This document shows, one piece after another, positions 1 through 64,000 of a stretch of DNA of 64,000 bases. Source of the DNA: Granulicella sp. (GTDB lineage: Bacteria; Acidobacteriota; Terriglobia; Terriglobales; Acidobacteriaceae). The notes under the pieces were generated by a model. That model was not told the origin of the DNA and did no database searches. It was given only the letters and a program-made list of their open reading frames with translations. The number at the start of each line of letters is the position of its first letter. The stretch's first letter is position 1. Where the stretch lies: contig DAIDKF010000001.1 of assembly GCA_027450185.1 (NCBI GenBank), forward strand, positions 1 through 64,000, read 5' to 3'. The translations under genes and the position numbers were made by a program.

Positions 1-75
1 CCCAAGCTCGACCACCATCGTCTCTTCGTGTTGATCCATGGACTTGTCTCCGTTGTTCTCAAAATCCTTGTCCGA

Positions 76-220
76 GAGCCGGATGCGGGAAGACGGTCCG
101 TCCGGTTCGATGAGCGGGGTGTGAAAACGGGACATGATGCGGATATTGAGGCACCGGCAACCGAAAGGGCCGGGAACGGATAGGCCCCATCTAAAGAACC
201 GCGTCACACCTCGACTCTAC
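76..220 (+). ncRNA. Group II intron 3' end (domain V, domain VI and 3' splice boundary); the rest of the intron would lie left of the window
   Basis: DV-like GAGCCGGATGCGGGAAGACGGTCCGTCCGGTTC (76-108) with AGC triad and GAGCCGGA/TCCGGTTC stem. DVI-like stem GAG-CGGGGTGTG (112-123) pairs with CACACCTCG-[A]-CTC (205-217), leaving A214 bulged 7 nt from the ...CTCTAC end at 220. Distal DV loop is non-canonical. Confidence 0.68.
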
Positions 221-1890
221 TGAAGGCGCTGCGATTGCTGTTTTGGGCTGACAAGGTTGCCCGGCAGATGCTCATCGCTGATTGAGGTTGGCGGTATCGC
301 CGGGCGGGCGGCCTTGAGGGTGTGCTCACGGGGTGCAGGCAGTTTTTGTGCATGGCTTTCCTGCGTACGCTGTTTGCGCAGAGATGGAACATGAGGATGA
401 TGGTTCGCCGGGACGTTGCTACCCCGGTGAGGCGCCGAGCGCAGCGGCCACCTGCTGGAAGGCCGGAAGAAACGGGAACGATGCGGGCAGATGCAGCACC
501 ATGCGCCGCACCGAAACCATGACGCGGGCGCGCAGCTTCAGCAGCCGTTCGCGCAGCGTCCATACCTGGGCGCGGGAGCAGTTGCTGCCCGCGGCGCATA
601 GGCGCAACTCCTGCATCAGCACGTAAGCCGCGGCGGTCAGCAGCACGCGGAACTGGTTGGCCCAGAAGCTGCTGCAACTGGTGCGGTCGATCTCCAACGC
701 GTGCAGTTCCTTGATCCGGTTCTCGATCTCGCCGCGCTGGCAGTAGACCTCTTCGTAGATCCACTGCGGCGTCTGCTGTAGGTTGGTGATGACGAAGCGC
801 GGATTATCTTTCGGCTCTTTGCCGTCGGCGCGGACCACCTCGGCCTTGAAGATCATGCGGCGTTCGCGCGGCCAGGTGTTGGCTGCGTAGCTCGTTTCGC
901 TGTAGACGTGTTCGGTCTTGCCGGTCACTTCGGCGAGCACGCGTGCAACCTGCATCGCCGCTTCTGCCTCGCGCTGTAGTACCGCGTTGCTGGCCATTGC
1001 AACAACATATTCCAGACCAGGTTCGGCGTCCAGAAAGTCGAGCAACTCGGGATGCGCGAAGCCGCCATCGAGGCGAACCCGGATGCGAGCGCCCGGGAAG
1101 AAGTGGCGGACCATCATCAGCAGGCGGCGCAGAATCCCCACCGCTCCCACCGGCGCGGTCACGTTGCCGGGACGCAGCACGGCGGCGCACAGATACTGCT
1201 CGGCCTCGTCGTTGAAGCTGACAAAACCCATCACCGGAAGGTAGCACCAGCTATCGTAGTGGCCGTTGAAGAACGACATCTGCTGCGCGCCGTGCGTCGG
1301 ATCGTCGGTCGGATCGAGATCGAGGGTGACCAGCAGAGCACGGTTGCCTAGCCGCTTGGCATGGCGCTCGATCACGCTGGTTGCGAGCGTCTCGCCCATG
1401 CGGTAAAGCTGCTTGCGGTCCACCGCATTCTCAAAGCGCGACAGCGTAGGCTGCGAGGCCAGATCCAGGCCCGTCACCGGATCGCGGCCCAGCAGCATCT
1501 TGTGCACCGGATCGGCGCCGAGCCGCGCCGAGTCGTTGGCGTCCGCATAGCCGCACGCAATCGAGAACACGCGCTGCGCCAGCAACTCGTTGAGCGAGTG
1601 CTCCACCTTGCCTGCCTGCCGCTTGTCCTCCACGCATCCGGCCAGGCCTTCGATCAATCCATAGCGCCGCTCGGCGGCCTTCAGCAGGATCGCTCCTCCA
1701 TCGGAGGAGCCCTGCCGCTGATCGAACTTCAACACCGCTGGCTTGGCGAAAAGCTCGGGAAACAATAAACACTCTGTCATGGTAAAGTCGATCACGCGAT
1801 AGCCTCTTTTGTTGCCTCAAACACTGCCTCAACAACATGTTTGTAGCACAAGAGGCTTTCGCTTCTTCAGCCTTCACGAATTATCCGGGC
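221..1890 (-). mobile_element. IS1380-family insertion sequence, left terminal repeat interrupted
   Basis: Contains an IS1380-type transposase. Right end reads GCCCGGATAATTCGTGAAGGCTGAAGAAGC on the minus strand (ends ~1890); left side retains only TGAAGGC at 221. Confidence 0.7.
419..1795 (-). CDS. IS1380-family DDE transposase
   Basis: 458 aa ORF; QRQGSSDGGAILLKAAERRYGL, LVTLDLDPTDDPTHGAQQ and RGEIENRIKELH are IS1380-type motifs. Confidence 0.9.
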   Translation of the reverse strand: MIDFTMTECLLFPELFAKPAVLKFDQRQGSSDGGAILLKAAERRYGLIEGLAGCVEDKRQAGKVEHSLNELLAQRVFSIACGYADANDSARLGADPVHKMLLGRDPVTGLDLASQPTLSRFENAVDRKQLYRMGETLATSVIERHAKRLGNRALLVTLDLDPTDDPTHGAQQMSFFNGHYDSWCYLPVMGFVSFNDEAEQYLCAAVLRPGNVTAPVGAVGILRRLLMMVRHFFPGARIRVRLDGGFAHPELLDFLDAEPGLEYVVAMASNAVLQREAEAAMQVARVLAEVTGKTEHVYSETSYAANTWPRERRMIFKAEVVRADGKEPKDNPRFVITNLQQTPQWIYEEVYCQRGEIENRIKELHALEIDRTSCSSFWANQFRVLLTAAAYVLMQELRLCAAGSNCSRAQVWTLRERLLKLRARVMVSVRRMVLHLPASFPFLPAFQQVAAALGASPG

Positions 1891-2032
1891 TAATGACCTA
1901 CCCTACATCGGTGTGATCACATCTCCGTTTTTTGGACAGGCCGTGGCAGCAAACCCGCCACGCAGGATGCAGATCAGCGCCGAGTTTACCTTCTAACTGG
2001 ATGACCTGCATGGATGCGGGCTGACCTAACAA

Positions 2033-2071
2033 GGATAATTCGCTTCTTCAACCTTCACGAATTATCCGCGC
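2033..2071. repeat. Second, isolated copy of an IS1380-like terminal repeat
   Basis: CGCTTCTTCAACCTTCACGAATTATCCGCGC closely matches CGCTTCTTCAGCCTTCACGAATTATCCGGGC at the IS right end; also forms an inverted repeat GGATAATTCG...CGAATTATCC (2033-2042/2058-2067). Confidence 0.7.
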
Positions 2072-2376
2072 CAGGATAACGGCGTTGTGGCATGAAGGTA
2101 TTCTCTTGGATTTACGTGGCATGTTCTGTTGGATGGAAATTCGGGCTGATCCCCCACAGTTCAGCCCGGTGCTCCGCTTGGTAAAAGTTTGTCGCATCTT
2201 TGTCGCAAATACAGCCCATTGGGCCGGTTTTGCCGACTCTTCCGGTTTATAAGTCCTTTACCGTCTATAATTTGGCTAGGGACTCACTTCATGGCATGGA
2301 AGCGGTGATTAAATCATGAGTCTCGACACCTAGCAGCACACTCATGGAAGCGGGCCTTCCTTCCCGTGACGTCCTT

Positions 2377-2415
2377 CCAAGAGATCTTGCGTGCTGACGC
2401 ACGCAGGTCTCTTGG
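2377..2415. repeat. Strong 39-nt hairpin near the island boundary
   Basis: CCAAGAGA-TCT-TGCGTGC-TGAC-GCACGCA-GG-TCTCTTGG: 8 bp plus 7 bp stems around a 4-nt loop; no T-run follows. Confidence 0.7.
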
Positions 2416-2471
2416 TCGGGCTCCGGACGACCCGCTCTGCGAGGTGATGAGCAACAATCAACTCCTCAATG

Positions 2472-2493
2472 GTGGTGTACAAGTGGTGTACAA
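2472..2493. repeat. 11-bp tandem direct repeat (GTGGTGTACAA x2)
   Basis: Exact tandem copies at 2472-2482 and 2483-2493, about 85 bp from the tRNA fragment. Confidence 0.75.
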
Positions 2494-2576
2494 ATTGGGC
2501 CAGAAACACCCAGCAATACCCGGAAATCTCCTCCAACGAGCCTTACTACACAATAACTTACACAGGGCGGGGCCGT

Positions 2577-2621
2577 TTCGTAATCAGCAGGTCAACGGTT
2601 CAAGTCCGTTCGTCGGCTCCA
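2577..2621 (+). other. 3' 45-nt fragment of tRNA-Thr(CGT), probable att scar
   Basis: TTCGTAATCAGCAGGTCAACGGTTCAAGTCCGTTCGTCGGCTCCA equals anticodon loop (CGT), variable region, T-arm, acceptor 3' strand and CCA. No GCCGACG 5' half upstream. Confidence 0.85.
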
Positions 2622-2714
2622 TACATTTCATTTCACATGAGAGATTTTTGCACGAGGCGCTGCCGATGGCTGGCAGTGCTTTTTGCGTGCGCGGTGAATG
2701 ATGCGGGGCCTGGA

Positions 2715-3503
2715 CTAACGGGCCATCCAGCCGCCGTCGACGGTGAGGACGGTGCCGGTGACGTAGTCGCTGGCGGGGGAACAGAGAAAGAGCGCGGAGC
2801 CGGCGAGGTCCTGAGGCTGGCCCCAGCGGGCGGCGGGAATTCGTTCGAGAATCTGGCGGTTACGCGTCTCGTCGGCCTGGAGAGCTTCGGTGTTTGTGGT
2901 GGCGAAGTAGCCGGGCGCGATGGCGTTGACCTGGATGCCCCGGGGAGCCCACTCGTTGGCGAGAGCTTTGGTGAGTTGGGCGATGCCGCCCTTGGAGGAG
3001 GCGTAGGCAGGGACGCGGATGCCGCCTTGAAAGCTGAGGAGAGATGCGATGTTGACGATCTTGCCGGTGGAGGAGGAGAGGCAGAAGGCGGCCTTGCGGC
3101 GAAAGATGTCGCGGGCTACGAGCTGGGAGAGCTGGAAGACGCTGGTGAGGTTGACCTGCAGAACGGTTTGCCAGTCTTCGAGGGTGGTGTCTTCGGCGGG
3201 GGCGCGAGAGATGGTGCCAGCGTTGTTGATGAGGATATCGATGTGGCCGAAGTGCTGCTTTGCGGCGTTGAAGAGAGTTTCGGCGCCGGTGGTGGTGGAG
3301 AGATCGGACTGGAAGGCGACGGCGCTGGTGCCGATGGTGGCGGCGGTTTCGTCGGCGGGCCGGCGGTTGCCGTGAACAGCGACCTGTGCGCCGGCCTGGG
3401 CAAGGGCGATGGCGATGGCGGCACCGAGGCCACTGGCTGCTCCCGTAACAAGGGCGACTTTGCCATCGAGGCGGAAGAGTTCGAGGATGTTGCGGGTGGA
3501 CAT
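2715..3503 (-). CDS. kduD: 2-dehydro-3-deoxy-D-gluconate 5-dehydrogenase (SDR family)
   Basis: MSTRNILELFRLDGKVALVTGAASGLG; NNAGT; SFQGGIRVPAYASSKGG; VTGTVLTVDGGWMAR. Confidence 0.85.
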   Translation of the reverse strand: MSTRNILELFRLDGKVALVTGAASGLGAAIAIALAQAGAQVAVHGNRRPADETAATIGTSAVAFQSDLSTTTGAETLFNAAKQHFGHIDILINNAGTISRAPAEDTTLEDWQTVLQVNLTSVFQLSQLVARDIFRRKAAFCLSSSTGKIVNIASLLSFQGGIRVPAYASSKGGIAQLTKALANEWAPRGIQVNAIAPGYFATTNTEALQADETRNRQILERIPAARWGQPQDLAGSALFLCSPASDYVTGTVLTVDGGWMAR

Positions 3504-3633
3504 GAGGTCAACTGTACGTGGAGCGGAGGAGCAAATGCAAAACGCCGTGCGGACGGAGACGGTTGGATATGTTGATGTGCGGAGGCGAAGTGACGCGGCG
3601 AGTTGGATTCCTTATGCTGGGTAAGGCAGCAAC

Positions 3634-4197
3634 GTGGAGAGTGCGAGGATGGGATGGCTTGCAGTGGCAACGAATGCGGTTGTGTTGTCGTCGCTGGCGG
3701 CAGCGAGCGGGTTGACGGCGGGCAGGCAGGCCACAGTGGTGCAGGCACCAGTGGCTGCGGCGCCGACGATTCAGACGCAGCCGGAGGTGTTGAATCTTGA
3801 TGGGTTGGCGGAGCGTGGCAAGGCTTTGCTGGAACAGGCGAAAGCGGGCAGTGGCAGCGCGGGGATTATTCTGGCGAACTACAACGGCCACTACACCATG
3901 CTGACGGCGCGCAGCAAGAGCGGAGGCGGAGAGCTGCACAAACACTTTGCGGATTTTCTGATGGTCGTCGATGGCGAGGGGACGGAGATGACGGGTGGGA
4001 GAATGGTAAACGCGAAGGAACTGCCGGGCGGCGAAGTGCACGGGTCTGGACTTGAGGGAGCTACTCCGCATGCGCTGCATAAGGGCGACGTGATTCATAT
4101 TCCGGCAGGGACACCGCATCAGTCGATTGAGGCGCCGGGGCAGACGATCGTTATCTATGTGATCAAGGTGCGGGAGCCGGAGAGCAGTAGTCAGTAA
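3634..4197 (+). CDS. Cupin-domain protein with N-terminal signal-like segment
   Basis: LHKHFADFLMVVDGEGTEMTGG and HALHKGDVIHIPAGTPHQ are cupin motifs. Confidence 0.75.
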   Translation: MESARMGWLAVATNAVVLSSLAAASGLTAGRQATVVQAPVAAAPTIQTQPEVLNLDGLAERGKALLEQAKAGSGSAGIILANYNGHYTMLTARSKSGGGELHKHFADFLMVVDGEGTEMTGGRMVNAKELPGGEVHGSGLEGATPHALHKGDVIHIPAGTPHQSIEAPGQTIVIYVIKVREPESSSQ

Positions 4198-4223
4198 GTG
4201 CAGATGGGCGCGAGGAGCAGGGA

Positions 4224-5054
4224 ATGAAGATTGTGCAGATGGCGGATGTGGTTCGGTATCCGAGAATGACGACGGCGGAGTTGCGCGAGACGTTTTTACT
4301 GGAAGCGCTGTTTCGCGAAGGCGAGATAGAGACACGTTATGTGGATCTGGATCGCACGGTGATTGGCGGAGCGGTGCCGACGACCAAGGCTCTGACGCTG
4401 GAGACGCATGCTGAGTTGCGTGCTGAATATTTTCTGGAGCGGCGCGAGTTGGGCGTGCTGAATGTGGGCGGAGCAGGCTCTGTGACGGTTGACGGACAAG
4501 CGTTTGCGCTGGATAAGCTGGACTGCTTGTATGTGGGGCGTGGCAGCAAGGCGGTGACCTTTGCAAGCGATGACGCGAGGACACCGGCGGCCTTCTATCT
4601 GCTGAGCTATCCGGCGCATACGGCGTATCCGACGCGGCTGGCGAAGTTTGCCGAGTTGGAGCCGGTACACCTGGGATCTGAGGAGACGTGCAACAAACGG
4701 TCGATCTATAAAGCCATTTTTCTGGATGGCATTCGAAGCTGCCAGTTGGTGATGGGCTTTACGCTGCTGGCGAAGGGATCGAACTGGAACACGATGCCGC
4801 CGCATACGCATATGCGCCGCAGTGAGGTTTACTTTTACTTCGATGTGGATCCATCGCAACGTGTGGTGCACCTGATGGGTCCGCCGGATGAGACACGGCA
4901 TCTGGTGCTGAGTGATCGCGACGTTGTGGTGTCGCCGGGATGGAGCATTCATGCGGGGGTGGGTACGCAGAGTTATGGGTTCTGCTGGGGGATGGGCGGA
5001 GAGAATCAGCGGTATGACGATATGGATGCTGTGGCGATCGCCGGACTGAAGTAG
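4224..5054 (+). CDS. kduI: 5-dehydro-4-deoxy-D-glucuronate isomerase
   Basis: KduI-like ETRYVDLDRTVIGGAVP; NTMPPHTHMRRSEVYFYFD; PGWSIHAGVGTQSYGFCWGMGGEN. Confidence 0.93.
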   Translation: MKIVQMADVVRYPRMTTAELRETFLLEALFREGEIETRYVDLDRTVIGGAVPTTKALTLETHAELRAEYFLERRELGVLNVGGAGSVTVDGQAFALDKLDCLYVGRGSKAVTFASDDARTPAAFYLLSYPAHTAYPTRLAKFAELEPVHLGSEETCNKRSIYKAIFLDGIRSCQLVMGFTLLAKGSNWNTMPPHTHMRRSEVYFYFDVDPSQRVVHLMGPPDETRHLVLSDRDVVVSPGWSIHAGVGTQSYGFCWGMGGENQRYDDMDAVAIAGLK

Positions 5055-5109
5055 CGGAGAGGCTGCGGAACCACGGCGGCAAGTACAACCTGCAAGACGC
5101 AAGACAAGG

Positions 5110-6129
5110 ATGAGGACGATGTCGAAGAGGATTCGCTGGGGAGTGCTCAGCACGGCAGCTATTGGTGTCAACAAAGTGATTCCGGGGATGCAGAAGGGGC
5201 AGTATGTGAGCGTGACGGCGATCGCATCGAGGGACCTTGCCAAGGCGAGAGACGCTGCCGCTGCGTTGGGCATTGCGACGGCTTATGGATCGTACGAAGA
5301 GCTCCTCGCCGACCCGGATATAGATGCTATCTATAATCCACTTCCAAACCAGATGCATGTTCCGTGGACGATTAAAGCTGTGGAGGCGGGAAAACATGTG
5401 CTTTGCGAGAAGCCGCTGAGCATGACGGTGGCGGAGGCCGAGGAGCTGCTCGCGGTGTGCAGGCGAACTGGTGTGAAGGTGGGCGAGGCGTTTATGATCC
5501 GGAGTCATCCGCAATGGCTTCGACTGCGTGCGTTGCTGGACGAAGGGCGGATTGGAGAACTTCGTTCGGTCACGGGATTTTTCAGCTACTTCAATATCAA
5601 TCCGGCGAACATCCGCAACCGGGTGGAGTGCGGCGGTGGCGCGTTGATGGATATCGGCTGCTATCTGATTCACGCTTCGCGCTTCGCTTTCGGCGCGGAA
5701 CCGGCCCGCGTGGTGGCATGCATCGACCGCGACCCGCAGATGCACACGGACCGTCTTACGTCGGCAATGCTTGACTTTCCATGTGGACAGTCGATCCTGA
5801 CGTGCAGCACGCAGTTGGCTCCGTATCAGCGGGTGCACTTTGTTGGAACCCGCGGGCGCATCGAGATGGAGATTCCATTCAACGCGCCTATCGACCGTCC
5901 GACACGTCTGTTCATCGACGACGGCAGAGATCTGTTTGGAGGTGGCATGGTGACGGAGAGTTTCGCGGTGTGCGATCAGTACACGCTGCAGGGCGATGCG
6001 TTTTCGAAGGCTTTGCTGGAAGGCGGGGAGGTTCCGGTACCGGTTGGGGATGCCATCAAGAACATGGCGGTGATTGAAGCCATCTTTGCGTCTGCCGTCT
6101 CCGGCCAATGGGAACGCCCACGGGGATGA
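5110..6129 (+). CDS. Gfo/Idh/MocA-family oxidoreductase
   Basis: N-terminal NAD-binding fold; AIYNPLPNQMHVPWTIKAVEAGKHVLCEKPLSMTVAEAEEL. Confidence 0.9.
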   Translation: MRTMSKRIRWGVLSTAAIGVNKVIPGMQKGQYVSVTAIASRDLAKARDAAAALGIATAYGSYEELLADPDIDAIYNPLPNQMHVPWTIKAVEAGKHVLCEKPLSMTVAEAEELLAVCRRTGVKVGEAFMIRSHPQWLRLRALLDEGRIGELRSVTGFFSYFNINPANIRNRVECGGGALMDIGCYLIHASRFAFGAEPARVVACIDRDPQMHTDRLTSAMLDFPCGQSILTCSTQLAPYQRVHFVGTRGRIEMEIPFNAPIDRPTRLFIDDGRDLFGGGMVTESFAVCDQYTLQGDAFSKALLEGGEVPVPVGDAIKNMAVIEAIFASAVSGQWERPRG

Positions 6130-6656
6130 AGACGTTTCCACTGTCGAAGGTCTATCAGCTACTTGAACCGGGTCCGGTGGTTCTGCTGACGACTGCGTAC
6201 AAGGGCCGCGCCAACGTCATGACGATGTCGTGGCACATGATGGCCGATTTTGAACCGCCGCTGGTTGCCTGCATTGTCAGCAATTCGGATTACAGCTTTG
6301 CAGCCCTGCGTGCCACGAAAGAGTGTGTGATTGCGATTCCGGCAGTGGAGCTTGCGCCGAAGGTGGTGGCTGTGGGCAACTGCACGGGAAGGGATGAGGA
6401 TAAGTTCGAGAGGTTCGGCCTGACGCGAGCGCCAGCGAAATACGTAGGACCACCGCTGGTGAGAGAGTGCTTCGCCAATCTCGAGTGCAGGGTTGTCGAT
6501 ACGCGGCTGGTCAATAAGTACAATCTTTTCGTCGTGGAAGTGCTCAAGGCGTGGATTGATCCGAAACAGAAGAATCCGAAGACGATTCACCATCATGGAT
6601 ATGGCAGGTTTGTTGTCGATGGCGAAACGATTGAGCTGCCGTCGAGAATGCCGTGA
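6108..6656 (+). CDS. Flavin reductase-like (FMN-binding split barrel) protein
   Basis: PVVLLTTAYKGRANVMTMSWHMMADFEPPLVACIVSNSDYSFAALRATKECVIAIP. Confidence 0.85.
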   Translation: MGTPTGMKTFPLSKVYQLLEPGPVVLLTTAYKGRANVMTMSWHMMADFEPPLVACIVSNSDYSFAALRATKECVIAIPAVELAPKVVAVGNCTGRDEDKFERFGLTRAPAKYVGPPLVRECFANLECRVVDTRLVNKYNLFVVEVLKAWIDPKQKNPKTIHHHGYGRFVVDGETIELPSRMP

Positions 6657-6822
6657 AGGGATTCGGCGGTGTGGTGCGGGAGTTTGCTGGCTCTCCTGCC
6701 TCTCGGGCAAGAAATTGATGTGCAGCGCGTCACAGTCCACTGTGAGGCAATGGAGATATGCTCTGATGCGGCAAAGGGTGAAGGCCGCCTTCGGGATCTC
6801 CCGCCGTTTGCCTGGCTAAGGA

Positions 6823-8529
6823 GTGGACGTGATACAGAGGATCGGGGAGTTTCTGCTGAGGCGGCTTGAAGAGGTTGGAGTGCGCCATATCTTTGGTGTT
6901 CCTGGCGACTACAATCTTGAGCTTCTGCAACAACTGGAGGATCGCCGGGGGCCGGAATGGGTGGGCAACTGTAACGAGCTGAATGCAGCGTACGCCGCGG
7001 ATGGCTATGCCAGAATGAATGGCTTGGGCGCGCTCATCGTGACCGATGGGGTCGGGTCTCTGAGTGCGATGAACGGGATTGCGGGATCATACTGCGAACA
7101 CGTGCCGGTGATCTGTGTGTGCGGGTCGATTCCGCAGGAGGCAGTCGATTGCGGGTGGCTGATGCATCACACGATGGCGGATGGGTCCCAGGATCGCTTC
7201 TATCGAGCGTTTGCTGAAGTGACCGTCGCGCAGGCGAAACTTACGCCGGAGAATGCTGTGGTCGAGATCGATCGGCTGATCCTGACGGCCTGGCGTGAAA
7301 AGCTGCCGGTCTATATGGAGCTGCCCTCCGACGTGGGGTACGTAGAGGTCGATGTGCCGGAGACGTCGCTGACGCTTTCGTATCCGCCGAGCGATGAGGA
7401 GAGCCTGGCACGATGCTGCGAGAAGATTGTGGCGCGACTGCAGCACGCGGCGAGCCCGGCACTGCTGCTGGATATCGATACGGAGAGGTTCGGTGTGGCG
7501 ACGCGCGTTGCGGCGCTTGCAGAACGATTGCAGCTTCCGGTTGCGACCATGCCGGGATCGAAGGGAATGTTTTGTGAGCAATCGCCTTTGTTTGCGGGGG
7601 TCTATTGCGGCGCGTGCAGTGGCGCGGAGGTGCGGGAGCTGGTCGAGAGCAGTGACTGCCTGTTGACGATCGGCTATCGTCGCGTCGACAGCACCTCTGG
7701 AACATTCACGGATGATATTCCGGGCAACGCGATTCATCTGAATGGACAATCGGTTTGCATGGAGGACGACAACTTCGAGGATGTCTATTTGGGTGAGTTG
7801 CTTTCACTGCTGGTGCGGGAAACAGATGCGAAGTCGAAGCGAGATTGCAGAGTGGTTGAATCGTCAGATGCAGAGACGTGGGATCTGAGCCGGCGTCCAT
7901 TGAGCCAACGGGAGTACTGGCAAGCCATGCAGCGTTTCATCTTACCCGGAGACCTGCTGGTGGCTGAAAATGGAACGTCCGGCGCGGGCGTTGCGGGGTT
8001 GCGGCTTCCGTGTCGATCAACGCTGATCACGCAAGGGGTGTGGGGGTCGATCGGGTACAGTCTTGGCTGCCTGCTCGGAACACTGATGGCAGCGCCCGAA
8101 CGGCGGCAGATTCTATGGATCGGCGACGGCTCGTTTCAGCTTACGGCGCAGGAGCTTTCGACGATTTTGAGATATGAGTTGAAGCCGTATATCTTCCTGA
8201 TCAATAACGGTGGCTACACGATTGAGAGAACGATTCTTGGGCGCACGGCAAAGTATAACGACATTGCGAACTGGCGCTATACGGAGATGGCAAAGTCACT
8301 GAGCCGCACGCAGGAGATTGAGACCTTCGTCGTCCATAGTTCATTGGAGCTGGATGCGGTGCTCTCGTCGGCGCATCGGGGGATGGTCTTTGTTGAGGTG
8401 GTGATGGACCCGATGGATGCTCCGGTTGGACTGATCCGCGGAATGCAGGCGGTCGCGAACCTCGACTATGGTCCCAGCGGGCCACAATCGGCGCTTGGGG
8501 CTCAAATCACGGAGGCCGAGGTGCGATAG
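6823..8529 (+). CDS. Thiamine-pyrophosphate alpha-keto acid decarboxylase (pyruvate/indolepyruvate decarboxylase family)
   Basis: FGVPGDYNLELLQQLE, NCNELNAAYAADGYAR, GDGSFQLTAQELSTILRYELKPYIFLINNGGYTIE. Confidence 0.9.
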   Translation: MDVIQRIGEFLLRRLEEVGVRHIFGVPGDYNLELLQQLEDRRGPEWVGNCNELNAAYAADGYARMNGLGALIVTDGVGSLSAMNGIAGSYCEHVPVICVCGSIPQEAVDCGWLMHHTMADGSQDRFYRAFAEVTVAQAKLTPENAVVEIDRLILTAWREKLPVYMELPSDVGYVEVDVPETSLTLSYPPSDEESLARCCEKIVARLQHAASPALLLDIDTERFGVATRVAALAERLQLPVATMPGSKGMFCEQSPLFAGVYCGACSGAEVRELVESSDCLLTIGYRRVDSTSGTFTDDIPGNAIHLNGQSVCMEDDNFEDVYLGELLSLLVRETDAKSKRDCRVVESSDAETWDLSRRPLSQREYWQAMQRFILPGDLLVAENGTSGAGVAGLRLPCRSTLITQGVWGSIGYSLGCLLGTLMAAPERRQILWIGDGSFQLTAQELSTILRYELKPYIFLINNGGYTIERTILGRTAKYNDIANWRYTEMAKSLSRTQEIETFVVHSSLELDAVLSSAHRGMVFVEVVMDPMDAPVGLIRGMQAVANLDYGPSGPQSALGAQITEAEVR

Positions 8530-8658
8530 GCGCGTCGGACGATCAGGGGATGGGCTACTCGCGTGCGTGGAGTGGCGATGGCGACCTGAGAGGTGACGGC
8601 GAGCCAATGACGCGGTCGCTTGCTGCGGCCTGCTATAGAAACGGGGTACAATGTCGCC

Positions 8659-9009
8659 ATGCCACTGAGCGTAGCCATTGAAAAGCTGCCCGAGGGAACT
8701 GCCGTTGTTACGTTGGCGGGAGGGATGACACTGGGAACGTCCCTGAAGATTGCGGATTCGCAGATCCATGCGACCATTGCGGAAGGTGTCACCAGAATGG
8801 TGATCGACCTGACGGGCGTGGAGTATGTGGATAGCGCGGGGTTGGGGATGCTGGTGTATGTCTATGGCACGCTCCAGGAAAAACAGGGCGCGCTTCGCCT
8901 GTGTGGTGTTGCGCCCCGGGTTCTGTCTTTGTTCCAGATGACCAAGACGGATGGGTTTCTGGTGGGCGATGCGGACCGCGCAGAGAGTCTTGCCATACTG
9001 GCGAGATAA
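8659..9009 (+). CDS. STAS-domain anti-sigma factor antagonist
   Basis: VIDLTGVEYVDSAGLGMLVYVYGTLQEKQGALRLCGV; start set at ATG 8659, in frame with the listed ORF. Confidence 0.88.
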   Translation: MPLSVAIEKLPEGTAVVTLAGGMTLGTSLKIADSQIHATIAEGVTRMVIDLTGVEYVDSAGLGMLVYVYGTLQEKQGALRLCGVAPRVLSLFQMTKTDGFLVGDADRAESLAILAR

Positions 9010-9178
9010 TCTGCTGACGGCACGACGAACTTTGCTATTGGACGAGAAAACTTATTGGCTCGGACAGTCTCCGGCGCTGCGCGGGGATTGCGATGAAGTC
9101 CGAGGACTGCCGCGAGCAGGTGAGACGCACACGATTCACGGGTTGGAACTCATTGGCGAGTTTGCATAGAATCTATCA

Positions 9179-9206
9179 TGTAAAACGCTTTAAGAAAAAC
9201 TTGACA
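9179..9206 (+). promoter_or_regulatory. Candidate LacI-type operator (TGTAAAACGCTTTAAGA) next to a TTGACA -35-like box
   Basis: AAACG(C)TTT core at 9179-9195; TTGACA at 9201-9206 upstream of the GH3-GH67-mannonate dehydratase genes. Confidence 0.35.
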
Positions 9207-9489
9207 ACCCTTGATTCAATCTAATAACGTCATCGCGTTCCGACGTTCATTCGCGGAATGTTGCGCAGAGAAGGCGTTGCTTTCGCGCAGAGCGTAAGAC
9301 CAGTAGTCCATGTCCAGATCGCTAGAAGCAGACGATGGACGGATCCATTTGCAGCGCCAGATGGGTCGAATGTGCAAACCGGAGCCCGCCGTTTGGCGCT
9401 GCAGGGAGTTTTACATTCCTTGCGTGCCTGGGGGGTATCGCATTCTCAACGAGTACTGTTGCGAAATATGAGCAACTGAAAGCAGCCTG

Positions 9490-12174
9490 ATGATCCGTTC
9501 AACGAGTGTCGCATGTGTTGATCAACATTATTTCGTTCCACGTTGGCTGTTCAGCCTGTGTGGGGTATGCCTTCTGAGTGGGACGCTGGCGGCTCAGGTT
9601 CCAGCGCACGTGCCTACGCCGGAGACGACGAAGCGCGTTTCGGAGCTGGTCGGGAAGATGACACTGGAAGAAAAGGTGTCGCAGATGGAGAACGACGCGG
9701 CCGCGATACCGAGACTGAACGTGCCCGCCTATGACTGGTGGAGTGAGGCGCTGCATGGCATCGCGCGCTCGGGCTATGCGACGGTGTTTCCGCAGGCGAT
9801 TGGGATGGCGGCAATGTGGAACGCACCGTTGATGCACGAGATTGGTGCGACGATCAGCACGGAGGCTCGCGCAAAGAATGGCGAGGCGCTGCGTCAGGGG
9901 ATTCATAGCATTTACTACGGGCTCGATGTTTGGTCGCCGAATGTCAATATCTTTCGTGACCCGCGGTGGGGGCGGGGGCAGGAGACTTATGGCGAGGATC
10001 CTTTCCTGACGGGGCGTCTCGGCGTTGCGTTTGTAGAAGGACTGCAGGGCGATGATCCTACGTACTACAAAGTGATTGCAACGCCGAAGCACTACGCGGT
10101 GCACTCCGGACCGGAGACGACGCGGCACACTGCGAACGTTGTTCCGTCAGCATACGATCTGGAGGACACGTATCTTCCAGCATTTCGAGCGACGGTGACC
10201 GAGGCGAAGGCGGGCAGCGTGATGTGTGCGTATAACTCGATTGATGGCGAACCAGCCTGCGCGAATACGATGCTGCTTAAGACTATCCTGCGCGGGGACT
10301 GGGGCTTTAATGGCTATGTCACTTCAGATTGCGCGGCAATTACGGACGTCTATGTTGGGCACCACTATTCGCCGGATATGGAACATGCGGCAGTCGCATC
10401 GGTGCGGGCGGGGACCGATACCAGTTGCGGCGATGAATATGCTGTTCTGGTGAAGGCGGTGCATGACGGGCTGATCTCAGAGAAAGAGATTGATCGCTCT
10501 GTCGAGCGGCTGTTTACGGCGCGCTTTGAGTTGGGCCTGTTCGATGATCCTGCAAAGGTGAAGTATGCGCAGATTCCATTCTCCGAAGATGACTCCCCGG
10601 CGCATCGCCGGCTGGCGCTTGATGCAGCGGGGCAGTCGATGGTGCTGCTGAAGAATGATGGCCTGCTGCCCTTGCAAAAGACGACGACCGTTGCAGTGGT
10701 GGGACCGAATGCGGCTAGTCTGGCTGCCATAGAAGGGAACTATAACGCGGTGCCGTCAGAGCCTGTGCTTCCGCTGGCTGGGATGGAGAGGGCCTTTGGG
10801 GCGGAGCACGTGAAGTATGCGCAGGGCGCACCGTATGTAAGCGAGCTGCCGGTTCCTGTTCCGCAGACGCTGTTGCACCCGGCAGCAGGGGAGGCTCAGT
10901 TTGGATTGAAGGGCGAGTACTTCGACAATGTGAACTTTACAGGCGAGCCCGCTATGACACGCATCGACCCGCAGGTGCAGTTCGATTGGAACGCAGCGAC
11001 GCCGTACAAGAGCATCAGTGCTGCACACTTTGGTGTGCGCTGGACGGGGACGATCGAGGTTCCAGTGGCGGGAGACTATGCGTTCAGCTTCACGCTGGCC
11101 CATTGCTATCCTTGCGGCGATGCGGAGGGGGTCAAGCTGTTCTTTGACGATAAGCCGCTGGCCGATCAGCCGGTGTCTGCGAAGGAACACCGGTCAAGCG
11201 GGCTGGAACCGTTTACCCTGCATTTTGCGGATACGAAGCCCCACATGATTCGTATCGAGTACACGCACAAGGCGAGGCTCTTTGGTGCGGGCATCACGCT
11301 GAACTGGATGCCAGCGATCGACGCTGAGCGCGAAGCAGCAGTGGATGCAGCCAGGCAGGCCGATGTGGTGGTGGCGTTTGTAGGTCTTTCGCCTGATCTG
11401 GAGGGCGAGGAGATGCCGGTGCATATCAAGGGCTTTGATGGCGGCGACCGCACGAGTATTGAGTTGCCGGAGGTACAGGAGAAGATGCTGGAAGCGGTTG
11501 CTGCGACCGGGAAGCCGCTGGTGGTGGTGCTGCTGAACGGCAGCGCGCTGGCCGTGGACTGGGCGAAGCAGCATGCGAACGCTATCGTCGAGGCGTGGTA
11601 TCCGGGCGAAGAGGGTGGAACTGCGATTGCAGATGTGCTGGATGGAGCGGTGAATCCTGCGGGACGGCTGCCTGTCACTTTCTATGCGAGCACATCGGAC
11701 CTGCCGCCATTCGATGACTACTCGATGAGCGATCGCACCTATCGCTACTATCGTGGAACGCCGCTGTGGGGATTTGGGTATGGACTGAGCTACTCGGCGT
11801 TCAAGTGGACAAATGTGAAGCTCTCTAAGGATTTGCTACAGGCTGGAGAGCCGCTCAGGGTGGATGCGGATGTGGAGAACACGAGCTCGCGCGCTGGCGA
11901 TGTGGTGAGTGAGCTGTATCTCACACCGCCGGCGACAGCGACGTCTCCGAAGCTGCGATTGGTGGGATTTGAACGTACGACGCTTGCGCCAGGAGCACGG
12001 CAGCATGTGAGGTTTACGTTGGACGAGCGGGATTTGAGTACGGTGAATGCGGATGGTACGCGGACGGTGCGGGCGGGAGAATATGCGCTGCATCTTGGCG
12101 GAACTCAGCCGAGCGAAGGCGCCACGGTGGAAGCGTCGTTCATAATTCACGGAAGCAAGGGGTTGCCCAAGTGA
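9490..12174 (+). CDS. GH3 beta-xylosidase/beta-glucosidase with PA14-like insertion, secreted
   Basis: GH3 motifs YDWWSEALHGIAR, NIFRDPRWGRGQETYGEDP, KHYAVHSGPE, VTSDCAAI; PA14-like GLKGEYFDNVNFTGEP...GVRWTGTIEVPVAGDYAFS. Confidence 0.93.
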   Translation: MIRSTSVACVDQHYFVPRWLFSLCGVCLLSGTLAAQVPAHVPTPETTKRVSELVGKMTLEEKVSQMENDAAAIPRLNVPAYDWWSEALHGIARSGYATVFPQAIGMAAMWNAPLMHEIGATISTEARAKNGEALRQGIHSIYYGLDVWSPNVNIFRDPRWGRGQETYGEDPFLTGRLGVAFVEGLQGDDPTYYKVIATPKHYAVHSGPETTRHTANVVPSAYDLEDTYLPAFRATVTEAKAGSVMCAYNSIDGEPACANTMLLKTILRGDWGFNGYVTSDCAAITDVYVGHHYSPDMEHAAVASVRAGTDTSCGDEYAVLVKAVHDGLISEKEIDRSVERLFTARFELGLFDDPAKVKYAQIPFSEDDSPAHRRLALDAAGQSMVLLKNDGLLPLQKTTTVAVVGPNAASLAAIEGNYNAVPSEPVLPLAGMERAFGAEHVKYAQGAPYVSELPVPVPQTLLHPAAGEAQFGLKGEYFDNVNFTGEPAMTRIDPQVQFDWNAATPYKSISAAHFGVRWTGTIEVPVAGDYAFSFTLAHCYPCGDAEGVKLFFDDKPLADQPVSAKEHRSSGLEPFTLHFADTKPHMIRIEYTHKARLFGAGITLNWMPAIDAEREAAVDAARQADVVVAFVGLSPDLEGEEMPVHIKGFDGGDRTSIELPEVQEKMLEAVAATGKPLVVVLLNGSALAVDWAKQHANAIVEAWYPGEEGGTAIADVLDGAVNPAGRLPVTFYASTSDLPPFDDYSMSDRTYRYYRGTPLWGFGYGLSYSAFKWTNVKLSKDLLQAGEPLRVDADVENTSSRAGDVVSELYLTPPATATSPKLRLVGFERTTLAPGARQHVRFTLDERDLSTVNADGTRTVRAGEYALHLGGTQPSEGATVEASFIIHGSKGLPK

Positions 12175-14750
12175 GGGTGAGCGGGGAGAGTATGACACTA
12201 CGCGCGACGCTTGCGGCGGTAATGCTGTTGTTAGCCGCGAGGTGCGATGGCGTTGCGCAGATGCGGCTGGGTGCGGGGGAGCCGGCGTGGCTGGCGTATG
12301 GGCCGGTGCATGCTGTGGCGGTGTTTCCGGGCGGTATTCCAGACACGATTGTTGAGCTTGGCCACGACGTGCTTGAGGAGTCTGCAGCACGAGAACTGGC
12401 ACTGGGATGGCGAGGCATGTTGCGGCATGAGCCGCGCGTGGTGCGCAGTCCTGGCGCTGAGTTCAACGAGGGCGTTGTGATCGGAACGCAAGCTGAGGTT
12501 GCTTTGTGGAGGCCGCGATTGAGGCGCGAACAACCGCTCGCGCCGGACGGCTACAGGCTGTATCGTGATGGCGGATTTCTGGTGATTGAGGGAGGAGATG
12601 CCCGCGGAGTTCTTTACGGAGGCTTTGCGCTGCTGCGACTGATCGCCGAAGAGCATTCACTCGCGTCGCTGGATGAGGCGTCTGCTCCGTGGGCGGCGGT
12701 GCGCTGGACGAACGAATGGGATAATCCCAACGGCACCATTGAGAGGGGATATGCGGGGCCGTCGATATTCTTCGAAGGAGGGAAGGTGCGAGCGGACCTG
12801 ACTCGCGCCGCAGCGTATGCGCGGCTGCTGAGTTCGGTAGGCATTGATGGGTGCACCATCAACAACGTTAATGCGGCCATCGATTTGCTCACGCCGGAGA
12901 AGATCAAGGACATTGCGCGGATCGCGGATGTGTTTCGCCCCTACGGTGTGCGGCTTTCGCTCTCGGTGGATATGAGCAGCCCGAAGGTCGTTGGCGGCTT
13001 GAAGACTTTCGACCCGCTGGATCCAGAGGTCGCAGCATGGTGGAAGGCGAAGGTTGACGAGATCTACGCAGCGATTCCAGACTTTGGCGGAGTTGTGATC
13101 AAGGCGGATTCTGAAGGTAGAGTCGGGCCATCGCAGTATGGCCGCAGCCAGTCGGATGCTGCGAATGTTGTGGCGCGCGCGCTGAGGCCGCATGGGGGTG
13201 TGGTGCTGTATCGCGCGTTCGTCTATAACAATCATCTCGACTGGCATGACATGAAGGCGGACCGGGCTCGGGCTGGCTATGACATCTTCCACCCTCTGGA
13301 TGGCAGGTTTGACGACAACGTGATTGTGCAGATCAAGCACGGGCCGATTGATTTTCAGGTGCGCGAGCCGGTGAGCCCGCTCTTCGCCGGTCTGCCTGAT
13401 ACCAACGAGGCGATCGAGTTGCAGATTACGCAGGAGTATACGGGACAGCAGCGGCATCTTGTGTACCTGGTGCCGATGTGGAAGGAAGCGCTCGACACGG
13501 ATATGCGCGCATCGTCAACGGCAGCGGCATTGCCGGTAAAGCTGATCGTGAGCGGGAGGATGGTGGGAACGGAACACCATACGACGGGTGGCTTTGTGGG
13601 AGTCTCAGGCGTAGGCACTGACGGATGGTTGGGCAGCCCGCTGGCGATGGCGAACCTCTACGGCTTTGGACGGCTGGCGTGGGATCCGAACCTGAGCGCA
13701 GCGGCCATCAGCGATGAGTGGACGCGGCTCAGCTTCGGTAACGATGCTGAGGTGCGCGGGGCAATCAATCAGTTGGAACTCAACTCCTGGCACATCTATG
13801 AGAGCTACACGGGACCGCTTGGCTTGGGAACGCTGACTGATATTGTTGGCTCTCACTTTGGCCCGGGGATCGAGTCTGCCGAGCGCAATGGGTGGGGGCA
13901 GTGGATTCGTGCTGACCATGATGGCGTCGGCATGGATCGGACGGTCGCAACCGGCACTGGATATATCGGCCAGTATCCTGCGCTGCTTGCTGCAAAGTAT
14001 GAGTCGCTTGCGACGTGCCCGGATGACCTGCTGCTATTTATGCATCACGTGCCCTATACGTACCGCCTGCGCTCCGGCGAGACGGTGATACAGCATATCT
14101 ACGATACGCACTACCGGGGTGCGCAGGCCGCAGCCGCGCAGGTCCCGGCGTGGGAGCAGCTCCAGGGGAAGGTTCCGGATGCGACCTACGCGGAGGTGCT
14201 CAGGCGACTCAAGTTTCAGGCCGGGGCAGCAATTGTCTGGCGTGATGCCGTCACGATGTGGTTCGCCAAGGAGTCCGGTATACCCGATGCGCTGGGGCGC
14301 GTGGGACATTATGCGGGACGTGTCGAGGCGGAGTCCATGCAACTGAATGGGTACAAAGTAGCGGAGGTGACGCCGTGGGAGACGGCCTCGGGCGGGAACG
14401 CTGTGATCTGCGAGTTGGCCGAGTGTTCTGTTGAGACGACCTGGGACAAGGCAGATGGCTGGTACGATGTCACGGTGCAGTATTTCGATCTGCTGCATGG
14501 GCACTCACGGTTTTCGCTTTCGGTTGCCGGCAACGAGGTTGAGCACTGGATTGCTGATGACAGGTTGCCGGGAGACACGCTCAATGGGAGCACCTCGACG
14601 CGGCGGGTGTTGAATCGCGTGGCGATCCATCGAGGCGATCGTATCCGCGTGACGGGGTGGCCGGACGGGCCAGAGCCTGCTCCGCTTGATTATCTGGAGA
14701 TTGTACCGAGCGCGGTTCATTCGACCACGAAGAAAGATGCAACTCATTGA
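12171..14750 (+). CDS. aguA: GH67 alpha-glucuronidase
   Basis: [80 protein letters not shown]. Confidence 0.93.
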
Positions 14751-14761
14751 GGAAAGCTCCG

Positions 14762-15976
14762 ATGAACACAACAATTTTGGATGCCAGGGTCATCGTTACA
14801 TGCCCTGGACGGAACTTCGTCACACTGAAGATTACGACCGCGGATGGAGTGTATGGCATCGGGGATGGAACGCTGAATGGACGTGAGCTGGCTGTGGTTG
14901 CGTATCTGCAGGAACATGTGATTCCGTGCCTGATCGGTCGAGACGCCGATCGTATAGAAGACACGTGGCAGTACCTGTATCGCGGTGCGTATTGGCGTCG
15001 CGGACCGGTGACGATGAGCGCGATTGCGGCGGTGGATGTGGCGCTGTGGGACATCAAGGCCAAGCGCGCGGAGATGCCGCTGTATCAGTTGCTCGGAGGA
15101 CGCTGCCGCGAGGGCGTGAGGGTGTATGCGCATGCCAATGGACATGAGATCAGCGATCTTCTGGAGTCGGTGGCGAAGCATCGGGAGCTTGGCTATCAGG
15201 CGATTCGCGTGCAGGCGGCGGTGCCGGGGGTTGCCGATGCGTATGGCGTTCCGCACGGAGAGAAGCCCTATGAACCTGCGGATGGAGATCTGCCGCGCGA
15301 AGAGACGTGGGACACGGCGAAGTACCTTCGCTTCATGCCGAAGCTGATGGATGCTGTGCGTTCGAAGTTTGGTTTCGACCTGGCGGTGCTTCATGATGGA
15401 CATCACCGCATGACGCCGATCGAGGCTGCTTCGCTGGGAAAGAGTCTTGAAGAGTTTCAGCCCTTCTGGCTTGAAGACCTGACACCTGCGGAAAATCAGG
15501 AGTCGTTCCGGCTGATACGTCAGCACACGACGGCGCCGTTGGCTGTGGGCGAAGTGTTCAACTCGATCTTCGACTGCCAGCGCCTGATCGGCGAGCAGTT
15601 GATCGATTACATTCGCACGACGGTTGTCCATGCCGGAGGCATAACGCATATGCGACGCATTGCCAGCTTCGCTGATCTGTATGGCGTGAAGACGGGAAGT
15701 CATGGAGCAACCGATCTGTCGCCGGTGTGCATGGGTGCAGCGTTGCACTTCGATCTCAGTATTCCCAACTTCGGAATTCAGGAACACATGCCGCATACTG
15801 CGCTTACCGATGAGGTGTTTCCGCACGCGTACAGCTTCGCCGGTGGGATGATGAACCCGGGAGAGGCGCACGGCCATGGCGTCGATATCAACGAAGAGCT
15901 GGCGACAAAGTTTCCGTATAAGCGCGCGTACCTCCCCGTATGTCGGCTGAAGGACGGCACGATGCACAGTTGGTAG
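14762..15976 (+). CDS. Enolase-superfamily D-mannonate dehydratase (ManD/RspA-like)
   Basis: [64 protein letters not shown]. Confidence 0.9.
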
Positions 15977-16073
15977 CAATGAATCTGGTTGGCTTACTGT
16001 TGTGTGCCGGCATGCTGCGATGAATATAGGCAGCACTTGCATTTAGGTGGCTGTGCGGAGCATACTTGCACAT

Positions 16074-16160
16074 ATGATTCTCTGCTCCACCCCGGTTACG
16101 TCCATGGCCATGTGTATGCCCATGTGTCGCTGCCTGTGGGTGCGAGTGGGAACTGTCTGA
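16074..16160 (+). CDS. Putative Met/Cys-rich attenuator leader peptide, 28 aa (MILCSTPVTSMAMCMPMCRCLWVRVGTV)
   Basis: ATG 16074 to TGA 16158-16160; 5 Met and 4 Cys in 28 residues, clustered as MAMCMPMCRC; followed by a terminator-like hairpin before metY. Confidence 0.68.
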   Translation: MILCSTPVTSMAMCMPMCRCLWVRVGTV

Positions 16161-16193
16161 TGCGCTAAACGCAGACAAGATCAGATTCCAAAC

Positions 16194-16227
16194 GGCTCAC
16201 GGTCCTCAACAGGATGGTGGGCCTTTT
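16194..16227 (+). terminator. Terminator-like hairpin in the metY leader (candidate attenuator)
   Basis: GGCTCAC(16194-16200)/GTGGGCC(16217-16223), inner TCCT/AGGA with CAAC loop, then TTTT. Confidence 0.7.
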
Positions 16228-16281
16228 CGTTGCAGAACGTTACTTGCTTCATCCAAATTTATTGAACCGACAAAGGAGTAG

Positions 16282-18716
<2,435 letters not shown>

Positions 18717-18782
18717 CCATGCAATGAGGGTGGGCCCTGCGTGCCATGGCTGTGGTGCCTGACTGTTTCGATTGTGGGTAAG

Positions 18783-18805
18783 TGGTGGACGCGGTAGGGA
18801 TCGAA
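18783..18805 (-). repeat. 23-bp copy of the tRNA-Lys(CTT) 3' end, candidate att repeat
   Basis: TGGTGGACGCGGTAGGGATCGAA identical to 29349-29371 in the same orientation; no rest of a tRNA adjoins it. Confidence 0.85.
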
Positions 18806-19109
18806 TACGTGGCGTCTGGTGGATCACCCTTGTCTCCAAAGAAGACACTTGCCTCGGTGGGATAAAAGGTGTCGCTGACCCCTGCCGATGCGCCATCTGT
18901 TTCAGACACAGATGGGCGGCAGAGGGCAACGGGTTTGTGCGATGTCCAGCATCCTGCGCAGGGTTGCATAGTGCGGCGGTAGGGCTCGCTGCCAATCCAT
19001 GCGCTCTGCCCAGTTGCGTTGCGACCAAACCGTCTCTGGATGCGTGAGCAGGGTCTGTTCTTTCCCTAACACTGCATGGTCCGTACTCATTGCGAAGCAG
19101 CCTCTGTCG

Positions 19110-20558
19110 CTAGTCGTGTGCCGAGCCTGTGGAGTTGTACAGATCTGGATAAGGCTGTGTTGCGACGATAGGGTCATCACCAACGACTTGCATAAGGTGC
19201 ACGTTCGCACGCGTGAGAGTGAACTCAGGTGGGGGACCGCTGGTTAGCGGAAGTTGGGCGTCGGTGGAACCGGCGGGCAGAGCGATGGTCTGCATGGAAG
19301 TCCCAATTGTGACGCGGATTTCGGCTGGTGCGGTGAGATTTGCTGTGATATAGAGGGCGTTGGCGACGGGCCCGTAGAGGTTGATGGGTGGTTGGTGTGC
19401 GATGGAGAGGACGGTGCGATAGGCCCAATAGATGGTGTCGTGCTCAAGGATGGGTTGGCGACCGGTCTTGTACCACTGGATGAAGTAGGAGAGGAGATTC
19501 GTTACGCCGCGGTGACTGTGAAAAAAGTGAAGAGTAGAGGGCGGAGCAATGCTGGCACCGAGGTCGTTGGCGCCGGGATAGAGGGCAGGGTCGTTGATGG
19601 GGCTGACGTAGGTGCCTTCGATGAAGTCGTTCCAAGTGATGATCTCGACCCAGTCAGGGTGGGTCGTCTGGATTGCCTGCATCCAGAGGGCGCGCATGCC
19701 GGAGTACCCGCTGTACTCATAGTAGCGGTTCGCGTTGGCTGCCCAGAACTGGAAGGCAATGGGTGCCATATAGAGCTTGCACGCGGCGTGGAGGGAGACA
19801 GCGTAGGTGGCGGAGGATAGGAGCTGGTCGGGCGGATGGCCGAGACCGGGGACGCCGGCGATGCCCCAGTAGAAAGCTCCATCGAGGATGTGCTGGTAAG
19901 GTGCTATGCCGTTGACAATATCGTCAGGGGTTGGTGTTTCGCCACCCCAGAAAAAGGAGGGGACAAGGAAGACAGGAAGGGGTGCGCTGGAGGGAACGCC
20001 TGCGGCGGGAGCGAGCGCGTTGGGTGCAGGAACGAGCGATGGAGTGGTGCCGTGCTCGAAGTCGTCGCGGAGCTGCTGCCAGAAGCGCGGTCCACGGCTG
20101 GAGCCGGCGAAGGTTGTAAGGACGAAGCGGCCGTTGTGCCGGAAGCAGATCGTCGCATAGCGGGGATTGTTGGCGAAGCGGCGGACCATGTCGAGAATGT
20201 CGGGAGCGTCGTTGGAGCAACACATGTCGGCCGAAAACATGAGCTTGAACCCGGAGTGGAGGCGATAGGCGGCTTCAAACATCTCTGAAGCGCGGCGGAT
20301 ATAGCGGGGCTCTTTGAACCAGCCGCCGGCGTTGAGGGCGAAGCCGTCGATGCCGATGGATTGGGCTTGCTGGATCTCGCGCTCGTAGGAGGCGATGTTA
20401 GTCGCACCGGTGGGGGTGTCGGCGGTGTAGTCCTGATTGGCGAGCATGTAGTGTGCGAACACGAGACGCTGTGCGCACAGGGAACAGGGTGTGAATAAAC
20501 ATAAGGTCGCCAAGAGGTGCGAGGCGAAGAGACAGACGCGTTGACGCGTGCATAACAT
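19110..20558 (-). CDS. GH71-family glycoside hydrolase (alpha-1,3-glucanase-like), secreted
   Basis: Signal-like N-terminus; VFAHYMLANQDYTADT; QSIGIDGFALNAGG; YSGMRALWMQAIQTTHPDWVEIITWNDFIEGTYVSP. Confidence 0.8.
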   Translation of the reverse strand: MLCTRQRVCLFASHLLATLCLFTPCSLCAQRLVFAHYMLANQDYTADTPTGATNIASYEREIQQAQSIGIDGFALNAGGWFKEPRYIRRASEMFEAAYRLHSGFKLMFSADMCCSNDAPDILDMVRRFANNPRYATICFRHNGRFVLTTFAGSSRGPRFWQQLRDDFEHGTTPSLVPAPNALAPAAGVPSSAPLPVFLVPSFFWGGETPTPDDIVNGIAPYQHILDGAFYWGIAGVPGLGHPPDQLLSSATYAVSLHAACKLYMAPIAFQFWAANANRYYEYSGYSGMRALWMQAIQTTHPDWVEIITWNDFIEGTYVSPINDPALYPGANDLGASIAPPSTLHFFHSHRGVTNLLSYFIQWYKTGRQPILEHDTIYWAYRTVLSIAHQPPINLYGPVANALYITANLTAPAEIRVTIGTSMQTIALPAGSTDAQLPLTSGPPPEFTLTRANVHLMQVVGDDPIVATQPYPDLYNSTGSAHD

Positions 20559-20621
20559 GCAAATGAACTTACCAGAAGGCTGGTCGATTGTCAGAATCAG
20601 AAGACGATCTAAGGTTCGAAC

Positions 20622-21899
20622 TTACCAAAAGTAGGTGGCAACCACTTTTGGCGGAGAGGAACTGCCGTCGATGATCTCAGTACTGAGGACAACTTCCATA
20701 TTCTTCTGGTCCCAGCCTTTGGGGGCATAGGCTCTGATGGCGTCCATTTCACCGGGCTGAGTGAGGAACTCACCGGCGGCGACGGTGCCACCGCGCGCGA
20801 TGCCGGCGGCGACGATGGCAAACTTGCCGGTATTGGGGTCGCGAAAGCGGGCGACAATGGCGTAGTCGCGGTAGTTGTGGGTCGTCTGTTGGACTTCGCG
20901 GTCGATGCTCCAGCGGAGTTGTTGACGAGACTGCGTGTCTTCGATCCAGAAGTGGGTCATGCCGGGATCGTTACCGAAACGATAGCGAAGATCGTGGGTC
21001 ATGCGCAGCGTCCAGGCATTGTCAAAGGCACCGAGGAAGATGGTGGGGCCCTGGCGCAGATCGGTGAGAGTGGCCGTGCCCTCGTCGAGCAGAGTGTAGC
21101 GGCTGCGATGCATCTCCAGGATTCCAGAGAGGCTCATGAGGGGCTGGAGATCGTCGAGTACAACGCCACGCATCTGCTCGTCGAGATGTCGCTCCTGCGT
21201 TGGGGCGGTGGCGTCAAGGAGGGTTTGGCCTGTGAACGTGCTCTGGGGAAAGCAGAGCGCAATGGGGTCCGATGATCCGAAGACAGGGGCCCAGAATTTA
21301 TCGAGTGTGGAGAGACGCGAGGTGAACCAGTACCCGCAACTAACAGTTACAGCGACGATGAGCACCGGGACGATCACCAGCCAGTGGATGTGGGGCCGAG
21401 TGCGCGATGAAGTGGCGGAGTGTGCGATTGTGTCAGGAGCATCTTTAGTGGAGATGAAACCGTTGGCATGCGGTGGATAGGATGCAACCGGCGCAATGGG
21501 GGCCGACGAAGAAGCGGCATGGGGCCATTCAAAGTGGGGAATGTAGGAACCAGGGGGAAGCGAGATGCGTAGCTCGTTGTGGGTCTCCGTGTCCTGATAG
21601 TACTGGGCGATGCGCTTGCGAATTTCGGCGGCGGTGACACGGACGATGGGGTCGGAGGTGGTATCGTAGCCGGCATTGCGTCCAAAGACTTCAATGCCCA
21701 GCGTACGTTCCTTCAGCAGGTCGCTGCGGCCTTCAAGCTCTTCCTGGACGACGTAACGGAGAAAGCTGGGGAATCGTTTGCTATGGGAGAAGTGCTGGTT
21801 ATCCAGAAGGCGGTCCAACTGGCGCAGAATGTCAACCTTCTCTTGTTCGCCATACACGGGTACTGAAACGCTCTTGTAGTCCGCCATATATCTCGCCAA
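20622..21899 (-). CDS. Membrane-spanning regulator-like protein of a type often annotated 'adenylate cyclase-like' in Acidobacteriota
   Basis: N-terminal LLKERTLGIEVFGRNAGYDTTSDPIVRVTAAEIRKRIAQYY; one predicted TM segment IHWLVIVPVLIVAVTVSCGYWF; extracytoplasmic C-terminal half. Confidence 0.6.
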   Translation of the reverse strand: MARYMADYKSVSVPVYGEQEKVDILRQLDRLLDNQHFSHSKRFPSFLRYVVQEELEGRSDLLKERTLGIEVFGRNAGYDTTSDPIVRVTAAEIRKRIAQYYQDTETHNELRISLPPGSYIPHFEWPHAASSSAPIAPVASYPPHANGFISTKDAPDTIAHSATSSRTRPHIHWLVIVPVLIVAVTVSCGYWFTSRLSTLDKFWAPVFGSSDPIALCFPQSTFTGQTLLDATAPTQERHLDEQMRGVVLDDLQPLMSLSGILEMHRSRYTLLDEGTATLTDLRQGPTIFLGAFDNAWTLRMTHDLRYRFGNDPGMTHFWIEDTQSRQQLRWSIDREVQQTTHNYRDYAIVARFRDPNTGKFAIVAAGIARGGTVAAGEFLTQPGEMDAIRAYAPKGWDQKNMEVVLSTEIIDGSSSPPKVVATYFW

Positions 21900-22122
21900 G
21901 GGCGGATTATACCGTCTTCTGAATATCTTTGTCTCGCACTGAAAGCGATGATTTTCCCAATGTTTTAGCGATTCTTATCAGGATAAGAGATTGTGCATTA
22001 CCGAAAGGCTCTAGACAGTGTCAGGGGTGAAACTTATAACCGGGCAATGCTTGAAGTCAACTGTAGTTCTACACACGAGTCATCCCGGCTTCAAGAGAAG
22101 CAGGCCAAATTTTGGAGGCAAT

Positions 22123-25100
22123 ATGAACCGCAATCTTATAGAGATTGACGCAACTTACTTCTGGATCATCCGGAGATACCGTTACGTCCTCAGCTTTTCC
22201 GTCTGCCTGATGTTGCTGGTCATGCTGTGTAGTTCGGCGTGGGGCCAGGTGGGCACCGCCTCATTGAGCAGCATTGTGCAGGACCAGACCGGGGCGATTG
22301 TTCCGGGCGCCAAGGTGACTATCCGGAACACGACTAGCGGAGCGCAACGGTCGTTGCAGAGCAATGGAGCAGGGTCGTTTACCTTCTCGGCGCTTCCCAG
22401 CGGCGACTATACACTGACGGTGGAACACAGGGGATTTAAGCAATTGGTCCATCCGGAGATTCATCTGAACCCAGGGGACAGCCTGGCGCTTCCAGATGTG
22501 CGCCTAAGCTTGGGAGATGTGAGCGAAAGCGTTACGGTGAGTACGACGGTGGCAGGGTTGCCGCTGGATAGCGGCCAGCTAAGCTCGACGATTACATCGA
22601 ACGATCTGGAGCGGCTCTCGGTGGTGGGGCGTGATTCGACGGAACTGGAACGCATTCTGCCGGGGTTTGCTATCCGCAACCTAGCGTCGACGAACGCGGC
22701 GCCGGACTATACGCAGGTGGAGATAGGGCAGCCGACGCCATATGCGTCGAATGGCTCGCCGGTGGCAGGCATCACCCTGACGCTGGATGGTGCGAACCTG
22801 ACAGATGCTGGAAACTTCGGGGCGGCGCTGCAGAATATCGACAACTCATTTGTAAGCGAGGTGCAGGTGCAGACGTCGAACTTCGGTGCGGACCAATCGA
22901 ACGGCCCAGTAGTGATCACGGGAGTGACGAAGTCGGGCACGGATAAATATCACGGGTCGGTATACACGTACGCACGCACGTATCAGTTGGACGCTAACGA
23001 CTGGCTGGCGAACTATGACGGCATTGCACGACCCGATGACCGTTATGTGTATCCGGGTGGAACAATCAGCGGACCTGTTCCGCATACAAAGAAAGTTACG
23101 TTCTTCGCTGGCGCAGAGTATGACGCACAGCGCAATATTTATGCGTATGGCAGCTCGGGTAGCGCGATCATCCATGCATTGGTGCCCACTGCCGCGATGC
23201 GTGCGGGCGACTTCAGCCAGGCTGCGTTGGCGGCGTACCTGGGACCAGAGATAAACAATGGGAATTATGGGACGTTCAATGTTGCCCCGACTGTGGGTGA
23301 CGATGGATCAGCGCTGAGCAACGGTAATATTGCGGCGTTTCTGAATCCTGGAGCGATGGCGTTGGTAAATGGCACGCTTCCGTTGCCGACACGGCAGCAG
23401 ACGGGCACGGACGGGTTCAACTACGATGCGCAGAACCTGGTGAACAACAATGTGAGCCAGTTTGTTGGTCGCGTGGATTACAGTGTCACGCCACGCAACA
23501 TTTTCTTCGCGCGGTACAGCTTTGAAAAACAGAAGCAGGGAGAGCCGGAGGTCCCGTATTATTCGCCAGCGTCTTCCAGTGTGATGGGAGGGGTGAATAC
23601 TCCTGGCTATGGCGTGGATAATAACGTGTGGGTGCACAGCGGTGCTGCCAACTACGTGACCCAGTTTACGCCGACGCTGACCAACGAGATGTATGCCACC
23701 ATTACAGCGTTTACGGAGTCGTTTGCAGCGCGAGAGATCGCTGCGCTGCAGAAGACGGGAATCAACTATCCGTATAACGGCGCATTCAACAATAACGATA
23801 CGCAGTATCCGCAGCTAGGAACTTATACGACCTATGGCGGCTTACCTCTGGGGTTGTGGCCGGACTACTCGGAAAACCCGCTAGAGCTAAAGAAGCTGCA
23901 ACCGAACGTCGGCGACAACCTGACCAAGGTGTGGGGTAAGCATACGGTTAAGATCGGCATCTTCAGCCAGCGTACAACCAACAACCAGACGGCGACCAAT
24001 CCTGCGACCAACGGCATCATCCAGGACTACTACTACGGACCTGCGGGAGCGTACTTTGCGGATTACAACGGCACGTATCCGGATGGATCGCCGGCGTATG
24101 GAAAGCCGCACTACAACAGCGGCAATGCGCTGGCGAACTTCTTTGAAGGGCAGATTCAGGATTGGCATCAGCAGAATTTCAATCCTTATACAGACCTGTA
24201 TTTCTGGAACACGGACTTTTACTTGCAGGATACGTGGCATGCAGCATCGAATTTTGTTGTGACCTATGGCGCACGCATTAGCAAGCTGGGTGCGTGGCAG
24301 GATGCGCATGGGATTGGCGCTGCGATCTGGAACCCAGCGCTATACACCTCCACTTACAACGCAACGACAAATCCTCTGCCCGGCATTACGTGGCATGCGG
24401 TTACACCGTCGGTTCCGAACTCTGGTACAGCAGCGCCGCCGCTTTACTTTGAGCCACGCGTCGGATTCTCCTTTGACGTTTTCAAGAACGGAAATACGGT
24501 GCTGCGTGGCGGAGTGGGTGTGTATCGCTTCCATGATTCGGTAACAGATGTGACGAGCCAGTTTGCCGAGGCGGAGAACGTCCGATACACCGATCTGCAA
24601 GGCTTTGGCGATAACACGCTGGAAGGCGTGAATACGCTTCACCTGAATCCGAACACATATGGAGATACGGGCCCAGGCAGCACGGAGACGTATATCTCTC
24701 CGTCGACGATCTATGGGCTCGATCCGACTGACAACAAGGAGCCTGTGACGAATAACTACAGCCTCAGTGTGGCGCAGAAGATGCCGGGCAACTGGATTCT
24801 GCAGGTTTCCTATGCGGGCAACAATACTAATTCCATGATGGACAACGGCACTACGCAGCCCGTGGTGCTGGATAACGTGAACGCGATCCCCGTGGGAACG
24901 TTGTTCACGGCAGCGGCAGCAACGGCAATTAATGCAGCTGCGGGTTACGATGCCTGCAATCCGACAGGTTGCACTCCGGTGCAGGCGGCGAGCCTAGATA
25001 ACATCTACAACTACACCGGCGACAAGGCTGTTCAAAAGGCGAGGCCTTATCCCAATTACAGCCAGATTCTTGTACCAAGGCACAACACATACGCGAACTA

Positions 25101-25911
25101 TAACGGGCTCCAGATCGTAGCGATTAAGCAGGCAGGCAAGTTCAACTTCAATGCGAACTACTCGTTCTCCAAGGCTCTCGGTATTCTGGGTTCGTCGGCG
25201 GATTTTAACTGGACAGCCGGCATCGACCCCTTCCATCTGCAGAATAACTATGGGCCGTTGAACTTCGACCGTTCGCAGGTACTGAACCTGAGCTACTCGT
25301 ATCAGACAGGCAAATATACGGACGCGCGGCTACTGGGCGGCTTCATCAACGGCTGGCTGATCTCGGGAATTACGAATATCCAGAGCGGACCGAATATGCA
25401 GACGGGAGTGAGCCCTTCGCCGGGCTACTACCTGCAGGGTAATATCGGGCAGGGTGCGACGGCATATCCAGTGGAGTCACAGTCGATTCTTGGAACTCCG
25501 GACGTAAACCTGCAGCCGGTGCTGACGTGCAATCCGGCGAAGGGCCTGACAACACATCAGTACCTGAACCCAAACTGCTTTGCGTTGCCGGCGATTGGAA
25601 CCAACGGTCAGTACATCGAGCCCTACGCTCACGGGCCGGCGTTCTTCAACACCGACTTGACACTGGAGAAGAGCATTGGGTTGGGAGACGGGCGCAGTCT
25701 GCACATTCGGTATGCGGCGTTCAACTTCATCAACCATGGGCTGAACAGCTTTGGAACGGGATATGCTTCGCAGACTACGCTGCAGTTGAGCGACACGTCA
25801 CCAAATGGGTCTCCTGCAACGGCAACGTATAACCCGAGTGAGGGTTTTGGATCGGCTCCGTTGAAACTTGGGAGGAGGGTGTCCGAAGTTTCGCTGGTGT
25901 ATTCGTTCTAG
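22123..25911 (+). CDS. Oar-like TonB-dependent receptor with carboxypeptidase-regulatory-like domain
   Basis: GTASLSSIVQDQTGAIVPGAKVTIRNTTSG; PVVITGVTKSGTDKYHGSVYTYART; C-terminal aromatic SLVYSF. ORF opens at 22018; ATG 22123 precedes the signal-like segment. Confidence 0.9.
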   Translation: MNRNLIEIDATYFWIIRRYRYVLSFSVCLMLLVMLCSSAWGQVGTASLSSIVQDQTGAIVPGAKVTIRNTTSGAQRSLQSNGAGSFTFSALPSGDYTLTVEHRGFKQLVHPEIHLNPGDSLALPDVRLSLGDVSESVTVSTTVAGLPLDSGQLSSTITSNDLERLSVVGRDSTELERILPGFAIRNLASTNAAPDYTQVEIGQPTPYASNGSPVAGITLTLDGANLTDAGNFGAALQNIDNSFVSEVQVQTSNFGADQSNGPVVITGVTKSGTDKYHGSVYTYARTYQLDANDWLANYDGIARPDDRYVYPGGTISGPVPHTKKVTFFAGAEYDAQRNIYAYGSSGSAIIHALVPTAAMRAGDFSQAALAAYLGPEINNGNYGTFNVAPTVGDDGSALSNGNIAAFLNPGAMALVNGTLPLPTRQQTGTDGFNYDAQNLVNNNVSQFVGRVDYSVTPRNIFFARYSFEKQKQGEPEVPYYSPASSSVMGGVNTPGYGVDNNVWVHSGAANYVTQFTPTLTNEMYATITAFTESFAAREIAALQKTGINYPYNGAFNNNDTQYPQLGTYTTYGGLPLGLWPDYSENPLELKKLQPNVGDNLTKVWGKHTVKIGIFSQRTTNNQTATNPATNGIIQDYYYGPAGAYFADYNGTYPDGSPAYGKPHYNSGNALANFFEGQIQDWHQQNFNPYTDLYFWNTDFYLQDTWHAASNFVVTYGARISKLGAWQDAHGIGAAIWNPALYTSTYNATTNPLPGITWHAVTPSVPNSGTAAPPLYFEPRVGFSFDVFKNGNTVLRGGVGVYRFHDSVTDVTSQFAEAENVRYTDLQGFGDNTLEGVNTLHLNPNTYGDTGPGSTETYISPSTIYGLDPTDNKEPVTNNYSLSVAQKMPGNWILQVSYAGNNTNSMMDNGTTQPVVLDNVNAIPVGTLFTAAAATAINAAAGYDACNPTGCTPVQAASLDNIYNYTGDKAVQKARPYPNYSQILVPRHNTYANYNGLQIVAIKQAGKFNFNANYSFSKALGILGSSADFNWTAGIDPFHLQNNYGPLNFDRSQVLNLSYSYQTGKYTDARLLGGFINGWLISGITNIQSGPNMQTGVSPSPGYYLQGNIGQGATAYPVESQSILGTPDVNLQPVLTCNPAKGLTTHQYLNPNCFALPAIGTNGQYIEPYAHGPAFFNTDLTLEKSIGLGDGRSLHIRYAAFNFINHGLNSFGTGYASQTTLQLSDTSPNGSPATATYNPSEGFGSAPLKLGRRVSEVSLVYSF

Positions 25912-25925
25912 CCATTCTTCAAGCC

Positions 25926-25965
25926 GTGACGGAGAGACATACCGCCGCGGCTTTTTCTTTTAGGG
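25926..25965 (+). terminator. Rho-independent terminator downstream of the TonB receptor
   Basis: AAGCCG...CGCGGCTTTTTCTTTT hairpin followed by a T-rich run. Confidence 0.6.
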
Positions 25966-25971
25966 GACTTT

Positions 25972-28548
25972 GTGGAGAATCAAATATCCGGTCGATGGGT
26001 CTCGGGGTCAATTGCTTCGTTGATTTTGTATGTCGTTGTCGCGGGTATTAGCGCGAGGGCGCAGACACAGGCGAGTGGTGCTGAGGAGGCTGCCAGCTTT
26101 TCGAAGCTGACGTCCTCTGTGGCGTTACGCAACGGGGTAGACCTGCGTGATGGAGGGCTGAGAATGCAGATCACAGCGCTGCGTGATGATGTGCTACGGA
26201 TTCGGGCGTCACGCACAGATGTGTTACCAGAGGATGCGAGCTGGGCGGTGCTGCCGGAGGCGCGAAGAGCATCGGTGGCAGTGCAGCAGGAGAGCAGTGC
26301 ACGTACGGTGCGATTCCGTACTTCGAAATTGGAGGTGAGGGTCGACCGCGCGACGGGATTAATAACTCTTATGGATGCTGAGGGGCATGTGCTGCAACAG
26401 GACGCGGAGCCGATGCAGTTTGAGGGCAAGCGGTTTTGCGCAGCGGAAACGATGCCTCTTGATGAGCACTACTTTGGACTGGGCGATAAGACAGGGGCAT
26501 TTGACCATCGTGAGGAAGCGTTCCGGATGTGGAACACAGACGCTTATGCGTGGCAGGAGTCGACCGATCCGCTGTACAAGAGCATTCCGTTCTACTTGAC
26601 GTATCGCGCGGGTGTGTCGCTGGGCGTGTTGATGGATAACACATGGCCTTCGTCATTTGACTTTGGGAAGACGCTGGAAAACACGATGCAGTATTGTGTG
26701 GATGGGGGGGCGGCGGATGTATACGTGTTGTATGGCCCCACTGCGAAGCAGGTGTTGAAGAGTTATGCATGGCTGACAGGACCGACGCCGCTGCCACCAC
26801 TGTGGACGCTGGGGTTTCAGCAATCACGTTACAGCTATATGACCGAGGCGCGGGTGCTGGAAGTGGCCGAACGGTTGCGCAAGGACCGGATTCCGTCGGA
26901 TGCGATTTATCTGGACATCGACTACCAGAATAAGAATCGACCGTTCACGATCAATACGCAGGCGTTTCCGGATATTCCGGGGATGGTCAAGACGCTGCAT
27001 GAGCAGAAGTTTCATGTGGTGGCGATTACGGACCTGCACATTGCGTACCTGCCGGGACAGGACTATGCGCCGTTCAACAGCGGGATGGCGGGGGATGACT
27101 TTGTAAAGAATCCAGACGGGTCAGTGTATGTGGGAAAGGTTTGGCCAGGGCCGAGCGTATTTCCTGACTTCACGAAGCGGAGTGCGCGGGTGTGGTGGAG
27201 CACGCTGTACAAGGGTTTTACGGAGATGGGTATCGATGGGTTCTGGAATGACATGAATGAGCCTTCGGTGTTCGATGAGTTGAAGACGATGCCGTGTTCG
27301 ACCGTGCATCAGCTCGATGAGCCGGGGTTTGCAGAGCGCACGGCTACGCATTGCGAGATTCATAACGTGTATGGGATGGAGAACTCGCGGGCTACGTTTG
27401 AGGGGCAACTGGCGCTGCGCCCGGATATGCGACCGTTTGTGCTGACTCGCGCGACGTATGCGGGAGGACAGCGTTACGCAGCTACATGGACGGGCGACAA
27501 CTCCGCCACTTGGAATCACCTCCGGCTAACGACTTCGATGCTGAAAAACCTGGGGCTGAGCGGATTTGCACTGGCCGGGGCGGACGTGGGAGGATATGCG
27601 GGCACGCCCACACCAGAGCTGCTGACAAAGTGGATCGAGATTGGCGCGTTCCAGCCGATCGATCGTGATCATGCGGAGAAGGGCACAGGTGACCATGAGG
27701 TATGGGCCAATGGGCTGGCGCAGGAGGATATCCGCCGGCGGTTTATTGAGACACGTTACCGGCTGCTTCCGTACCTCTATACCATTACCGAGGAGGACAC
27801 ACATACGGGCCTGCCGCTGCTGCGGCCGCTATTTTTGGAGTTTCCAGATGCTGCATCTGACCACCACCCTCTGGATGTGGATGTAAATACGTCGGGCGAG
27901 TTCATGGTAGGGCCGGACCTGCTGGTCGCTGCTCCAGCATTCGAGGACAAGGCGGACGACTATGATGCAACACTTCCATCGCGTGGCTGGTATGACTTTT
28001 GGACTGGCAAGGAAGTAGCCGAGGACAAGGAGCAACTGCAAACAGGGGGTATGCTGCCAGGGATCGGCGCAGGACTGGCGTTGCCGACGGTGCGTGTCCA
28101 TCGCGAATTGGCTACACTGCCGGTATTTGTACGGCCCGGAGCGATTATTCCGATGGAGCCGCTAGTGCAGAGTACCGAAGAGCGCCCGAAAGGACCATTG
28201 ACGCTGCGCGTCTTTGCGGGAGCGGACTGCGGCGGGCATCTGTATCAGGATGATGGCCGGAGCTTTGCTTACAAGCAGGGAGCATTTCTTCGCATGAGCT
28301 TTACCTGCGAGGCTACAGCGGACCATCGCCGCGTGAGTGTTCGGGTAGGAAAGCACGAGGGGACGTACCCGGCATGGTGGAAAGAGCTTGCCGTCCAGGT
28401 GAACGGTCTGAATGGAAAAGCCTCAGTGGTTACCGTAAATGGCAAGATCGCTGCACACGTCGACGACGGTCATTCGGTAACAATCGAAACACTGGATGCG
28501 GGTGATGGAATGGATATTGTAGTGCGATCGACGGGCGACGGCCAGTAA
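25972..28548 (+). CDS. GH31 alpha-glucosidase/alpha-xylosidase, secreted (GTG start)
   Basis: FYLTYRAGVSLGVLMDNTWPSSFDFG; GIDGFWNDMNEPSVF; FVLTRATYAGGQRYAATWTGDNSATW. Confidence 0.93.
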   Translation: MENQISGRWVSGSIASLILYVVVAGISARAQTQASGAEEAASFSKLTSSVALRNGVDLRDGGLRMQITALRDDVLRIRASRTDVLPEDASWAVLPEARRASVAVQQESSARTVRFRTSKLEVRVDRATGLITLMDAEGHVLQQDAEPMQFEGKRFCAAETMPLDEHYFGLGDKTGAFDHREEAFRMWNTDAYAWQESTDPLYKSIPFYLTYRAGVSLGVLMDNTWPSSFDFGKTLENTMQYCVDGGAADVYVLYGPTAKQVLKSYAWLTGPTPLPPLWTLGFQQSRYSYMTEARVLEVAERLRKDRIPSDAIYLDIDYQNKNRPFTINTQAFPDIPGMVKTLHEQKFHVVAITDLHIAYLPGQDYAPFNSGMAGDDFVKNPDGSVYVGKVWPGPSVFPDFTKRSARVWWSTLYKGFTEMGIDGFWNDMNEPSVFDELKTMPCSTVHQLDEPGFAERTATHCEIHNVYGMENSRATFEGQLALRPDMRPFVLTRATYAGGQRYAATWTGDNSATWNHLRLTTSMLKNLGLSGFALAGADVGGYAGTPTPELLTKWIEIGAFQPIDRDHAEKGTGDHEVWANGLAQEDIRRRFIETRYRLLPYLYTITEEDTHTGLPLLRPLFLEFPDAASDHHPLDVDVNTSGEFMVGPDLLVAAPAFEDKADDYDATLPSRGWYDFWTGKEVAEDKEQLQTGGMLPGIGAGLALPTVRVHRELATLPVFVRPGAIIPMEPLVQSTEERPKGPLTLRVFAGADCGGHLYQDDGRSFAYKQGAFLRMSFTCEATADHRRVSVRVGKHEGTYPAWWKELAVQVNGLNGKASVVTVNGKIAAHVDDGHSVTIETLDAGDGMDIVVRSTGDGQ

Positions 28549-28578
28549 TGGTCACCTGAATTAAGGACCGGCGCATAT

Positions 28579-29330
28579 TCAGATTTCGAGTAGCGTGAGC
28601 AGATAGGGAGATGCTCCAAACGGCTTTGAGAATTTGCCGTGTTTGACCAGGTTGAGGCGATTCGGTTGAAGGATGGAGAACTGTTGTGCAGCGTGGCCAG
28701 CCCGTTTGCGGTACAGGTCTTCGCCGAAGCCGGGGGCAAGTGCCAGGTGCGGTTTGTTTTCGGTCCTCCAGCGCTGGCGGATCACGGAGTTCAACCGCTC
28801 CGCATCGGAGCTGAGGCTGGTGACGTAGTACCGAATCTCGCGCTCGGTTTTACCGGTGGCCTTGTGATACCGTTCCGACTCGATACGCACCAACACCTGC
28901 AGAGAGGCCATTCGGATGCCTTTTCGATCAGGCCAGGATCGGCCAGCACCGAAGACTTGCGTCGCTCGCCCCGCCCGTGGCCACAGCCGATTTCCTCGGC
29001 CACTGCGTTGGACTCCAACGACAGAAACAAGTCTTTTACCTGTTCGTCAAAAGCTTTCTTCTCCTTGACCGCCAGGACATAGTCGGTTGACTTTGTCGAT
29101 GATCTGGCGGGCGATCCCGAGATGTCAGCCCATGGCGTCAATGGTTACCCGGTTGAACGTATCGTGCGATGAAATGCCTGATGGGAGCGTCAGGAACGCC
29201 TTTACCGCGCCAGCTTATCTTCGCCGAACTCGGCGATGTCGTTCCAAGAGAAAACGGTTCATGTCGCGTTTTACGGTATGGCGTTCAAAACATCGCTGAA
29301 TCAAGCATCGTCTAATTCCGCTATGCTGTT
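28579..29330 (-). pseudogene. Degraded ISAs1-family transposase, frameshifted
   Basis: C-terminal REIRYYVTSLSSDAERLNSVIRQRWRTENKPHLAL...GHAAQQFSILQPNRLNLVKH; middle STDYVLAVKEKKAFDEQVKDLF in another frame; N-terminal FGEDKLAR-like motif further right. Confidence 0.85.
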
Positions 29331-29348
29331 GATCTGAAAAGGAAAGAA

Positions 29349-29424
29349 TGGTGGACGCGGTAGGGATCGAACCTACGACCAGTCGATTAAGAGTCGAATG
29401 CTCTACCAGCTGAGCTACGCGTCC
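29349..29424 (-). tRNA. tRNA-Lys(CTT)
   Basis: GGACGCG/CGCGTCC acceptor, A discriminator, CCA encoded, anticodon loop CTCTTAA, T-loop GTTCGATCC. Confidence 0.97.
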
Positions 29425-29516
29425 AGACCTTGAACCTTGCCGTGGAGGCAAAGAGCGAACTACAGGTAGATCGCCAAGGGATGCGCGGGGAACCTCACCG
29501 CACCTGAAAAGGATAA

Positions 29517-29551
29517 CACGATCCGGCACCCGAGCGCAGCACCGGATCGTG
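29517..29551 (-). terminator. Strong hairpin downstream of mqnD
   Basis: CACGATCCGG...CCGGATCGTG 10-bp perfect stem; weak T-tract. Confidence 0.45.
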
Positions 29552-29588
29552 AGGAAATCAGCGGCCGGACCTGGCAGCCGGCAGAAGG

Positions 29589-30443
29589 TTAGCCAACGAA
29601 GTCGACGTTGGCCTTGTGGGGAATGATGCCGCGTTCGTAGCCCATGTCCAGCAGCTTGCGGATGGCTACACGACCGTCATCGCCATAGTTCAAGGTGCGT
29701 TCGTTGACGTACATGCCGACGAAGCGGTTAGCCATGGAGGGGTCGAGATCACGCGCAAACTGCATGGCATACTCGAGCGCCGCCTCACGGTGATCGAGCG
29801 CGTGCTGGATGCTCTCACGCAGGGCGTTGGTGGTGACCATTTGCACGTCATGGCCGAGGGAACGGCGAATCGCGTTGCCGCCGAGGGGGAGGGGAAGGCC
29901 GGTTTGTTCGTTCCACCAGACGCCGAGATCCAGAATCTTGGTGAGGCCATCGCGGCCATAGGTGAGCTGGCCTTCATGGATAATCAGGCCGGCGTCGAAC
30001 TCGCCCGAGACGACCGCGGGAATGATCTTGTCGAAGTCGACGGTGACGGTCTCGACCTCCGGCGCGAAAAGCTTCAGCGTGAGGTAGGCGGTGGTGAGCG
30101 TTCCGGGGACGGCGATGCGGAGCTTCCTGACCTCGTCGAGGGTGTAATTCTTCGCTGCCACGATCATGGGACCGTAGCTGTCGCCGACCGAGCCACCGCA
30201 TGCCATCAGGGTGTAGTTCTCCTGGACGTAGGGGTAGGCATGGAAGCTGATCGCCGTCACGTCGTAGTACTGATCGGTCATGGCGCGATGGTTCAACGCC
30301 TCGATGTCGGTGAGTGTGTGGGTGAACTTGTAGCCCGGTACGCGCACTTTGTTGGTGGCAAGACCATAGAACATAAAGGCGTCGTCGGAGTCGGGGCTAT
30401 GGGCAATCTTAATCTCGCGAACTTCTGATGCTGCAGTCGTCAT
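29589..30443 (-). CDS. mqnD: MqnD-like 1,4-dihydroxy-6-naphthoate synthase (futalosine menaquinone pathway)
   Basis: EIKIAHSPDSDDAFMFYGLA; DVTAISFHAYPYV; GLIIHEGQLTYGRDGLTKILDLGVWWNEQTGLPLPLGGNAI. Start set at MTTAASEV within the longer ORF. Confidence 0.85.
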   Translation of the reverse strand: MTTAASEVREIKIAHSPDSDDAFMFYGLATNKVRVPGYKFTHTLTDIEALNHRAMTDQYYDVTAISFHAYPYVQENYTLMACGGSVGDSYGPMIVAAKNYTLDEVRKLRIAVPGTLTTAYLTLKLFAPEVETVTVDFDKIIPAVVSGEFDAGLIIHEGQLTYGRDGLTKILDLGVWWNEQTGLPLPLGGNAIRRSLGHDVQMVTTNALRESIQHALDHREAALEYAMQFARDLDPSMANRFVGMYVNERTLNYGDDGRVAIRKLLDMGYERGIIPHKANVDFVG

Positions 30444-30523
30444 GTGTCCCTTTGGAGCTTTGCTTGTTAGGAGGAGTGCGCTGGAGAGCCACTCCTGTTT
30501 GGTCATCCGTGGATGACTGAGAT

Positions 30524-31117
30524 TTAGATGCGTGGAGCGCGGGCCAGGGTGCTGTATACGCCCGCTGCTATCACAACCTTGACGAGTTCCCCGGGGAGAA
30601 AGGGAGCTACGGCGGAGATCCAGGTGGCGTGCAGGGAGAGATGGCCCAGATACATCAACCAGGAGGCGCCAGAGACGATGAGCACGGCCATGGCCAAAGT
30701 TCCAGCCACAAACGCGGCCACAAACCGGGGAGTTCGAGTGGTGAGGCCTCGCGTGAGGGCGCCAACGACGGCCGCCACAAGGGGGTAGGCCATGAGGAAG
30801 CCGCCGGTGGGGCCAAACAACTGCGCCAGACCGCCCAGGCCAGTCGGACTGAAGACGGGAAGGCCCATCGCTCCTTCAGCGAGATAGGCGAGCATGGTCA
30901 GGAAGCCAGCGACGGGGCCGAGTGCCAGACCCACCCCCAACACGGCGAGCGGCTGCAGGGTGAGCGGGACGGGCGTGAAGGGCAGGGGGATCGCAACGTG
31001 AGCTGCTGCTGCGACGACCACCGTGGCGGAGAGGCCGATCAGGATTCTGCCGGGAGTTGTCGCAGCAAAGGCTGTGAGGCTTTGCGTGGGGGAGGAGTGT
31101 ACAGTGGCGGTTTGCAT
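30524..31117 (-). CDS. bioY: BioY-family biotin transporter component
   Basis: IPLPFTPVPLTLQPLAVLGVGLALGPVAGFLTMLAYLAEGAMGLPVFSPTGLGGLAQLFGPTGGFLMAYPL. Confidence 0.92.
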   Translation of the reverse strand: MQTATVHSSPTQSLTAFAATTPGRILIGLSATVVVAAAAHVAIPLPFTPVPLTLQPLAVLGVGLALGPVAGFLTMLAYLAEGAMGLPVFSPTGLGGLAQLFGPTGGFLMAYPLVAAVVGALTRGLTTRTPRFVAAFVAGTLAMAVLIVSGASWLMYLGHLSLHATWISAVAPFLPGELVKVVIAAGVYSTLARAPRI

Positions 31118-31192
31118 AGTGGTCTCTCAGTGTTGAGGGTCTTTCAGCGTTTGAATCACGTGCTTCGAGGGTTACGTCGGTCCTGCTTCGAT

Positions 31193-31342
31193 CTACGGTC
31201 TGCCCTTCACATCGGTGACTGGCTCGTTTTGCGGCTCACGATGATGGAGCCGCCGAGCCTGTTGCACATGCCGTGCAATCGCGACGGAGGCCCAGAGGAG
31301 TGCGACCAGGGCCAGCATCGAGATGAAAAAGAGGACGCGCAT
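31193..31342 (-). CDS. Small membrane protein (49 aa)
   Basis: MRVLFFISMLALVALLWASVAIARHVQQARRLHH..., one TM helix with basic juxtamembrane segment. Confidence 0.4.
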   Translation of the reverse strand: MRVLFFISMLALVALLWASVAIARHVQQARRLHHREPQNEPVTDVKGRP

Positions 31343-31529
31343 GGGGCCCTCCAAGGATACCAAAGCTGGCGGTGCGAAACGAAATGCAGACGGCAGGGAT
31401 ATTGCGCCTGGCGCCGGGTGTCGACGAGTCTGGTTCACGCCGGCGGATACTGGCCCCGCTCCACGCTGGAGTGGGCGATACTTTTACAAAGCCCTGCGTT
31501 GCAGGAGATGAACCGGCGAGGCCCCAGAG

Positions 31530-31940
31530 TTGGCAACCATGCACCATAGATTGAAACTGACCGCGAAGCTGCCGGCACTGGCCGGAGCTGCGAAGGACAG
31601 GGTCTATCTGTGGCGGCGGCGCGGCGCGACGATGGCCACCGGATCCCTTGCGCTGATGATGTTCTATGGCGTCATCTTTGGACATAACGGCGTGACGGCC
31701 TATATACACAAGCGCGAAGAGGCCAGGGAGTTGCAACAACAGATGCAACAGTTGCAGAAAGAAAATGAGCGACTGAATGAGCACATCGATCGCTTGCAGA
31801 GTGATCCAGATGCGATTGAGCATGAGGCTCGCGAAGAACTGCACTACACGCGTGCTGGCGAGGTGATCTACACGCTGCCCGGTGCGGGTGCGGATGCCTC
31901 GAAAGCGACCGGCTCCACCACGCCCAGTTCAAAGCAGTAG
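31530..31940 (+). CDS. Septum formation initiator (FtsB/DivIC-like)
   Basis: One TM plus coiled coil REEARELQQQMQQLQKENERLNEHIDRLQSDPDAIEHEAREELHYTRAGEVIYTLP. Confidence 0.85.
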   Translation: MATMHHRLKLTAKLPALAGAAKDRVYLWRRRGATMATGSLALMMFYGVIFGHNGVTAYIHKREEARELQQQMQQLQKENERLNEHIDRLQSDPDAIEHEAREELHYTRAGEVIYTLPGAGADASKATGSTTPSSKQ

Positions 31941-32416
31941 ATTTCTGCCGATCCTGTTTTGTGGACCTTCATCAGTCAGATGGGAATCCTCCTTTATGGA
32001 TGAGAACGCTCGCGGAAGACTCCTCTGCTAGAAGTCCCGTCCTATTCTGCCGATAGAAATAGATGGCGAGGCTTTCCTGTGGAAGCGAGCGAATATGGGT
32101 ACGGTTCCTGTAGTCAATATTTCTCCACTAACGATTACGCAGTCCGATGAGCCGAGGCTGGAGCCGCTGGTGCCTGTCGCGCGGATAGAGAGCCCGTCCG
32201 CAAGTACGGATGAAACCTACTCGCCCAGCGGAGAGCCGACCGCCAGCGGTTCAGCGGATGGGGAGTCGGAGGATCGATACTCGGAGGATCGATGCGATGA
32301 TTCCGCCGAGGATACCCAAGCGCAGCACTCATCCAACGAGCCGAGCGAGACGCAGGCGATCGACCTGTTCGCGTGAGATTTCAGGCAGGGAGGGACTGAG
32401 GTTCGGGGGGGCTGGA

Positions 32417-32659
32417 CTACAGCGTGGGGGGTGCATGCTGCGCAATCTGCTCGGTCGTTACACCGATGTCGAAGCCGGTAAACAGGTCCGCGATCTGTTT
32501 GTCAGTGAAGCCGCGCTCGCGCAGCATGCGAATCTCGTTATGGAGCATGGCAATAACCTGGCTGGGGGTAAATCGTGCTTCTTCGGTACCGGCGGCCTGG
32601 CGCAACTCTTGAGCGGCGACTGCTACCTGCGCTGAGGTGTATGTGTTCTCGATTGCCAT
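32417..32659 (-). CDS. Conserved-looking small hypothetical protein
   Basis: 80 aa ORF; FTPSQVIAMLHNEIRMLRERGFTDKQIADLFTGFDIGVTTEQIAQ. Confidence 0.5.
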   Translation of the reverse strand: MAIENTYTSAQVAVAAQELRQAAGTEEARFTPSQVIAMLHNEIRMLRERGFTDKQIADLFTGFDIGVTTEQIAQHAPPTL

Positions 32660-32785
32660 GGTACGGCTCCTGGACCGTCAGTGATTGGAATGCTTCATCG
32701 GTGCTCCGGGTTGGTCGAGCTTCGCGCATCAATTCGGAAGTGTAAGCTTGAACAGTTGAAACAACTTTTCCATGGGGGGAATAAC

Positions 32786-33535
32786 ATGATTGTTATCGAT
32801 ACAGAGTATGTTGACCTGGCAACACCCACTGGCCCGATGCGAACCCACATTGTGCGGCCTGCCGCGCCTGGCCGCTACCCCGGCGTTCTGCTCTTCTCTG
32901 AGATCTTTCAGGTGACGGCGCCGATCCATCGCACGGCGCTCCAGTTAGCGGGCCACGGATATGTTGTCGCTGTGCCCGAGGTCTACCACGAGTATGAGCC
33001 GGCCGGCACCGTGCTCAAGTATGACCAGGCCGGCTCCGACCGGGGCAATGCACTGAAGACGACCAAGCCTGTACAGGCTTACGATGACGACGCGAGCGCA
33101 GCGCTTGAATACCTGGCCGGGCGAAGCGACTGCAACGGCCGCCTGGGTGTGATGGGCATCTGCATGGGCGGGCATCTTGCGTTTCGTGCCGCAATGAACC
33201 CTGGGGTCCTTGGCGCCGTGTGCTTCTATGCGACCGACATTCACAAGGGCGGACTTGGTGAAGGCATGAAGGACAACTCCATGGCCCGGGCAGGAGAGAT
33301 CAAGGGCGAACTACTCATGGTATGGGGCCGCCAGGACCCGCACATTCCCACCGAAGGACGCATGAAGGTTCTGGAACGGCTGAACGAGGTGGGAACGCGG
33401 CTGAACTGGCATGAGGTCAACGGCGCGCATGCGTTTCTGCGTGATGAAGGTGTGCGCTACGACCCCGATCTCGCCCGCTCGATGTTTGGCCTGGCGCTGG
33501 ATCTCTTTCACCGTACGATTGCGGTGGGAGCCTAG
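32786..33535 (+). CDS. Dienelactone hydrolase-family protein
   Basis: GRYPGVLLFSEIFQ; LGVMGICMGGHLAFRAA; HEVNGAHAFLRDEG. Start set at ATG 32786. Confidence 0.9.
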   Translation: MIVIDTEYVDLATPTGPMRTHIVRPAAPGRYPGVLLFSEIFQVTAPIHRTALQLAGHGYVVAVPEVYHEYEPAGTVLKYDQAGSDRGNALKTTKPVQAYDDDASAALEYLAGRSDCNGRLGVMGICMGGHLAFRAAMNPGVLGAVCFYATDIHKGGLGEGMKDNSMARAGEIKGELLMVWGRQDPHIPTEGRMKVLERLNEVGTRLNWHEVNGAHAFLRDEGVRYDPDLARSMFGLALDLFHRTIAVGA

Positions 33536-33561
33536 CGACAGCAGCACGTGATTCCTTGCTC

Positions 33562-34398
33562 TTACTCGATGTACTCCTTGAGCCAGGGATCTTGAGTGTG
33601 GGTTAACTCCAATGTCGCTCCGTCGAAGACGACCTTGCCCTCGTTGAGCACCAGAAACCGGGTGCTGGGGTCGATGCCGTGGTTCGGGATGGGCTCCATA
33701 TGGTGTTCCTGCATGTTGTAGCGGTGAGTCGCCAGCGTAAATGCGTCCTGTAGCCGATGGGTAATCAGCAGGCAGGTGGTGCGGGATACATCGCGCTGCT
33801 TGAGAACTAACTCGATGATGGTCATCGACGTGATCGGGTCGAGTCCGCCGGTTGGCGAATCGTAGAGGATGAGGTCGGGCCGTCCAATGATCGCGCGCGC
33901 AATGGATACGCGCCGCCGCATGCCGCCGCTCAGCTCCGACGGATACTTGTCGATCGCCTTATCGAGTTCCACAAAACTTAGTGCTTCCAGAACGCGTGCG
34001 TGGATCTCCTGGGGATCGACATGTTCCTCTTCGAGGCGGTAGGCCACGTTGTCTTCCACGTTGAGTGAATCAAACAGTGCGCTCTCCTGAAACACCATTC
34101 CGATGTGGGCGCGCATCTCGTACATATCGCGCTCCTTCATCGCTTGCAGAGATCGCCCAAAGACGCGAATCTCACCGCTGTCGGGTTCGAGCAGCCCATT
34201 TGCCAGCTTCATGAGTACGCTCTTGCCACCGCCTGCCGGCCCCAGCAGGATGCGCGTCTCGCCATGTGCCACCGAGAAGCTCACCTCGCTCAGCACCTGG
34301 TGGCCTTCAAATCCGATGGAGACGTTCTCGAACTCGAGCATGGGCTGGCCGCTGGCAAGAAACTCGGACATCTGCGGACTCATGACCGTTTCCGCCAT
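33562..34398 (-). CDS. ABC transporter ATP-binding protein (MlaF-like)
   Basis: Walker A LLGPAGGGKSVLMKL, signature LSGGMRRRVSIARAI, Walker B LILYDSPTGGLDP. Confidence 0.9.
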   Translation of the reverse strand: MAETVMSPQMSEFLASGQPMLEFENVSIGFEGHQVLSEVSFSVAHGETRILLGPAGGGKSVLMKLANGLLEPDSGEIRVFGRSLQAMKERDMYEMRAHIGMVFQESALFDSLNVEDNVAYRLEEEHVDPQEIHARVLEALSFVELDKAIDKYPSELSGGMRRRVSIARAIIGRPDLILYDSPTGGLDPITSMTIIELVLKQRDVSRTTCLLITHRLQDAFTLATHRYNMQEHHMEPIPNHGIDPSTRFLVLNEGKVVFDGATLELTHTQDPWLKEYIE

Positions 34399-34401
34399 CG
34401 C

Positions 34402-35181
34402 CTACCTTCCGAAGATCCCGATCATCAATTGCGTGACGAGAAAGTCCACCAGAATAATAATCACCGACGAGGCGACCACGGCCTGGGTTGTTGATTGGCC
34501 CACACCTCGGGTTCCGCCCGTTGTCCTCAACCCGTAGTAGCAGCCGATGGTAGCAATGATGAACCCGGAGAAGAGTGGCTTCACCAGCCCCTCGACGACA
34601 TCGCCATGCACCAGCGACATGTAGCCGGTGTGGAAGAACGTTCCCGCGTTTAGTTTCAGCATGGCGACCGACACAAATGCTCCACCCGCGATTCCGCATG
34701 CGTCCGAGATAATCGTGAGGAAGAACAGCATGAATACGGTTGCGACCAGTCTCGGAGTGACGAGCTTGCGAACCGGATCGGTACCCAGCGCACGCATGGC
34801 GTCAATCTGTTCGGAGACCTTCATTGAGCCCAGTTCGCTGGCCATTCCAGAAGCATTGCGGCCGGACACCATCAGCCCTGTCAGCACCGGGCCCAACTCC
34901 TTGACCATGGAAAGAGTGACGAGTTCGCCAGTCATATTGACTGCGCCAAACTCTTTGAGCGAGACGGCCGCCTGCAGTGCCAGCACGCAGCCGGTAAAAA
35001 AGCCCGTCAGCACCACAATTGGCAGGGAACCGACACCGATCGAGTCCATCTGGGTGTAGATGTCGGCCATATAGCGTGGCCGCGAGAAGACATCGCCGAT
35101 CGCTTGCGCGCAGAGCAGAGAATACTCCTGCACGGAGGCGACAAGGGTCTTAGCGTAGGCTTCTGGAGAGACAAATCTCAT
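34402..35181 (-). CDS. MlaE-family ABC permease
   Basis: IVVLTGFFTGCVLALQAAVSLKEFGA; ELGPVLTGLMVSGRNASGMASELGSMKVSEQIDAMRALGTDP. Confidence 0.92.
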   Translation of the reverse strand: MRFVSPEAYAKTLVASVQEYSLLCAQAIGDVFSRPRYMADIYTQMDSIGVGSLPIVVLTGFFTGCVLALQAAVSLKEFGAVNMTGELVTLSMVKELGPVLTGLMVSGRNASGMASELGSMKVSEQIDAMRALGTDPVRKLVTPRLVATVFMLFFLTIISDACGIAGGAFVSVAMLKLNAGTFFHTGYMSLVHGDVVEGLVKPLFSGFIIATIGCYYGLRTTGGTRGVGQSTTQAVVASSVIIILVDFLVTQLMIGIFGR

Positions 35182-35283
35182 GGGTTCGCGCTTGGCTCAG
35201 GGTATCAGATGCAACATGGACTGCTCCCGGTCGCATGTTCGGGAATGGCGTTCGAGAAGCCTCCGGGATGAGAAAATAAAAAG

Positions 35284-36411
35284 ATGGCCCCTGCTGCAAA
35301 CCAGACCGCTGGCCGGACGATGAGAGCAGCTGTTCTTCGTGGTCAGGAAGACCTGCGCGTCGAGGACGTCGCTGTCCCCAGTGCTGGCCCTGGTGAACTG
35401 GTGCTGCGCGTTGGTGCCGCTCTGACGTGCGGGACTGACCTGAAGGTGTACCGCCGCGGGTACCACGCGAAGATGCTGACGCTCGACCGTCTCTTCGGGC
35501 ACGAACTGGCCGGCACGGTGGTGGAGGTTGGCGACGGAGCGGCGAGCTTCGCGATCGGTGACCGTGTCCTCCCGCTTAACTCCGCGCCTTGCGATGCGTG
35601 CTTCTACTGCCGCAACCAGCAACAGAATCTTTGCGACGACCTCCTCTTCAACAACGGGGCGTATGCGGAGTTCATCCGAATCCCTGCGCGCATCGTCGAA
35701 AAAAATACGCTACGCATTCCCGAGGCGATGCCCTTTGAATATGCCGCGCTGACCGAGCCACTGGCGTGCGTGCTGCGCGGACTGGAAGAGTCAAACGCTC
35801 GCGCCGGGCAGACCGCCATTGTTCTCGGCGCGGGGCCTATCGGCCTGCTGTTCATCCATGCGGCGTCGCTCATGGGCCTACACGTTATCGCAGTGGTCAA
35901 GCGCAAGGACCAGATCGCCACTGCACAACACTTCGGCGCCGAGCAGGTTGTACGTATCCAGGACGTCCCCGATCCGGTTGCGGCAGCGCGTGCTCTCACC
36001 CCGGAAAGCCGTGGCGCAGACATCGTATTCGAAGCCGTTGCCACTCCTGAGGCATGGCAGTGGGCGGTGCAGATGGCGCGCAAGGGCGGCCTAGTCAATC
36101 TCTTTGGGGGCCCGCCCAGCGGCACCTCCGTCTCGCTTGATACCAATCTCATCCACTACTCCGACCTGACCCTCAAAGCCAGCTTCCACCACACACCTGC
36201 AACTGCGCGCCGTGCGTTTGAGATGCTTGCGTCTGGCCGCTTTAACTGCCAGGACTTCCTCACTGGCACGGCCACCATTGAAGACTTGCCCAATGTATTT
36301 CGCCGCATGCTCACGCGTCCTGCGGACGGTATCGCGGCGGAGATCAAGACGGCTATCTTTCCCAGTGCTCACACTTCGCAGTCCGTCGCAGCAATTGAGG
36401 AGCCGGGATGA
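35284..36411 (+). CDS. Zinc-dependent medium-chain alcohol dehydrogenase
   Basis: CGTDLKVYRRG; FGHELAGTVVEVG; CDACFYCRNQQQNLC; stop overlaps the hpnC start. Confidence 0.88.
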   Translation: MAPAANQTAGRTMRAAVLRGQEDLRVEDVAVPSAGPGELVLRVGAALTCGTDLKVYRRGYHAKMLTLDRLFGHELAGTVVEVGDGAASFAIGDRVLPLNSAPCDACFYCRNQQQNLCDDLLFNNGAYAEFIRIPARIVEKNTLRIPEAMPFEYAALTEPLACVLRGLEESNARAGQTAIVLGAGPIGLLFIHAASLMGLHVIAVVKRKDQIATAQHFGAEQVVRIQDVPDPVAAARALTPESRGADIVFEAVATPEAWQWAVQMARKGGLVNLFGGPPSGTSVSLDTNLIHYSDLTLKASFHHTPATARRAFEMLASGRFNCQDFLTGTATIEDLPNVFRRMLTRPADGIAAEIKTAIFPSAHTSQSVAAIEEPG

Positions 36412-37403
36412 CCACCCTCGCCAACGTGACTTCCGCGCCGTCCTCACCGATAGATGACCGCCTGCCCGGTGCGCCCGAACTCTATCTCACTCCAGCCGTT
36501 CGCCCGTCGCTTGTGGAAGCGCAGGCATGGTGCAAGACACTCGCGACCACTCACTATGAGAACTTCCACGTTGCAACGTTCTTCCTTCCCGCTGCGCTGC
36601 GTCCGCACTTTCACAGCATCTATGCCTTCTGTCGCACCTCGGACGATCTTGGCGATGAAGTAGCAGACACCACCACGGCCACGCGCCTGCTCGCCGAGTG
36701 GCGCGCGATGCTCCATCAGTGCTTCGTCGACCCTGGCAGTTCGCGTCATCCGGTCTACGTAGCCCTGCATCCCACGATTGTGCAGTGCAACCTCCCGATG
36801 CAGCCGTTTGACGACCTCATCTCTGCCTTCGAGCAGGATCAGGTCTACACTCATCACGAATCGCTGGCTACTCTCGAGCACTACTCGCGCTACTCGGCCA
36901 ACCCTGTTGGCCGCCTGGTTCTTCTTGTCAGCGGCTACCGCTCCGAAGAGCTCATGCAGCTCTCTGACGACATCTGCACCGGCCTTCAACTAGCCAATTT
37001 TTATCAGGACGTCGTAGAAGACCGTGGCCGCGGCCGGCGTTACATCCCTGCTGACGCCATGCGGCGCTTCGCCGTCACTGACGAGCAACTCATCGCTCGA
37101 CGATTCGATTTCAACGTCCGCGCTATGATGCAATTCCTGGTCGCTGACGCGCGCGAACGCCTTACCCGCGGCCAGCAGATCACCAGCCTTGTCTCCCGTG
37201 ATCTAGCGTCGACACTACAGCTCTTCGTCAACGGCGGCCATGCCATTCTCGACGCAATCGCTGCGCAGGACTATGACACCCTCCGCTCCCGCCCCGTCGT
37301 AACCAAGGCAGCAAAGCTTCGCCTACTCGGTGGAGCGCTTGCTGGAAAGCTCACCTCATCCCTGCTGCCGTCGCGAGGAGCAGCCAAGGGCCGGCCCGCA
37401 TGA
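36408..37403 (+). CDS. hpnC: Squalene synthase HpnC (hydroxysqualene synthase type)
   Basis: HYENFHVATFFLPAALRPHFHSIYAFCRTSDDLGDE; LQLANFYQDVVEDRGRGRRYIP. Confidence 0.9.
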   Translation: MTTLANVTSAPSSPIDDRLPGAPELYLTPAVRPSLVEAQAWCKTLATTHYENFHVATFFLPAALRPHFHSIYAFCRTSDDLGDEVADTTTATRLLAEWRAMLHQCFVDPGSSRHPVYVALHPTIVQCNLPMQPFDDLISAFEQDQVYTHHESLATLEHYSRYSANPVGRLVLLVSGYRSEELMQLSDDICTGLQLANFYQDVVEDRGRGRRYIPADAMRRFAVTDEQLIARRFDFNVRAMMQFLVADARERLTRGQQITSLVSRDLASTLQLFVNGGHAILDAIAAQDYDTLRSRPVVTKAAKLRLLGGALAGKLTSSLLPSRGAAKGRPA

Positions 37404-38356
37404 GCGCCGCACAGTCTCCCGAAATCAGCGCGGCGTACGCAGCTTGCCGTGCTATCGCCAAACGCGAAGCTAAAAATTTCTACTACTCTTTCCGCGTCCT
37501 TCCCCAGCACAAGTCCGACGCCATGTGCGCGGTCTACGCCTTCATGCGTAAGGCCGATGATCTCGCGGACGACGAATCCATCTCGCTTGACGCGCGCCGT
37601 GAAGCCATGGCCACCTGGACCGCCGCCTGGCGCGCCTCCCGCGCCGCATCCAGCGAAGATCCCATCTTCCTTGCGCTCAACGATACGCAGCAACGCTTCG
37701 CCATCTCTGACGATCTTCTTGAGCAACTGGTCGCCGGAACCACTCTCGACCTCCAGACAGAGTCCGATGGCGTTCACACCTTCGAAGTCCCCAGTCCCAG
37801 CGGTGTGCCTCGCACTGTCCAAATCTACGATAGCGTAGCGGCGCTCCATCATTACTGCTACCTCGTGGCCTCCGTCGTAGGACTGGTCTGCATCCGCATC
37901 TTTGGTTACACCGACCGCCGTGCTGACCAGTTTGCTATCGACACCGGCATCGCCTTTCAACTCACCAACATCCTCCGCGACGTGAGAGAAGACGCAGACC
38001 GTGGCCGCATCTATCTCCCAGCCGATCTGCTCCATGACAACGCTGTCGCCCCTGAGCGCATCCTCGCTCTCGCCTCTGGAGAGCCCCTCCAATCGAACGA
38101 ACTCGCTCTTCTACGAGGCATTGAACTGCACGCTCAAGCACTCTATCGCAGCGCCGATCAGCTCATTCCGCTGCTTGACGCCGATGCGCGTCCAGCCATG
38201 CGCGTCCTCGTTCGCATCTACCACGAGCTGCTCGACCGCATCGCGGCCGATCGAGGCGCTGTCTTTTGCAAGCGCGTCTCCGTCTCCACGGCGCGGAAGC
38301 TCAGCATTCTTGCGATCGGCATCCTCCAATCGTTTAAGGTCAGGCTGGTCGGATGA
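37400..38356 (+). CDS. hpnD: Presqualene diphosphate synthase HpnD
   Basis: REAKNFYYSFRVLPQHKSDAMCAVYAFMRKADDLADDE; AFQLTNILRDVREDADRGRIYLP. Confidence 0.92.
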   Translation: MSAAQSPEISAAYAACRAIAKREAKNFYYSFRVLPQHKSDAMCAVYAFMRKADDLADDESISLDARREAMATWTAAWRASRAASSEDPIFLALNDTQQRFAISDDLLEQLVAGTTLDLQTESDGVHTFEVPSPSGVPRTVQIYDSVAALHHYCYLVASVVGLVCIRIFGYTDRRADQFAIDTGIAFQLTNILRDVREDADRGRIYLPADLLHDNAVAPERILALASGEPLQSNELALLRGIELHAQALYRSADQLIPLLDADARPAMRVLVRIYHELLDRIAADRGAVFCKRVSVSTARKLSILAIGILQSFKVRLVG

Positions 38357-39813
38357 GCGCGCACAGGACTACCGATGACGTCGATGTTGTGATTGCCGGC
38401 GCAGGTGCCGCAGGGCTTGCAGCAGCCGTAGCTCTCTCTGGTGCGGGGGCAAAGGTCGCCTTGCTTGAGCGCAAGCCATTTTTCGGTGGCCGCGCGTACT
38501 CCTACGCGCATCCTGCGCTCGATGAGGTCATTGACTCTCAGCACGTTCTGCTCGGCTGCTGTACCAACCTCATCGACCTCTGCAATCTCTCTGGCGCAAG
38601 TCGACATATTCGCTGGTACGACAGCATTACATTTCTGGAGCCCGGGACTGAAGCCTCTTCGTCGGAGACCAAGCCGTCTCGACGAAGCGACATCTGTCCG
38701 GGCCTGTTACCATCGCCCGGCCACTCCGCGCTCAGCTTTCTCCGTGCGCCGATGCTCTCGCTTGCGGACAAATCACGCATCGCTCTGGGCCTGCTCGACT
38801 TCCTCCGCGCCTACCCCACCATTGACGACGAGCCTTTTTCCGCCTGGCTGCAGCGAACCCATCAAACCGACCGCGCGATCCGCCACTTCTGGGAGCCCAT
38901 CATCGTCGGCACGCTCAACGACACGTTCGACCGCTGCTCCACTCGCTACGCCGGCCAGGTCTTTCACGAGTCCTTTATGAAGTCGGCCGAGGGCGGCCGA
39001 CTCGGCATCCCGTCGCAGCCTCTCTCTGAGTTCTACTCGTCTGTTGCCCGGCTGGCGGAGCATCAGGGAACCAGCCTGCATCTGCGCTGCAGCATCGACC
39101 GTATCGAGCAGCTTCCCGGCAGCGTCTGGAAGGTGACGGCCTCCGACGGCACCATCCATCGCGCTCCCAACCTGCTTCTCGCGCTTCCGTTCGAACAGAC
39201 TGCCCGCCTCCTCACTACGCTACCGGACGCCTCGGAGCATCGCCAGCGCATCGTGCCTTCGCTCGCACACTTCACCCATGCGCCCATTACTACCATCCAC
39301 CTGTGGTTCGATCGCACCATTACCGATCTTGATCACGCGGCGCTACTCGACACACGCATACAGTGGATGTTCAACAAGACCCTCATCCGTCGCTTTGAAA
39401 CAAGTCAGGCGGCTACGCCCGGCCAATACCTCGAGTTGGTCATCAGCGCTTCTTTCCCAGAGCTGCAACAGCCTCGTGAAGAGATTCTCGCGGCTGCGCT
39501 AGCCGAACTCGCACGCTTCTTTCCAGGCGTTCGCGCAGCCAAACTTCTAAAAGCCGGTGTTCTCAAAGAAGCTCGCGCCACGTTCTCGGTCACCCCGGGA
39601 TTGGACTGCTTCCGCCCCGCAGCCGATGCTCCGGGCGACGGTCTCTACCTGGCGGGCGACTGGACGCTCTCCGGCTGGCCATCGACTATGGAAGGCGCTG
39701 TTCGCAGCGGCCGTCTCGCCGCCGAATCCATTGCCCGCGCCGCCGGCAACGCTGCCGAGTTTCTGACGCCAGCCCTGCCCGCCGCTGGCTTGATGAAGTT
39801 CTTCGCCCGCTAG
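38353..39813 (+). CDS. hpnE: Hydroxysqualene dehydroxylase HpnE
   Basis: DVVIAGAGAAGLAAAVALSGAGAKVALLERKPFFGGRAYSY; YLAGDWTLSGWPSTMEGAVRSGRLAAESI. Confidence 0.92.
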   Translation: MSAHRTTDDVDVVIAGAGAAGLAAAVALSGAGAKVALLERKPFFGGRAYSYAHPALDEVIDSQHVLLGCCTNLIDLCNLSGASRHIRWYDSITFLEPGTEASSSETKPSRRSDICPGLLPSPGHSALSFLRAPMLSLADKSRIALGLLDFLRAYPTIDDEPFSAWLQRTHQTDRAIRHFWEPIIVGTLNDTFDRCSTRYAGQVFHESFMKSAEGGRLGIPSQPLSEFYSSVARLAEHQGTSLHLRCSIDRIEQLPGSVWKVTASDGTIHRAPNLLLALPFEQTARLLTTLPDASEHRQRIVPSLAHFTHAPITTIHLWFDRTITDLDHAALLDTRIQWMFNKTLIRRFETSQAATPGQYLELVISASFPELQQPREEILAAALAELARFFPGVRAAKLLKAGVLKEARATFSVTPGLDCFRPAADAPGDGLYLAGDWTLSGWPSTMEGAVRSGRLAAESIARAAGNAAEFLTPALPAAGLMKFFAR

Positions 39814-40199
39814 CGCGCCAGCAAAATCACGCCTACCACCACACAAATGGTCGCCAGCCATCGCCGCCGGTCTACCTTCTCGTGTAGAAAGAACTTTGCC
39901 GCAATTGCGTTTCCGATATAAGTAAGTGCAGCAATCGCCGGCCCTGCCAGCGAGAGATTTGCAATACTCAGAGCGAACAGCATTGAGAAGAAGTTCAGCG
40001 CCATACAGAGTGCGCCGGTTACAAACCGCGCATTCGTGAGCACGGATCCAATCGTCCCTCCGAGTCCATGCAGTGCCCTAATATCATCCAGGTCACCAAG
40101 CTGCCGCATCCCCGAGGCAATCATCACCTCGCCAATGACCGCCAGTGCCGCCACAAACAAAATCGCAGACCACACATGTACCACCGGCGATAGTGTCAT
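39810..40199 (-). CDS. Half-size EamA/SMR-like membrane protein
   Basis: 129 aa, 4 TM; LSLAGPAIAALTYIGNAIAAKFFLHEKVDRRRWLATICVVVGVILL. Confidence 0.75.
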   Translation of the reverse strand: MTLSPVVHVWSAILFVAALAVIGEVMIASGMRQLGDLDDIRALHGLGGTIGSVLTNARFVTGALCMALNFFSMLFALSIANLSLAGPAIAALTYIGNAIAAKFFLHEKVDRRRWLATICVVVGVILLAR

Positions 40200-40624
40200 C
40201 GGCCTGCCCCTGCATCCATCTGGTCAAGCTCCGGATGCTCCGTGCGGGATGGGCCGCCAGCCACGAAGCCCACGGCGCACACGATCAGCAGAATTCCGAT
40301 CCACCGGGACAGCGATAAGTGCTCGTGCAGCCAGTAGCGTCCCATCAGAGCAATCACCACGTAGCCGAAGGCCGTCGCCGGCATCACGAAGGTGAGATCT
40401 GCCCAGCTCAATGCTGTCGTGTATGTCGCAAAAAAACCGATGAGCAATAAAATCCCGATGTCGACATAGGGGTTGAACAGGGCATGCCACAGGAGGCCGA
40501 GGTGATGCATGTTCACCGCACCAACCTGTTCCATGCCGCGTTTCAGAAACGAATCGCCAACGGATGCGGTCAGCATAATGGCCAGTAAAATCGCATACTG
40601 CGACGGTTTGAGAACGTGTTTCAC
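40196..40624 (-). CDS. Half-size EamA/SMR-like membrane protein, paired with the preceding one
   Basis: 142 aa, 4 TM; ALSWADLTFVMPATAFGYVVIALMGRYWLHEHLSLSRWIGILLIVCAVGFV; 4-nt overlap with 39810-40199. Confidence 0.75.
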   Translation of the reverse strand: MKHVLKPSQYAILLAIMLTASVGDSFLKRGMEQVGAVNMHHLGLLWHALFNPYVDIGILLLIGFFATYTTALSWADLTFVMPATAFGYVVIALMGRYWLHEHLSLSRWIGILLIVCAVGFVAGGPSRTEHPELDQMDAGAGR

Positions 40625-40664
40625 GCAAATCCCTTCTGCTGCTCCATCAAAGGATGTTTACTCC

Positions 40665-40700
40665 AAAGAAAAAGGCGGCCAGCGGAGTGCGCCGGCCGCC
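40665..40700 (-). terminator. Rho-independent terminator of the hpnJ gene
   Basis: Minus strand GGCGGCC...GGCCGCC followed by TTTTTCTTT. Confidence 0.8.
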
Positions 40701-40719
40701 CCTCGATCATCAACAAAAA

Positions 40720-42213
40720 CTATACGTTTGCGCTGGCACCCTTGAGTGCATTTGCTTCCTTCTTGGCACGTGACGCCTTGTTCCGCTGCGAACGCAGCTT
40801 CATGAACGCCTTGGCCTCGACATACAGCCGCGGCACATCCCGGTTTACGACGGCCTTCCACACCACGCGGAACGCCGCCTTTGGGCGGAAGTAGTACTCG
40901 TCGTAAAACTTGTGCACCATCTCCATCACGTACTCGGTGGGCAGGCCCGGATATTCGATGTGCGCCATCTGATGGCCGCCGCCATCCTCCATCTTTTCGT
41001 TGGTGATGAAGTCATTGCGTTTGGCGAAATCATAGAACTCGGTGCCGGGATACGCATGGGCGACAGAGACCTGGATCGTTTCACAATCCAGCGTCTTGGC
41101 AAAATTGATGGTGTTGCGGATCGACTCCTTGGTCTCACCCGGCAGCCCAAGAATAAAGTCAGCATGGATGATCAGCCCGAGGTCGTGGCAGTCCTTGACG
41201 AACTCGCGCGCGCGCTCAACTGTTGCACCCTTCTTGATATTTTTCAGGATCTGGGGATCGCCGGACTCGAAGCCCACGATCAGGAGCCGGCAACCGGCCT
41301 CCTTCATCGCCTTCAGTGTGTCACGATCGGTCGTTACGCGCGACGTGCAACTCCACGTAATGCCCAGCGGCTTCAGCTTCTCGCAAAGCTCAATCGTTCT
41401 GCCCTTCTGGATGTTGAAGGTATCGTCGTCAAAGAAAAACTCCTTCACGTGGGGAAAGTTCTGCTTGGCCCACGCCATCTCTGCGGCAACGTCATCGGTG
41501 GAGCGCTTGCGCCATGCGTGGCCGCTCAGCGTCTGTGGCCACAGGCAGAATGTACACTGCGCCGGGCAGCCCCGTGTTGAGTACAGGGATATATACGGAT
41601 GCAGTAGGAACGGAACGTTGTACCGCGTCACATCCATGTCGCGTGCGTAGATCTTCGTTGCCCATGGCATCGCATCCAGGTCTTCCACCTGCGGACGATC
41701 CGGGTTGTGCTGGATCACTCCGCTCGCATCAGAATTCCCAGATCCGTTTCGGATTTTATAGCTGATGCCGAGAATCTCATTGAGCGGCTTGCCGTTGGCA
41801 AACTCCACGACCGAGAAGTCGAATTCGCGGCGACAGATAAAGTCGAGCACCTCGCACTCGTTGAGTGCACGATCCGGGTCGGTGGTTACCGGCGGCCCGA
41901 CAAAACAGATCTTGATCGCCGGGTTCGCCTTTTTGATGGCGCGGGCCAGCGCATGATCTCCGGACCACCCTACAGTTGACGTGAACAGCACGAGAAACTC
42001 GTAACCCTTGGCGATCTCGATGGTCTCCTCCGCGCTGACATGGTGAGGCGGTGCGTCGAGCAGCCTGGAGCCTTCCAGCATTCCGGCCGGATAAGCCAAC
42101 CACACGGGATACCAGTAAGACTCGATCTCACGAGTCGCGGGCCAGCGGGAGCTGGCGCCACCGTCGAAGTTTTCAAAGGAAGGCGGGTTTAGGAGAAGCG
42201 TTTTGAGCGGCAT
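40720..42213 (-). CDS. hpnJ: Hopanoid-associated B12-binding radical SAM protein HpnJ
   Basis: MPLKTLLLNPPSFENFDGGASSRWPATREIESYWYPVWLAYPAGMLEGSRLLDAP; radical SAM CPAQCTFCLWPQT. Confidence 0.93.
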   Translation of the reverse strand: MPLKTLLLNPPSFENFDGGASSRWPATREIESYWYPVWLAYPAGMLEGSRLLDAPPHHVSAEETIEIAKGYEFLVLFTSTVGWSGDHALARAIKKANPAIKICFVGPPVTTDPDRALNECEVLDFICRREFDFSVVEFANGKPLNEILGISYKIRNGSGNSDASGVIQHNPDRPQVEDLDAMPWATKIYARDMDVTRYNVPFLLHPYISLYSTRGCPAQCTFCLWPQTLSGHAWRKRSTDDVAAEMAWAKQNFPHVKEFFFDDDTFNIQKGRTIELCEKLKPLGITWSCTSRVTTDRDTLKAMKEAGCRLLIVGFESGDPQILKNIKKGATVERAREFVKDCHDLGLIIHADFILGLPGETKESIRNTINFAKTLDCETIQVSVAHAYPGTEFYDFAKRNDFITNEKMEDGGGHQMAHIEYPGLPTEYVMEMVHKFYDEYYFRPKAAFRVVWKAVVNRDVPRLYVEAKAFMKLRSQRNKASRAKKEANALKGASANV

Positions 42214-42340
42214 AATATGACCTTCAGTTTATCACTTTGTCCCCAGAAAAGATTGATCAGATGGGCCTGTCGGCACATTGTGCGCTGGTCTGCGGCGTGT
42301 TGTGCTGCGTGTAGAATGATCCGCCATCAGATCATTGCAA

Positions 42341-43690
42341 TCAGTGGCTTAGGTCCGGTGTGGGGATGCCTTCAGAGATTCTGATCGCAGCCTTCAGCCA
42401 ATCGTCGAGTTGGCCGGTCTGGCGCAGCAGGTTCACCTTGGCCTGGCTGAGCTGAAATTGCGCATGCAGTACGTCAATTGTGCGAGCGCTCTCGGTTAGT
42501 CTTGCGTTCTGTTCGTCGACGGGTGTCATCTGCTCGCCGCTGGAACTTCCGCTCGCCGCTGAGAGTTGGGCGCTGACGACCTTCACCTGCTCCTGCGCAA
42601 TATCCTGATCGATCTGGGCAAGGTCGCTGCGCTTATCCAGTTCTGCTGCGCTGCGTCTCAGCTTGAAGCGGCCTTCGAGGAACTGATTGCGCTGCTGCTC
42701 GGTCTCGAAGTGGGCGCGACTGGCCTCGGCCGCCGCCTCGTCGGCCTGGTGCTGATGCAACCGGTCGTAGATCGGGATCTCCATCTCGAGGTACACGCTG
42801 ACGGCATTCTGGCTCTTCCCCGCGAAGCTGGGGTAGTAGGTGGCATAGCCATTTTGCCCGGTATCGATACGGCTATAGTTGATGCCGAGACTCATCTGCG
42901 GCCGCAGGCGATAGCGGTTCAGGCCAAAGGAGAGTTGCTGTTTGCTTCTCGCACTCGCGACAGCCGATCGGATGCCCGCGCTGTAGGACTGACTTCCGTT
43001 CCCGGCCGCAGCCTGGACGCTTGGCAGATCGGGGATCGAGCTTGGGACCGCTGTGAAGGTTTCGGCTGATAGGCCCATCAGCCGCGAGAGATGATCGCTC
43101 AGGGTCGCTACCTCATCCTGGAGATTGAGTTGATCCAGTTCAATTTGCTTGGCGGTCCGCTGTGCGCGCAGCAGATTCATGCGCGTATCCTGTCCTGCGT
43201 TCAGGCGGGCTTCAACAATGGTGACAAGCCGCATGGCATCTCCGTACTCCTGGGTCATCGTAGCTGCGCATTGCTCGTCGCTGTTGAGATTCAGGTAGGC
43301 AATAACGACGTCCTCCTCCACCTGTTCGCGCATGTCGCTCAATGCGAGCTTCGCCGCCGCCAGCCCCGACGCGGCGGCTCGTATGTTGTCGCGTTGAGAA
43401 TAGTTGAATACCAGAGATTGGCTGGACAGACTGAATACCGTGGGCAACCCGGTTGGCACACCGAAGCCCTGGCCATAGCCTCCGTTGGCGGTGAGGTTCG
43501 GCACATAAACATCGCGGGTTTCGCTCAGCGCAGCCTGTGCCTTCTCCACTGCGGCCTCGGACATCTTTACGCGTGGATCGTTGCGGAGCGCCAGGTCGAC
43601 AGCGGAACTCAGTGAGATCTGCGCCGGCGCACTAACCGACAGCGCCGCCAGCATCACGATGCCCATCGCCCATTCGGTTCTTACGCGCAT
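42341..43690 (-). CDS. TolC-family outer membrane efflux protein
   Basis: SLSSAVDLALRNDPRVKMSEAAVEKAQAALSETRDVYVPNLTANGGYGQGFG. Confidence 0.88.
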   Translation of the reverse strand: MRVRTEWAMGIVMLAALSVSAPAQISLSSAVDLALRNDPRVKMSEAAVEKAQAALSETRDVYVPNLTANGGYGQGFGVPTGLPTVFSLSSQSLVFNYSQRDNIRAAASGLAAAKLALSDMREQVEEDVVIAYLNLNSDEQCAATMTQEYGDAMRLVTIVEARLNAGQDTRMNLLRAQRTAKQIELDQLNLQDEVATLSDHLSRLMGLSAETFTAVPSSIPDLPSVQAAAGNGSQSYSAGIRSAVASARSKQQLSFGLNRYRLRPQMSLGINYSRIDTGQNGYATYYPSFAGKSQNAVSVYLEMEIPIYDRLHQHQADEAAAEASRAHFETEQQRNQFLEGRFKLRRSAAELDKRSDLAQIDQDIAQEQVKVVSAQLSAASGSSSGEQMTPVDEQNARLTESARTIDVLHAQFQLSQAKVNLLRQTGQLDDWLKAAIRISEGIPTPDLSH

Positions 43691-43751
43691 CCTATCCCTC
43701 GGCTCATCCGCACTCGTCTCACCAACTCAACTCCCAACACAGCTACCCGAC

Positions 43752-44798
43752 TTACAGCTCCCGTAGAGCCTGCTTTGCGGGGGCATAGCCTGAAGCCATC
43801 TCCAGCGCCTTGCCAAATTCGATCTTAGCTCCCGCCTTGTTCCCGGTACTGGCCAACATCTTGCCCAGCATCACACGCACCCTGATTACGGGAGCCGCAT
43901 CACTTCTGGCATCGCTCGCGAGATAGTCTCGCAAGGCCTGCTGTGCGACTCCTTGTTCGCGATGCATTTCGTTCAGAAGACTGGCTGCATCGACAATGCT
44001 CGCGTCCCTGGCTCGGTCGACCTCCAGACATTGGTTGAGTGCATGCAGGGCCTGATCGTATTGGCCGCGCCGCAGGTAATAGGCTCCAAGATCGACCCAT
44101 GCATCGGGGCGATTTGCCACCTCGACAGCCGCTCTGAATTCACGTTCTGCTGTTGCATAGTCCTTGCGCTTCTCCGCCGTCAGAGCGAGCATTCTGTGTG
44201 CCTGCTGGGGGAGGCGAGCCGCAACCTGATCGGCCAGCGCGACCGCTTTGTCCAAGCCGCCTCCAACGATTCCAGGAGCGCCGATGTAGAACTCGCTGAG
44301 GTCATTGGCCGCCGCTCCATTGCAGGCATCGAGAGCCACGGCCGCCTCAAAAGCATTTTTGACCTTGAGCGCCAGCCTGAGGCCGGAGAAGGGGCCGGCG
44401 TGTTCGGCCTTCATCCCATAGGCGCGACCCAGCCAGTCCTGCGCCTCGCTGCTGTGTGGGAGGGCGCGCACCGCTTTGGCACACGCCGCAATTGCCTCAT
44501 CGGTGTGGTCCTCTGCATAAAAGCTTCGACAGAGCAGAAGGTATGTCTGCCCATCCATTGGATTGGCCGCCGCAATGCGCTGAAGGCTTGCAACGGCTAT
44601 GTCGATTTGGCCCTGCATTAGCGCCTGCTTCGCAGCGTCCTGCTCTGTAATCAGGCGCGTTGCCGCCACACGTTGCATCGCACGCAGGCTGCCTGCGCCG
44701 AGAGCTAAGCCCAAGGCGATCAGCAGCAGTCGCAAACACGAAGCTGGCCGGATCGAGTTTCGAATCGCACGGGCGATGATGGATCTGGTCAAGAACAT
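43752..44798 (-). CDS. Tetratricopeptide-repeat protein
   Basis: Repeated TPR-like helices (NPMDGQTYLLLCRSFYAEDHTDEAIAACAKAVRALP; AWVDLGAYYLRRGQYDQALHALNQCLEVD). Confidence 0.85.
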   Translation of the reverse strand: MFLTRSIIARAIRNSIRPASCLRLLLIALGLALGAGSLRAMQRVAATRLITEQDAAKQALMQGQIDIAVASLQRIAAANPMDGQTYLLLCRSFYAEDHTDEAIAACAKAVRALPHSSEAQDWLGRAYGMKAEHAGPFSGLRLALKVKNAFEAAVALDACNGAAANDLSEFYIGAPGIVGGGLDKAVALADQVAARLPQQAHRMLALTAEKRKDYATAEREFRAAVEVANRPDAWVDLGAYYLRRGQYDQALHALNQCLEVDRARDASIVDAASLLNEMHREQGVAQQALRDYLASDARSDAAPVIRVRVMLGKMLASTGNKAGAKIEFGKALEMASGYAPAKQALREL

Positions 44799-44803
44799 CT
44801 CCC

Positions 44804-46051
44804 CTACGGATGTACCTTCACGCGAAGACCATCACTCAGTTCGGCTTCCGATGTCGATCCAAGGGCCACTTCATCGCCCTCCTTGAGCCCGCCGAGAAGC
44901 TCAAAACGGGTGAGGTTGGTGAGTCCGACCTGGACGTCCGTCTTGACCAGGTGGCCATCGACGATCCGGTAGACGTAATCGCGTACCCCTTCGGTATGCA
45001 AAGCCTCGCGAGGCAGGCTGAGCACGTTGTTACGCTGCGACTCGGTCACCGTAACGGTGACGTTGGTATCAGGTAAGAGTATGCCGTTGCTGTCGTCGAC
45101 GTTGATCAGGCACTCACCCACATTGCGGGTTCCGCCATAGGTGATGATAGTTGTTGGCGCCTGCATGATGTGGCCGTGCCACTCCTCGCCGGGCTTGGCG
45201 GGCCACACGATTGTTACCGGCTGCCCGGCCTTGAGCTGACCGATCTCGGGCTCATCAAAGTACGCCTTGATCTCCAGCTTGTTCAGGTCGGCGACCTGAA
45301 TCAGCGTATCTCCGGCTGACACAAACTGATATTGAGAGACGGGAATGGCATACACTGTTCCGGCAAATGGAGCATGAATGTCAACTCCCGCAAAGATCGC
45401 CCGCGCGGCATCGACGGCAGCCTGCGCCTGGGTTACCTGCGCCTTTTGAGCTCGGAGATCATCGACTGAATAACGCTCGCCTTTGCGCTCCTGTAGTTGC
45501 GCCAACCGAGCCTGAGTAGCACTTAGCTGATGTTGCGCGAGTGCAACCTCGTTGGCCGAGGCTGCACCCTCCGCCAACAGGTTCTGCAACGCTGTCAGCG
45601 ATGCCTGGTTCTGCTGTAGTTGTATCTTCGTTGAGTTTAGCTCGGCTGCTGCGGTCAGGCGCTCATCCTGTGTGCCTCCCTGCTGCATCGCCTGCAATGT
45701 TGCCACGCTTGATTCAAGACTCGCCTCAGCAGCAGCGAGTTCCTTGCGGGCCTCGCTGTCGTCCATTCGCACCAACTCCTGGCCGGGCTGCACCTGCTGA
45801 CCAAGATGCACGTAAATGTTGTTAACCACCCCAGCCAACGGCGCATGCGCTTCAAAATCTTTCAGAGGCTCAACCCTGCCGTTGGTAGACTTTTTCTGCA
45901 GGAGCGTCTGAGGCTCGACTTTTGCGGCCGTGACCTCCACAATTTGATGCTGGTTGTGAATGTAGAAAAACACCGCGAACCCTGCCGCAATCGCGACAAG
46001 CACCCATACCCACCCGCGCGATTGTGCCGGAACTTGTTGAGCCATAATCAA
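44804..46051 (-). CDS. HlyD/RND-type periplasmic adaptor subunit
   Basis: FEAHAPLAGVVNNIYVHLGQQVQPGQELVRMDDSEARKEL; IHAPFAGTVYAIPVSQYQFVSAGDTLIQVADL. Confidence 0.9.
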   Translation of the reverse strand: MIMAQQVPAQSRGWVWVLVAIAAGFAVFFYIHNQHQIVEVTAAKVEPQTLLQKKSTNGRVEPLKDFEAHAPLAGVVNNIYVHLGQQVQPGQELVRMDDSEARKELAAAEASLESSVATLQAMQQGGTQDERLTAAAELNSTKIQLQQNQASLTALQNLLAEGAASANEVALAQHQLSATQARLAQLQERKGERYSVDDLRAQKAQVTQAQAAVDAARAIFAGVDIHAPFAGTVYAIPVSQYQFVSAGDTLIQVADLNKLEIKAYFDEPEIGQLKAGQPVTIVWPAKPGEEWHGHIMQAPTTIITYGGTRNVGECLINVDDSNGILLPDTNVTVTVTESQRNNVLSLPREALHTEGVRDYVYRIVDGHLVKTDVQVGLTNLTRFELLGGLKEGDEVALGSTSEAELSDGLRVKVHP

Positions 46052-46140
46052 AATGCCAGTATATAAGACGCGCGAGGTTTCACTGGCGCGTCAAAACTTT
46101 TGCTTGCGGCTCATGCTTCGCGTTTCAAATGCCGCCGGCG

Positions 46141-48000
46141 TCACTCGTCCCGGATTGCAGCCGACCGGATCCCAACAATTTCGAGCTCCCATCCGCCAAA
46201 GTCTGGATGCCAGTTTCTGCGCAGGCGATAGGCCAGATCCATCAAGTCTCCGCGCTCCCAACCTTCGGCGTGTGCAAGCGCTGCCCAATCCGTTCGGCGG
46301 CTCCAGGCTATCCCCGCAAAGCGCACCCCGTCGGCAACATCTTCCACGGCCAGCCGAAGATGCCGCTCCTTGATCACGCGCGGCGGGGCCGTAAGCCTCA
46401 CCCCTCGGCTCATAAAGACCGGCTCGGCATTGCCGTGCCCAAAGGGGCCTAACTGCTCAAGCGCTGTCAAAAAGTCAGCCGTGAGCTCGCCCAGCCGCAC
46501 CTCGGCATCGCAGTTCAAGTCTTCCGTCGGCTCTTGCTGGCCCTGGGCGATGGCGGCCAGACGCACCAGACGCTCGCGCAGGTCACTCACCCGATCAGAC
46601 CGCATGGAAAATCCGACCGCATAGGCGTGGCCTCCAAAGCGCGTCAGCAACGGCTCGGCGCCCTGCTCGTGAGCGGCCGTCAGCGCGTTCAGTAGATGAA
46701 ATCCTCGCACTGACCGACCGGACCCGTAGGCGATGCCATCCTCGTGTGTCACCACAACGGCGGGTTTGCCCGAGCGGTCTACTACGCGCGACGCGAGAAT
46801 CCCGATGACCCCGCGATGCCAGGCCTTGCGGCCGTCCGCATCATCGAGCACAAAGCAAGCAGGGGCGCACTCCTCCATGGCCTCCATCTGGGCTTCGATC
46901 GTCCGCAGTGCCTCGGCCTCGGTCGCCCTGCGCTCATCGTTCAGCCGGTGGAGCTTCTCGGCCAGTGCCCGGGCGTAATCCGCGTCCCTGGTCAGAAACA
47001 TCTCAACCACATCCGAGGCGATATCCATCCGACCCGCGGCATTGATGCGCGGCGCCAGGCGAAACCCTACGTCCGTCGCCGAGATCGGCCGGGCGGTATC
47101 GATCTGGGCCAGATCCATCAGTGCCCGTAGCCCCGCCTGCGACGGCTTCCGCAACTCCACCAGCCCCATGGCCGCAATCGTCCGATTTTCGCCCGTTAGC
47201 GGTACAGCGTCTGCAATCGTCGCAATTGCCAGCAGCTTCAGAAAAGAGGGAAGAGTCTTCTCTCGCACTCGCACCCGCTCCGCGTCGTCGCGGGCGGTGC
47301 TCTCCAAGAGGGCTTGCGCAAGTTTGAATACAACCCCAGCCCCGCACAGATCCTTGTAAGGATACCCGCACCCCGGCTGGTTCGGGTTCAGCACGGCTAC
47401 CGCCTCGGGAACGCCTTCCGGTCCCTCTGGCAGGTGATGGTCGGTCACGATCAAATCCAGACCGAGGCGTTTGGCCTCCGCGGCCGCCGCAAACTCCCGA
47501 ATCCCGGTATCGACGCTCACCACCAGTCGCACACCCTCGGCCGCCGCCTCTTCAATCCGGGCGTCCTGCATCCCATAGCCGTCGCGGATACGATGCGGAA
47601 TGTGGTAGCGTACGTCCGCCTTTGCGCCCGATCCGGAAGCTGAGCCGATAGCCGCCGCTGCCCTTTCCATCGCGGTCTTCAGCAGCACAGTCGCCACCGT
47701 GCCATCGACGTCATAATCGCCATAGATCAGAACAGGCTCACGCTTCTCCAGAGCCTGTCGGAGCCGCGCGACGGACTCGCGCATGCCCAGCATGGCGTAA
47801 GGATCGTGGAGCTGGCTGAGTGCCGGATGCAGATACGCCTGTGCTGCATCGATCGTCTCAAAGCCGCGTGAAACCAGCAGCCGCGCAACCGTCTCTGGAA
47901 TTCCGAGCGCCTGCGCCAGTTCTGCCGACGTATCACTCTGCGCAGCGGCAACTACCCACTTCATCTGCTCATTCGCGCCCGCACCCGCTGATTCACCCAC
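46141..48000 (-). CDS. recJ: Single-stranded-DNA exonuclease RecJ
   Basis: EPVLIYGDYDVDGTVATVLL; LDLIVTDHHLPEGPEG; ARINAAGRMD; RFGGHAYAVGFSM. Confidence 0.95.
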   Translation of the reverse strand: MGESAGAGANEQMKWVVAAAQSDTSAELAQALGIPETVARLLVSRGFETIDAAQAYLHPALSQLHDPYAMLGMRESVARLRQALEKREPVLIYGDYDVDGTVATVLLKTAMERAAAAIGSASGSGAKADVRYHIPHRIRDGYGMQDARIEEAAAEGVRLVVSVDTGIREFAAAAEAKRLGLDLIVTDHHLPEGPEGVPEAVAVLNPNQPGCGYPYKDLCGAGVVFKLAQALLESTARDDAERVRVREKTLPSFLKLLAIATIADAVPLTGENRTIAAMGLVELRKPSQAGLRALMDLAQIDTARPISATDVGFRLAPRINAAGRMDIASDVVEMFLTRDADYARALAEKLHRLNDERRATEAEALRTIEAQMEAMEECAPACFVLDDADGRKAWHRGVIGILASRVVDRSGKPAVVVTHEDGIAYGSGRSVRGFHLLNALTAAHEQGAEPLLTRFGGHAYAVGFSMRSDRVSDLRERLVRLAAIAQGQQEPTEDLNCDAEVRLGELTADFLTALEQLGPFGHGNAEPVFMSRGVRLTAPPRVIKERHLRLAVEDVADGVRFAGIAWSRRTDWAALAHAEGWERGDLMDLAYRLRRNWHPDFGGWELEIVGIRSAAIRDE

Positions 48001-48008
48001 GCCCGCAC

Positions 48009-48470
48009 CTACTCGTCGTCGCGGTCATCCACGATAATGTGCCCCAGTTCCGACACCGATTCCATCAACTCCTGGAAGAGGTCGTACCACTCCGTCGCCG
48101 TCTCATAGAGAAAGATCACCCCGCCCTGGGCAAAGCCCAACTGCAGGTAGCCTGTTTTTCCCACGTGCTGCATCAGGCTCTGGGCCTCCTCGAGTTCACC
48201 GGAGTCTCCGTCGGGATACTGCTGGTCGCGTACCTGGCTGATCAGGGTTGCCACATCCTCCGGCTCCAGGATCACATCGCTCATCGTGATAAACGGAGCA
48301 TTGGCGGCCTTCGCATGCTCTACGAAGTCCTTCCACCCGTCCACGTCGTCTTCTTCAAACAGAACGGTCGGCACATCTTCAGGTACAAAGCTCTTCATCC
48401 GCCGCATGCCATGGCCGGCGATGAACGCAACCATATCGTCCTTCACTGCTGTTAAATCGTCAAATTCCAT
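48009..48470 (-). CDS. Acidic hypothetical protein adjacent to recJ
   Basis: 153 aa ORF with consistent coding composition, tight spacing to recJ. Confidence 0.65.
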   Translation of the reverse strand: MEFDDLTAVKDDMVAFIAGHGMRRMKSFVPEDVPTVLFEEDDVDGWKDFVEHAKAANAPFITMSDVILEPEDVATLISQVRDQQYPDGDSGELEEAQSLMQHVGKTGYLQLGFAQGGVIFLYETATEWYDLFQELMESVSELGHIIVDDRDDE

Positions 48471-48540
48471 AGACTCTTATTCTCGCAGATGTTACCGTCA
48501 CCTGACGCGCCAATCTCTGCGTGCTACCCTATCTTTGCCC

Positions 48541-48819
48541 ATGATTTTCTCGAAGGATTACGTCAGCTACCTTGCCCGCCAGACCAGTAAACACCTGGTG
48601 GCGGCAAAGATGATCAAGACCAGCAAGCCGGCCTTGGTGGATGAACGTCTCGCCGCCGCACTGATCGAGGAACTCGCCCTCGAAGATCGCATCAACGACG
48701 AAGTGCGCGTTATCCTCGAAGCCTTTCAGGACGAGATGCTCAAAACCGGCGCCAGCTACCCTGAGATGTTCAAGAAAGTTAAACAGGAATTGGCACGTAA
48801 ATACAAGGCGGTCCTATGA
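48541..48819 (+). CDS. DUF507-family protein
   Basis: MIFSKDYVSYLARQTSKHLVAAKMI...ALIEELALEDRINDEVRVILEAFQDEM. Confidence 0.8.
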   Translation: MIFSKDYVSYLARQTSKHLVAAKMIKTSKPALVDERLAAALIEELALEDRINDEVRVILEAFQDEMLKTGASYPEMFKKVKQELARKYKAVL

Positions 48820-49136
48820 GTGCCATGCGCGGAGCCCCTGACATCAAGTCGACCAACACCACCCGCATCTCCGACGACAAGCTCAACAAGTTGGCTCACA
48901 CCGTCGCTGACGCGCTCGCAGAGATCGATGAAGTGGACTTCCTCGAAGACCGCAACACGATTCGCCAGGAGGCCCGCAAGGCGCTTACCAAGCTTCTGCT
49001 CGAAGAGGTAAAGATCGATGCCGCTGCGCGCCAGAAGATCGCCTCCCAGCGCCGCATCATTCCCGAGGGCTCCCAGGAGTGGGATATCCTCTACCGCAAG
49101 TACTATAACGACGAAGTCAAGAAACTGGGGCTCTGA
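48816..49136 (+). CDS. DUF507-family protein, second tandem copy
   Basis: RISDDKLNKLAHTVADALAEIDEVDFLEDRNTIRQEARKALTKLLLEE; overlaps the previous gene by 4 nt. Confidence 0.8.
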   Translation: MSAMRGAPDIKSTNTTRISDDKLNKLAHTVADALAEIDEVDFLEDRNTIRQEARKALTKLLLEEVKIDAAARQKIASQRRIIPEGSQEWDILYRKYYNDEVKKLGL

Positions 49137-49235
49137 GCGGGCTGTCCTTGCTTCGGGAAGCGGAGGAATCGGCTTCGTTCCGGTTGAGATTTTTGCTATA
49201 CTTGATGAGTTGCAACGGATTCCTCATCCGTTTAT

Positions 49236-49312
49236 GGCGTTATGGTGTAACTGGTTAACACGTCGCCCTCTCAAGGCGAAGAGTCCGGGTTCGAGCCCCG
49301 GTAACGCTACCA
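49236..49312 (+). tRNA. tRNA-Glu(CTC)
   Basis: Anticodon stem/loop TCGCC-CTCTCAA-GGCGA, T-arm CCGGGTTCGAGCCCCGG, encoded CCA. Confidence 0.95.
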
Positions 49313-49329
49313 AAATCTACTGACATATA

Positions 49330-49597
49330 GACCAAAACAGCGATGTTGCCCGCAACACCACGGCCGCGTTTGCCTTTGCGATGGCTGGCGAAGCAGCTCT
49401 CGTCGCCACCACTTCGTCGTCTAGTTCGTAGCTCGGTAGTCGGCCGGCAACTTCCTCAGGCGCATGAAGAGGCTTACCGCTGGGTTGGGTTGGCCCTCTG
49501 CCAGACCATCTGCCGTACGTGCCGCCGCTCCCGTCACGAAGTACTCGATCAGCCGTTGTTGCTGCCTCGTTGCCAGCCGACTACGACGCTCGTACAT
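49330..49597 (-). pseudogene. Truncated, frameshifted IS1595-family transposase remnant
   Basis: Minus strand MYERRSRLATRQQQRLIEYFVTGAAARTADGLAEGQPNPAVSLFMRLRKLPADYRA, then after a frameshift GDESCFASHRKGKRGRGVAGNIAV. Confidence 0.75.
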
Positions 49598-49683
49598 CTG
49601 AAGTGTGCTTTAGCCGCTTCAGCCCTTTGTTATTCAGTGCGAGGTATTCAGGGGGATCTGAACTTAGCGAGGCTCTGATAATG

Positions 49684-49771
49684 TGGCGGACAGACAGGGA
49701 TTCGAACCCTGGATACCTTGCGGTATACACGCTTTCCAAGCGTGCGCCTTCAGCCACTCGGCCATCTGTCC
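49684..49771 (-). tRNA. tRNA-Ser(GGA)
   Basis: GGACAGA acceptor, anticodon GGA in CTTGGAAAG, long variable arm, CCA encoded. Confidence 0.95.
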
Positions 49772-49859
49772 GCTCCGTCGCTAAGCAACCATCTGACTGT
49801 ATCACAGCGTGCCGGTGGAACGCGGAGGTTGGCAGAACTGGCTGGCGATGGCCGATGAT

Positions 49860-50627
49860 TTACCGCGGACCGGACAGGTGATCAGAACTCCAGGTCTTAT
49901 CCACAGCGTTGCACAGTTTCTCCAGCGAGCAATCTACACAGCGCGGCTTGCGCGCGATGCAAACCTGGCGTCCGTGATGGATCAACTCGTGGCTGAACTG
50001 AATCCAGTGGTCCTGCGGAATCACCTGCTCGAGATCGCGCTCGATCTTTACCGGATCGGTCTGGGTTGTGAGGCCGAGCCGCCGCGAGAGGCGTCCTACG
50101 TGCGTGTCGACGACTATGCCTGAAGCGATGCCGTACCAGCTCCCGAGGACGACGTTGGCAGTCTTCCGTGCGACGCCGGGAAGCTGGGTCAGTTCGTCGA
50201 TGGTTTGGGGAACTTTGCCGCCGAACTTCTCGACGAGCACGCGCGCGGCACCCTGGATGTTCTTTGCCTTGGCGCGGTAAAAGCCGGTTGCCCGGATGAT
50301 GCGCTCGAGTTCGGGGAGCGGCGCTTCGGCGAGCTTCTTCGGAGTTGGGTACATGCGGAAGAGCTCGGGGGTGACCTTGTTCACACCGACGTCGGTGGTC
50401 TGGGCGGAGAGGATGGTGGCGATGGTGAGCTCGAAGGCGTTGCGATGGTTGAGCGCGCAGACGGCGTTGGGATAAGCCTTCTGGAGGGCGTCAAAGATAG
50501 CCGCAACCCGCTCGGGCGAGAGCGGGTTGGCGGTCTTCTTACGTGCGGGTTTCTTTGCTGCCTTGGTCGCGGGTGTCACGATTAGCCCAGGCGGTCCAGC
50601 ATCTCCATCGGCTTGAGGCGAACACAA
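49860..50627 (-). CDS. nth: Endonuclease III
   Basis: LTIATILSAQTTDVGVNKVTPELF; LPGVARKTANVVLGSWYGIASGIVVDTHVGRLSRRLGL; CIARKPRCVDCSLEKLC. Confidence 0.95.
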   Translation of the reverse strand: MCSPQADGDAGPPGLIVTPATKAAKKPARKKTANPLSPERVAAIFDALQKAYPNAVCALNHRNAFELTIATILSAQTTDVGVNKVTPELFRMYPTPKKLAEAPLPELERIIRATGFYRAKAKNIQGAARVLVEKFGGKVPQTIDELTQLPGVARKTANVVLGSWYGIASGIVVDTHVGRLSRRLGLTTQTDPVKIERDLEQVIPQDHWIQFSHELIHHGRQVCIARKPRCVDCSLEKLCNAVDKTWSSDHLSGPR

Positions 50628-51385
50628 CTGAAGAGCGGGAAGTCCTTGAGAGTGTAAAGGCTGACCTCGGTCTCGCGGAGCTGCTGGACGAGGTCGAGGA
50701 AGTCTTCGGGGAAGTTGGTCTCGAAGGCAACGACGAACTCCTGGTCGTCGAGGCCGAAGGAGTAGGTAGTGTTGAGCTTGACGCGGGGGTAGAGGAGGCC
50801 GATCCGGATGTGCTCGTCCATGAGGCGCTTGCGCTCAGCGGCAGAAAGGAGGTACCAGGGGCGGGTCTTCCAGAAGGGATAGATGAAGATGTACTTCTGA
50901 CCGCCCGGGCGGATGGCGCCACGGCCTTCGCCCTCGCTCTCATCCTCGCGGTCGATGGTGTACTGCGAGCGCTTGGTCATAGCGAGAAAGCTGTGTGGGG
51001 TGGAGAGATAGCCGCCGAGTGGAGTGGCGAGGAGTTCGGAACGCATGCGGTTGAGCTCGTCGATGGCATAGCCAATCGACCAGACGCACATGTCCACATC
51101 GCCGCGTGTGCCGATGGTGGAGTAGGTGAGGGAGATGAACTCGCCGGGTTTGTTCCAGCGGGTGAGGACGTCGACGAAGGCTTGCTTCTGCGCGGTCTTT
51201 TCCTCGGCCGGAAGGCGGCGCCACTCGGGCATGAGTTTGTAGAAGCTGAAGCACACGATCTGGCGCTTGACGGGGGATGAGCCGTGGGCGGGAGCGCCGT
51301 AGCCGCCTGGCTGGGGGCGGGCTGGGGTTGCGGGTTCGGTGGCGACGGGGGTGGCAGGGGCGGGAGCGTTTACGGCGTCAGACAT
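50582..51385 (-). CDS. Chlorite dismutase-family (HemQ-like) heme protein
   Basis: RQIVCFSFYKLMPEWRRLPAEEK; YIFIYPFWKTRPWYLLSAAERKRLMDEHIRIG; YSFGLDDQEFVVAFETNFPEDFLDLVQQLRETEVSLYTLKDFPLF. Confidence 0.88.
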   Translation of the reverse strand: MSDAVNAPAPATPVATEPATPARPQPGGYGAPAHGSSPVKRQIVCFSFYKLMPEWRRLPAEEKTAQKQAFVDVLTRWNKPGEFISLTYSTIGTRGDVDMCVWSIGYAIDELNRMRSELLATPLGGYLSTPHSFLAMTKRSQYTIDREDESEGEGRGAIRPGGQKYIFIYPFWKTRPWYLLSAAERKRLMDEHIRIGLLYPRVKLNTTYSFGLDDQEFVVAFETNFPEDFLDLVQQLRETEVSLYTLKDFPLFSCVRLKPMEMLDRLG

Positions 51386-51545
51386 GGCTACATGCTAACA
51401 AAGGTCCTGCGCGGATCGCGGGAGTGGATAGGTAACGGCGCAGGCTTTAGCTTCAGGCAGATGGCGAGGCATGAGGATATCGCTACAGAATGACGGTCAG
51501 AAAGTCAGCGGCAACCGCGTGGGCTGGCCGGTATACTAAAGGCTC

Positions 51546-52172
51546 ATGTCCGCAAAATTCATTGCACTTCTAATTTCCTTGATCAGCGCTGGGGGCTATA
51601 CGTCGGTTGTGCTGCTGATGGCGATTCAGTCGGCCTGCATTCCGATACCGTCGGAGGTGATTATGCCGCTGGCGGGGTATGCGCTGGCGCACACGCAGAT
51701 GCAGTTGATCGTGCTGGCGACGGTGGCGTCGCTGGCGTCAAACCTGGGGTCGATCCCGGCGTACTGGGTGGGTGCGCGTGGCGGGCGGCCGATGGTGGAG
51801 CGCTATGGGCGCTATCTGTTGCTGAGCAAGCGCGATCTGGACCGGGCGGACAAGTTCTTCCTGAGTTATGGATCGATTACGGTGCTGGTAGGACGGATGC
51901 TGCCGATCATTCGGACGTTCATTGCGTTTCCGGCGGGAATTGCGCGGATGAACCAGGTGCGCTTCCACATCTACACGTTTATCGGATCATTTCCGTGGTG
52001 CTACGCTCTGGCGTATTTTGGAATGAAGCTGGGTGTGCGCTGGAACAGCGATCCGAGGTTCAAGGCGTTCTTTAACCGCTTCCATCTGGGCGTTGAGGTG
52101 GTGCTGGTGGTGGGATTTGCGTACTTTGTATGGACGCACTGGCAGAATCGCGAGCGGCTGCACCTTGACTAG
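51546..52172 (+). CDS. DedA-family membrane protein
   Basis: IPIPSEVIMPLAGYAL; GSIPAYWVGARGGRPMVERYGRY; GRMLPIIRTFIAFPAGIARM. Confidence 0.92.
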   Translation: MSAKFIALLISLISAGGYTSVVLLMAIQSACIPIPSEVIMPLAGYALAHTQMQLIVLATVASLASNLGSIPAYWVGARGGRPMVERYGRYLLLSKRDLDRADKFFLSYGSITVLVGRMLPIIRTFIAFPAGIARMNQVRFHIYTFIGSFPWCYALAYFGMKLGVRWNSDPRFKAFFNRFHLGVEVVLVVGFAYFVWTHWQNRERLHLD

Positions 52173-54784
52173 ACGAGAAGAGCCGCCATTGCGGCCTGTA
52201 GTCTTTGGGTGGTCTGGCCAGGGGAGCTTTGCGGGTCGTAGGCGATTGCGTTGCCGACGCGGACGATGAGGCTGCGGGAGTGGAACCAGCGTCCATGGGT
52301 GCGCTTTAGGTCGCCCAGGCCAACGAGGGCGATAGGTAGCACGGCCGCCTGGGCCTGTTGTGCGAGCAGGCCAATACCGGAGCGGAACGGCTGGAGTTGG
52401 CCGTTGGATGAGCGCTGGCCTTCGGGAAAGACGAGGACGGAGTAGCCGCGGTCGAGGGCACAGCCAGCGTGCTCGAAGCTGCGCCGGAAGCCTCCGAGGC
52501 GCGGCAGCGGAAAGACGTTGAAGAGCACGGTGATGAGCCAGTAGGCGATGGGCATGAGAGGTTCGAGGAAGACACTTCCGGCGCCGTGGCCGCTGCGGTA
52601 GTCCAGCAACAGCTCACCGGACATGGCGATGGCGATGTGGCGGCGAAGAGCGGGTGGAAGGCCGTAGAGCACCAGGGGAACGTCGTAGGTGGTGATGTGG
52701 TTTGCGACAAGGAGCAGGGGGGCGGCCGGCGTTGGGGTGGGGGTGGCTGGATGCTCGACGCGGGGTGCTGCGAGGAACCAGACCAGAGGCCGCAGGAGGA
52801 GTTCCTGGAAGGCGATGCGAAGTGTGTTGACGGGAGGAAGCCACGTCCAGCGGGGGTAGCGATGGGCGAGTGTGGCTGGCGTGGGAGTGGGTGCTGCGGA
52901 GGTGGCGGCGGACACGGGCTGTTGGCCTGGGATGGCGGGTGGGGCGAAGGTCGGCTCTGGTGTGGGAGCTGTGGATGGGACGCTGGAGGGTGAGCCTATG
53001 AGCGTTCGAAGCTCTCCGAGCGTGGTCACAGCGGCGATCTGCTCATCTTCCAGTTCGAGGCCGAAGCGCTGTTCGAGGAGGGATTGGAGTTGGACGCGGC
53101 CGAGGCTGTCGAGGTGCAGGTCTTCGGAGAGGCGCGCGGTATCGGCGAGGCTGGCGGGGGACTCGGCGGTGACGGTGGCGATGAGCTGGAGGAGGACGTC
53201 GCCACGGAGGGTGACGGGGTGGGTGGTGGTGGCCAGTTGTGCGCAGGCCCAGGCGGCGACCACGCGGCGAAGGAGTTTCCCGGTGGAGGTGAAGGGGAGG
53301 CTGGGCTCGGGCCAGCGCTGAACGTGACGGATCTGCTGGAAGGCAGCGAGGGAGCGATTGGCCTGCTCGATGGCGAGGCGGAGGTGCGCTTCGTTGCCAT
53401 CCGATAGAAGAACTGCGACAGGCTCCGGGCCGTTGGGGCCTTCGCAGCCGACGACAGCCGCTGCTCGGACGCCAGGCTGCTTCAGGAGTGCGGCTTCGAG
53501 GTCTTCTGGGTAGATGTTGAGGCCGGCGGCGGTGACGATGGTGTCGCCGCGACGGCCGGAGAAGCGTAGTTCGCCGGAGACGTCCTGGGTGGCGAGATCA
53601 CCGGTAGCGAACCAATCGCTGGAGCGGGGCTGAATCTGGCCATTGGCCCAGGTCGAGGCAGAGACGACGTCTCCGCGCACCATGATCTCGCCCTCGGGGC
53701 TGATGCGGACCTCGCGGCCGGGAAGCGGCTTGCCGAGAGTTCCGCGACCGACGTGAAAGGGATGGTTGAGGGTTACGAGCGCGGCGGTTTCGGTCATGCC
53801 GTAACCCTGAATGACGGCGTAGCCAAGACGTGCCCAGAAGAGTTCGAGATCGGGCGGCAGCGTGGCGCCGCCAGAGATGAGTGCCCAGAACTTCCAGCCG
53901 GTGAGGCGATGAACGCGGCGGAAGCGGAGGAGGCGCTTGTAGATGGGCCAGCCTTCGGTGGCGGCGAGTTGGGCGGTGAGATCGGGGAAGGCGAGTTGGA
54001 GATGGGAGCGCAGGAGTTCGAGCGCGCGGGGGACGGCGACGAGGACAGAGATGCGGTTGAGGCGGATGTGGTCGATGATGCGAGCGGGTTCGGGTTGGGG
54101 CTCGAAGTGGACTTCGGCGGCGAGTAAGGCGGGGATCCAAAGACCCATGAACTGGCCGAAGACGTGGCTGAGCGGAAGACTGTGGAGGAAGCGCAGAGGG
54201 TGAAAGGGTCGCTCGAACGGGAGGTACTTCTGCATCTCGCGCTCGATGGGGTCGAGGCTGGCGAGAATGTTGCGATGGGTGTGGACGATGCCCCGCGGCG
54301 CGGCGGTGGTCCCTGAGGTGAAGATGATCTGGAAGGGAGCGTCAAGAGTGATGGCGGAAGAGACGGAGAAGAGCGGCTGGGCGGGGAGGGAGATGTCGAG
54401 GTCGTCGAGCGAGAGTTGCGAGAGCGTGGCGGGGAGGGAGGAGAGGCGTGGGGCGTCAGCGAGAATGAGCCTGGGGGTGACGTCGGCGATGACGTGGGCG
54501 GCGAACTCGGACGATCCGGCGGCGTCAAGCGGGACGGCCAGGACGCCGCGCAGCAGGCAACCGAAGAAGGCAGCGATCCAGTTGGCGGAGTTTTCGGCCC
54601 AGAGAATGACGCGGTCGCCGGGGATGAGGTTGCGACGGTTGAGTTCGGCGGCGAAACGGCCAGCGAGGAGGGCGAGATCGGCGTAGGAGGTGGCGTAGTG
54701 GCGGACGCCGTGGTAGCGCACAACCGCTGTTTGGCGGCCGTTGCGGCGGAAATCCTCGACGAGGCTGGCCAGATGGGGACGCAA
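52169..54784 (-). CDS. Fusion protein: AMP-dependent acyl ligase - acyl carrier domain - PlsC-type acyltransferase
   Basis: IIFTSGTTAAPRGIVHTHRN (AMP-binding); DLHLDSLGRVQLQSLLEQRFG (phosphopantetheine site); NHITTYDVPLVLYGLP and VFPEGQRS (acyltransferase). Confidence 0.9.
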   Translation of the reverse strand: MRPHLASLVEDFRRNGRQTAVVRYHGVRHYATSYADLALLAGRFAAELNRRNLIPGDRVILWAENSANWIAAFFGCLLRGVLAVPLDAAGSSEFAAHVIADVTPRLILADAPRLSSLPATLSQLSLDDLDISLPAQPLFSVSSAITLDAPFQIIFTSGTTAAPRGIVHTHRNILASLDPIEREMQKYLPFERPFHPLRFLHSLPLSHVFGQFMGLWIPALLAAEVHFEPQPEPARIIDHIRLNRISVLVAVPRALELLRSHLQLAFPDLTAQLAATEGWPIYKRLLRFRRVHRLTGWKFWALISGGATLPPDLELFWARLGYAVIQGYGMTETAALVTLNHPFHVGRGTLGKPLPGREVRISPEGEIMVRGDVVSASTWANGQIQPRSSDWFATGDLATQDVSGELRFSGRRGDTIVTAAGLNIYPEDLEAALLKQPGVRAAAVVGCEGPNGPEPVAVLLSDGNEAHLRLAIEQANRSLAAFQQIRHVQRWPEPSLPFTSTGKLLRRVVAAWACAQLATTTHPVTLRGDVLLQLIATVTAESPASLADTARLSEDLHLDSLGRVQLQSLLEQRFGLELEDEQIAAVTTLGELRTLIGSPSSVPSTAPTPEPTFAPPAIPGQQPVSAATSAAPTPTPATLAHRYPRWTWLPPVNTLRIAFQELLLRPLVWFLAAPRVEHPATPTPTPAAPLLLVANHITTYDVPLVLYGLPPALRRHIAIAMSGELLLDYRSGHGAGSVFLEPLMPIAYWLITVLFNVFPLPRLGGFRRSFEHAGCALDRGYSVLVFPEGQRSSNGQLQPFRSGIGLLAQQAQAAVLPIALVGLGDLKRTHGRWFHSRSLIVRVGNAIAYDPQSSPGQTTQRLQAAMAALLV

Positions 54785-54929
54785 TTGAAGCCCTCCATGC
54801 AGTTCAGATGATGAGAGCAGGTTCGAGGGCTATGGCAGCCTATTTGCAACGAGGTTTGGCAAAGAGCGATACTGAAGTGTCCGCTTTACTCTACGGAAAT
54901 TTGCACTACAGGAAGGGTACGTACCGATA

Positions 54930-56270
54930 ATGTCTACAACCAACGCCGCGTCTCCGGATGCAGCGAGCATCAAGCCTGCAACTGGAAAACTTGGAATTAT
55001 GATGCCCGGGATGGGAGCGGTTGGAACCACGCTCATCGCAGGCGTAGAGGCCGTGCGCAGAGGGTTTGCGAAGCCTTTTGGCTCGACCACGCAGATGGGT
55101 ACGATTCGGTTGGGGAAGCGCACCGATAATCGTACGCCCTTGATCAAGGACTGGGCTCCGCTGGCGCAGTTGGACGATCTGGTGTTTACGGGCTGGGATA
55201 TCTTCGGAGGCAATCTATACGACGCTGCGAAGACCGCAGGCGTGCTCGAGCGCGATCAACTGGAAGGCATGAAGGATTTTCTGCAGGGCATCGAGCCGAT
55301 GCCGGCGGCGTTCGATCAGCGCTGGGTAAAGCGTCTTTCGCCGAAGGTGCAGAAGGTTGGCAAGAATAAGTGCGACCTTGCGAGCCAGATCCGCAACGAC
55401 ATTGCGGAGTTCAAGACGAAGACAGATCGCCAGGTGATGATCTGGACGGGATCGACGGAGATTTATATTGAGCCGTCGGCTGTGCATCAGACGCTGGAGG
55501 CCTTTGAGAAGGGGCTGGTCGAGGACGATCCAAACATCTCGCCCTCCATGCTGTATGCGTGGGCGGCGCTGAAAGAGGGGATTCCTTTTGCCAACGGTGC
55601 GCCGAACCTAACGGTGGATATTCCTGCGCTGCAAGAGCTGTCGAAGAAGATGAACGCGCCGATCTGCGGCAAGGACTTCAAGACAGGCCAGACGTTCATC
55701 AAGACGGTGCTTGCGCCGGGCTTCAAATCGCGCCAGTTGGGCGTCAGTGGATGGTATTCGACTAACATCCTGGGCAACCGCGATGGCGAGGTGCTGGACG
55801 ACCCGGACAACTTCAGGACCAAGGAAGTGTCGAAGCTGGGCGTGCTGGAACACATCTTCCAGCCGGAGAAGAACCCGGACCTCTATGGCGATGTGTACCA
55901 CAAGATCCGGATCGATTATTATCCTCCGCGCGGCGACAACAAGGAGAGCTGGGATAACATCGACATCTTTGGCTGGCTCGGGTATCCGATGCAGATCAAA
56001 GTGGACTTCCTTTGCCGCGACTCGATTCTGGCGGCTCCGCTGGCGCTGGATCTTTGCCTGTTCATGGACCTCGCAGCACGTACGCCGGCGTTGCGTGGAC
56101 TGGGCATCCAGGAGTGGCTGAGCTTCTACTTTAAGGACCCGGACAGTGCACCGGGTGTGTATCCGGAGCATGATCTGTTTATCCAGCAGACCAAGCTGAA
56201 GAATACGCTGCGGTACATTATGGGTGAAGATCTGATCACGCACCTAGGTCTGGATTACTACGGCGAGTAA
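54930..56270 (+). CDS. ino1: Inositol-3-phosphate synthase
   Basis: GMGAVGTTLIAGVEAVRRG; FTGWDIFGGNLYDAA; GKDFKTGQTFIKTVLAPGFKSRQLGVSGWYSTNILGNRDG. Confidence 0.9.
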   Translation: MSTTNAASPDAASIKPATGKLGIMMPGMGAVGTTLIAGVEAVRRGFAKPFGSTTQMGTIRLGKRTDNRTPLIKDWAPLAQLDDLVFTGWDIFGGNLYDAAKTAGVLERDQLEGMKDFLQGIEPMPAAFDQRWVKRLSPKVQKVGKNKCDLASQIRNDIAEFKTKTDRQVMIWTGSTEIYIEPSAVHQTLEAFEKGLVEDDPNISPSMLYAWAALKEGIPFANGAPNLTVDIPALQELSKKMNAPICGKDFKTGQTFIKTVLAPGFKSRQLGVSGWYSTNILGNRDGEVLDDPDNFRTKEVSKLGVLEHIFQPEKNPDLYGDVYHKIRIDYYPPRGDNKESWDNIDIFGWLGYPMQIKVDFLCRDSILAAPLALDLCLFMDLAARTPALRGLGIQEWLSFYFKDPDSAPGVYPEHDLFIQQTKLKNTLRYIMGEDLITHLGLDYYGE

Positions 56271-56291
56271 ATGAAGCAGATCGGAGGAGAG

Positions 56292-56321
56292 GCCCTGCAA
56301 CGCGTTGTTGCAGGGCTTCTT
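56292..56321 (+). terminator. Rho-independent terminator of ino1
   Basis: GCCCTGCAAC-GCGTT-GTTGCAGGGC then TTCTTTG. Confidence 0.8.
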
Positions 56322-56355
56322 TGTCTGTGAGGGCAGGACGTGATCGGGGGACGGA

Positions 56356-57030
56356 GTGCTTAGCACGATTGATCTTCAACGGCAGACGCTGCGGCTATAT
56401 GGCGAACTGGTAGTGCGGCGGGAGAGTTGGGCTGGGCGGTTGGTGTTTGCCTGCGGGCGGGGCTTATCAGCGAGTGGACTACCGGCCGCGGTGAGTATTG
56501 CAGGTGGGACGTCACTGGTGCTCGATCCGGATGTGGCTGCGGTGAAGGCGGTGTTTCGTACAGGCGGCGTGGACTTTGTGGTGAACACGCTGGATGAGGC
56601 CATGCGGGTGCTGAAGAATGAGATTCGCAAGCGTCGGCCATTGAGCGTGGCATTGGAAGGAGCGGTGCAGCCGGCACTGGAGGAGATGCTGGAGAGGGGT
56701 GTGCTGCCGGATATGCAGATGGAGTTGGAGGGTGAGATTGCGTACCCGGGGGCGGTGCGGCTGGAGTTGGCGCGGGAGGGGATGGTGGTTGCGCCAAGCG
56801 TGGAACTTAGGAGATGGTTGCAGGAGCGTCGGTGGGTGGAGGCGGTGCTGGAGCGGGCGACGACGGCGGAGATGCGAGAGCTGGATTTGCGACTTCTGGA
56901 GATGGTGCCGGAGGGGGATGCGGTGCGGCGGCTTTGGGTGCAGCGGATTGCGCACTATCAGCGGCCGGTGGCGGGGGGAGCGCGGGTGGTGTGGCTGGCA
57001 GAGACGGAATTGGCGGAGCTTGAAACCTAG
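56356..57030 (+). CDS. Hypothetical protein
   Basis: 224 aa ORF between ino1 and engB; no family recognised. Confidence 0.6.
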   Translation: MLSTIDLQRQTLRLYGELVVRRESWAGRLVFACGRGLSASGLPAAVSIAGGTSLVLDPDVAAVKAVFRTGGVDFVVNTLDEAMRVLKNEIRKRRPLSVALEGAVQPALEEMLERGVLPDMQMELEGEIAYPGAVRLELAREGMVVAPSVELRRWLQERRWVEAVLERATTAEMRELDLRLLEMVPEGDAVRRLWVQRIAHYQRPVAGGARVVWLAETELAELET

Positions 57031-57036
57031 GAGGGT

Positions 57037-57651
57037 TTAGTCCTGAATGACGTTGAGAATCTCTGGCCAGAGGGCCTTGACGCCGCCTGTGGACTTGGAT
57101 GAGACGGGGATGATGCGGTCGACGCCATGGGCTAGTTTTAGAGCGGCGAGGGACTTGGTGAGTTGGTTGCCGCTGAGGCGGTCGGATTTGGTGCCGACGA
57201 CGAGGTGGGGCCGGTGCATGGAGCGGAGAGCGTTGATGAGGAGCGTGTCGCTCTCCTGCGGCGGGATATTGGTGTCGGTCAGGCAGATGCAGAGGGCTAA
57301 TTGTGCGCGCTCGGTGAGGTAGGGCTCAATAAACCCAGGCCACTCGGCGGAGATCGACTTGGAGATTTTGGCGTAGCCATAGCCGGGCAGGTCGGCGAAG
57401 ATAAGCGATGGACGGGAGGCTGATTTGACTTCGGTGCCTTGGTGGAGTGCAAAGAAGTTGATGGCGCGGGTGCGGCCGGGGGTGGATGAGACCTTCGCTT
57501 CCTTGGAGCCGAGCAGGGTGTTGATGAGCGAGGACTTGCCGACGTTGGAGCGACCGAGGAAGGCGACTTCGGGAGCGTCGAAGGTGCGGCTTATGTCGGG
57601 GAAGTGATCGGGGCTCATGGCGGAGAGAAGGAACTTGGTAGTGAAGCGCAT
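57037..57651 (-). CDS. engB: Ribosome-biogenesis GTPase EngB (YihA/YsxC)
   Basis: EVAFLGRSNVGKSSLINTLLGSKEAKVSSTPGRTRAINFF; LPGYGYAKISK; VVGTKSDRLS. Confidence 0.95.
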   Translation of the reverse strand: MRFTTKFLLSAMSPDHFPDISRTFDAPEVAFLGRSNVGKSSLINTLLGSKEAKVSSTPGRTRAINFFALHQGTEVKSASRPSLIFADLPGYGYAKISKSISAEWPGFIEPYLTERAQLALCICLTDTNIPPQESDTLLINALRSMHRPHLVVGTKSDRLSGNQLTKSLAALKLAHGVDRIIPVSSKSTGGVKALWPEILNVIQD

Positions 57652-57779
57652 GGTTTGAGCTTACCGCTAGTGATGCTGCTGTGTACTGAGACGCCGGGGG
57701 AGAGGGTCGATTGGGATAGCATGGGGGTTGAATCCGTTATTTGCGCGAGGAGTAATCTGCGCATCGCTGAGGAGGATTC

Positions 57780-60227
57780 TTGCGTAGTTCAGGCGAGGCC
57801 AAAGGCGCGGGCGTTGGTGGAGCCGGGGAGTTGCTGGCGGCGTTCGCGGCGTTGCCGGGTTCTGCGGTTCTGGTTGGCATTGCGGTGGCGCTGCTTGGGA
57901 TGCTGTTGGCTCTGGCGGTGGGACGGGCAGATGCGCAGACGGTGGCGCTGCCGTTGCTGCCGACCAGCGTAGCCTACGATACGGTGGGTAATCTGTACTT
58001 CGCGGATACGAATCGGCATGTGGTGTATGAGTCTTCCCTGGCCGGGGTGCTGAGTGTGGTTGCGGGAGATGGGGTTCAGGGGTTCGGCGGAGATGGGGGG
58101 GCGGCGACGAGTGCGGAGTTGGACTCGCCGCAGGGCGTCGCGGTGGGACATGATGGAACACTGTATATAGCGGACACGGGGAATAACCGGATTCGGGCTG
58201 TCAGCGGTGGGGTGATTGCGACGTTCGCGGGCAATGGAAGTGTGGGCTTCGCAGGCGATGGCGGAGCGGCTGTGAATGCGTCGTTTCGCCTGCCGAATGC
58301 GTTGGCGATCGATGCGAGTGGGGCGCTGTTGATTTCGGATGCGGGCAACGAGCGTGTGCGGCGCATTAGCGCCGGGTTGATTCAGACGATCGCTGGGAAT
58401 GGCGTGCAGGGGTTCGCGGGCGATGGTGCTGCGGCGACGAGTGCGGAGTTGGATACGCCAATGGGGTTGGCAGTGAGTGGGGACGGACGGATCTTTGTCG
58501 CGGACTCGCACAATGATCGAATCCGTGTCATCGCTACCAATGGCATGATCACCACGTTTGCTGGGAATGGCGTGCAGGGGTTTGCAGGCGATGGTGGAGC
58601 AGCGACTGCGGCGGAACTCTCGCTGCCGCGCGGGCTGATCGTGATGCCATCGGGCGCGGTGATCTTTGCGGACTCGAACAACCAGCGGATACGGATGGTG
58701 AGTGCTGGTGGGACGATTACGACGATCGTGGGGAGTGGGGTGCAGGGGGCTGCAAGCGACGGCAGTGCTGCGATGACAACGGCGATGAATTCGCCACGCG
58801 GGGTTGCGGTGTCGAGCCTGGGTGCGCCGGTATATGCGGATGCGTTGAATTATCTGGTGCGCGAGAGCGTTGCGAACGGCAACGTGTATGTGCCGGCGGG
58901 GTTAGCACCGGCGCGCAGCTCGACGGTGACGCTGAATGTAAGCCCGAGTGCGACGTATGGGCAGACAAGTGCGACGGCGAGTGTGACGGGGTTAGCAGGA
59001 ACGCCGCAGGGTGGGGTGGAGTTGATGGATGGGAGTTTGGTGGTGGCGCAGATGGCGCTGGCGGGCGGGGTGGCGGTGTTTGCTCCGCAGGCGCTGTCGG
59101 CGGGGACGCACTCGTTGAGCGCTGCGTATCTTGGGGATGGGGTGAATCCGGCGGCGGCGAGTGCTGTGGCCAATGTGAGTGTTGCCGCTCAAGTGGTTAC
59201 CGCGACGGCGAATGCGGCGAGCATGGAATACGGGCAGGCGGTTCCTGCGCTGACGGGGTCGCTGAGCGGTGTGCTGCCGCAGGATGTGGCAGATGTTGCG
59301 GCGGTATTTACGACCACGGCCGGGGCGCTGTCGCCGACAGGGAGTTATCCGATTGTTGCGACGTTGACAGGGCCGGCGAGTGCGAACTACAGCGTGAAGA
59401 TGAGCGCTTCGTCAGGTTCACTGCAAATCTTGCAGGCAGGAAGCGTGACAGTGGAGCAGCCACTGGCACAGAGTTCCTACACGGGGCTGCCACTGCTGCT
59501 GACTGCGGATGTAAGTTCCATGACACAGGGGACGCCGACGGGAACGGTGCAGTTTCTCGATGGAGGTGCGGTGGTGGCGACGGCGACGGTGGTGAATGGA
59601 GTTGCGTCGGGGACGTATCTTTCGCCGGGAACGGGGACGCACTCGATTGTTGCGAGCTATGGCGGTGATGTGAACTTCACGGCGAGTTCATCACTGGCTC
59701 AGACGACGACGGTGAGCGCAATGCCGGACTTTACGATGGCACAGGTGGGCACTACGACGCAGACGGTTGCAGCGGGTGAGGTTGCGAACTACTCGATGAC
59801 CGTGGGAGCACAGTCCGGGGCGTTTACCGGGGTGGTGGATTTTAGCGCGAGTGGATTGCCGCCGGGGGCTACGGTGTCGTTCTCTCCGCCACAGGTGGTG
59901 CCGGGGACGAGTCCTGTGAATGTGACGATGAGTGTGCAGACGAGTGCGGTGCTGCCGATTGCAGAGATGGTGAGGCGTTCTCGCAGGGTGGTGTTGGCGT
60001 TGCTGCTGCTGCCGTGGCTGCTGATGATAAAACGCAGACCGCGGAGGGCGATAGCACTGTGCGCCGTGATGGCGGTGATGTTGAGTGCCGCGGGATGCGG
60101 TGATCGAACGATCTCTTCGGCTGCGATGGGAGGAACATCGTATACGCTGACGGTTACGGGAACCTCGACGAACCTGGCAGGTGCGGTGGTGAGCCACTCG
60201 ACGCAGGTGACGCTTGTGGTGGAGTAG
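57780..60227 (+). CDS. NHL-repeat protein with Ig-like/MBG-type domains (TTG start)
   Basis: Repeated NGVQGFAGDGGAATSAELDSPxGVAV blocks, then Ig-like segments (GTPTGTVQFLDGGAVVATATVVNGVAS). Confidence 0.85.
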   Translation: MRSSGEAKGAGVGGAGELLAAFAALPGSAVLVGIAVALLGMLLALAVGRADAQTVALPLLPTSVAYDTVGNLYFADTNRHVVYESSLAGVLSVVAGDGVQGFGGDGGAATSAELDSPQGVAVGHDGTLYIADTGNNRIRAVSGGVIATFAGNGSVGFAGDGGAAVNASFRLPNALAIDASGALLISDAGNERVRRISAGLIQTIAGNGVQGFAGDGAAATSAELDTPMGLAVSGDGRIFVADSHNDRIRVIATNGMITTFAGNGVQGFAGDGGAATAAELSLPRGLIVMPSGAVIFADSNNQRIRMVSAGGTITTIVGSGVQGAASDGSAAMTTAMNSPRGVAVSSLGAPVYADALNYLVRESVANGNVYVPAGLAPARSSTVTLNVSPSATYGQTSATASVTGLAGTPQGGVELMDGSLVVAQMALAGGVAVFAPQALSAGTHSLSAAYLGDGVNPAAASAVANVSVAAQVVTATANAASMEYGQAVPALTGSLSGVLPQDVADVAAVFTTTAGALSPTGSYPIVATLTGPASANYSVKMSASSGSLQILQAGSVTVEQPLAQSSYTGLPLLLTADVSSMTQGTPTGTVQFLDGGAVVATATVVNGVASGTYLSPGTGTHSIVASYGGDVNFTASSSLAQTTTVSAMPDFTMAQVGTTTQTVAAGEVANYSMTVGAQSGAFTGVVDFSASGLPPGATVSFSPPQVVPGTSPVNVTMSVQTSAVLPIAEMVRRSRRVVLALLLLPWLLMIKRRPRRAIALCAVMAVMLSAAGCGDRTISSAAMGGTSYTLTVTGTSTNLAGAVVSHSTQVTLVVE

Positions 60228-60380
60228 AACTTTGGCGCGCTGGTGAGTAGGGGAATAAGAGGGACGAGAGTGGGCAGCTACCGGGATGGAATTATGCATC
60301 TATGGGGAGGAGAAGTCTCTTATCGAGATTCTGATGACGACGAGTTGCGTTCGCCTGAGTTGATGAAGTGAGATGAATCC

Positions 60381-62546
<2,166 letters not shown>

Positions 62547-62625
62547 TTTGTGCTCGGGTCGATGCGGAGTGACGCTGATGCCTGATGCGATGAGTCGATC
62601 GACTGGCGATAACATCTAGAGAACT

Positions 62626-63930
62626 ATGGCAGCAGAGACGATGCAGGAAGTTAAGATTGAGCAGGCGGGGAACCGATTTGCGCATGCCTGGAGGGCGCTG
62701 CGGCATCGGAACTTCAAGCTGTATATTGCCGGACAGAGCATTTCGCTGATTGGAACATGGATGACGCGCTTGGCGACGAGTTGGTTGGTGTACCGGCTGA
62801 CGGGGTCTGCGCTGCTGCTGGGAGTGGTAGGATTTTCCGGACAGATTCTGACGTTTCTTTTGGCGCCCTTTGCAGGGGTGTGGGTGGAACGGCTGGACCG
62901 GCGCAAGCTGCTGGTGTGGACACAGGCGTTGGCAGGAATTCAGTCGCTGGCGATGGCTGCGCTCACGCTGGCGAAGGTGATTACGATTCACGAGATCATT
63001 GTGCTGGCTGCGCTCCAGGGGCTGATCAATGCGTTTGATATGCCGGGACGGCAGGCCTTTCTGGTGCAGATGGTAGACGACAAGCGAGACCTGGGCAACG
63101 CGATTGCGCTGAACTCGTCGATTGTGAATCTGGCGAGGCTGGTGGGACCGGCGCTGGCGGGACTAGTGATTGCGTGGGTAGGCGAGGGGTATTGCTTTCT
63201 CATCGATGGCGTGAGTTATGGCGCAGTGATCGGGTCACTGGTGATGATGCATGTGAAGCCGCTGGAGCTGCAGCGGGTACCTGCCACAATGCTCGCGCAG
63301 ATGAAAGAAGGATGGTCTTACGTGAGCACCTTCAAGCCGATCCGGACGATCCTGCTACTGTTTGCGGTGATCAGCCTGATGGGTATGCCGTTCATGGTTC
63401 TGCTTCCGATCTTCGCAGGAAAGATTCTGCATGGAGGAGCGCACACGCTGGGTTTTTTGACGGGAGCTTCGGGGGTTGGCGCGTTGGCTTCGGCGGTTTC
63501 GCTGGCAATTCGCAAGACGGTGCGTGGTCTGACGACGATGATCCAGTTGGCAGCCGCAATGTTTGGGGTGGGGCTGATTTTATTCGGGTTGTCACATGTG
63601 CTTTGGCTGAGTATGCTCCTGATGTTGGTGGTGGGATTCGGCATGATGCAGGGGTTGGCGGCTAGCAATACGGTGATTCAGACGCTGGTGCCAGAGGACA
63701 AGCGCGGACGCGTGATGAGCTATTACACGATGTCGTTTGTGGGGATGGCGCCGTTCGGAAGTTTGCTGGCTGGAACTCTAGCGCATAAGCTCGGGGCTCC
63801 ACATACGGTAATGATTACGGGTGCAGCGTGCGTGCTGGGGTCGCTGTGGTTCACTGTGCAGCTACCCGGCATGCGCGCGGTGATGCGGCCGATCTATGAG
63901 GAGATGGGAATTCTTTCGAAGACAGAGTAG
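62626..63930 (+). CDS. MFS transporter (EntS-like exporter group)
   Basis: NFKLYIAGQSISLIGTWMTRLATSWLVYRLTGSALLLGVVGFSGQ; NAFDMPGRQAFLVQMV; PEDKRGRVMSYY. Confidence 0.92.
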   Translation: MAAETMQEVKIEQAGNRFAHAWRALRHRNFKLYIAGQSISLIGTWMTRLATSWLVYRLTGSALLLGVVGFSGQILTFLLAPFAGVWVERLDRRKLLVWTQALAGIQSLAMAALTLAKVITIHEIIVLAALQGLINAFDMPGRQAFLVQMVDDKRDLGNAIALNSSIVNLARLVGPALAGLVIAWVGEGYCFLIDGVSYGAVIGSLVMMHVKPLELQRVPATMLAQMKEGWSYVSTFKPIRTILLLFAVISLMGMPFMVLLPIFAGKILHGGAHTLGFLTGASGVGALASAVSLAIRKTVRGLTTMIQLAAAMFGVGLILFGLSHVLWLSMLLMLVVGFGMMQGLAASNTVIQTLVPEDKRGRVMSYYTMSFVGMAPFGSLLAGTLAHKLGAPHTVMITGAACVLGSLWFTVQLPGMRAVMRPIYEEMGILSKTE

Positions 63931-64000
63931 TGGAGGATGGAGATGAACTGCCAGTGCTGGCGAGATGCCGCTCGCAACGTGGGTCACGTTCAGTTCCTTT

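Follow-up and report, generated by a model that had tools for sequence, protein, structure and literature searches.

Group II introns nested in insertion sequences (ISs) have been described before. RmInt2 uses the inverted repeats of ISRm17 as its target (PMC5894124). RmInt1 resides in ISRm2011-2 and, as a control, it was located splitting this element in pRmeGR4b; the earlier note on the DNA studied here had named this pair as a precedent, and the nesting itself was confirmed, although RmInt2 in ISRm17 is the closer parallel. Group IIC introns have no IBS2 and need an upstream terminator or an attC stem-loop. The locus analyzed in this study very probably holds a group II intron of the IIB type that is retromobile, and the intron RNA is predicted to be directed at the conserved tip found in terminal repeats of the IS1380 family.

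The window (positions 1 to 64,000 of contig C1) comes from a MAG (G000) of 2.17 Mb in 145 contigs, which is 54% complete. It opens within an intron lying on the plus strand, whose domain IV end (1-72) is cut by the contig start at position 1. This is followed by domain V (76-108), domain VI with an extended stem (112-217), the predicted branch-point adenosine A214 (the 7th nt from the intron 3' end) and the junction with the 3' exon (220/221). Positions 74-220 match the Rfam model Intron_gpII with 28.9 bits (E 0.005), so that the intron end was missed at the gathering score of 40 and picked up in E-value mode; the same model gave 41.5 bits on a full sister intron, 80% identical, on contig C27 of the same genome. 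A consensus fold of the window intron and nine related introns (n = 10) contained 12 pairs with changes on both sides, with compensatory changes in the domain VI stem, and left A214 (column 149) unpaired. The position equivalent to 220 is the exact end in most of the best-matching related introns from this genome and its relatives. Moreover, an intron-free IS copy in a same-genus genome (G013:C4) shows a 99% match beginning exactly at position 221, and its end reads ctag CCTGCATTATTCA/TGAAGGCGCTGCG (a slash between sequences marks the insertion point). The boundary is therefore fixed independently of the RNA models, and the domains, the bulged A214 and the 3' end at 220 all lie where the earlier note had placed them.

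The intron is followed by an IS1380 element (221-1889, minus strand) devoid of the outer 13 nt of its left end. The inner part of the left terminal repeat (TGAAGGCGCTGCG, 221-233, plus strand) constitutes the 3' exon. The element carries an intact transposase ORF of 458 aa, antisense to the intron (419-1795, minus strand; NF033539, 3.4e-104; PF13701, 2.6e-126), and a right terminal repeat (1871-1889, plus strand; reverse complement CCCGGATAATTCGTGAAGG) adjoined by a CTAA target-site duplication (1890-1893, plus strand). The transposase, the terminal repeats and a 4-bp target duplication (YTAR) all place it in the IS1380 family. It interrupts a TonB-receptor-like gene, of which the last codons and the stop codon are found at 1890-1996 (plus strand), while the remainder is located on C27. 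The two IS ends differ: CCTGCATTATTCA is the outer 13 nt of the left end, and GCCCGGATAATTCG belongs to the transposase-start end. Further downstream, about 140 bp past the IS, there is a 40-bp palindrome composed of two IS1380 tips (GGATAATTCG-CTTCTTCAACCTTCA-CGAATTATCC, 2030-2068), MITE-like or a deletion remnant. Positions 2576-2621 resemble the 3' half of a tRNA (CGTTTCGTAATC...GGTTCAAGTCC...GGCTCCA), which was not called by ARAGORN and may be an attachment-site remnant.

The outer half of the left repeat is absent from the window, as the latter begins at the first base of C1. A search with a pattern combining the tip and GTGCG led to positions 652-669 of C27 (minus strand), where the 5' half of the intron occupies the end of the contig (669 to 1). 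This end reads ...AATCATC CTAA CCTGCATTATTCA/GTGTGCCGTGAAAGGCGC..., i.e. the CTAA duplication, the outer repeat half (657-669), the intron 5' end GTGTGCCGTG and the N-terminus of a reverse transcriptase (RT). Thus the 5' exon is the missing repeat half, as had been proposed, but it reads CCTGCATTATTCA and not the predicted GCCCGGATAATTCG, since the two IS ends differ; the exon GATAATTCG that had been expected was not seen beside any of the introns studied, and the pattern with both tip variants gave the true one. Pattern matches in viral contigs were not introns, and many two-mismatch matches across the class were ordinary genes. C27 covers 656 nt of the intron, up to RT codon 50. The intron begins with GTGTG (C27:656), a 5' end of the anticipated GTGYG type, and the RT start codon and first 50 codons lie on the same strand, also as foreseen. 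The stretch scores 109 bits against Rfam group-II-D1D4-4 (RF02003), a domain I-IV scaffold; its identity to the 5' part of the sister intron is 82%, and that of the 3' part in the window to the sister 3' part is 80%. CTAA is present on both sides of the IS with its intron, and excision of the IS, the intron and one CTAA restores an open frame ending in FDVFNHPNDLPYIGVITSPFFGQAVAANPPRRMQISAEFTF and a stop codon (a TonB-receptor C-terminus). The uninterrupted ortholog in G013 (a single 830-aa frame) is 80% identical over the 71-aa end (E 4e-38), therefore C27 and C1 are joined through the intron. Judging from the sister length, approximately 1.1 kb of the intron would lie unassembled between them.

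The complete sister intron (1996 nt, RT of 442-444 aa) is located on C27 (locus L006, 6915-8910, minus strand), ~6 kb from the first intron and on the same strand. It lies within or next to a gene of the cytochrome c type, at a site (GATGGAGTG/AATC) unrelated to IS1380. Its RT contains only the RVT_1 and GIIM domains and no endonuclease domain. It is 30% identical to the RmInt1 IEP versus 49-64% to other plasmid introns, and on these pairwise identities a class D (RmInt1-like) protein is ruled out; the sister RT is likely a class E candidate. In the window copy, the evidence for an RT consists of the N-terminal 50 codons in the 5' half, and the window holds no C-terminal part. Positions 1-57 are unlike the RT C-terminus found there in sister introns, and only the last ~15 nt of 1-72 (CCTTGTCCGAGAG) match them. 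With the 3' part of its domain IV altered, the window copy may have lost the capacity to produce a full RT, and its mobility may rely on a sister copy. This region contains a minus-strand ORF (MDQHEETMVVELG...) that starts at ~39, is preceded by a ribosome-site-like GGAG and continues beyond the contig start; a 20-nt match links its leader to that of an IS110-like ORF (L252, G176:C515). An IS110 insertion as the source of positions 1-57 was considered and set aside, the evidence for it being this 20-nt leader match.

The target specificity of the intron was analyzed in an alignment of 28 related introns (5' parts), each taken together with its own exons. For EBS1, tested on the 16 introns with distinct IBS1, one standout column gave 5.06 of 6 pairs against a permutation maximum of 3.73 (0 of 2000 permutations), and EBS2 gave 3.60 of 4 pairs against 2.47 when shuffled (0 of 5000), these counts being optimistic owing to the kinship of the introns, even with the EBS1 set limited to distinct IBS1. 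EBS3 pairs with the first base of the 3' exon in 22 of 23 introns. Hence, the EBS/IBS test suggested in the earlier note revealed strong pairing that covaries with the exons well beyond permutation. As EBS1 and EBS2 are each supported, together with a distinct EBS3 that pairs with +1, the intron RNA is of the IIB type. In the window intron, all three are fully paired: EBS1 TGAAT with ATTCA (-5 to -1), EBS2 AGGT with ACCT (-14 to -11) and EBS3 A with T221 (+1, IBS3). The tip across the site reads A-CCTGCATTATTCA/T, and the insertion lies between repeat nt 13 and 14. In the sister intron, EBS1 is CACTC and faces GAGTG; within one genome, therefore, the EBS1 difference between two introns follows their sites. 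A set of 114 IS1380 tips, taken from 80 related loci and the two local copies, was compared with the window intron: 106 are fully complementary to its EBS1 (G-U allowed), and 112 form at least 3 of the 4 EBS2 pairs. The adenine at -1 is present in 8 of 8 occupied versus 60 of 114 empty tips; counted by genome this is 5 of 5 (p 0.06), and a preference for A at -1 is not pressed.

Outside this genome, the same position of the tip is occupied by related introns in at least five Acidobacteriota genomes: G120 (four copies), G328, G659, G749 and G119. In the first four of these, the introns have the same 5' end as the window intron. The introns of G328 and G749 are decayed, and that of G659 shows imperfect EBS1 pairing and no EBS2 pairing. 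In G119, the full intron (L219, 3032-5028; G119:C24) resides in a ~48-bp MITE-like element (CTAG-CCCGCATTTCTCACC...GGCGAGATATGCGGG-CTAG), inserted between nt 13 and 14 of CTAG CCCGCATTTCTCA/CC, with an inverted partner 18 nt past the 3' end (2 mismatches in 17). In its tips, this element resembles an IS1380 relative in G127 that is more distant (CTAGCCCGGATTTCTCACC), and the EBSs (TGAGAT, GGGC and G) have covaried with this different tip. In G120, the copies lie at four contig ends, their EBSs falling beyond these ends, and an unoccupied tip (CCCGGATTATTCA/TGAAGC) is also present; the empty sites in G013 and G120 indicate precise insertion without target duplication.

Such recurrence could also arise if intron-bearing IS1380 copies transposed as a unit, the intron being a passenger of IS movement instead of retrohoming repeatedly. 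The matching CTAA duplication that flanks the intron-bearing IS in the window fits this explanation, and so do the four G120 copies, which share 120 identical intron nucleotides at sites with different duplications. However, the identical G120 introns occur in two tip sequences (GGATAATTCA in three copies and GGATTATTCA in one), which requires at least two insertion events, ~2 kb separates the tip from the inner repeat, and the G119 intron is found in another IS1380-type tip with a covaried EBS1. We consider joint transposition unlikely as the source of the pattern. Even less probable, and disfavored, is a one-off ectopic insertion that hit the IS tip by chance. The second intron of the same genome, ~6 kb off on C27, does occupy an unrelated site with a different EBS1, and many members of the lineage are inserted elsewhere, but the same tip position is used in six genomes, the three pairings are exact and almost all IS1380 tips are compatible. 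Finally, a misassembly or a chance resemblance with no intron across the repeat, conceivable for a window that starts at a contig end of a 54% complete MAG, is refuted by the independent 5' half with its matching tip and duplication, the restored ortholog and the empty sites.

Insertion is precise, empty sites exist, the pairings covary, and the intron recurs across genomes and on two IS1380-type tips. For the IS1380-targeting intron, the following route is proposed. EBS1 TGAAU, EBS2 AGGU and EBS3 A would pair with ATTCA, ACCT and T of the tip, and the RNA would reverse splice into the sense strand at repeat nt 13/14. An endonuclease-less RT would complete the insertion, probably primed at the replication fork; both this retrohoming and the primer use are our inference. 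The 3' end of the TonB-receptor gene houses the IS, so that the intron would be transcribed from this gene. In an IS end that holds the intron, the 13-bp tip and the remainder of the repeat are ~2 kb apart, which probably leaves this end disabled for transposition.

Elsewhere in the lineage, introns have inserted at unrelated sites, some of them attC-like, and the idea that every member targets terminal repeats was rejected: apart from the introns in IS1380 tips, only that of G119 has a nearby inverted partner of its 5' exon. G127 contains ORF-less introns of 489-721 nt in attC-like sequences (CCTAACCCGYGCGTGCA/CCCGG; L122 5275-5763, L123 4963-5683 and L125 4651-5372), with nearly identical EBS1 loops, which are probably mobilized in trans. 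In G145, a dispersed repeat of the CCACGAAGG type harbors two introns (L216 and L218; TATCCACGAAGGRRCA/CGAAG). Short palindromes bounded by IS1380 tips are present at L204 (~1500-1550, G276:C38) and L209 (G541:C101), and the interior of the G276 palindrome (GTGCGCCGTGGAAAGGCGCAC) resembles the first 20 nt of the intron.

A broader reading, offered tentatively and somewhat short of an even chance, is that an intron lineage has specialized on the IS1380-family terminal repeat, that it retargets as the tips diverge, and that in Acidobacteriota it thereby restrains IS1380 broadly or travels with it as a hitchhiker. Retargeting would be reflected in EBS1 TGAAT on ATTCA/T tips and TGAGA on TCTCA/C tips. 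The tip would be read by RNA pairing, and the IS could presumably not change it without losing mobility. The core of an IS end is a renewable, dispersed, non-essential and host-tolerated target, from which the IS may be unable to mutate away. An intron with such a target offers a natural setting in which to ask if retroelements limit the spread of ISs, together with a testable EBS set aimed at IS1380 tips. With IS ends as targets previously exemplified by one rhizobial case, their use in a second IS family and a further phylum, by an endonuclease-less intron that is not RmInt1-like, suggests that such ends may serve introns as a general refuge.

Compared with the known systems, the intron shares with RmInt2 in ISRm17 the use of IS terminal inverted repeats as a target, and both kinds of IS end are apparently used, as seen in G120. 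It differs in the IS family (IS1380), in the Acidobacteriota host and in the sister RT, which is 30% identical to the IEP of RmInt1, a reported relative of RmInt2 that served for this comparison. With RmInt1 in ISRm2011-2 (IS630 family) it has in common the nesting in an IS, an endonuclease-less RT and EBS/IBS-guided insertion, whereas the RmInt1 target is the ISRm2011-2 body between the ends, not a terminal repeat, and its RT belongs to class D. The small endonuclease-less RT, and the attC-like sites of some close relatives (G127), are reminiscent of group IIC and IIC-attC introns, but the supported EBS2/IBS2 pairing sets the intron apart and rules out group IIC membership. We found no report of IS1380 as a group II intron target in the open-access literature. 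The use of IS inverted repeats as an intron target is already known from RmInt2 and ISRm17; what is new is a non-class-D, IIB-type intron on an IS1380 tip.

Follow-up and report, generated by a model that had tools for sequence, protein, structure and literature searches.

Introduction

Cis-mobilizable elements (CIMEs) are elements that have kept both of their att sites and lost the genes for integration and transfer (PMC5704250, PMC7563491). In Streptococcus agalactiae, 215 CIMEs are reported to lie at the 3' end of tRNA-Lys(CTT), as cited in PMC7563491. Islands of the type collected by Islander (PMC4383910) are recognised by a tRNA gene and a displaced 3' fragment of it, in the right orientation, at a length within 2–200 kb and with the fragment outside conserved coding sequence. 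Islander also requires an integrase gene within the island, as for a putatively active one. The same authors divide the crossover sites in tRNA genes into anticodon-loop, T-loop and T/acceptor-junction types (PMC4383910).

Here, we describe a segment of a Granulicella sp. contig (DAIDKF010000001.1, assembly GCA_027450185.1), analysed within a stretch of 64,000 nt that we call the window. The segment resembles the S. agalactiae CIMEs in its two att repeats at a tRNA 3' end, its cargo-only content and the same tRNA species. It differs from them in belonging to another phylum and in not standing in tandem with a functional element. With the Islander-type islands it shares all of the features listed above except for the integrase gene, which it lacks. 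The segment fits the CIME description by its sequence, whereas its descent from an integrative conjugative or mobilizable element (ICE or IME) and its mobilisation are conjectural.

Results

Two copies of the tRNA-Lys(CTT) 3' end bound the segment

The 23-nt sequence TGGTGGACGCGGTAGGGATCGAA occurs exactly, on the plus strand, at 18783–18805 and 29349–29371 of the window, where a sequence-only reading had placed two copies in the same orientation. No third copy was found in the window with up to 3 mismatches allowed, and a search of the whole assembly at up to 2 mismatches (a 2.17-Mb MAG, 54% complete, 145 contigs) returned only these two positions. The chance expectation is zero, with 0 occurrences in 100 shuffles. 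ARAGORN called an intact tRNA-Lys(CTT) at the right-hand copy and no tRNA at 18783, in agreement with the claim that the left-hand copy has no tRNA body. An intact tRNA gene with a displaced 3' fragment in the same orientation is the arrangement expected of a tRNA-targeted genomic island.

The repeat covers the 3' end of the tRNA, starting with the first T-loop base (TTCGATC) and finishing with the encoded CCA, and identity between the copies ends at exactly 23 nt in both directions. The left-hand copy falls in the gap that separates the metX stop (18716) from the GH71 gene end (19110), outside both coding sequences. We also considered a decayed 46-nt repeat extending beyond the 23-mer, and rejected it, as the next 60 nt are no more tRNA-like than shuffled sequence (1985 of 2000 shuffles score as high). 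The features of the locus are collected in Table 1.

Table 1 Features of the tRNA-Lys(CTT) locus in the window, and two genes of the L46 element at the same tRNA.
Feature	Position	Strand	Evidence
metX, left flank, next to the tRNA in the empty site	17604–18716	+	96% protein identity to G014:C28
Distal att repeat, displaced tRNA-Lys(CTT) 3' end, 23 nt, no tRNA body	18783–18805	-	Exact match; no tRNA call; adjoins metX downstream flank
Inserted segment, 10,543 bp, absent from G014:C28	18806–29348	.	L050 alignment; flanks meet on one repeat copy
GH71 glycoside hydrolase, 482 aa, alpha-1,3-glucanase family, catalytic D-x-x-E in WNDFIEG	19110–20558	-	PF03659, E=9e-51; alignment to solved GH71 enzymes
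Membrane protein, 425 aa, putative regulator	20622–21899	-	Conserved beside receptor gene in relatives
Oar/TonB-type outer-membrane protein, 1297 aa	22018–25911	+	OMP_b-brl_4, CarboxypepD_reg
GH31 alpha-glucosidase-like enzyme, 858 aa	25972–28548	+	Pfam GH31 domains; solved alpha-glucosidases; catalytic motifs
Broken ISAs1 transposase, two overlapping fragments in different frames, internal deletion	28579–29141	-	NF033564 matches both; comparison with G013 copy
Proximal att repeat, 3' end of intact tRNA-Lys	29349–29371	-	Exact match; ARAGORN
Intact tRNA-Lys(CTT), target gene	29349–29424	-	ARAGORN
mqnD, right flank	29589–30506	-	96% protein identity to G014:C28
L46 tyrosine integrase	L054:6259–7452
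L46 MobF/TrwC relaxase	L053:12533–15289

The closest relative carries an empty site

The closest relative that we compared is the MAG BP9.bin128 (G014). On one of its contigs (G014:C28, L050) the metX flank runs directly into tRNA-Lys and mqnD with a single copy of the 23-mer, as expected of the empty site of a tRNA-targeted island and exactly as the sequence-only reading had predicted. Window positions 8617–18805 align to 1–10201 of this contig at 87% identity and positions 29347–38165 to 10177–19001 at 85% identity, and the two alignments overlap on the contig by 25 nt, which is the repeat. The downstream flank of metX touches the tRNA in G014 and adjoins the displaced left-hand copy in the window. 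This layout is what integration into the 3' end of a tRNA gene produces: the insert brings a replacement end and displaces the old end together with the native flank. The segment sits where a tRNA-targeting integrase would insert, as had been proposed. Neither a relative with the same gene order without the repeats nor the repeat at 18783 without the interval was found. Because G014 is the only relative with an empty site on collinear flanks, it does not by itself distinguish insertion in the window from precise excision in G014.

In Granulicella sp. L46 (G001, L054) the gene block at 8646–15976 of the window is inverted relative to tRNA-Lys when compared with the window and G014, and one breakpoint of this inversion lies close to the tRNA 3' end. 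A homologue of the window sequence at 8647 is also found ~0.5 kb from the tRNA end in genome G004.

The cargo is a predicted alpha-1,3-glucan utilisation locus

The gene content was as first read: a GH71 enzyme, an Oar/TonB-type protein and a GH31 enzyme, supported by Pfam, a membrane protein and a broken ISAs1 (NF033564). The GH71 protein matches PF03659 over its full length (model positions 1–373 of 375), and its closest solved relatives are fungal alpha-1,3-glucanases. Its WNDFIEG motif aligns to WNDYGES of the solved enzymes, keeping the catalytic Asp/Glu pair (PMC12394665). The domain coverage and the conserved pair place the protein in GH71, with activity on alpha-1,3-glucan predicted from its sequence. 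The GH31 protein resembles alpha-glucosidases and keeps the GFWNDMNEP and WTGDN motifs, and the outer-membrane protein comprises an OMP_b-brl_4 barrel and a CarboxypepD_reg domain (Pfam). For the membrane protein, neither Pfam nor NCBIfam gave a match, and its predicted structure was unusable (mean pLDDT of 38); its position suggests a regulator. The first ~120 residues of this protein match many rhizobial plasmid proteins at ~40% identity. An alpha-1,3-glucan utilisation locus is the most economical reading of this putative set, for which the GH71 literature points to fungal cell walls as the likely source of glucan.

The island lacks an integrase

No Pfam integrase was found among the ORFs examined in the island, and tblastn of the island with four recombinases from relatives gave only chance-level matches, on which ground we rejected integrase relics within it. 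Both searches bear out the earlier statement that the interval has no recognisable integrase. Genes for recombination and conjugation, whose loss marks a CIME, are absent and would once have been present. The ISAs1 transposase remnant adjoins the tRNA and is without ~265 nt found in the copy from genome G013; rearrangement around this element could have removed an integrase gene. Homologues of the left island end (18806–19109) were sought in 61 genomes and none were found, the matches being to the att region and native flank only.

tRNA-Lys(CTT) is a repeated integration site in the genus

The 23-mer occurs with at most one mismatch in 24 of the 61 genomes, and a reversed control pattern in none. 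Two copies are present in five genomes, the window's own, G001, G005, G013 and G016, and in the last four one of the copies has no tRNA body. In Granulicella sp. L46 (G001:C5) the two copies are separated by 18 kb, and genes for a tyrosine integrase and a MobF/TrwC relaxase lie between them. This element has the same tRNA gene and the same 3' end as its target, and differs from the window island in having the integrase and relaxase, in its unrelated cargo and in its 52-nt repeat, which is exact and reaches the anticodon region. With regard to ICE/IME descent, the L46 element shows such machinery at the same tRNA, and no ancestor of the window island was found. A Phage_integrase gene adjoins the body-less copy in G013 (L057:2530–3531), another lies ~0.8 kb from that of G016, where the copy and the tRNA are on different contigs and need not bound a tRNA island, and an integrase-like frame lies beside the intact tRNA in G005.

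In all four of these genomes the sequence shared with the tRNA reaches the anticodon region. By its end point, the window repeat belongs to the T-loop type, whereas the repeats of the relatives at this tRNA are longer and extend to the anticodon region. Because the window repeat stops cleanly at the T-loop, with no sign of a decayed longer repeat, it is probably the product of another type of integrase than that of the relatives. Integration at tRNA-Lys(CTT) has recurred in the genus, apparently with two crossover types, and our limited literature searches turned up no account of this hotspot.

Two further arrangements were observed. An attP-like junction at ~2442–2487 of G013:C76 (L057) links island-end sequence to the tRNA-end repeat and to a tyrosine integrase, and the tRNA-Lys of G013 is on another contig (C217, L047) with a flank that still resembles the native one. 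This arrangement is possibly a circular or tandem form, or a mixture of strains in the MAG. Elsewhere in the window's own genome (G000:C23, L181, 2844–4273), an integrase-like ORF (2844–4175, plus strand) ends next to a tRNA-Thr(CGT) (4198–4273, minus strand), possibly a second tRNA-associated island.

Related cassettes occupy other loci

A second contig of G014 (G014:C2) and one of L46 (G001:C8) carry these four genes too, with order and orientation conserved, at 72–85% protein identity. Both lie at loci with different neighbours from the window and from each other, and we found no tRNA near either. The G014 cassette shares a 12-kb contig with genes that resemble transposases and resolvases, and that of L46 lies between an AsmA-like and a pfkA-like gene, while that of the window is at tRNA-Lys. 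Inspected by eye, the cassette on the G014 contig (L105) lies between an IS1595-like transposase with a serine resolvase (166–1113, 1199–1789) and a piece similar to an IS256-type transposase (12077–12295). The alignments between cassettes cover the genes and not the island ends. The AsmA-like neighbour in L46 was sought as a marker of the ancestral position of the cassette, and its nearest matches are only ~43% identical.

We compared the divergence of the cassettes with that of their backbones. The three cassettes are about equidistant (for GH31, 75.5, 75.6 and 76.9%), whereas the backbones of the window and G014 are much closer than those of the window and L46. Differences at four-fold sites between the window and G014 are 0.45–0.61 for the cassette genes and 0.23–0.51 for twelve flanking genes (~0.53 and ~0.34 when pooled); the pooled values between the window and L46 are ~0.56 for the cassette and ~0.60 for the flanks. 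The cassettes of the window and G014 thus exceed the flanks in synonymous divergence by a wide margin, which argues that their two copies were not simply inherited vertically. Fast protein evolution does not by itself account for this excess. A horizontal origin, from inside the genus or close to it, is therefore probable for one or both copies, and a less economical explanation is that alternate ancient paralogues were lost.

The base composition agrees with such a source, the GC content of the island being 56.7% compared to 58.9 and 60.2% in the flanks. The description of a catabolic island stood, and the composition check proposed with it showed near-native rather than foreign DNA. We also considered plasmids as carriers of the cassette and rejected them. 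GH71 gave one match, at 23% identity in an 11.8-Mb actinobacterial record, and relatives of the regulator at 37–39% occur on two Granulicella tundricola plasmids; in the one examined, pACIX901, the relative stands beside a different receptor and different hydrolases.

Discussion

We propose that 18806–29348 is a decayed, CIME-like tRNA island with an alpha-1,3-glucan cassette, which entered by site-specific recombination at the 3' end of tRNA-Lys(CTT), and we give this reading a probability of roughly 0.8. The repeat pair, the empty site and the absence of an integrase support the earlier description of an immobilised catabolic island. The near-native composition, the 54% completeness of the MAG and a substrate that is predicted count against our proposal. 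The incoming DNA would have carried the 23-nt tRNA end, so that the tRNA was rebuilt and its original 3' end came to lie at 18783. The most likely enzyme is a tyrosine integrase that cut in or close to the T-loop; because no integrase is left in the island, its type is judged only from the end point of the repeat. Integrase and transfer genes would then have been lost, perhaps by rearrangement around the now-broken ISAs1 next to the tRNA, leaving a remnant of the cis-mobilizable type, with both att sites retained as two exact 23-nt copies at the ends of the insert and its own enzyme missing. Going by family and position, alpha-1,3-glucan would be cleaved by GH71 outside the cytoplasm; its oligosaccharides would be bound or taken up by the outer-membrane protein and broken down to glucose by GH31, with the membrane protein as the putative regulator of all three.

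Other histories of the segment can be weighed against the same observations. The insert may never have had its own integrase, and as a non-autonomous cassette with one tRNA-end att site may have been integrated in trans by the enzyme of another element. The island has no integrase remnant, the same genome has other integrase genes and integrase-bearing elements use this tRNA in relatives, but we found nothing closely matching such a compact element elsewhere, the broken ISAs1 shows that the tRNA-proximal end was rearranged and the elements of the relatives have anticodon-reaching repeats and not the T-loop type; we consider this unlikely. It is also quite improbable that the tRNA island is older, dating from the common ancestor of G014 and the window species, and that G014 lost it by precise excision, leaving the empty site. 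A clean excision leaves the same-looking empty site, and G014 does keep a cassette elsewhere. However, that cassette is too diverged (79% at the DNA level, pooled four-fold difference of ~0.53) to be the window island moved, and the left-hand repeat is still 23/23 while the nearby non-coding flank has diverged, which weakly favours a fairly recent event.

Arrival by transposition or homologous recombination, with an incidental 23-nt repeat, would fit the transposase remnant in the segment and the transposase-like genes that flank the G014 cassette. We regard it as highly improbable, given that the ends of the insert match the tRNA-end repeats to the base, that the empty site lies between the same points and that the probability of the repeat arising by chance is nil. 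Similarly, a false joining of two MAG pieces at the 23-mer is conceivable in a fragmented assembly of 145 contigs, but would need two false joins at the same 23-mer, exactly mimicking the topology of a tRNA island, in a contig of 178 kb that is collinear with G014 on both sides, and we give it very little credence.

The tRNA island that we favour is well documented but ordinary in kind, and the mechanism itself is textbook. The empty site in a close relative documents the addition, at a precise point, of a complete polysaccharide-use gene set in an acidobacterium, and tRNA-Lys(CTT) offers a concrete place to seek mobile elements in a group where such elements are little mapped. More speculatively, and in our view doubtfully, the cassette may be a non-autonomous catabolic unit, relocating within the genus with the help of other elements' integrases, in trans or through accretion; its sites would be the tRNA-Lys T-loop in the window, a transposase-rich region in G014 and another site in L46. 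If so, alpha-1,3-glucan use would be an exchangeable trait among soil acidobacteria.
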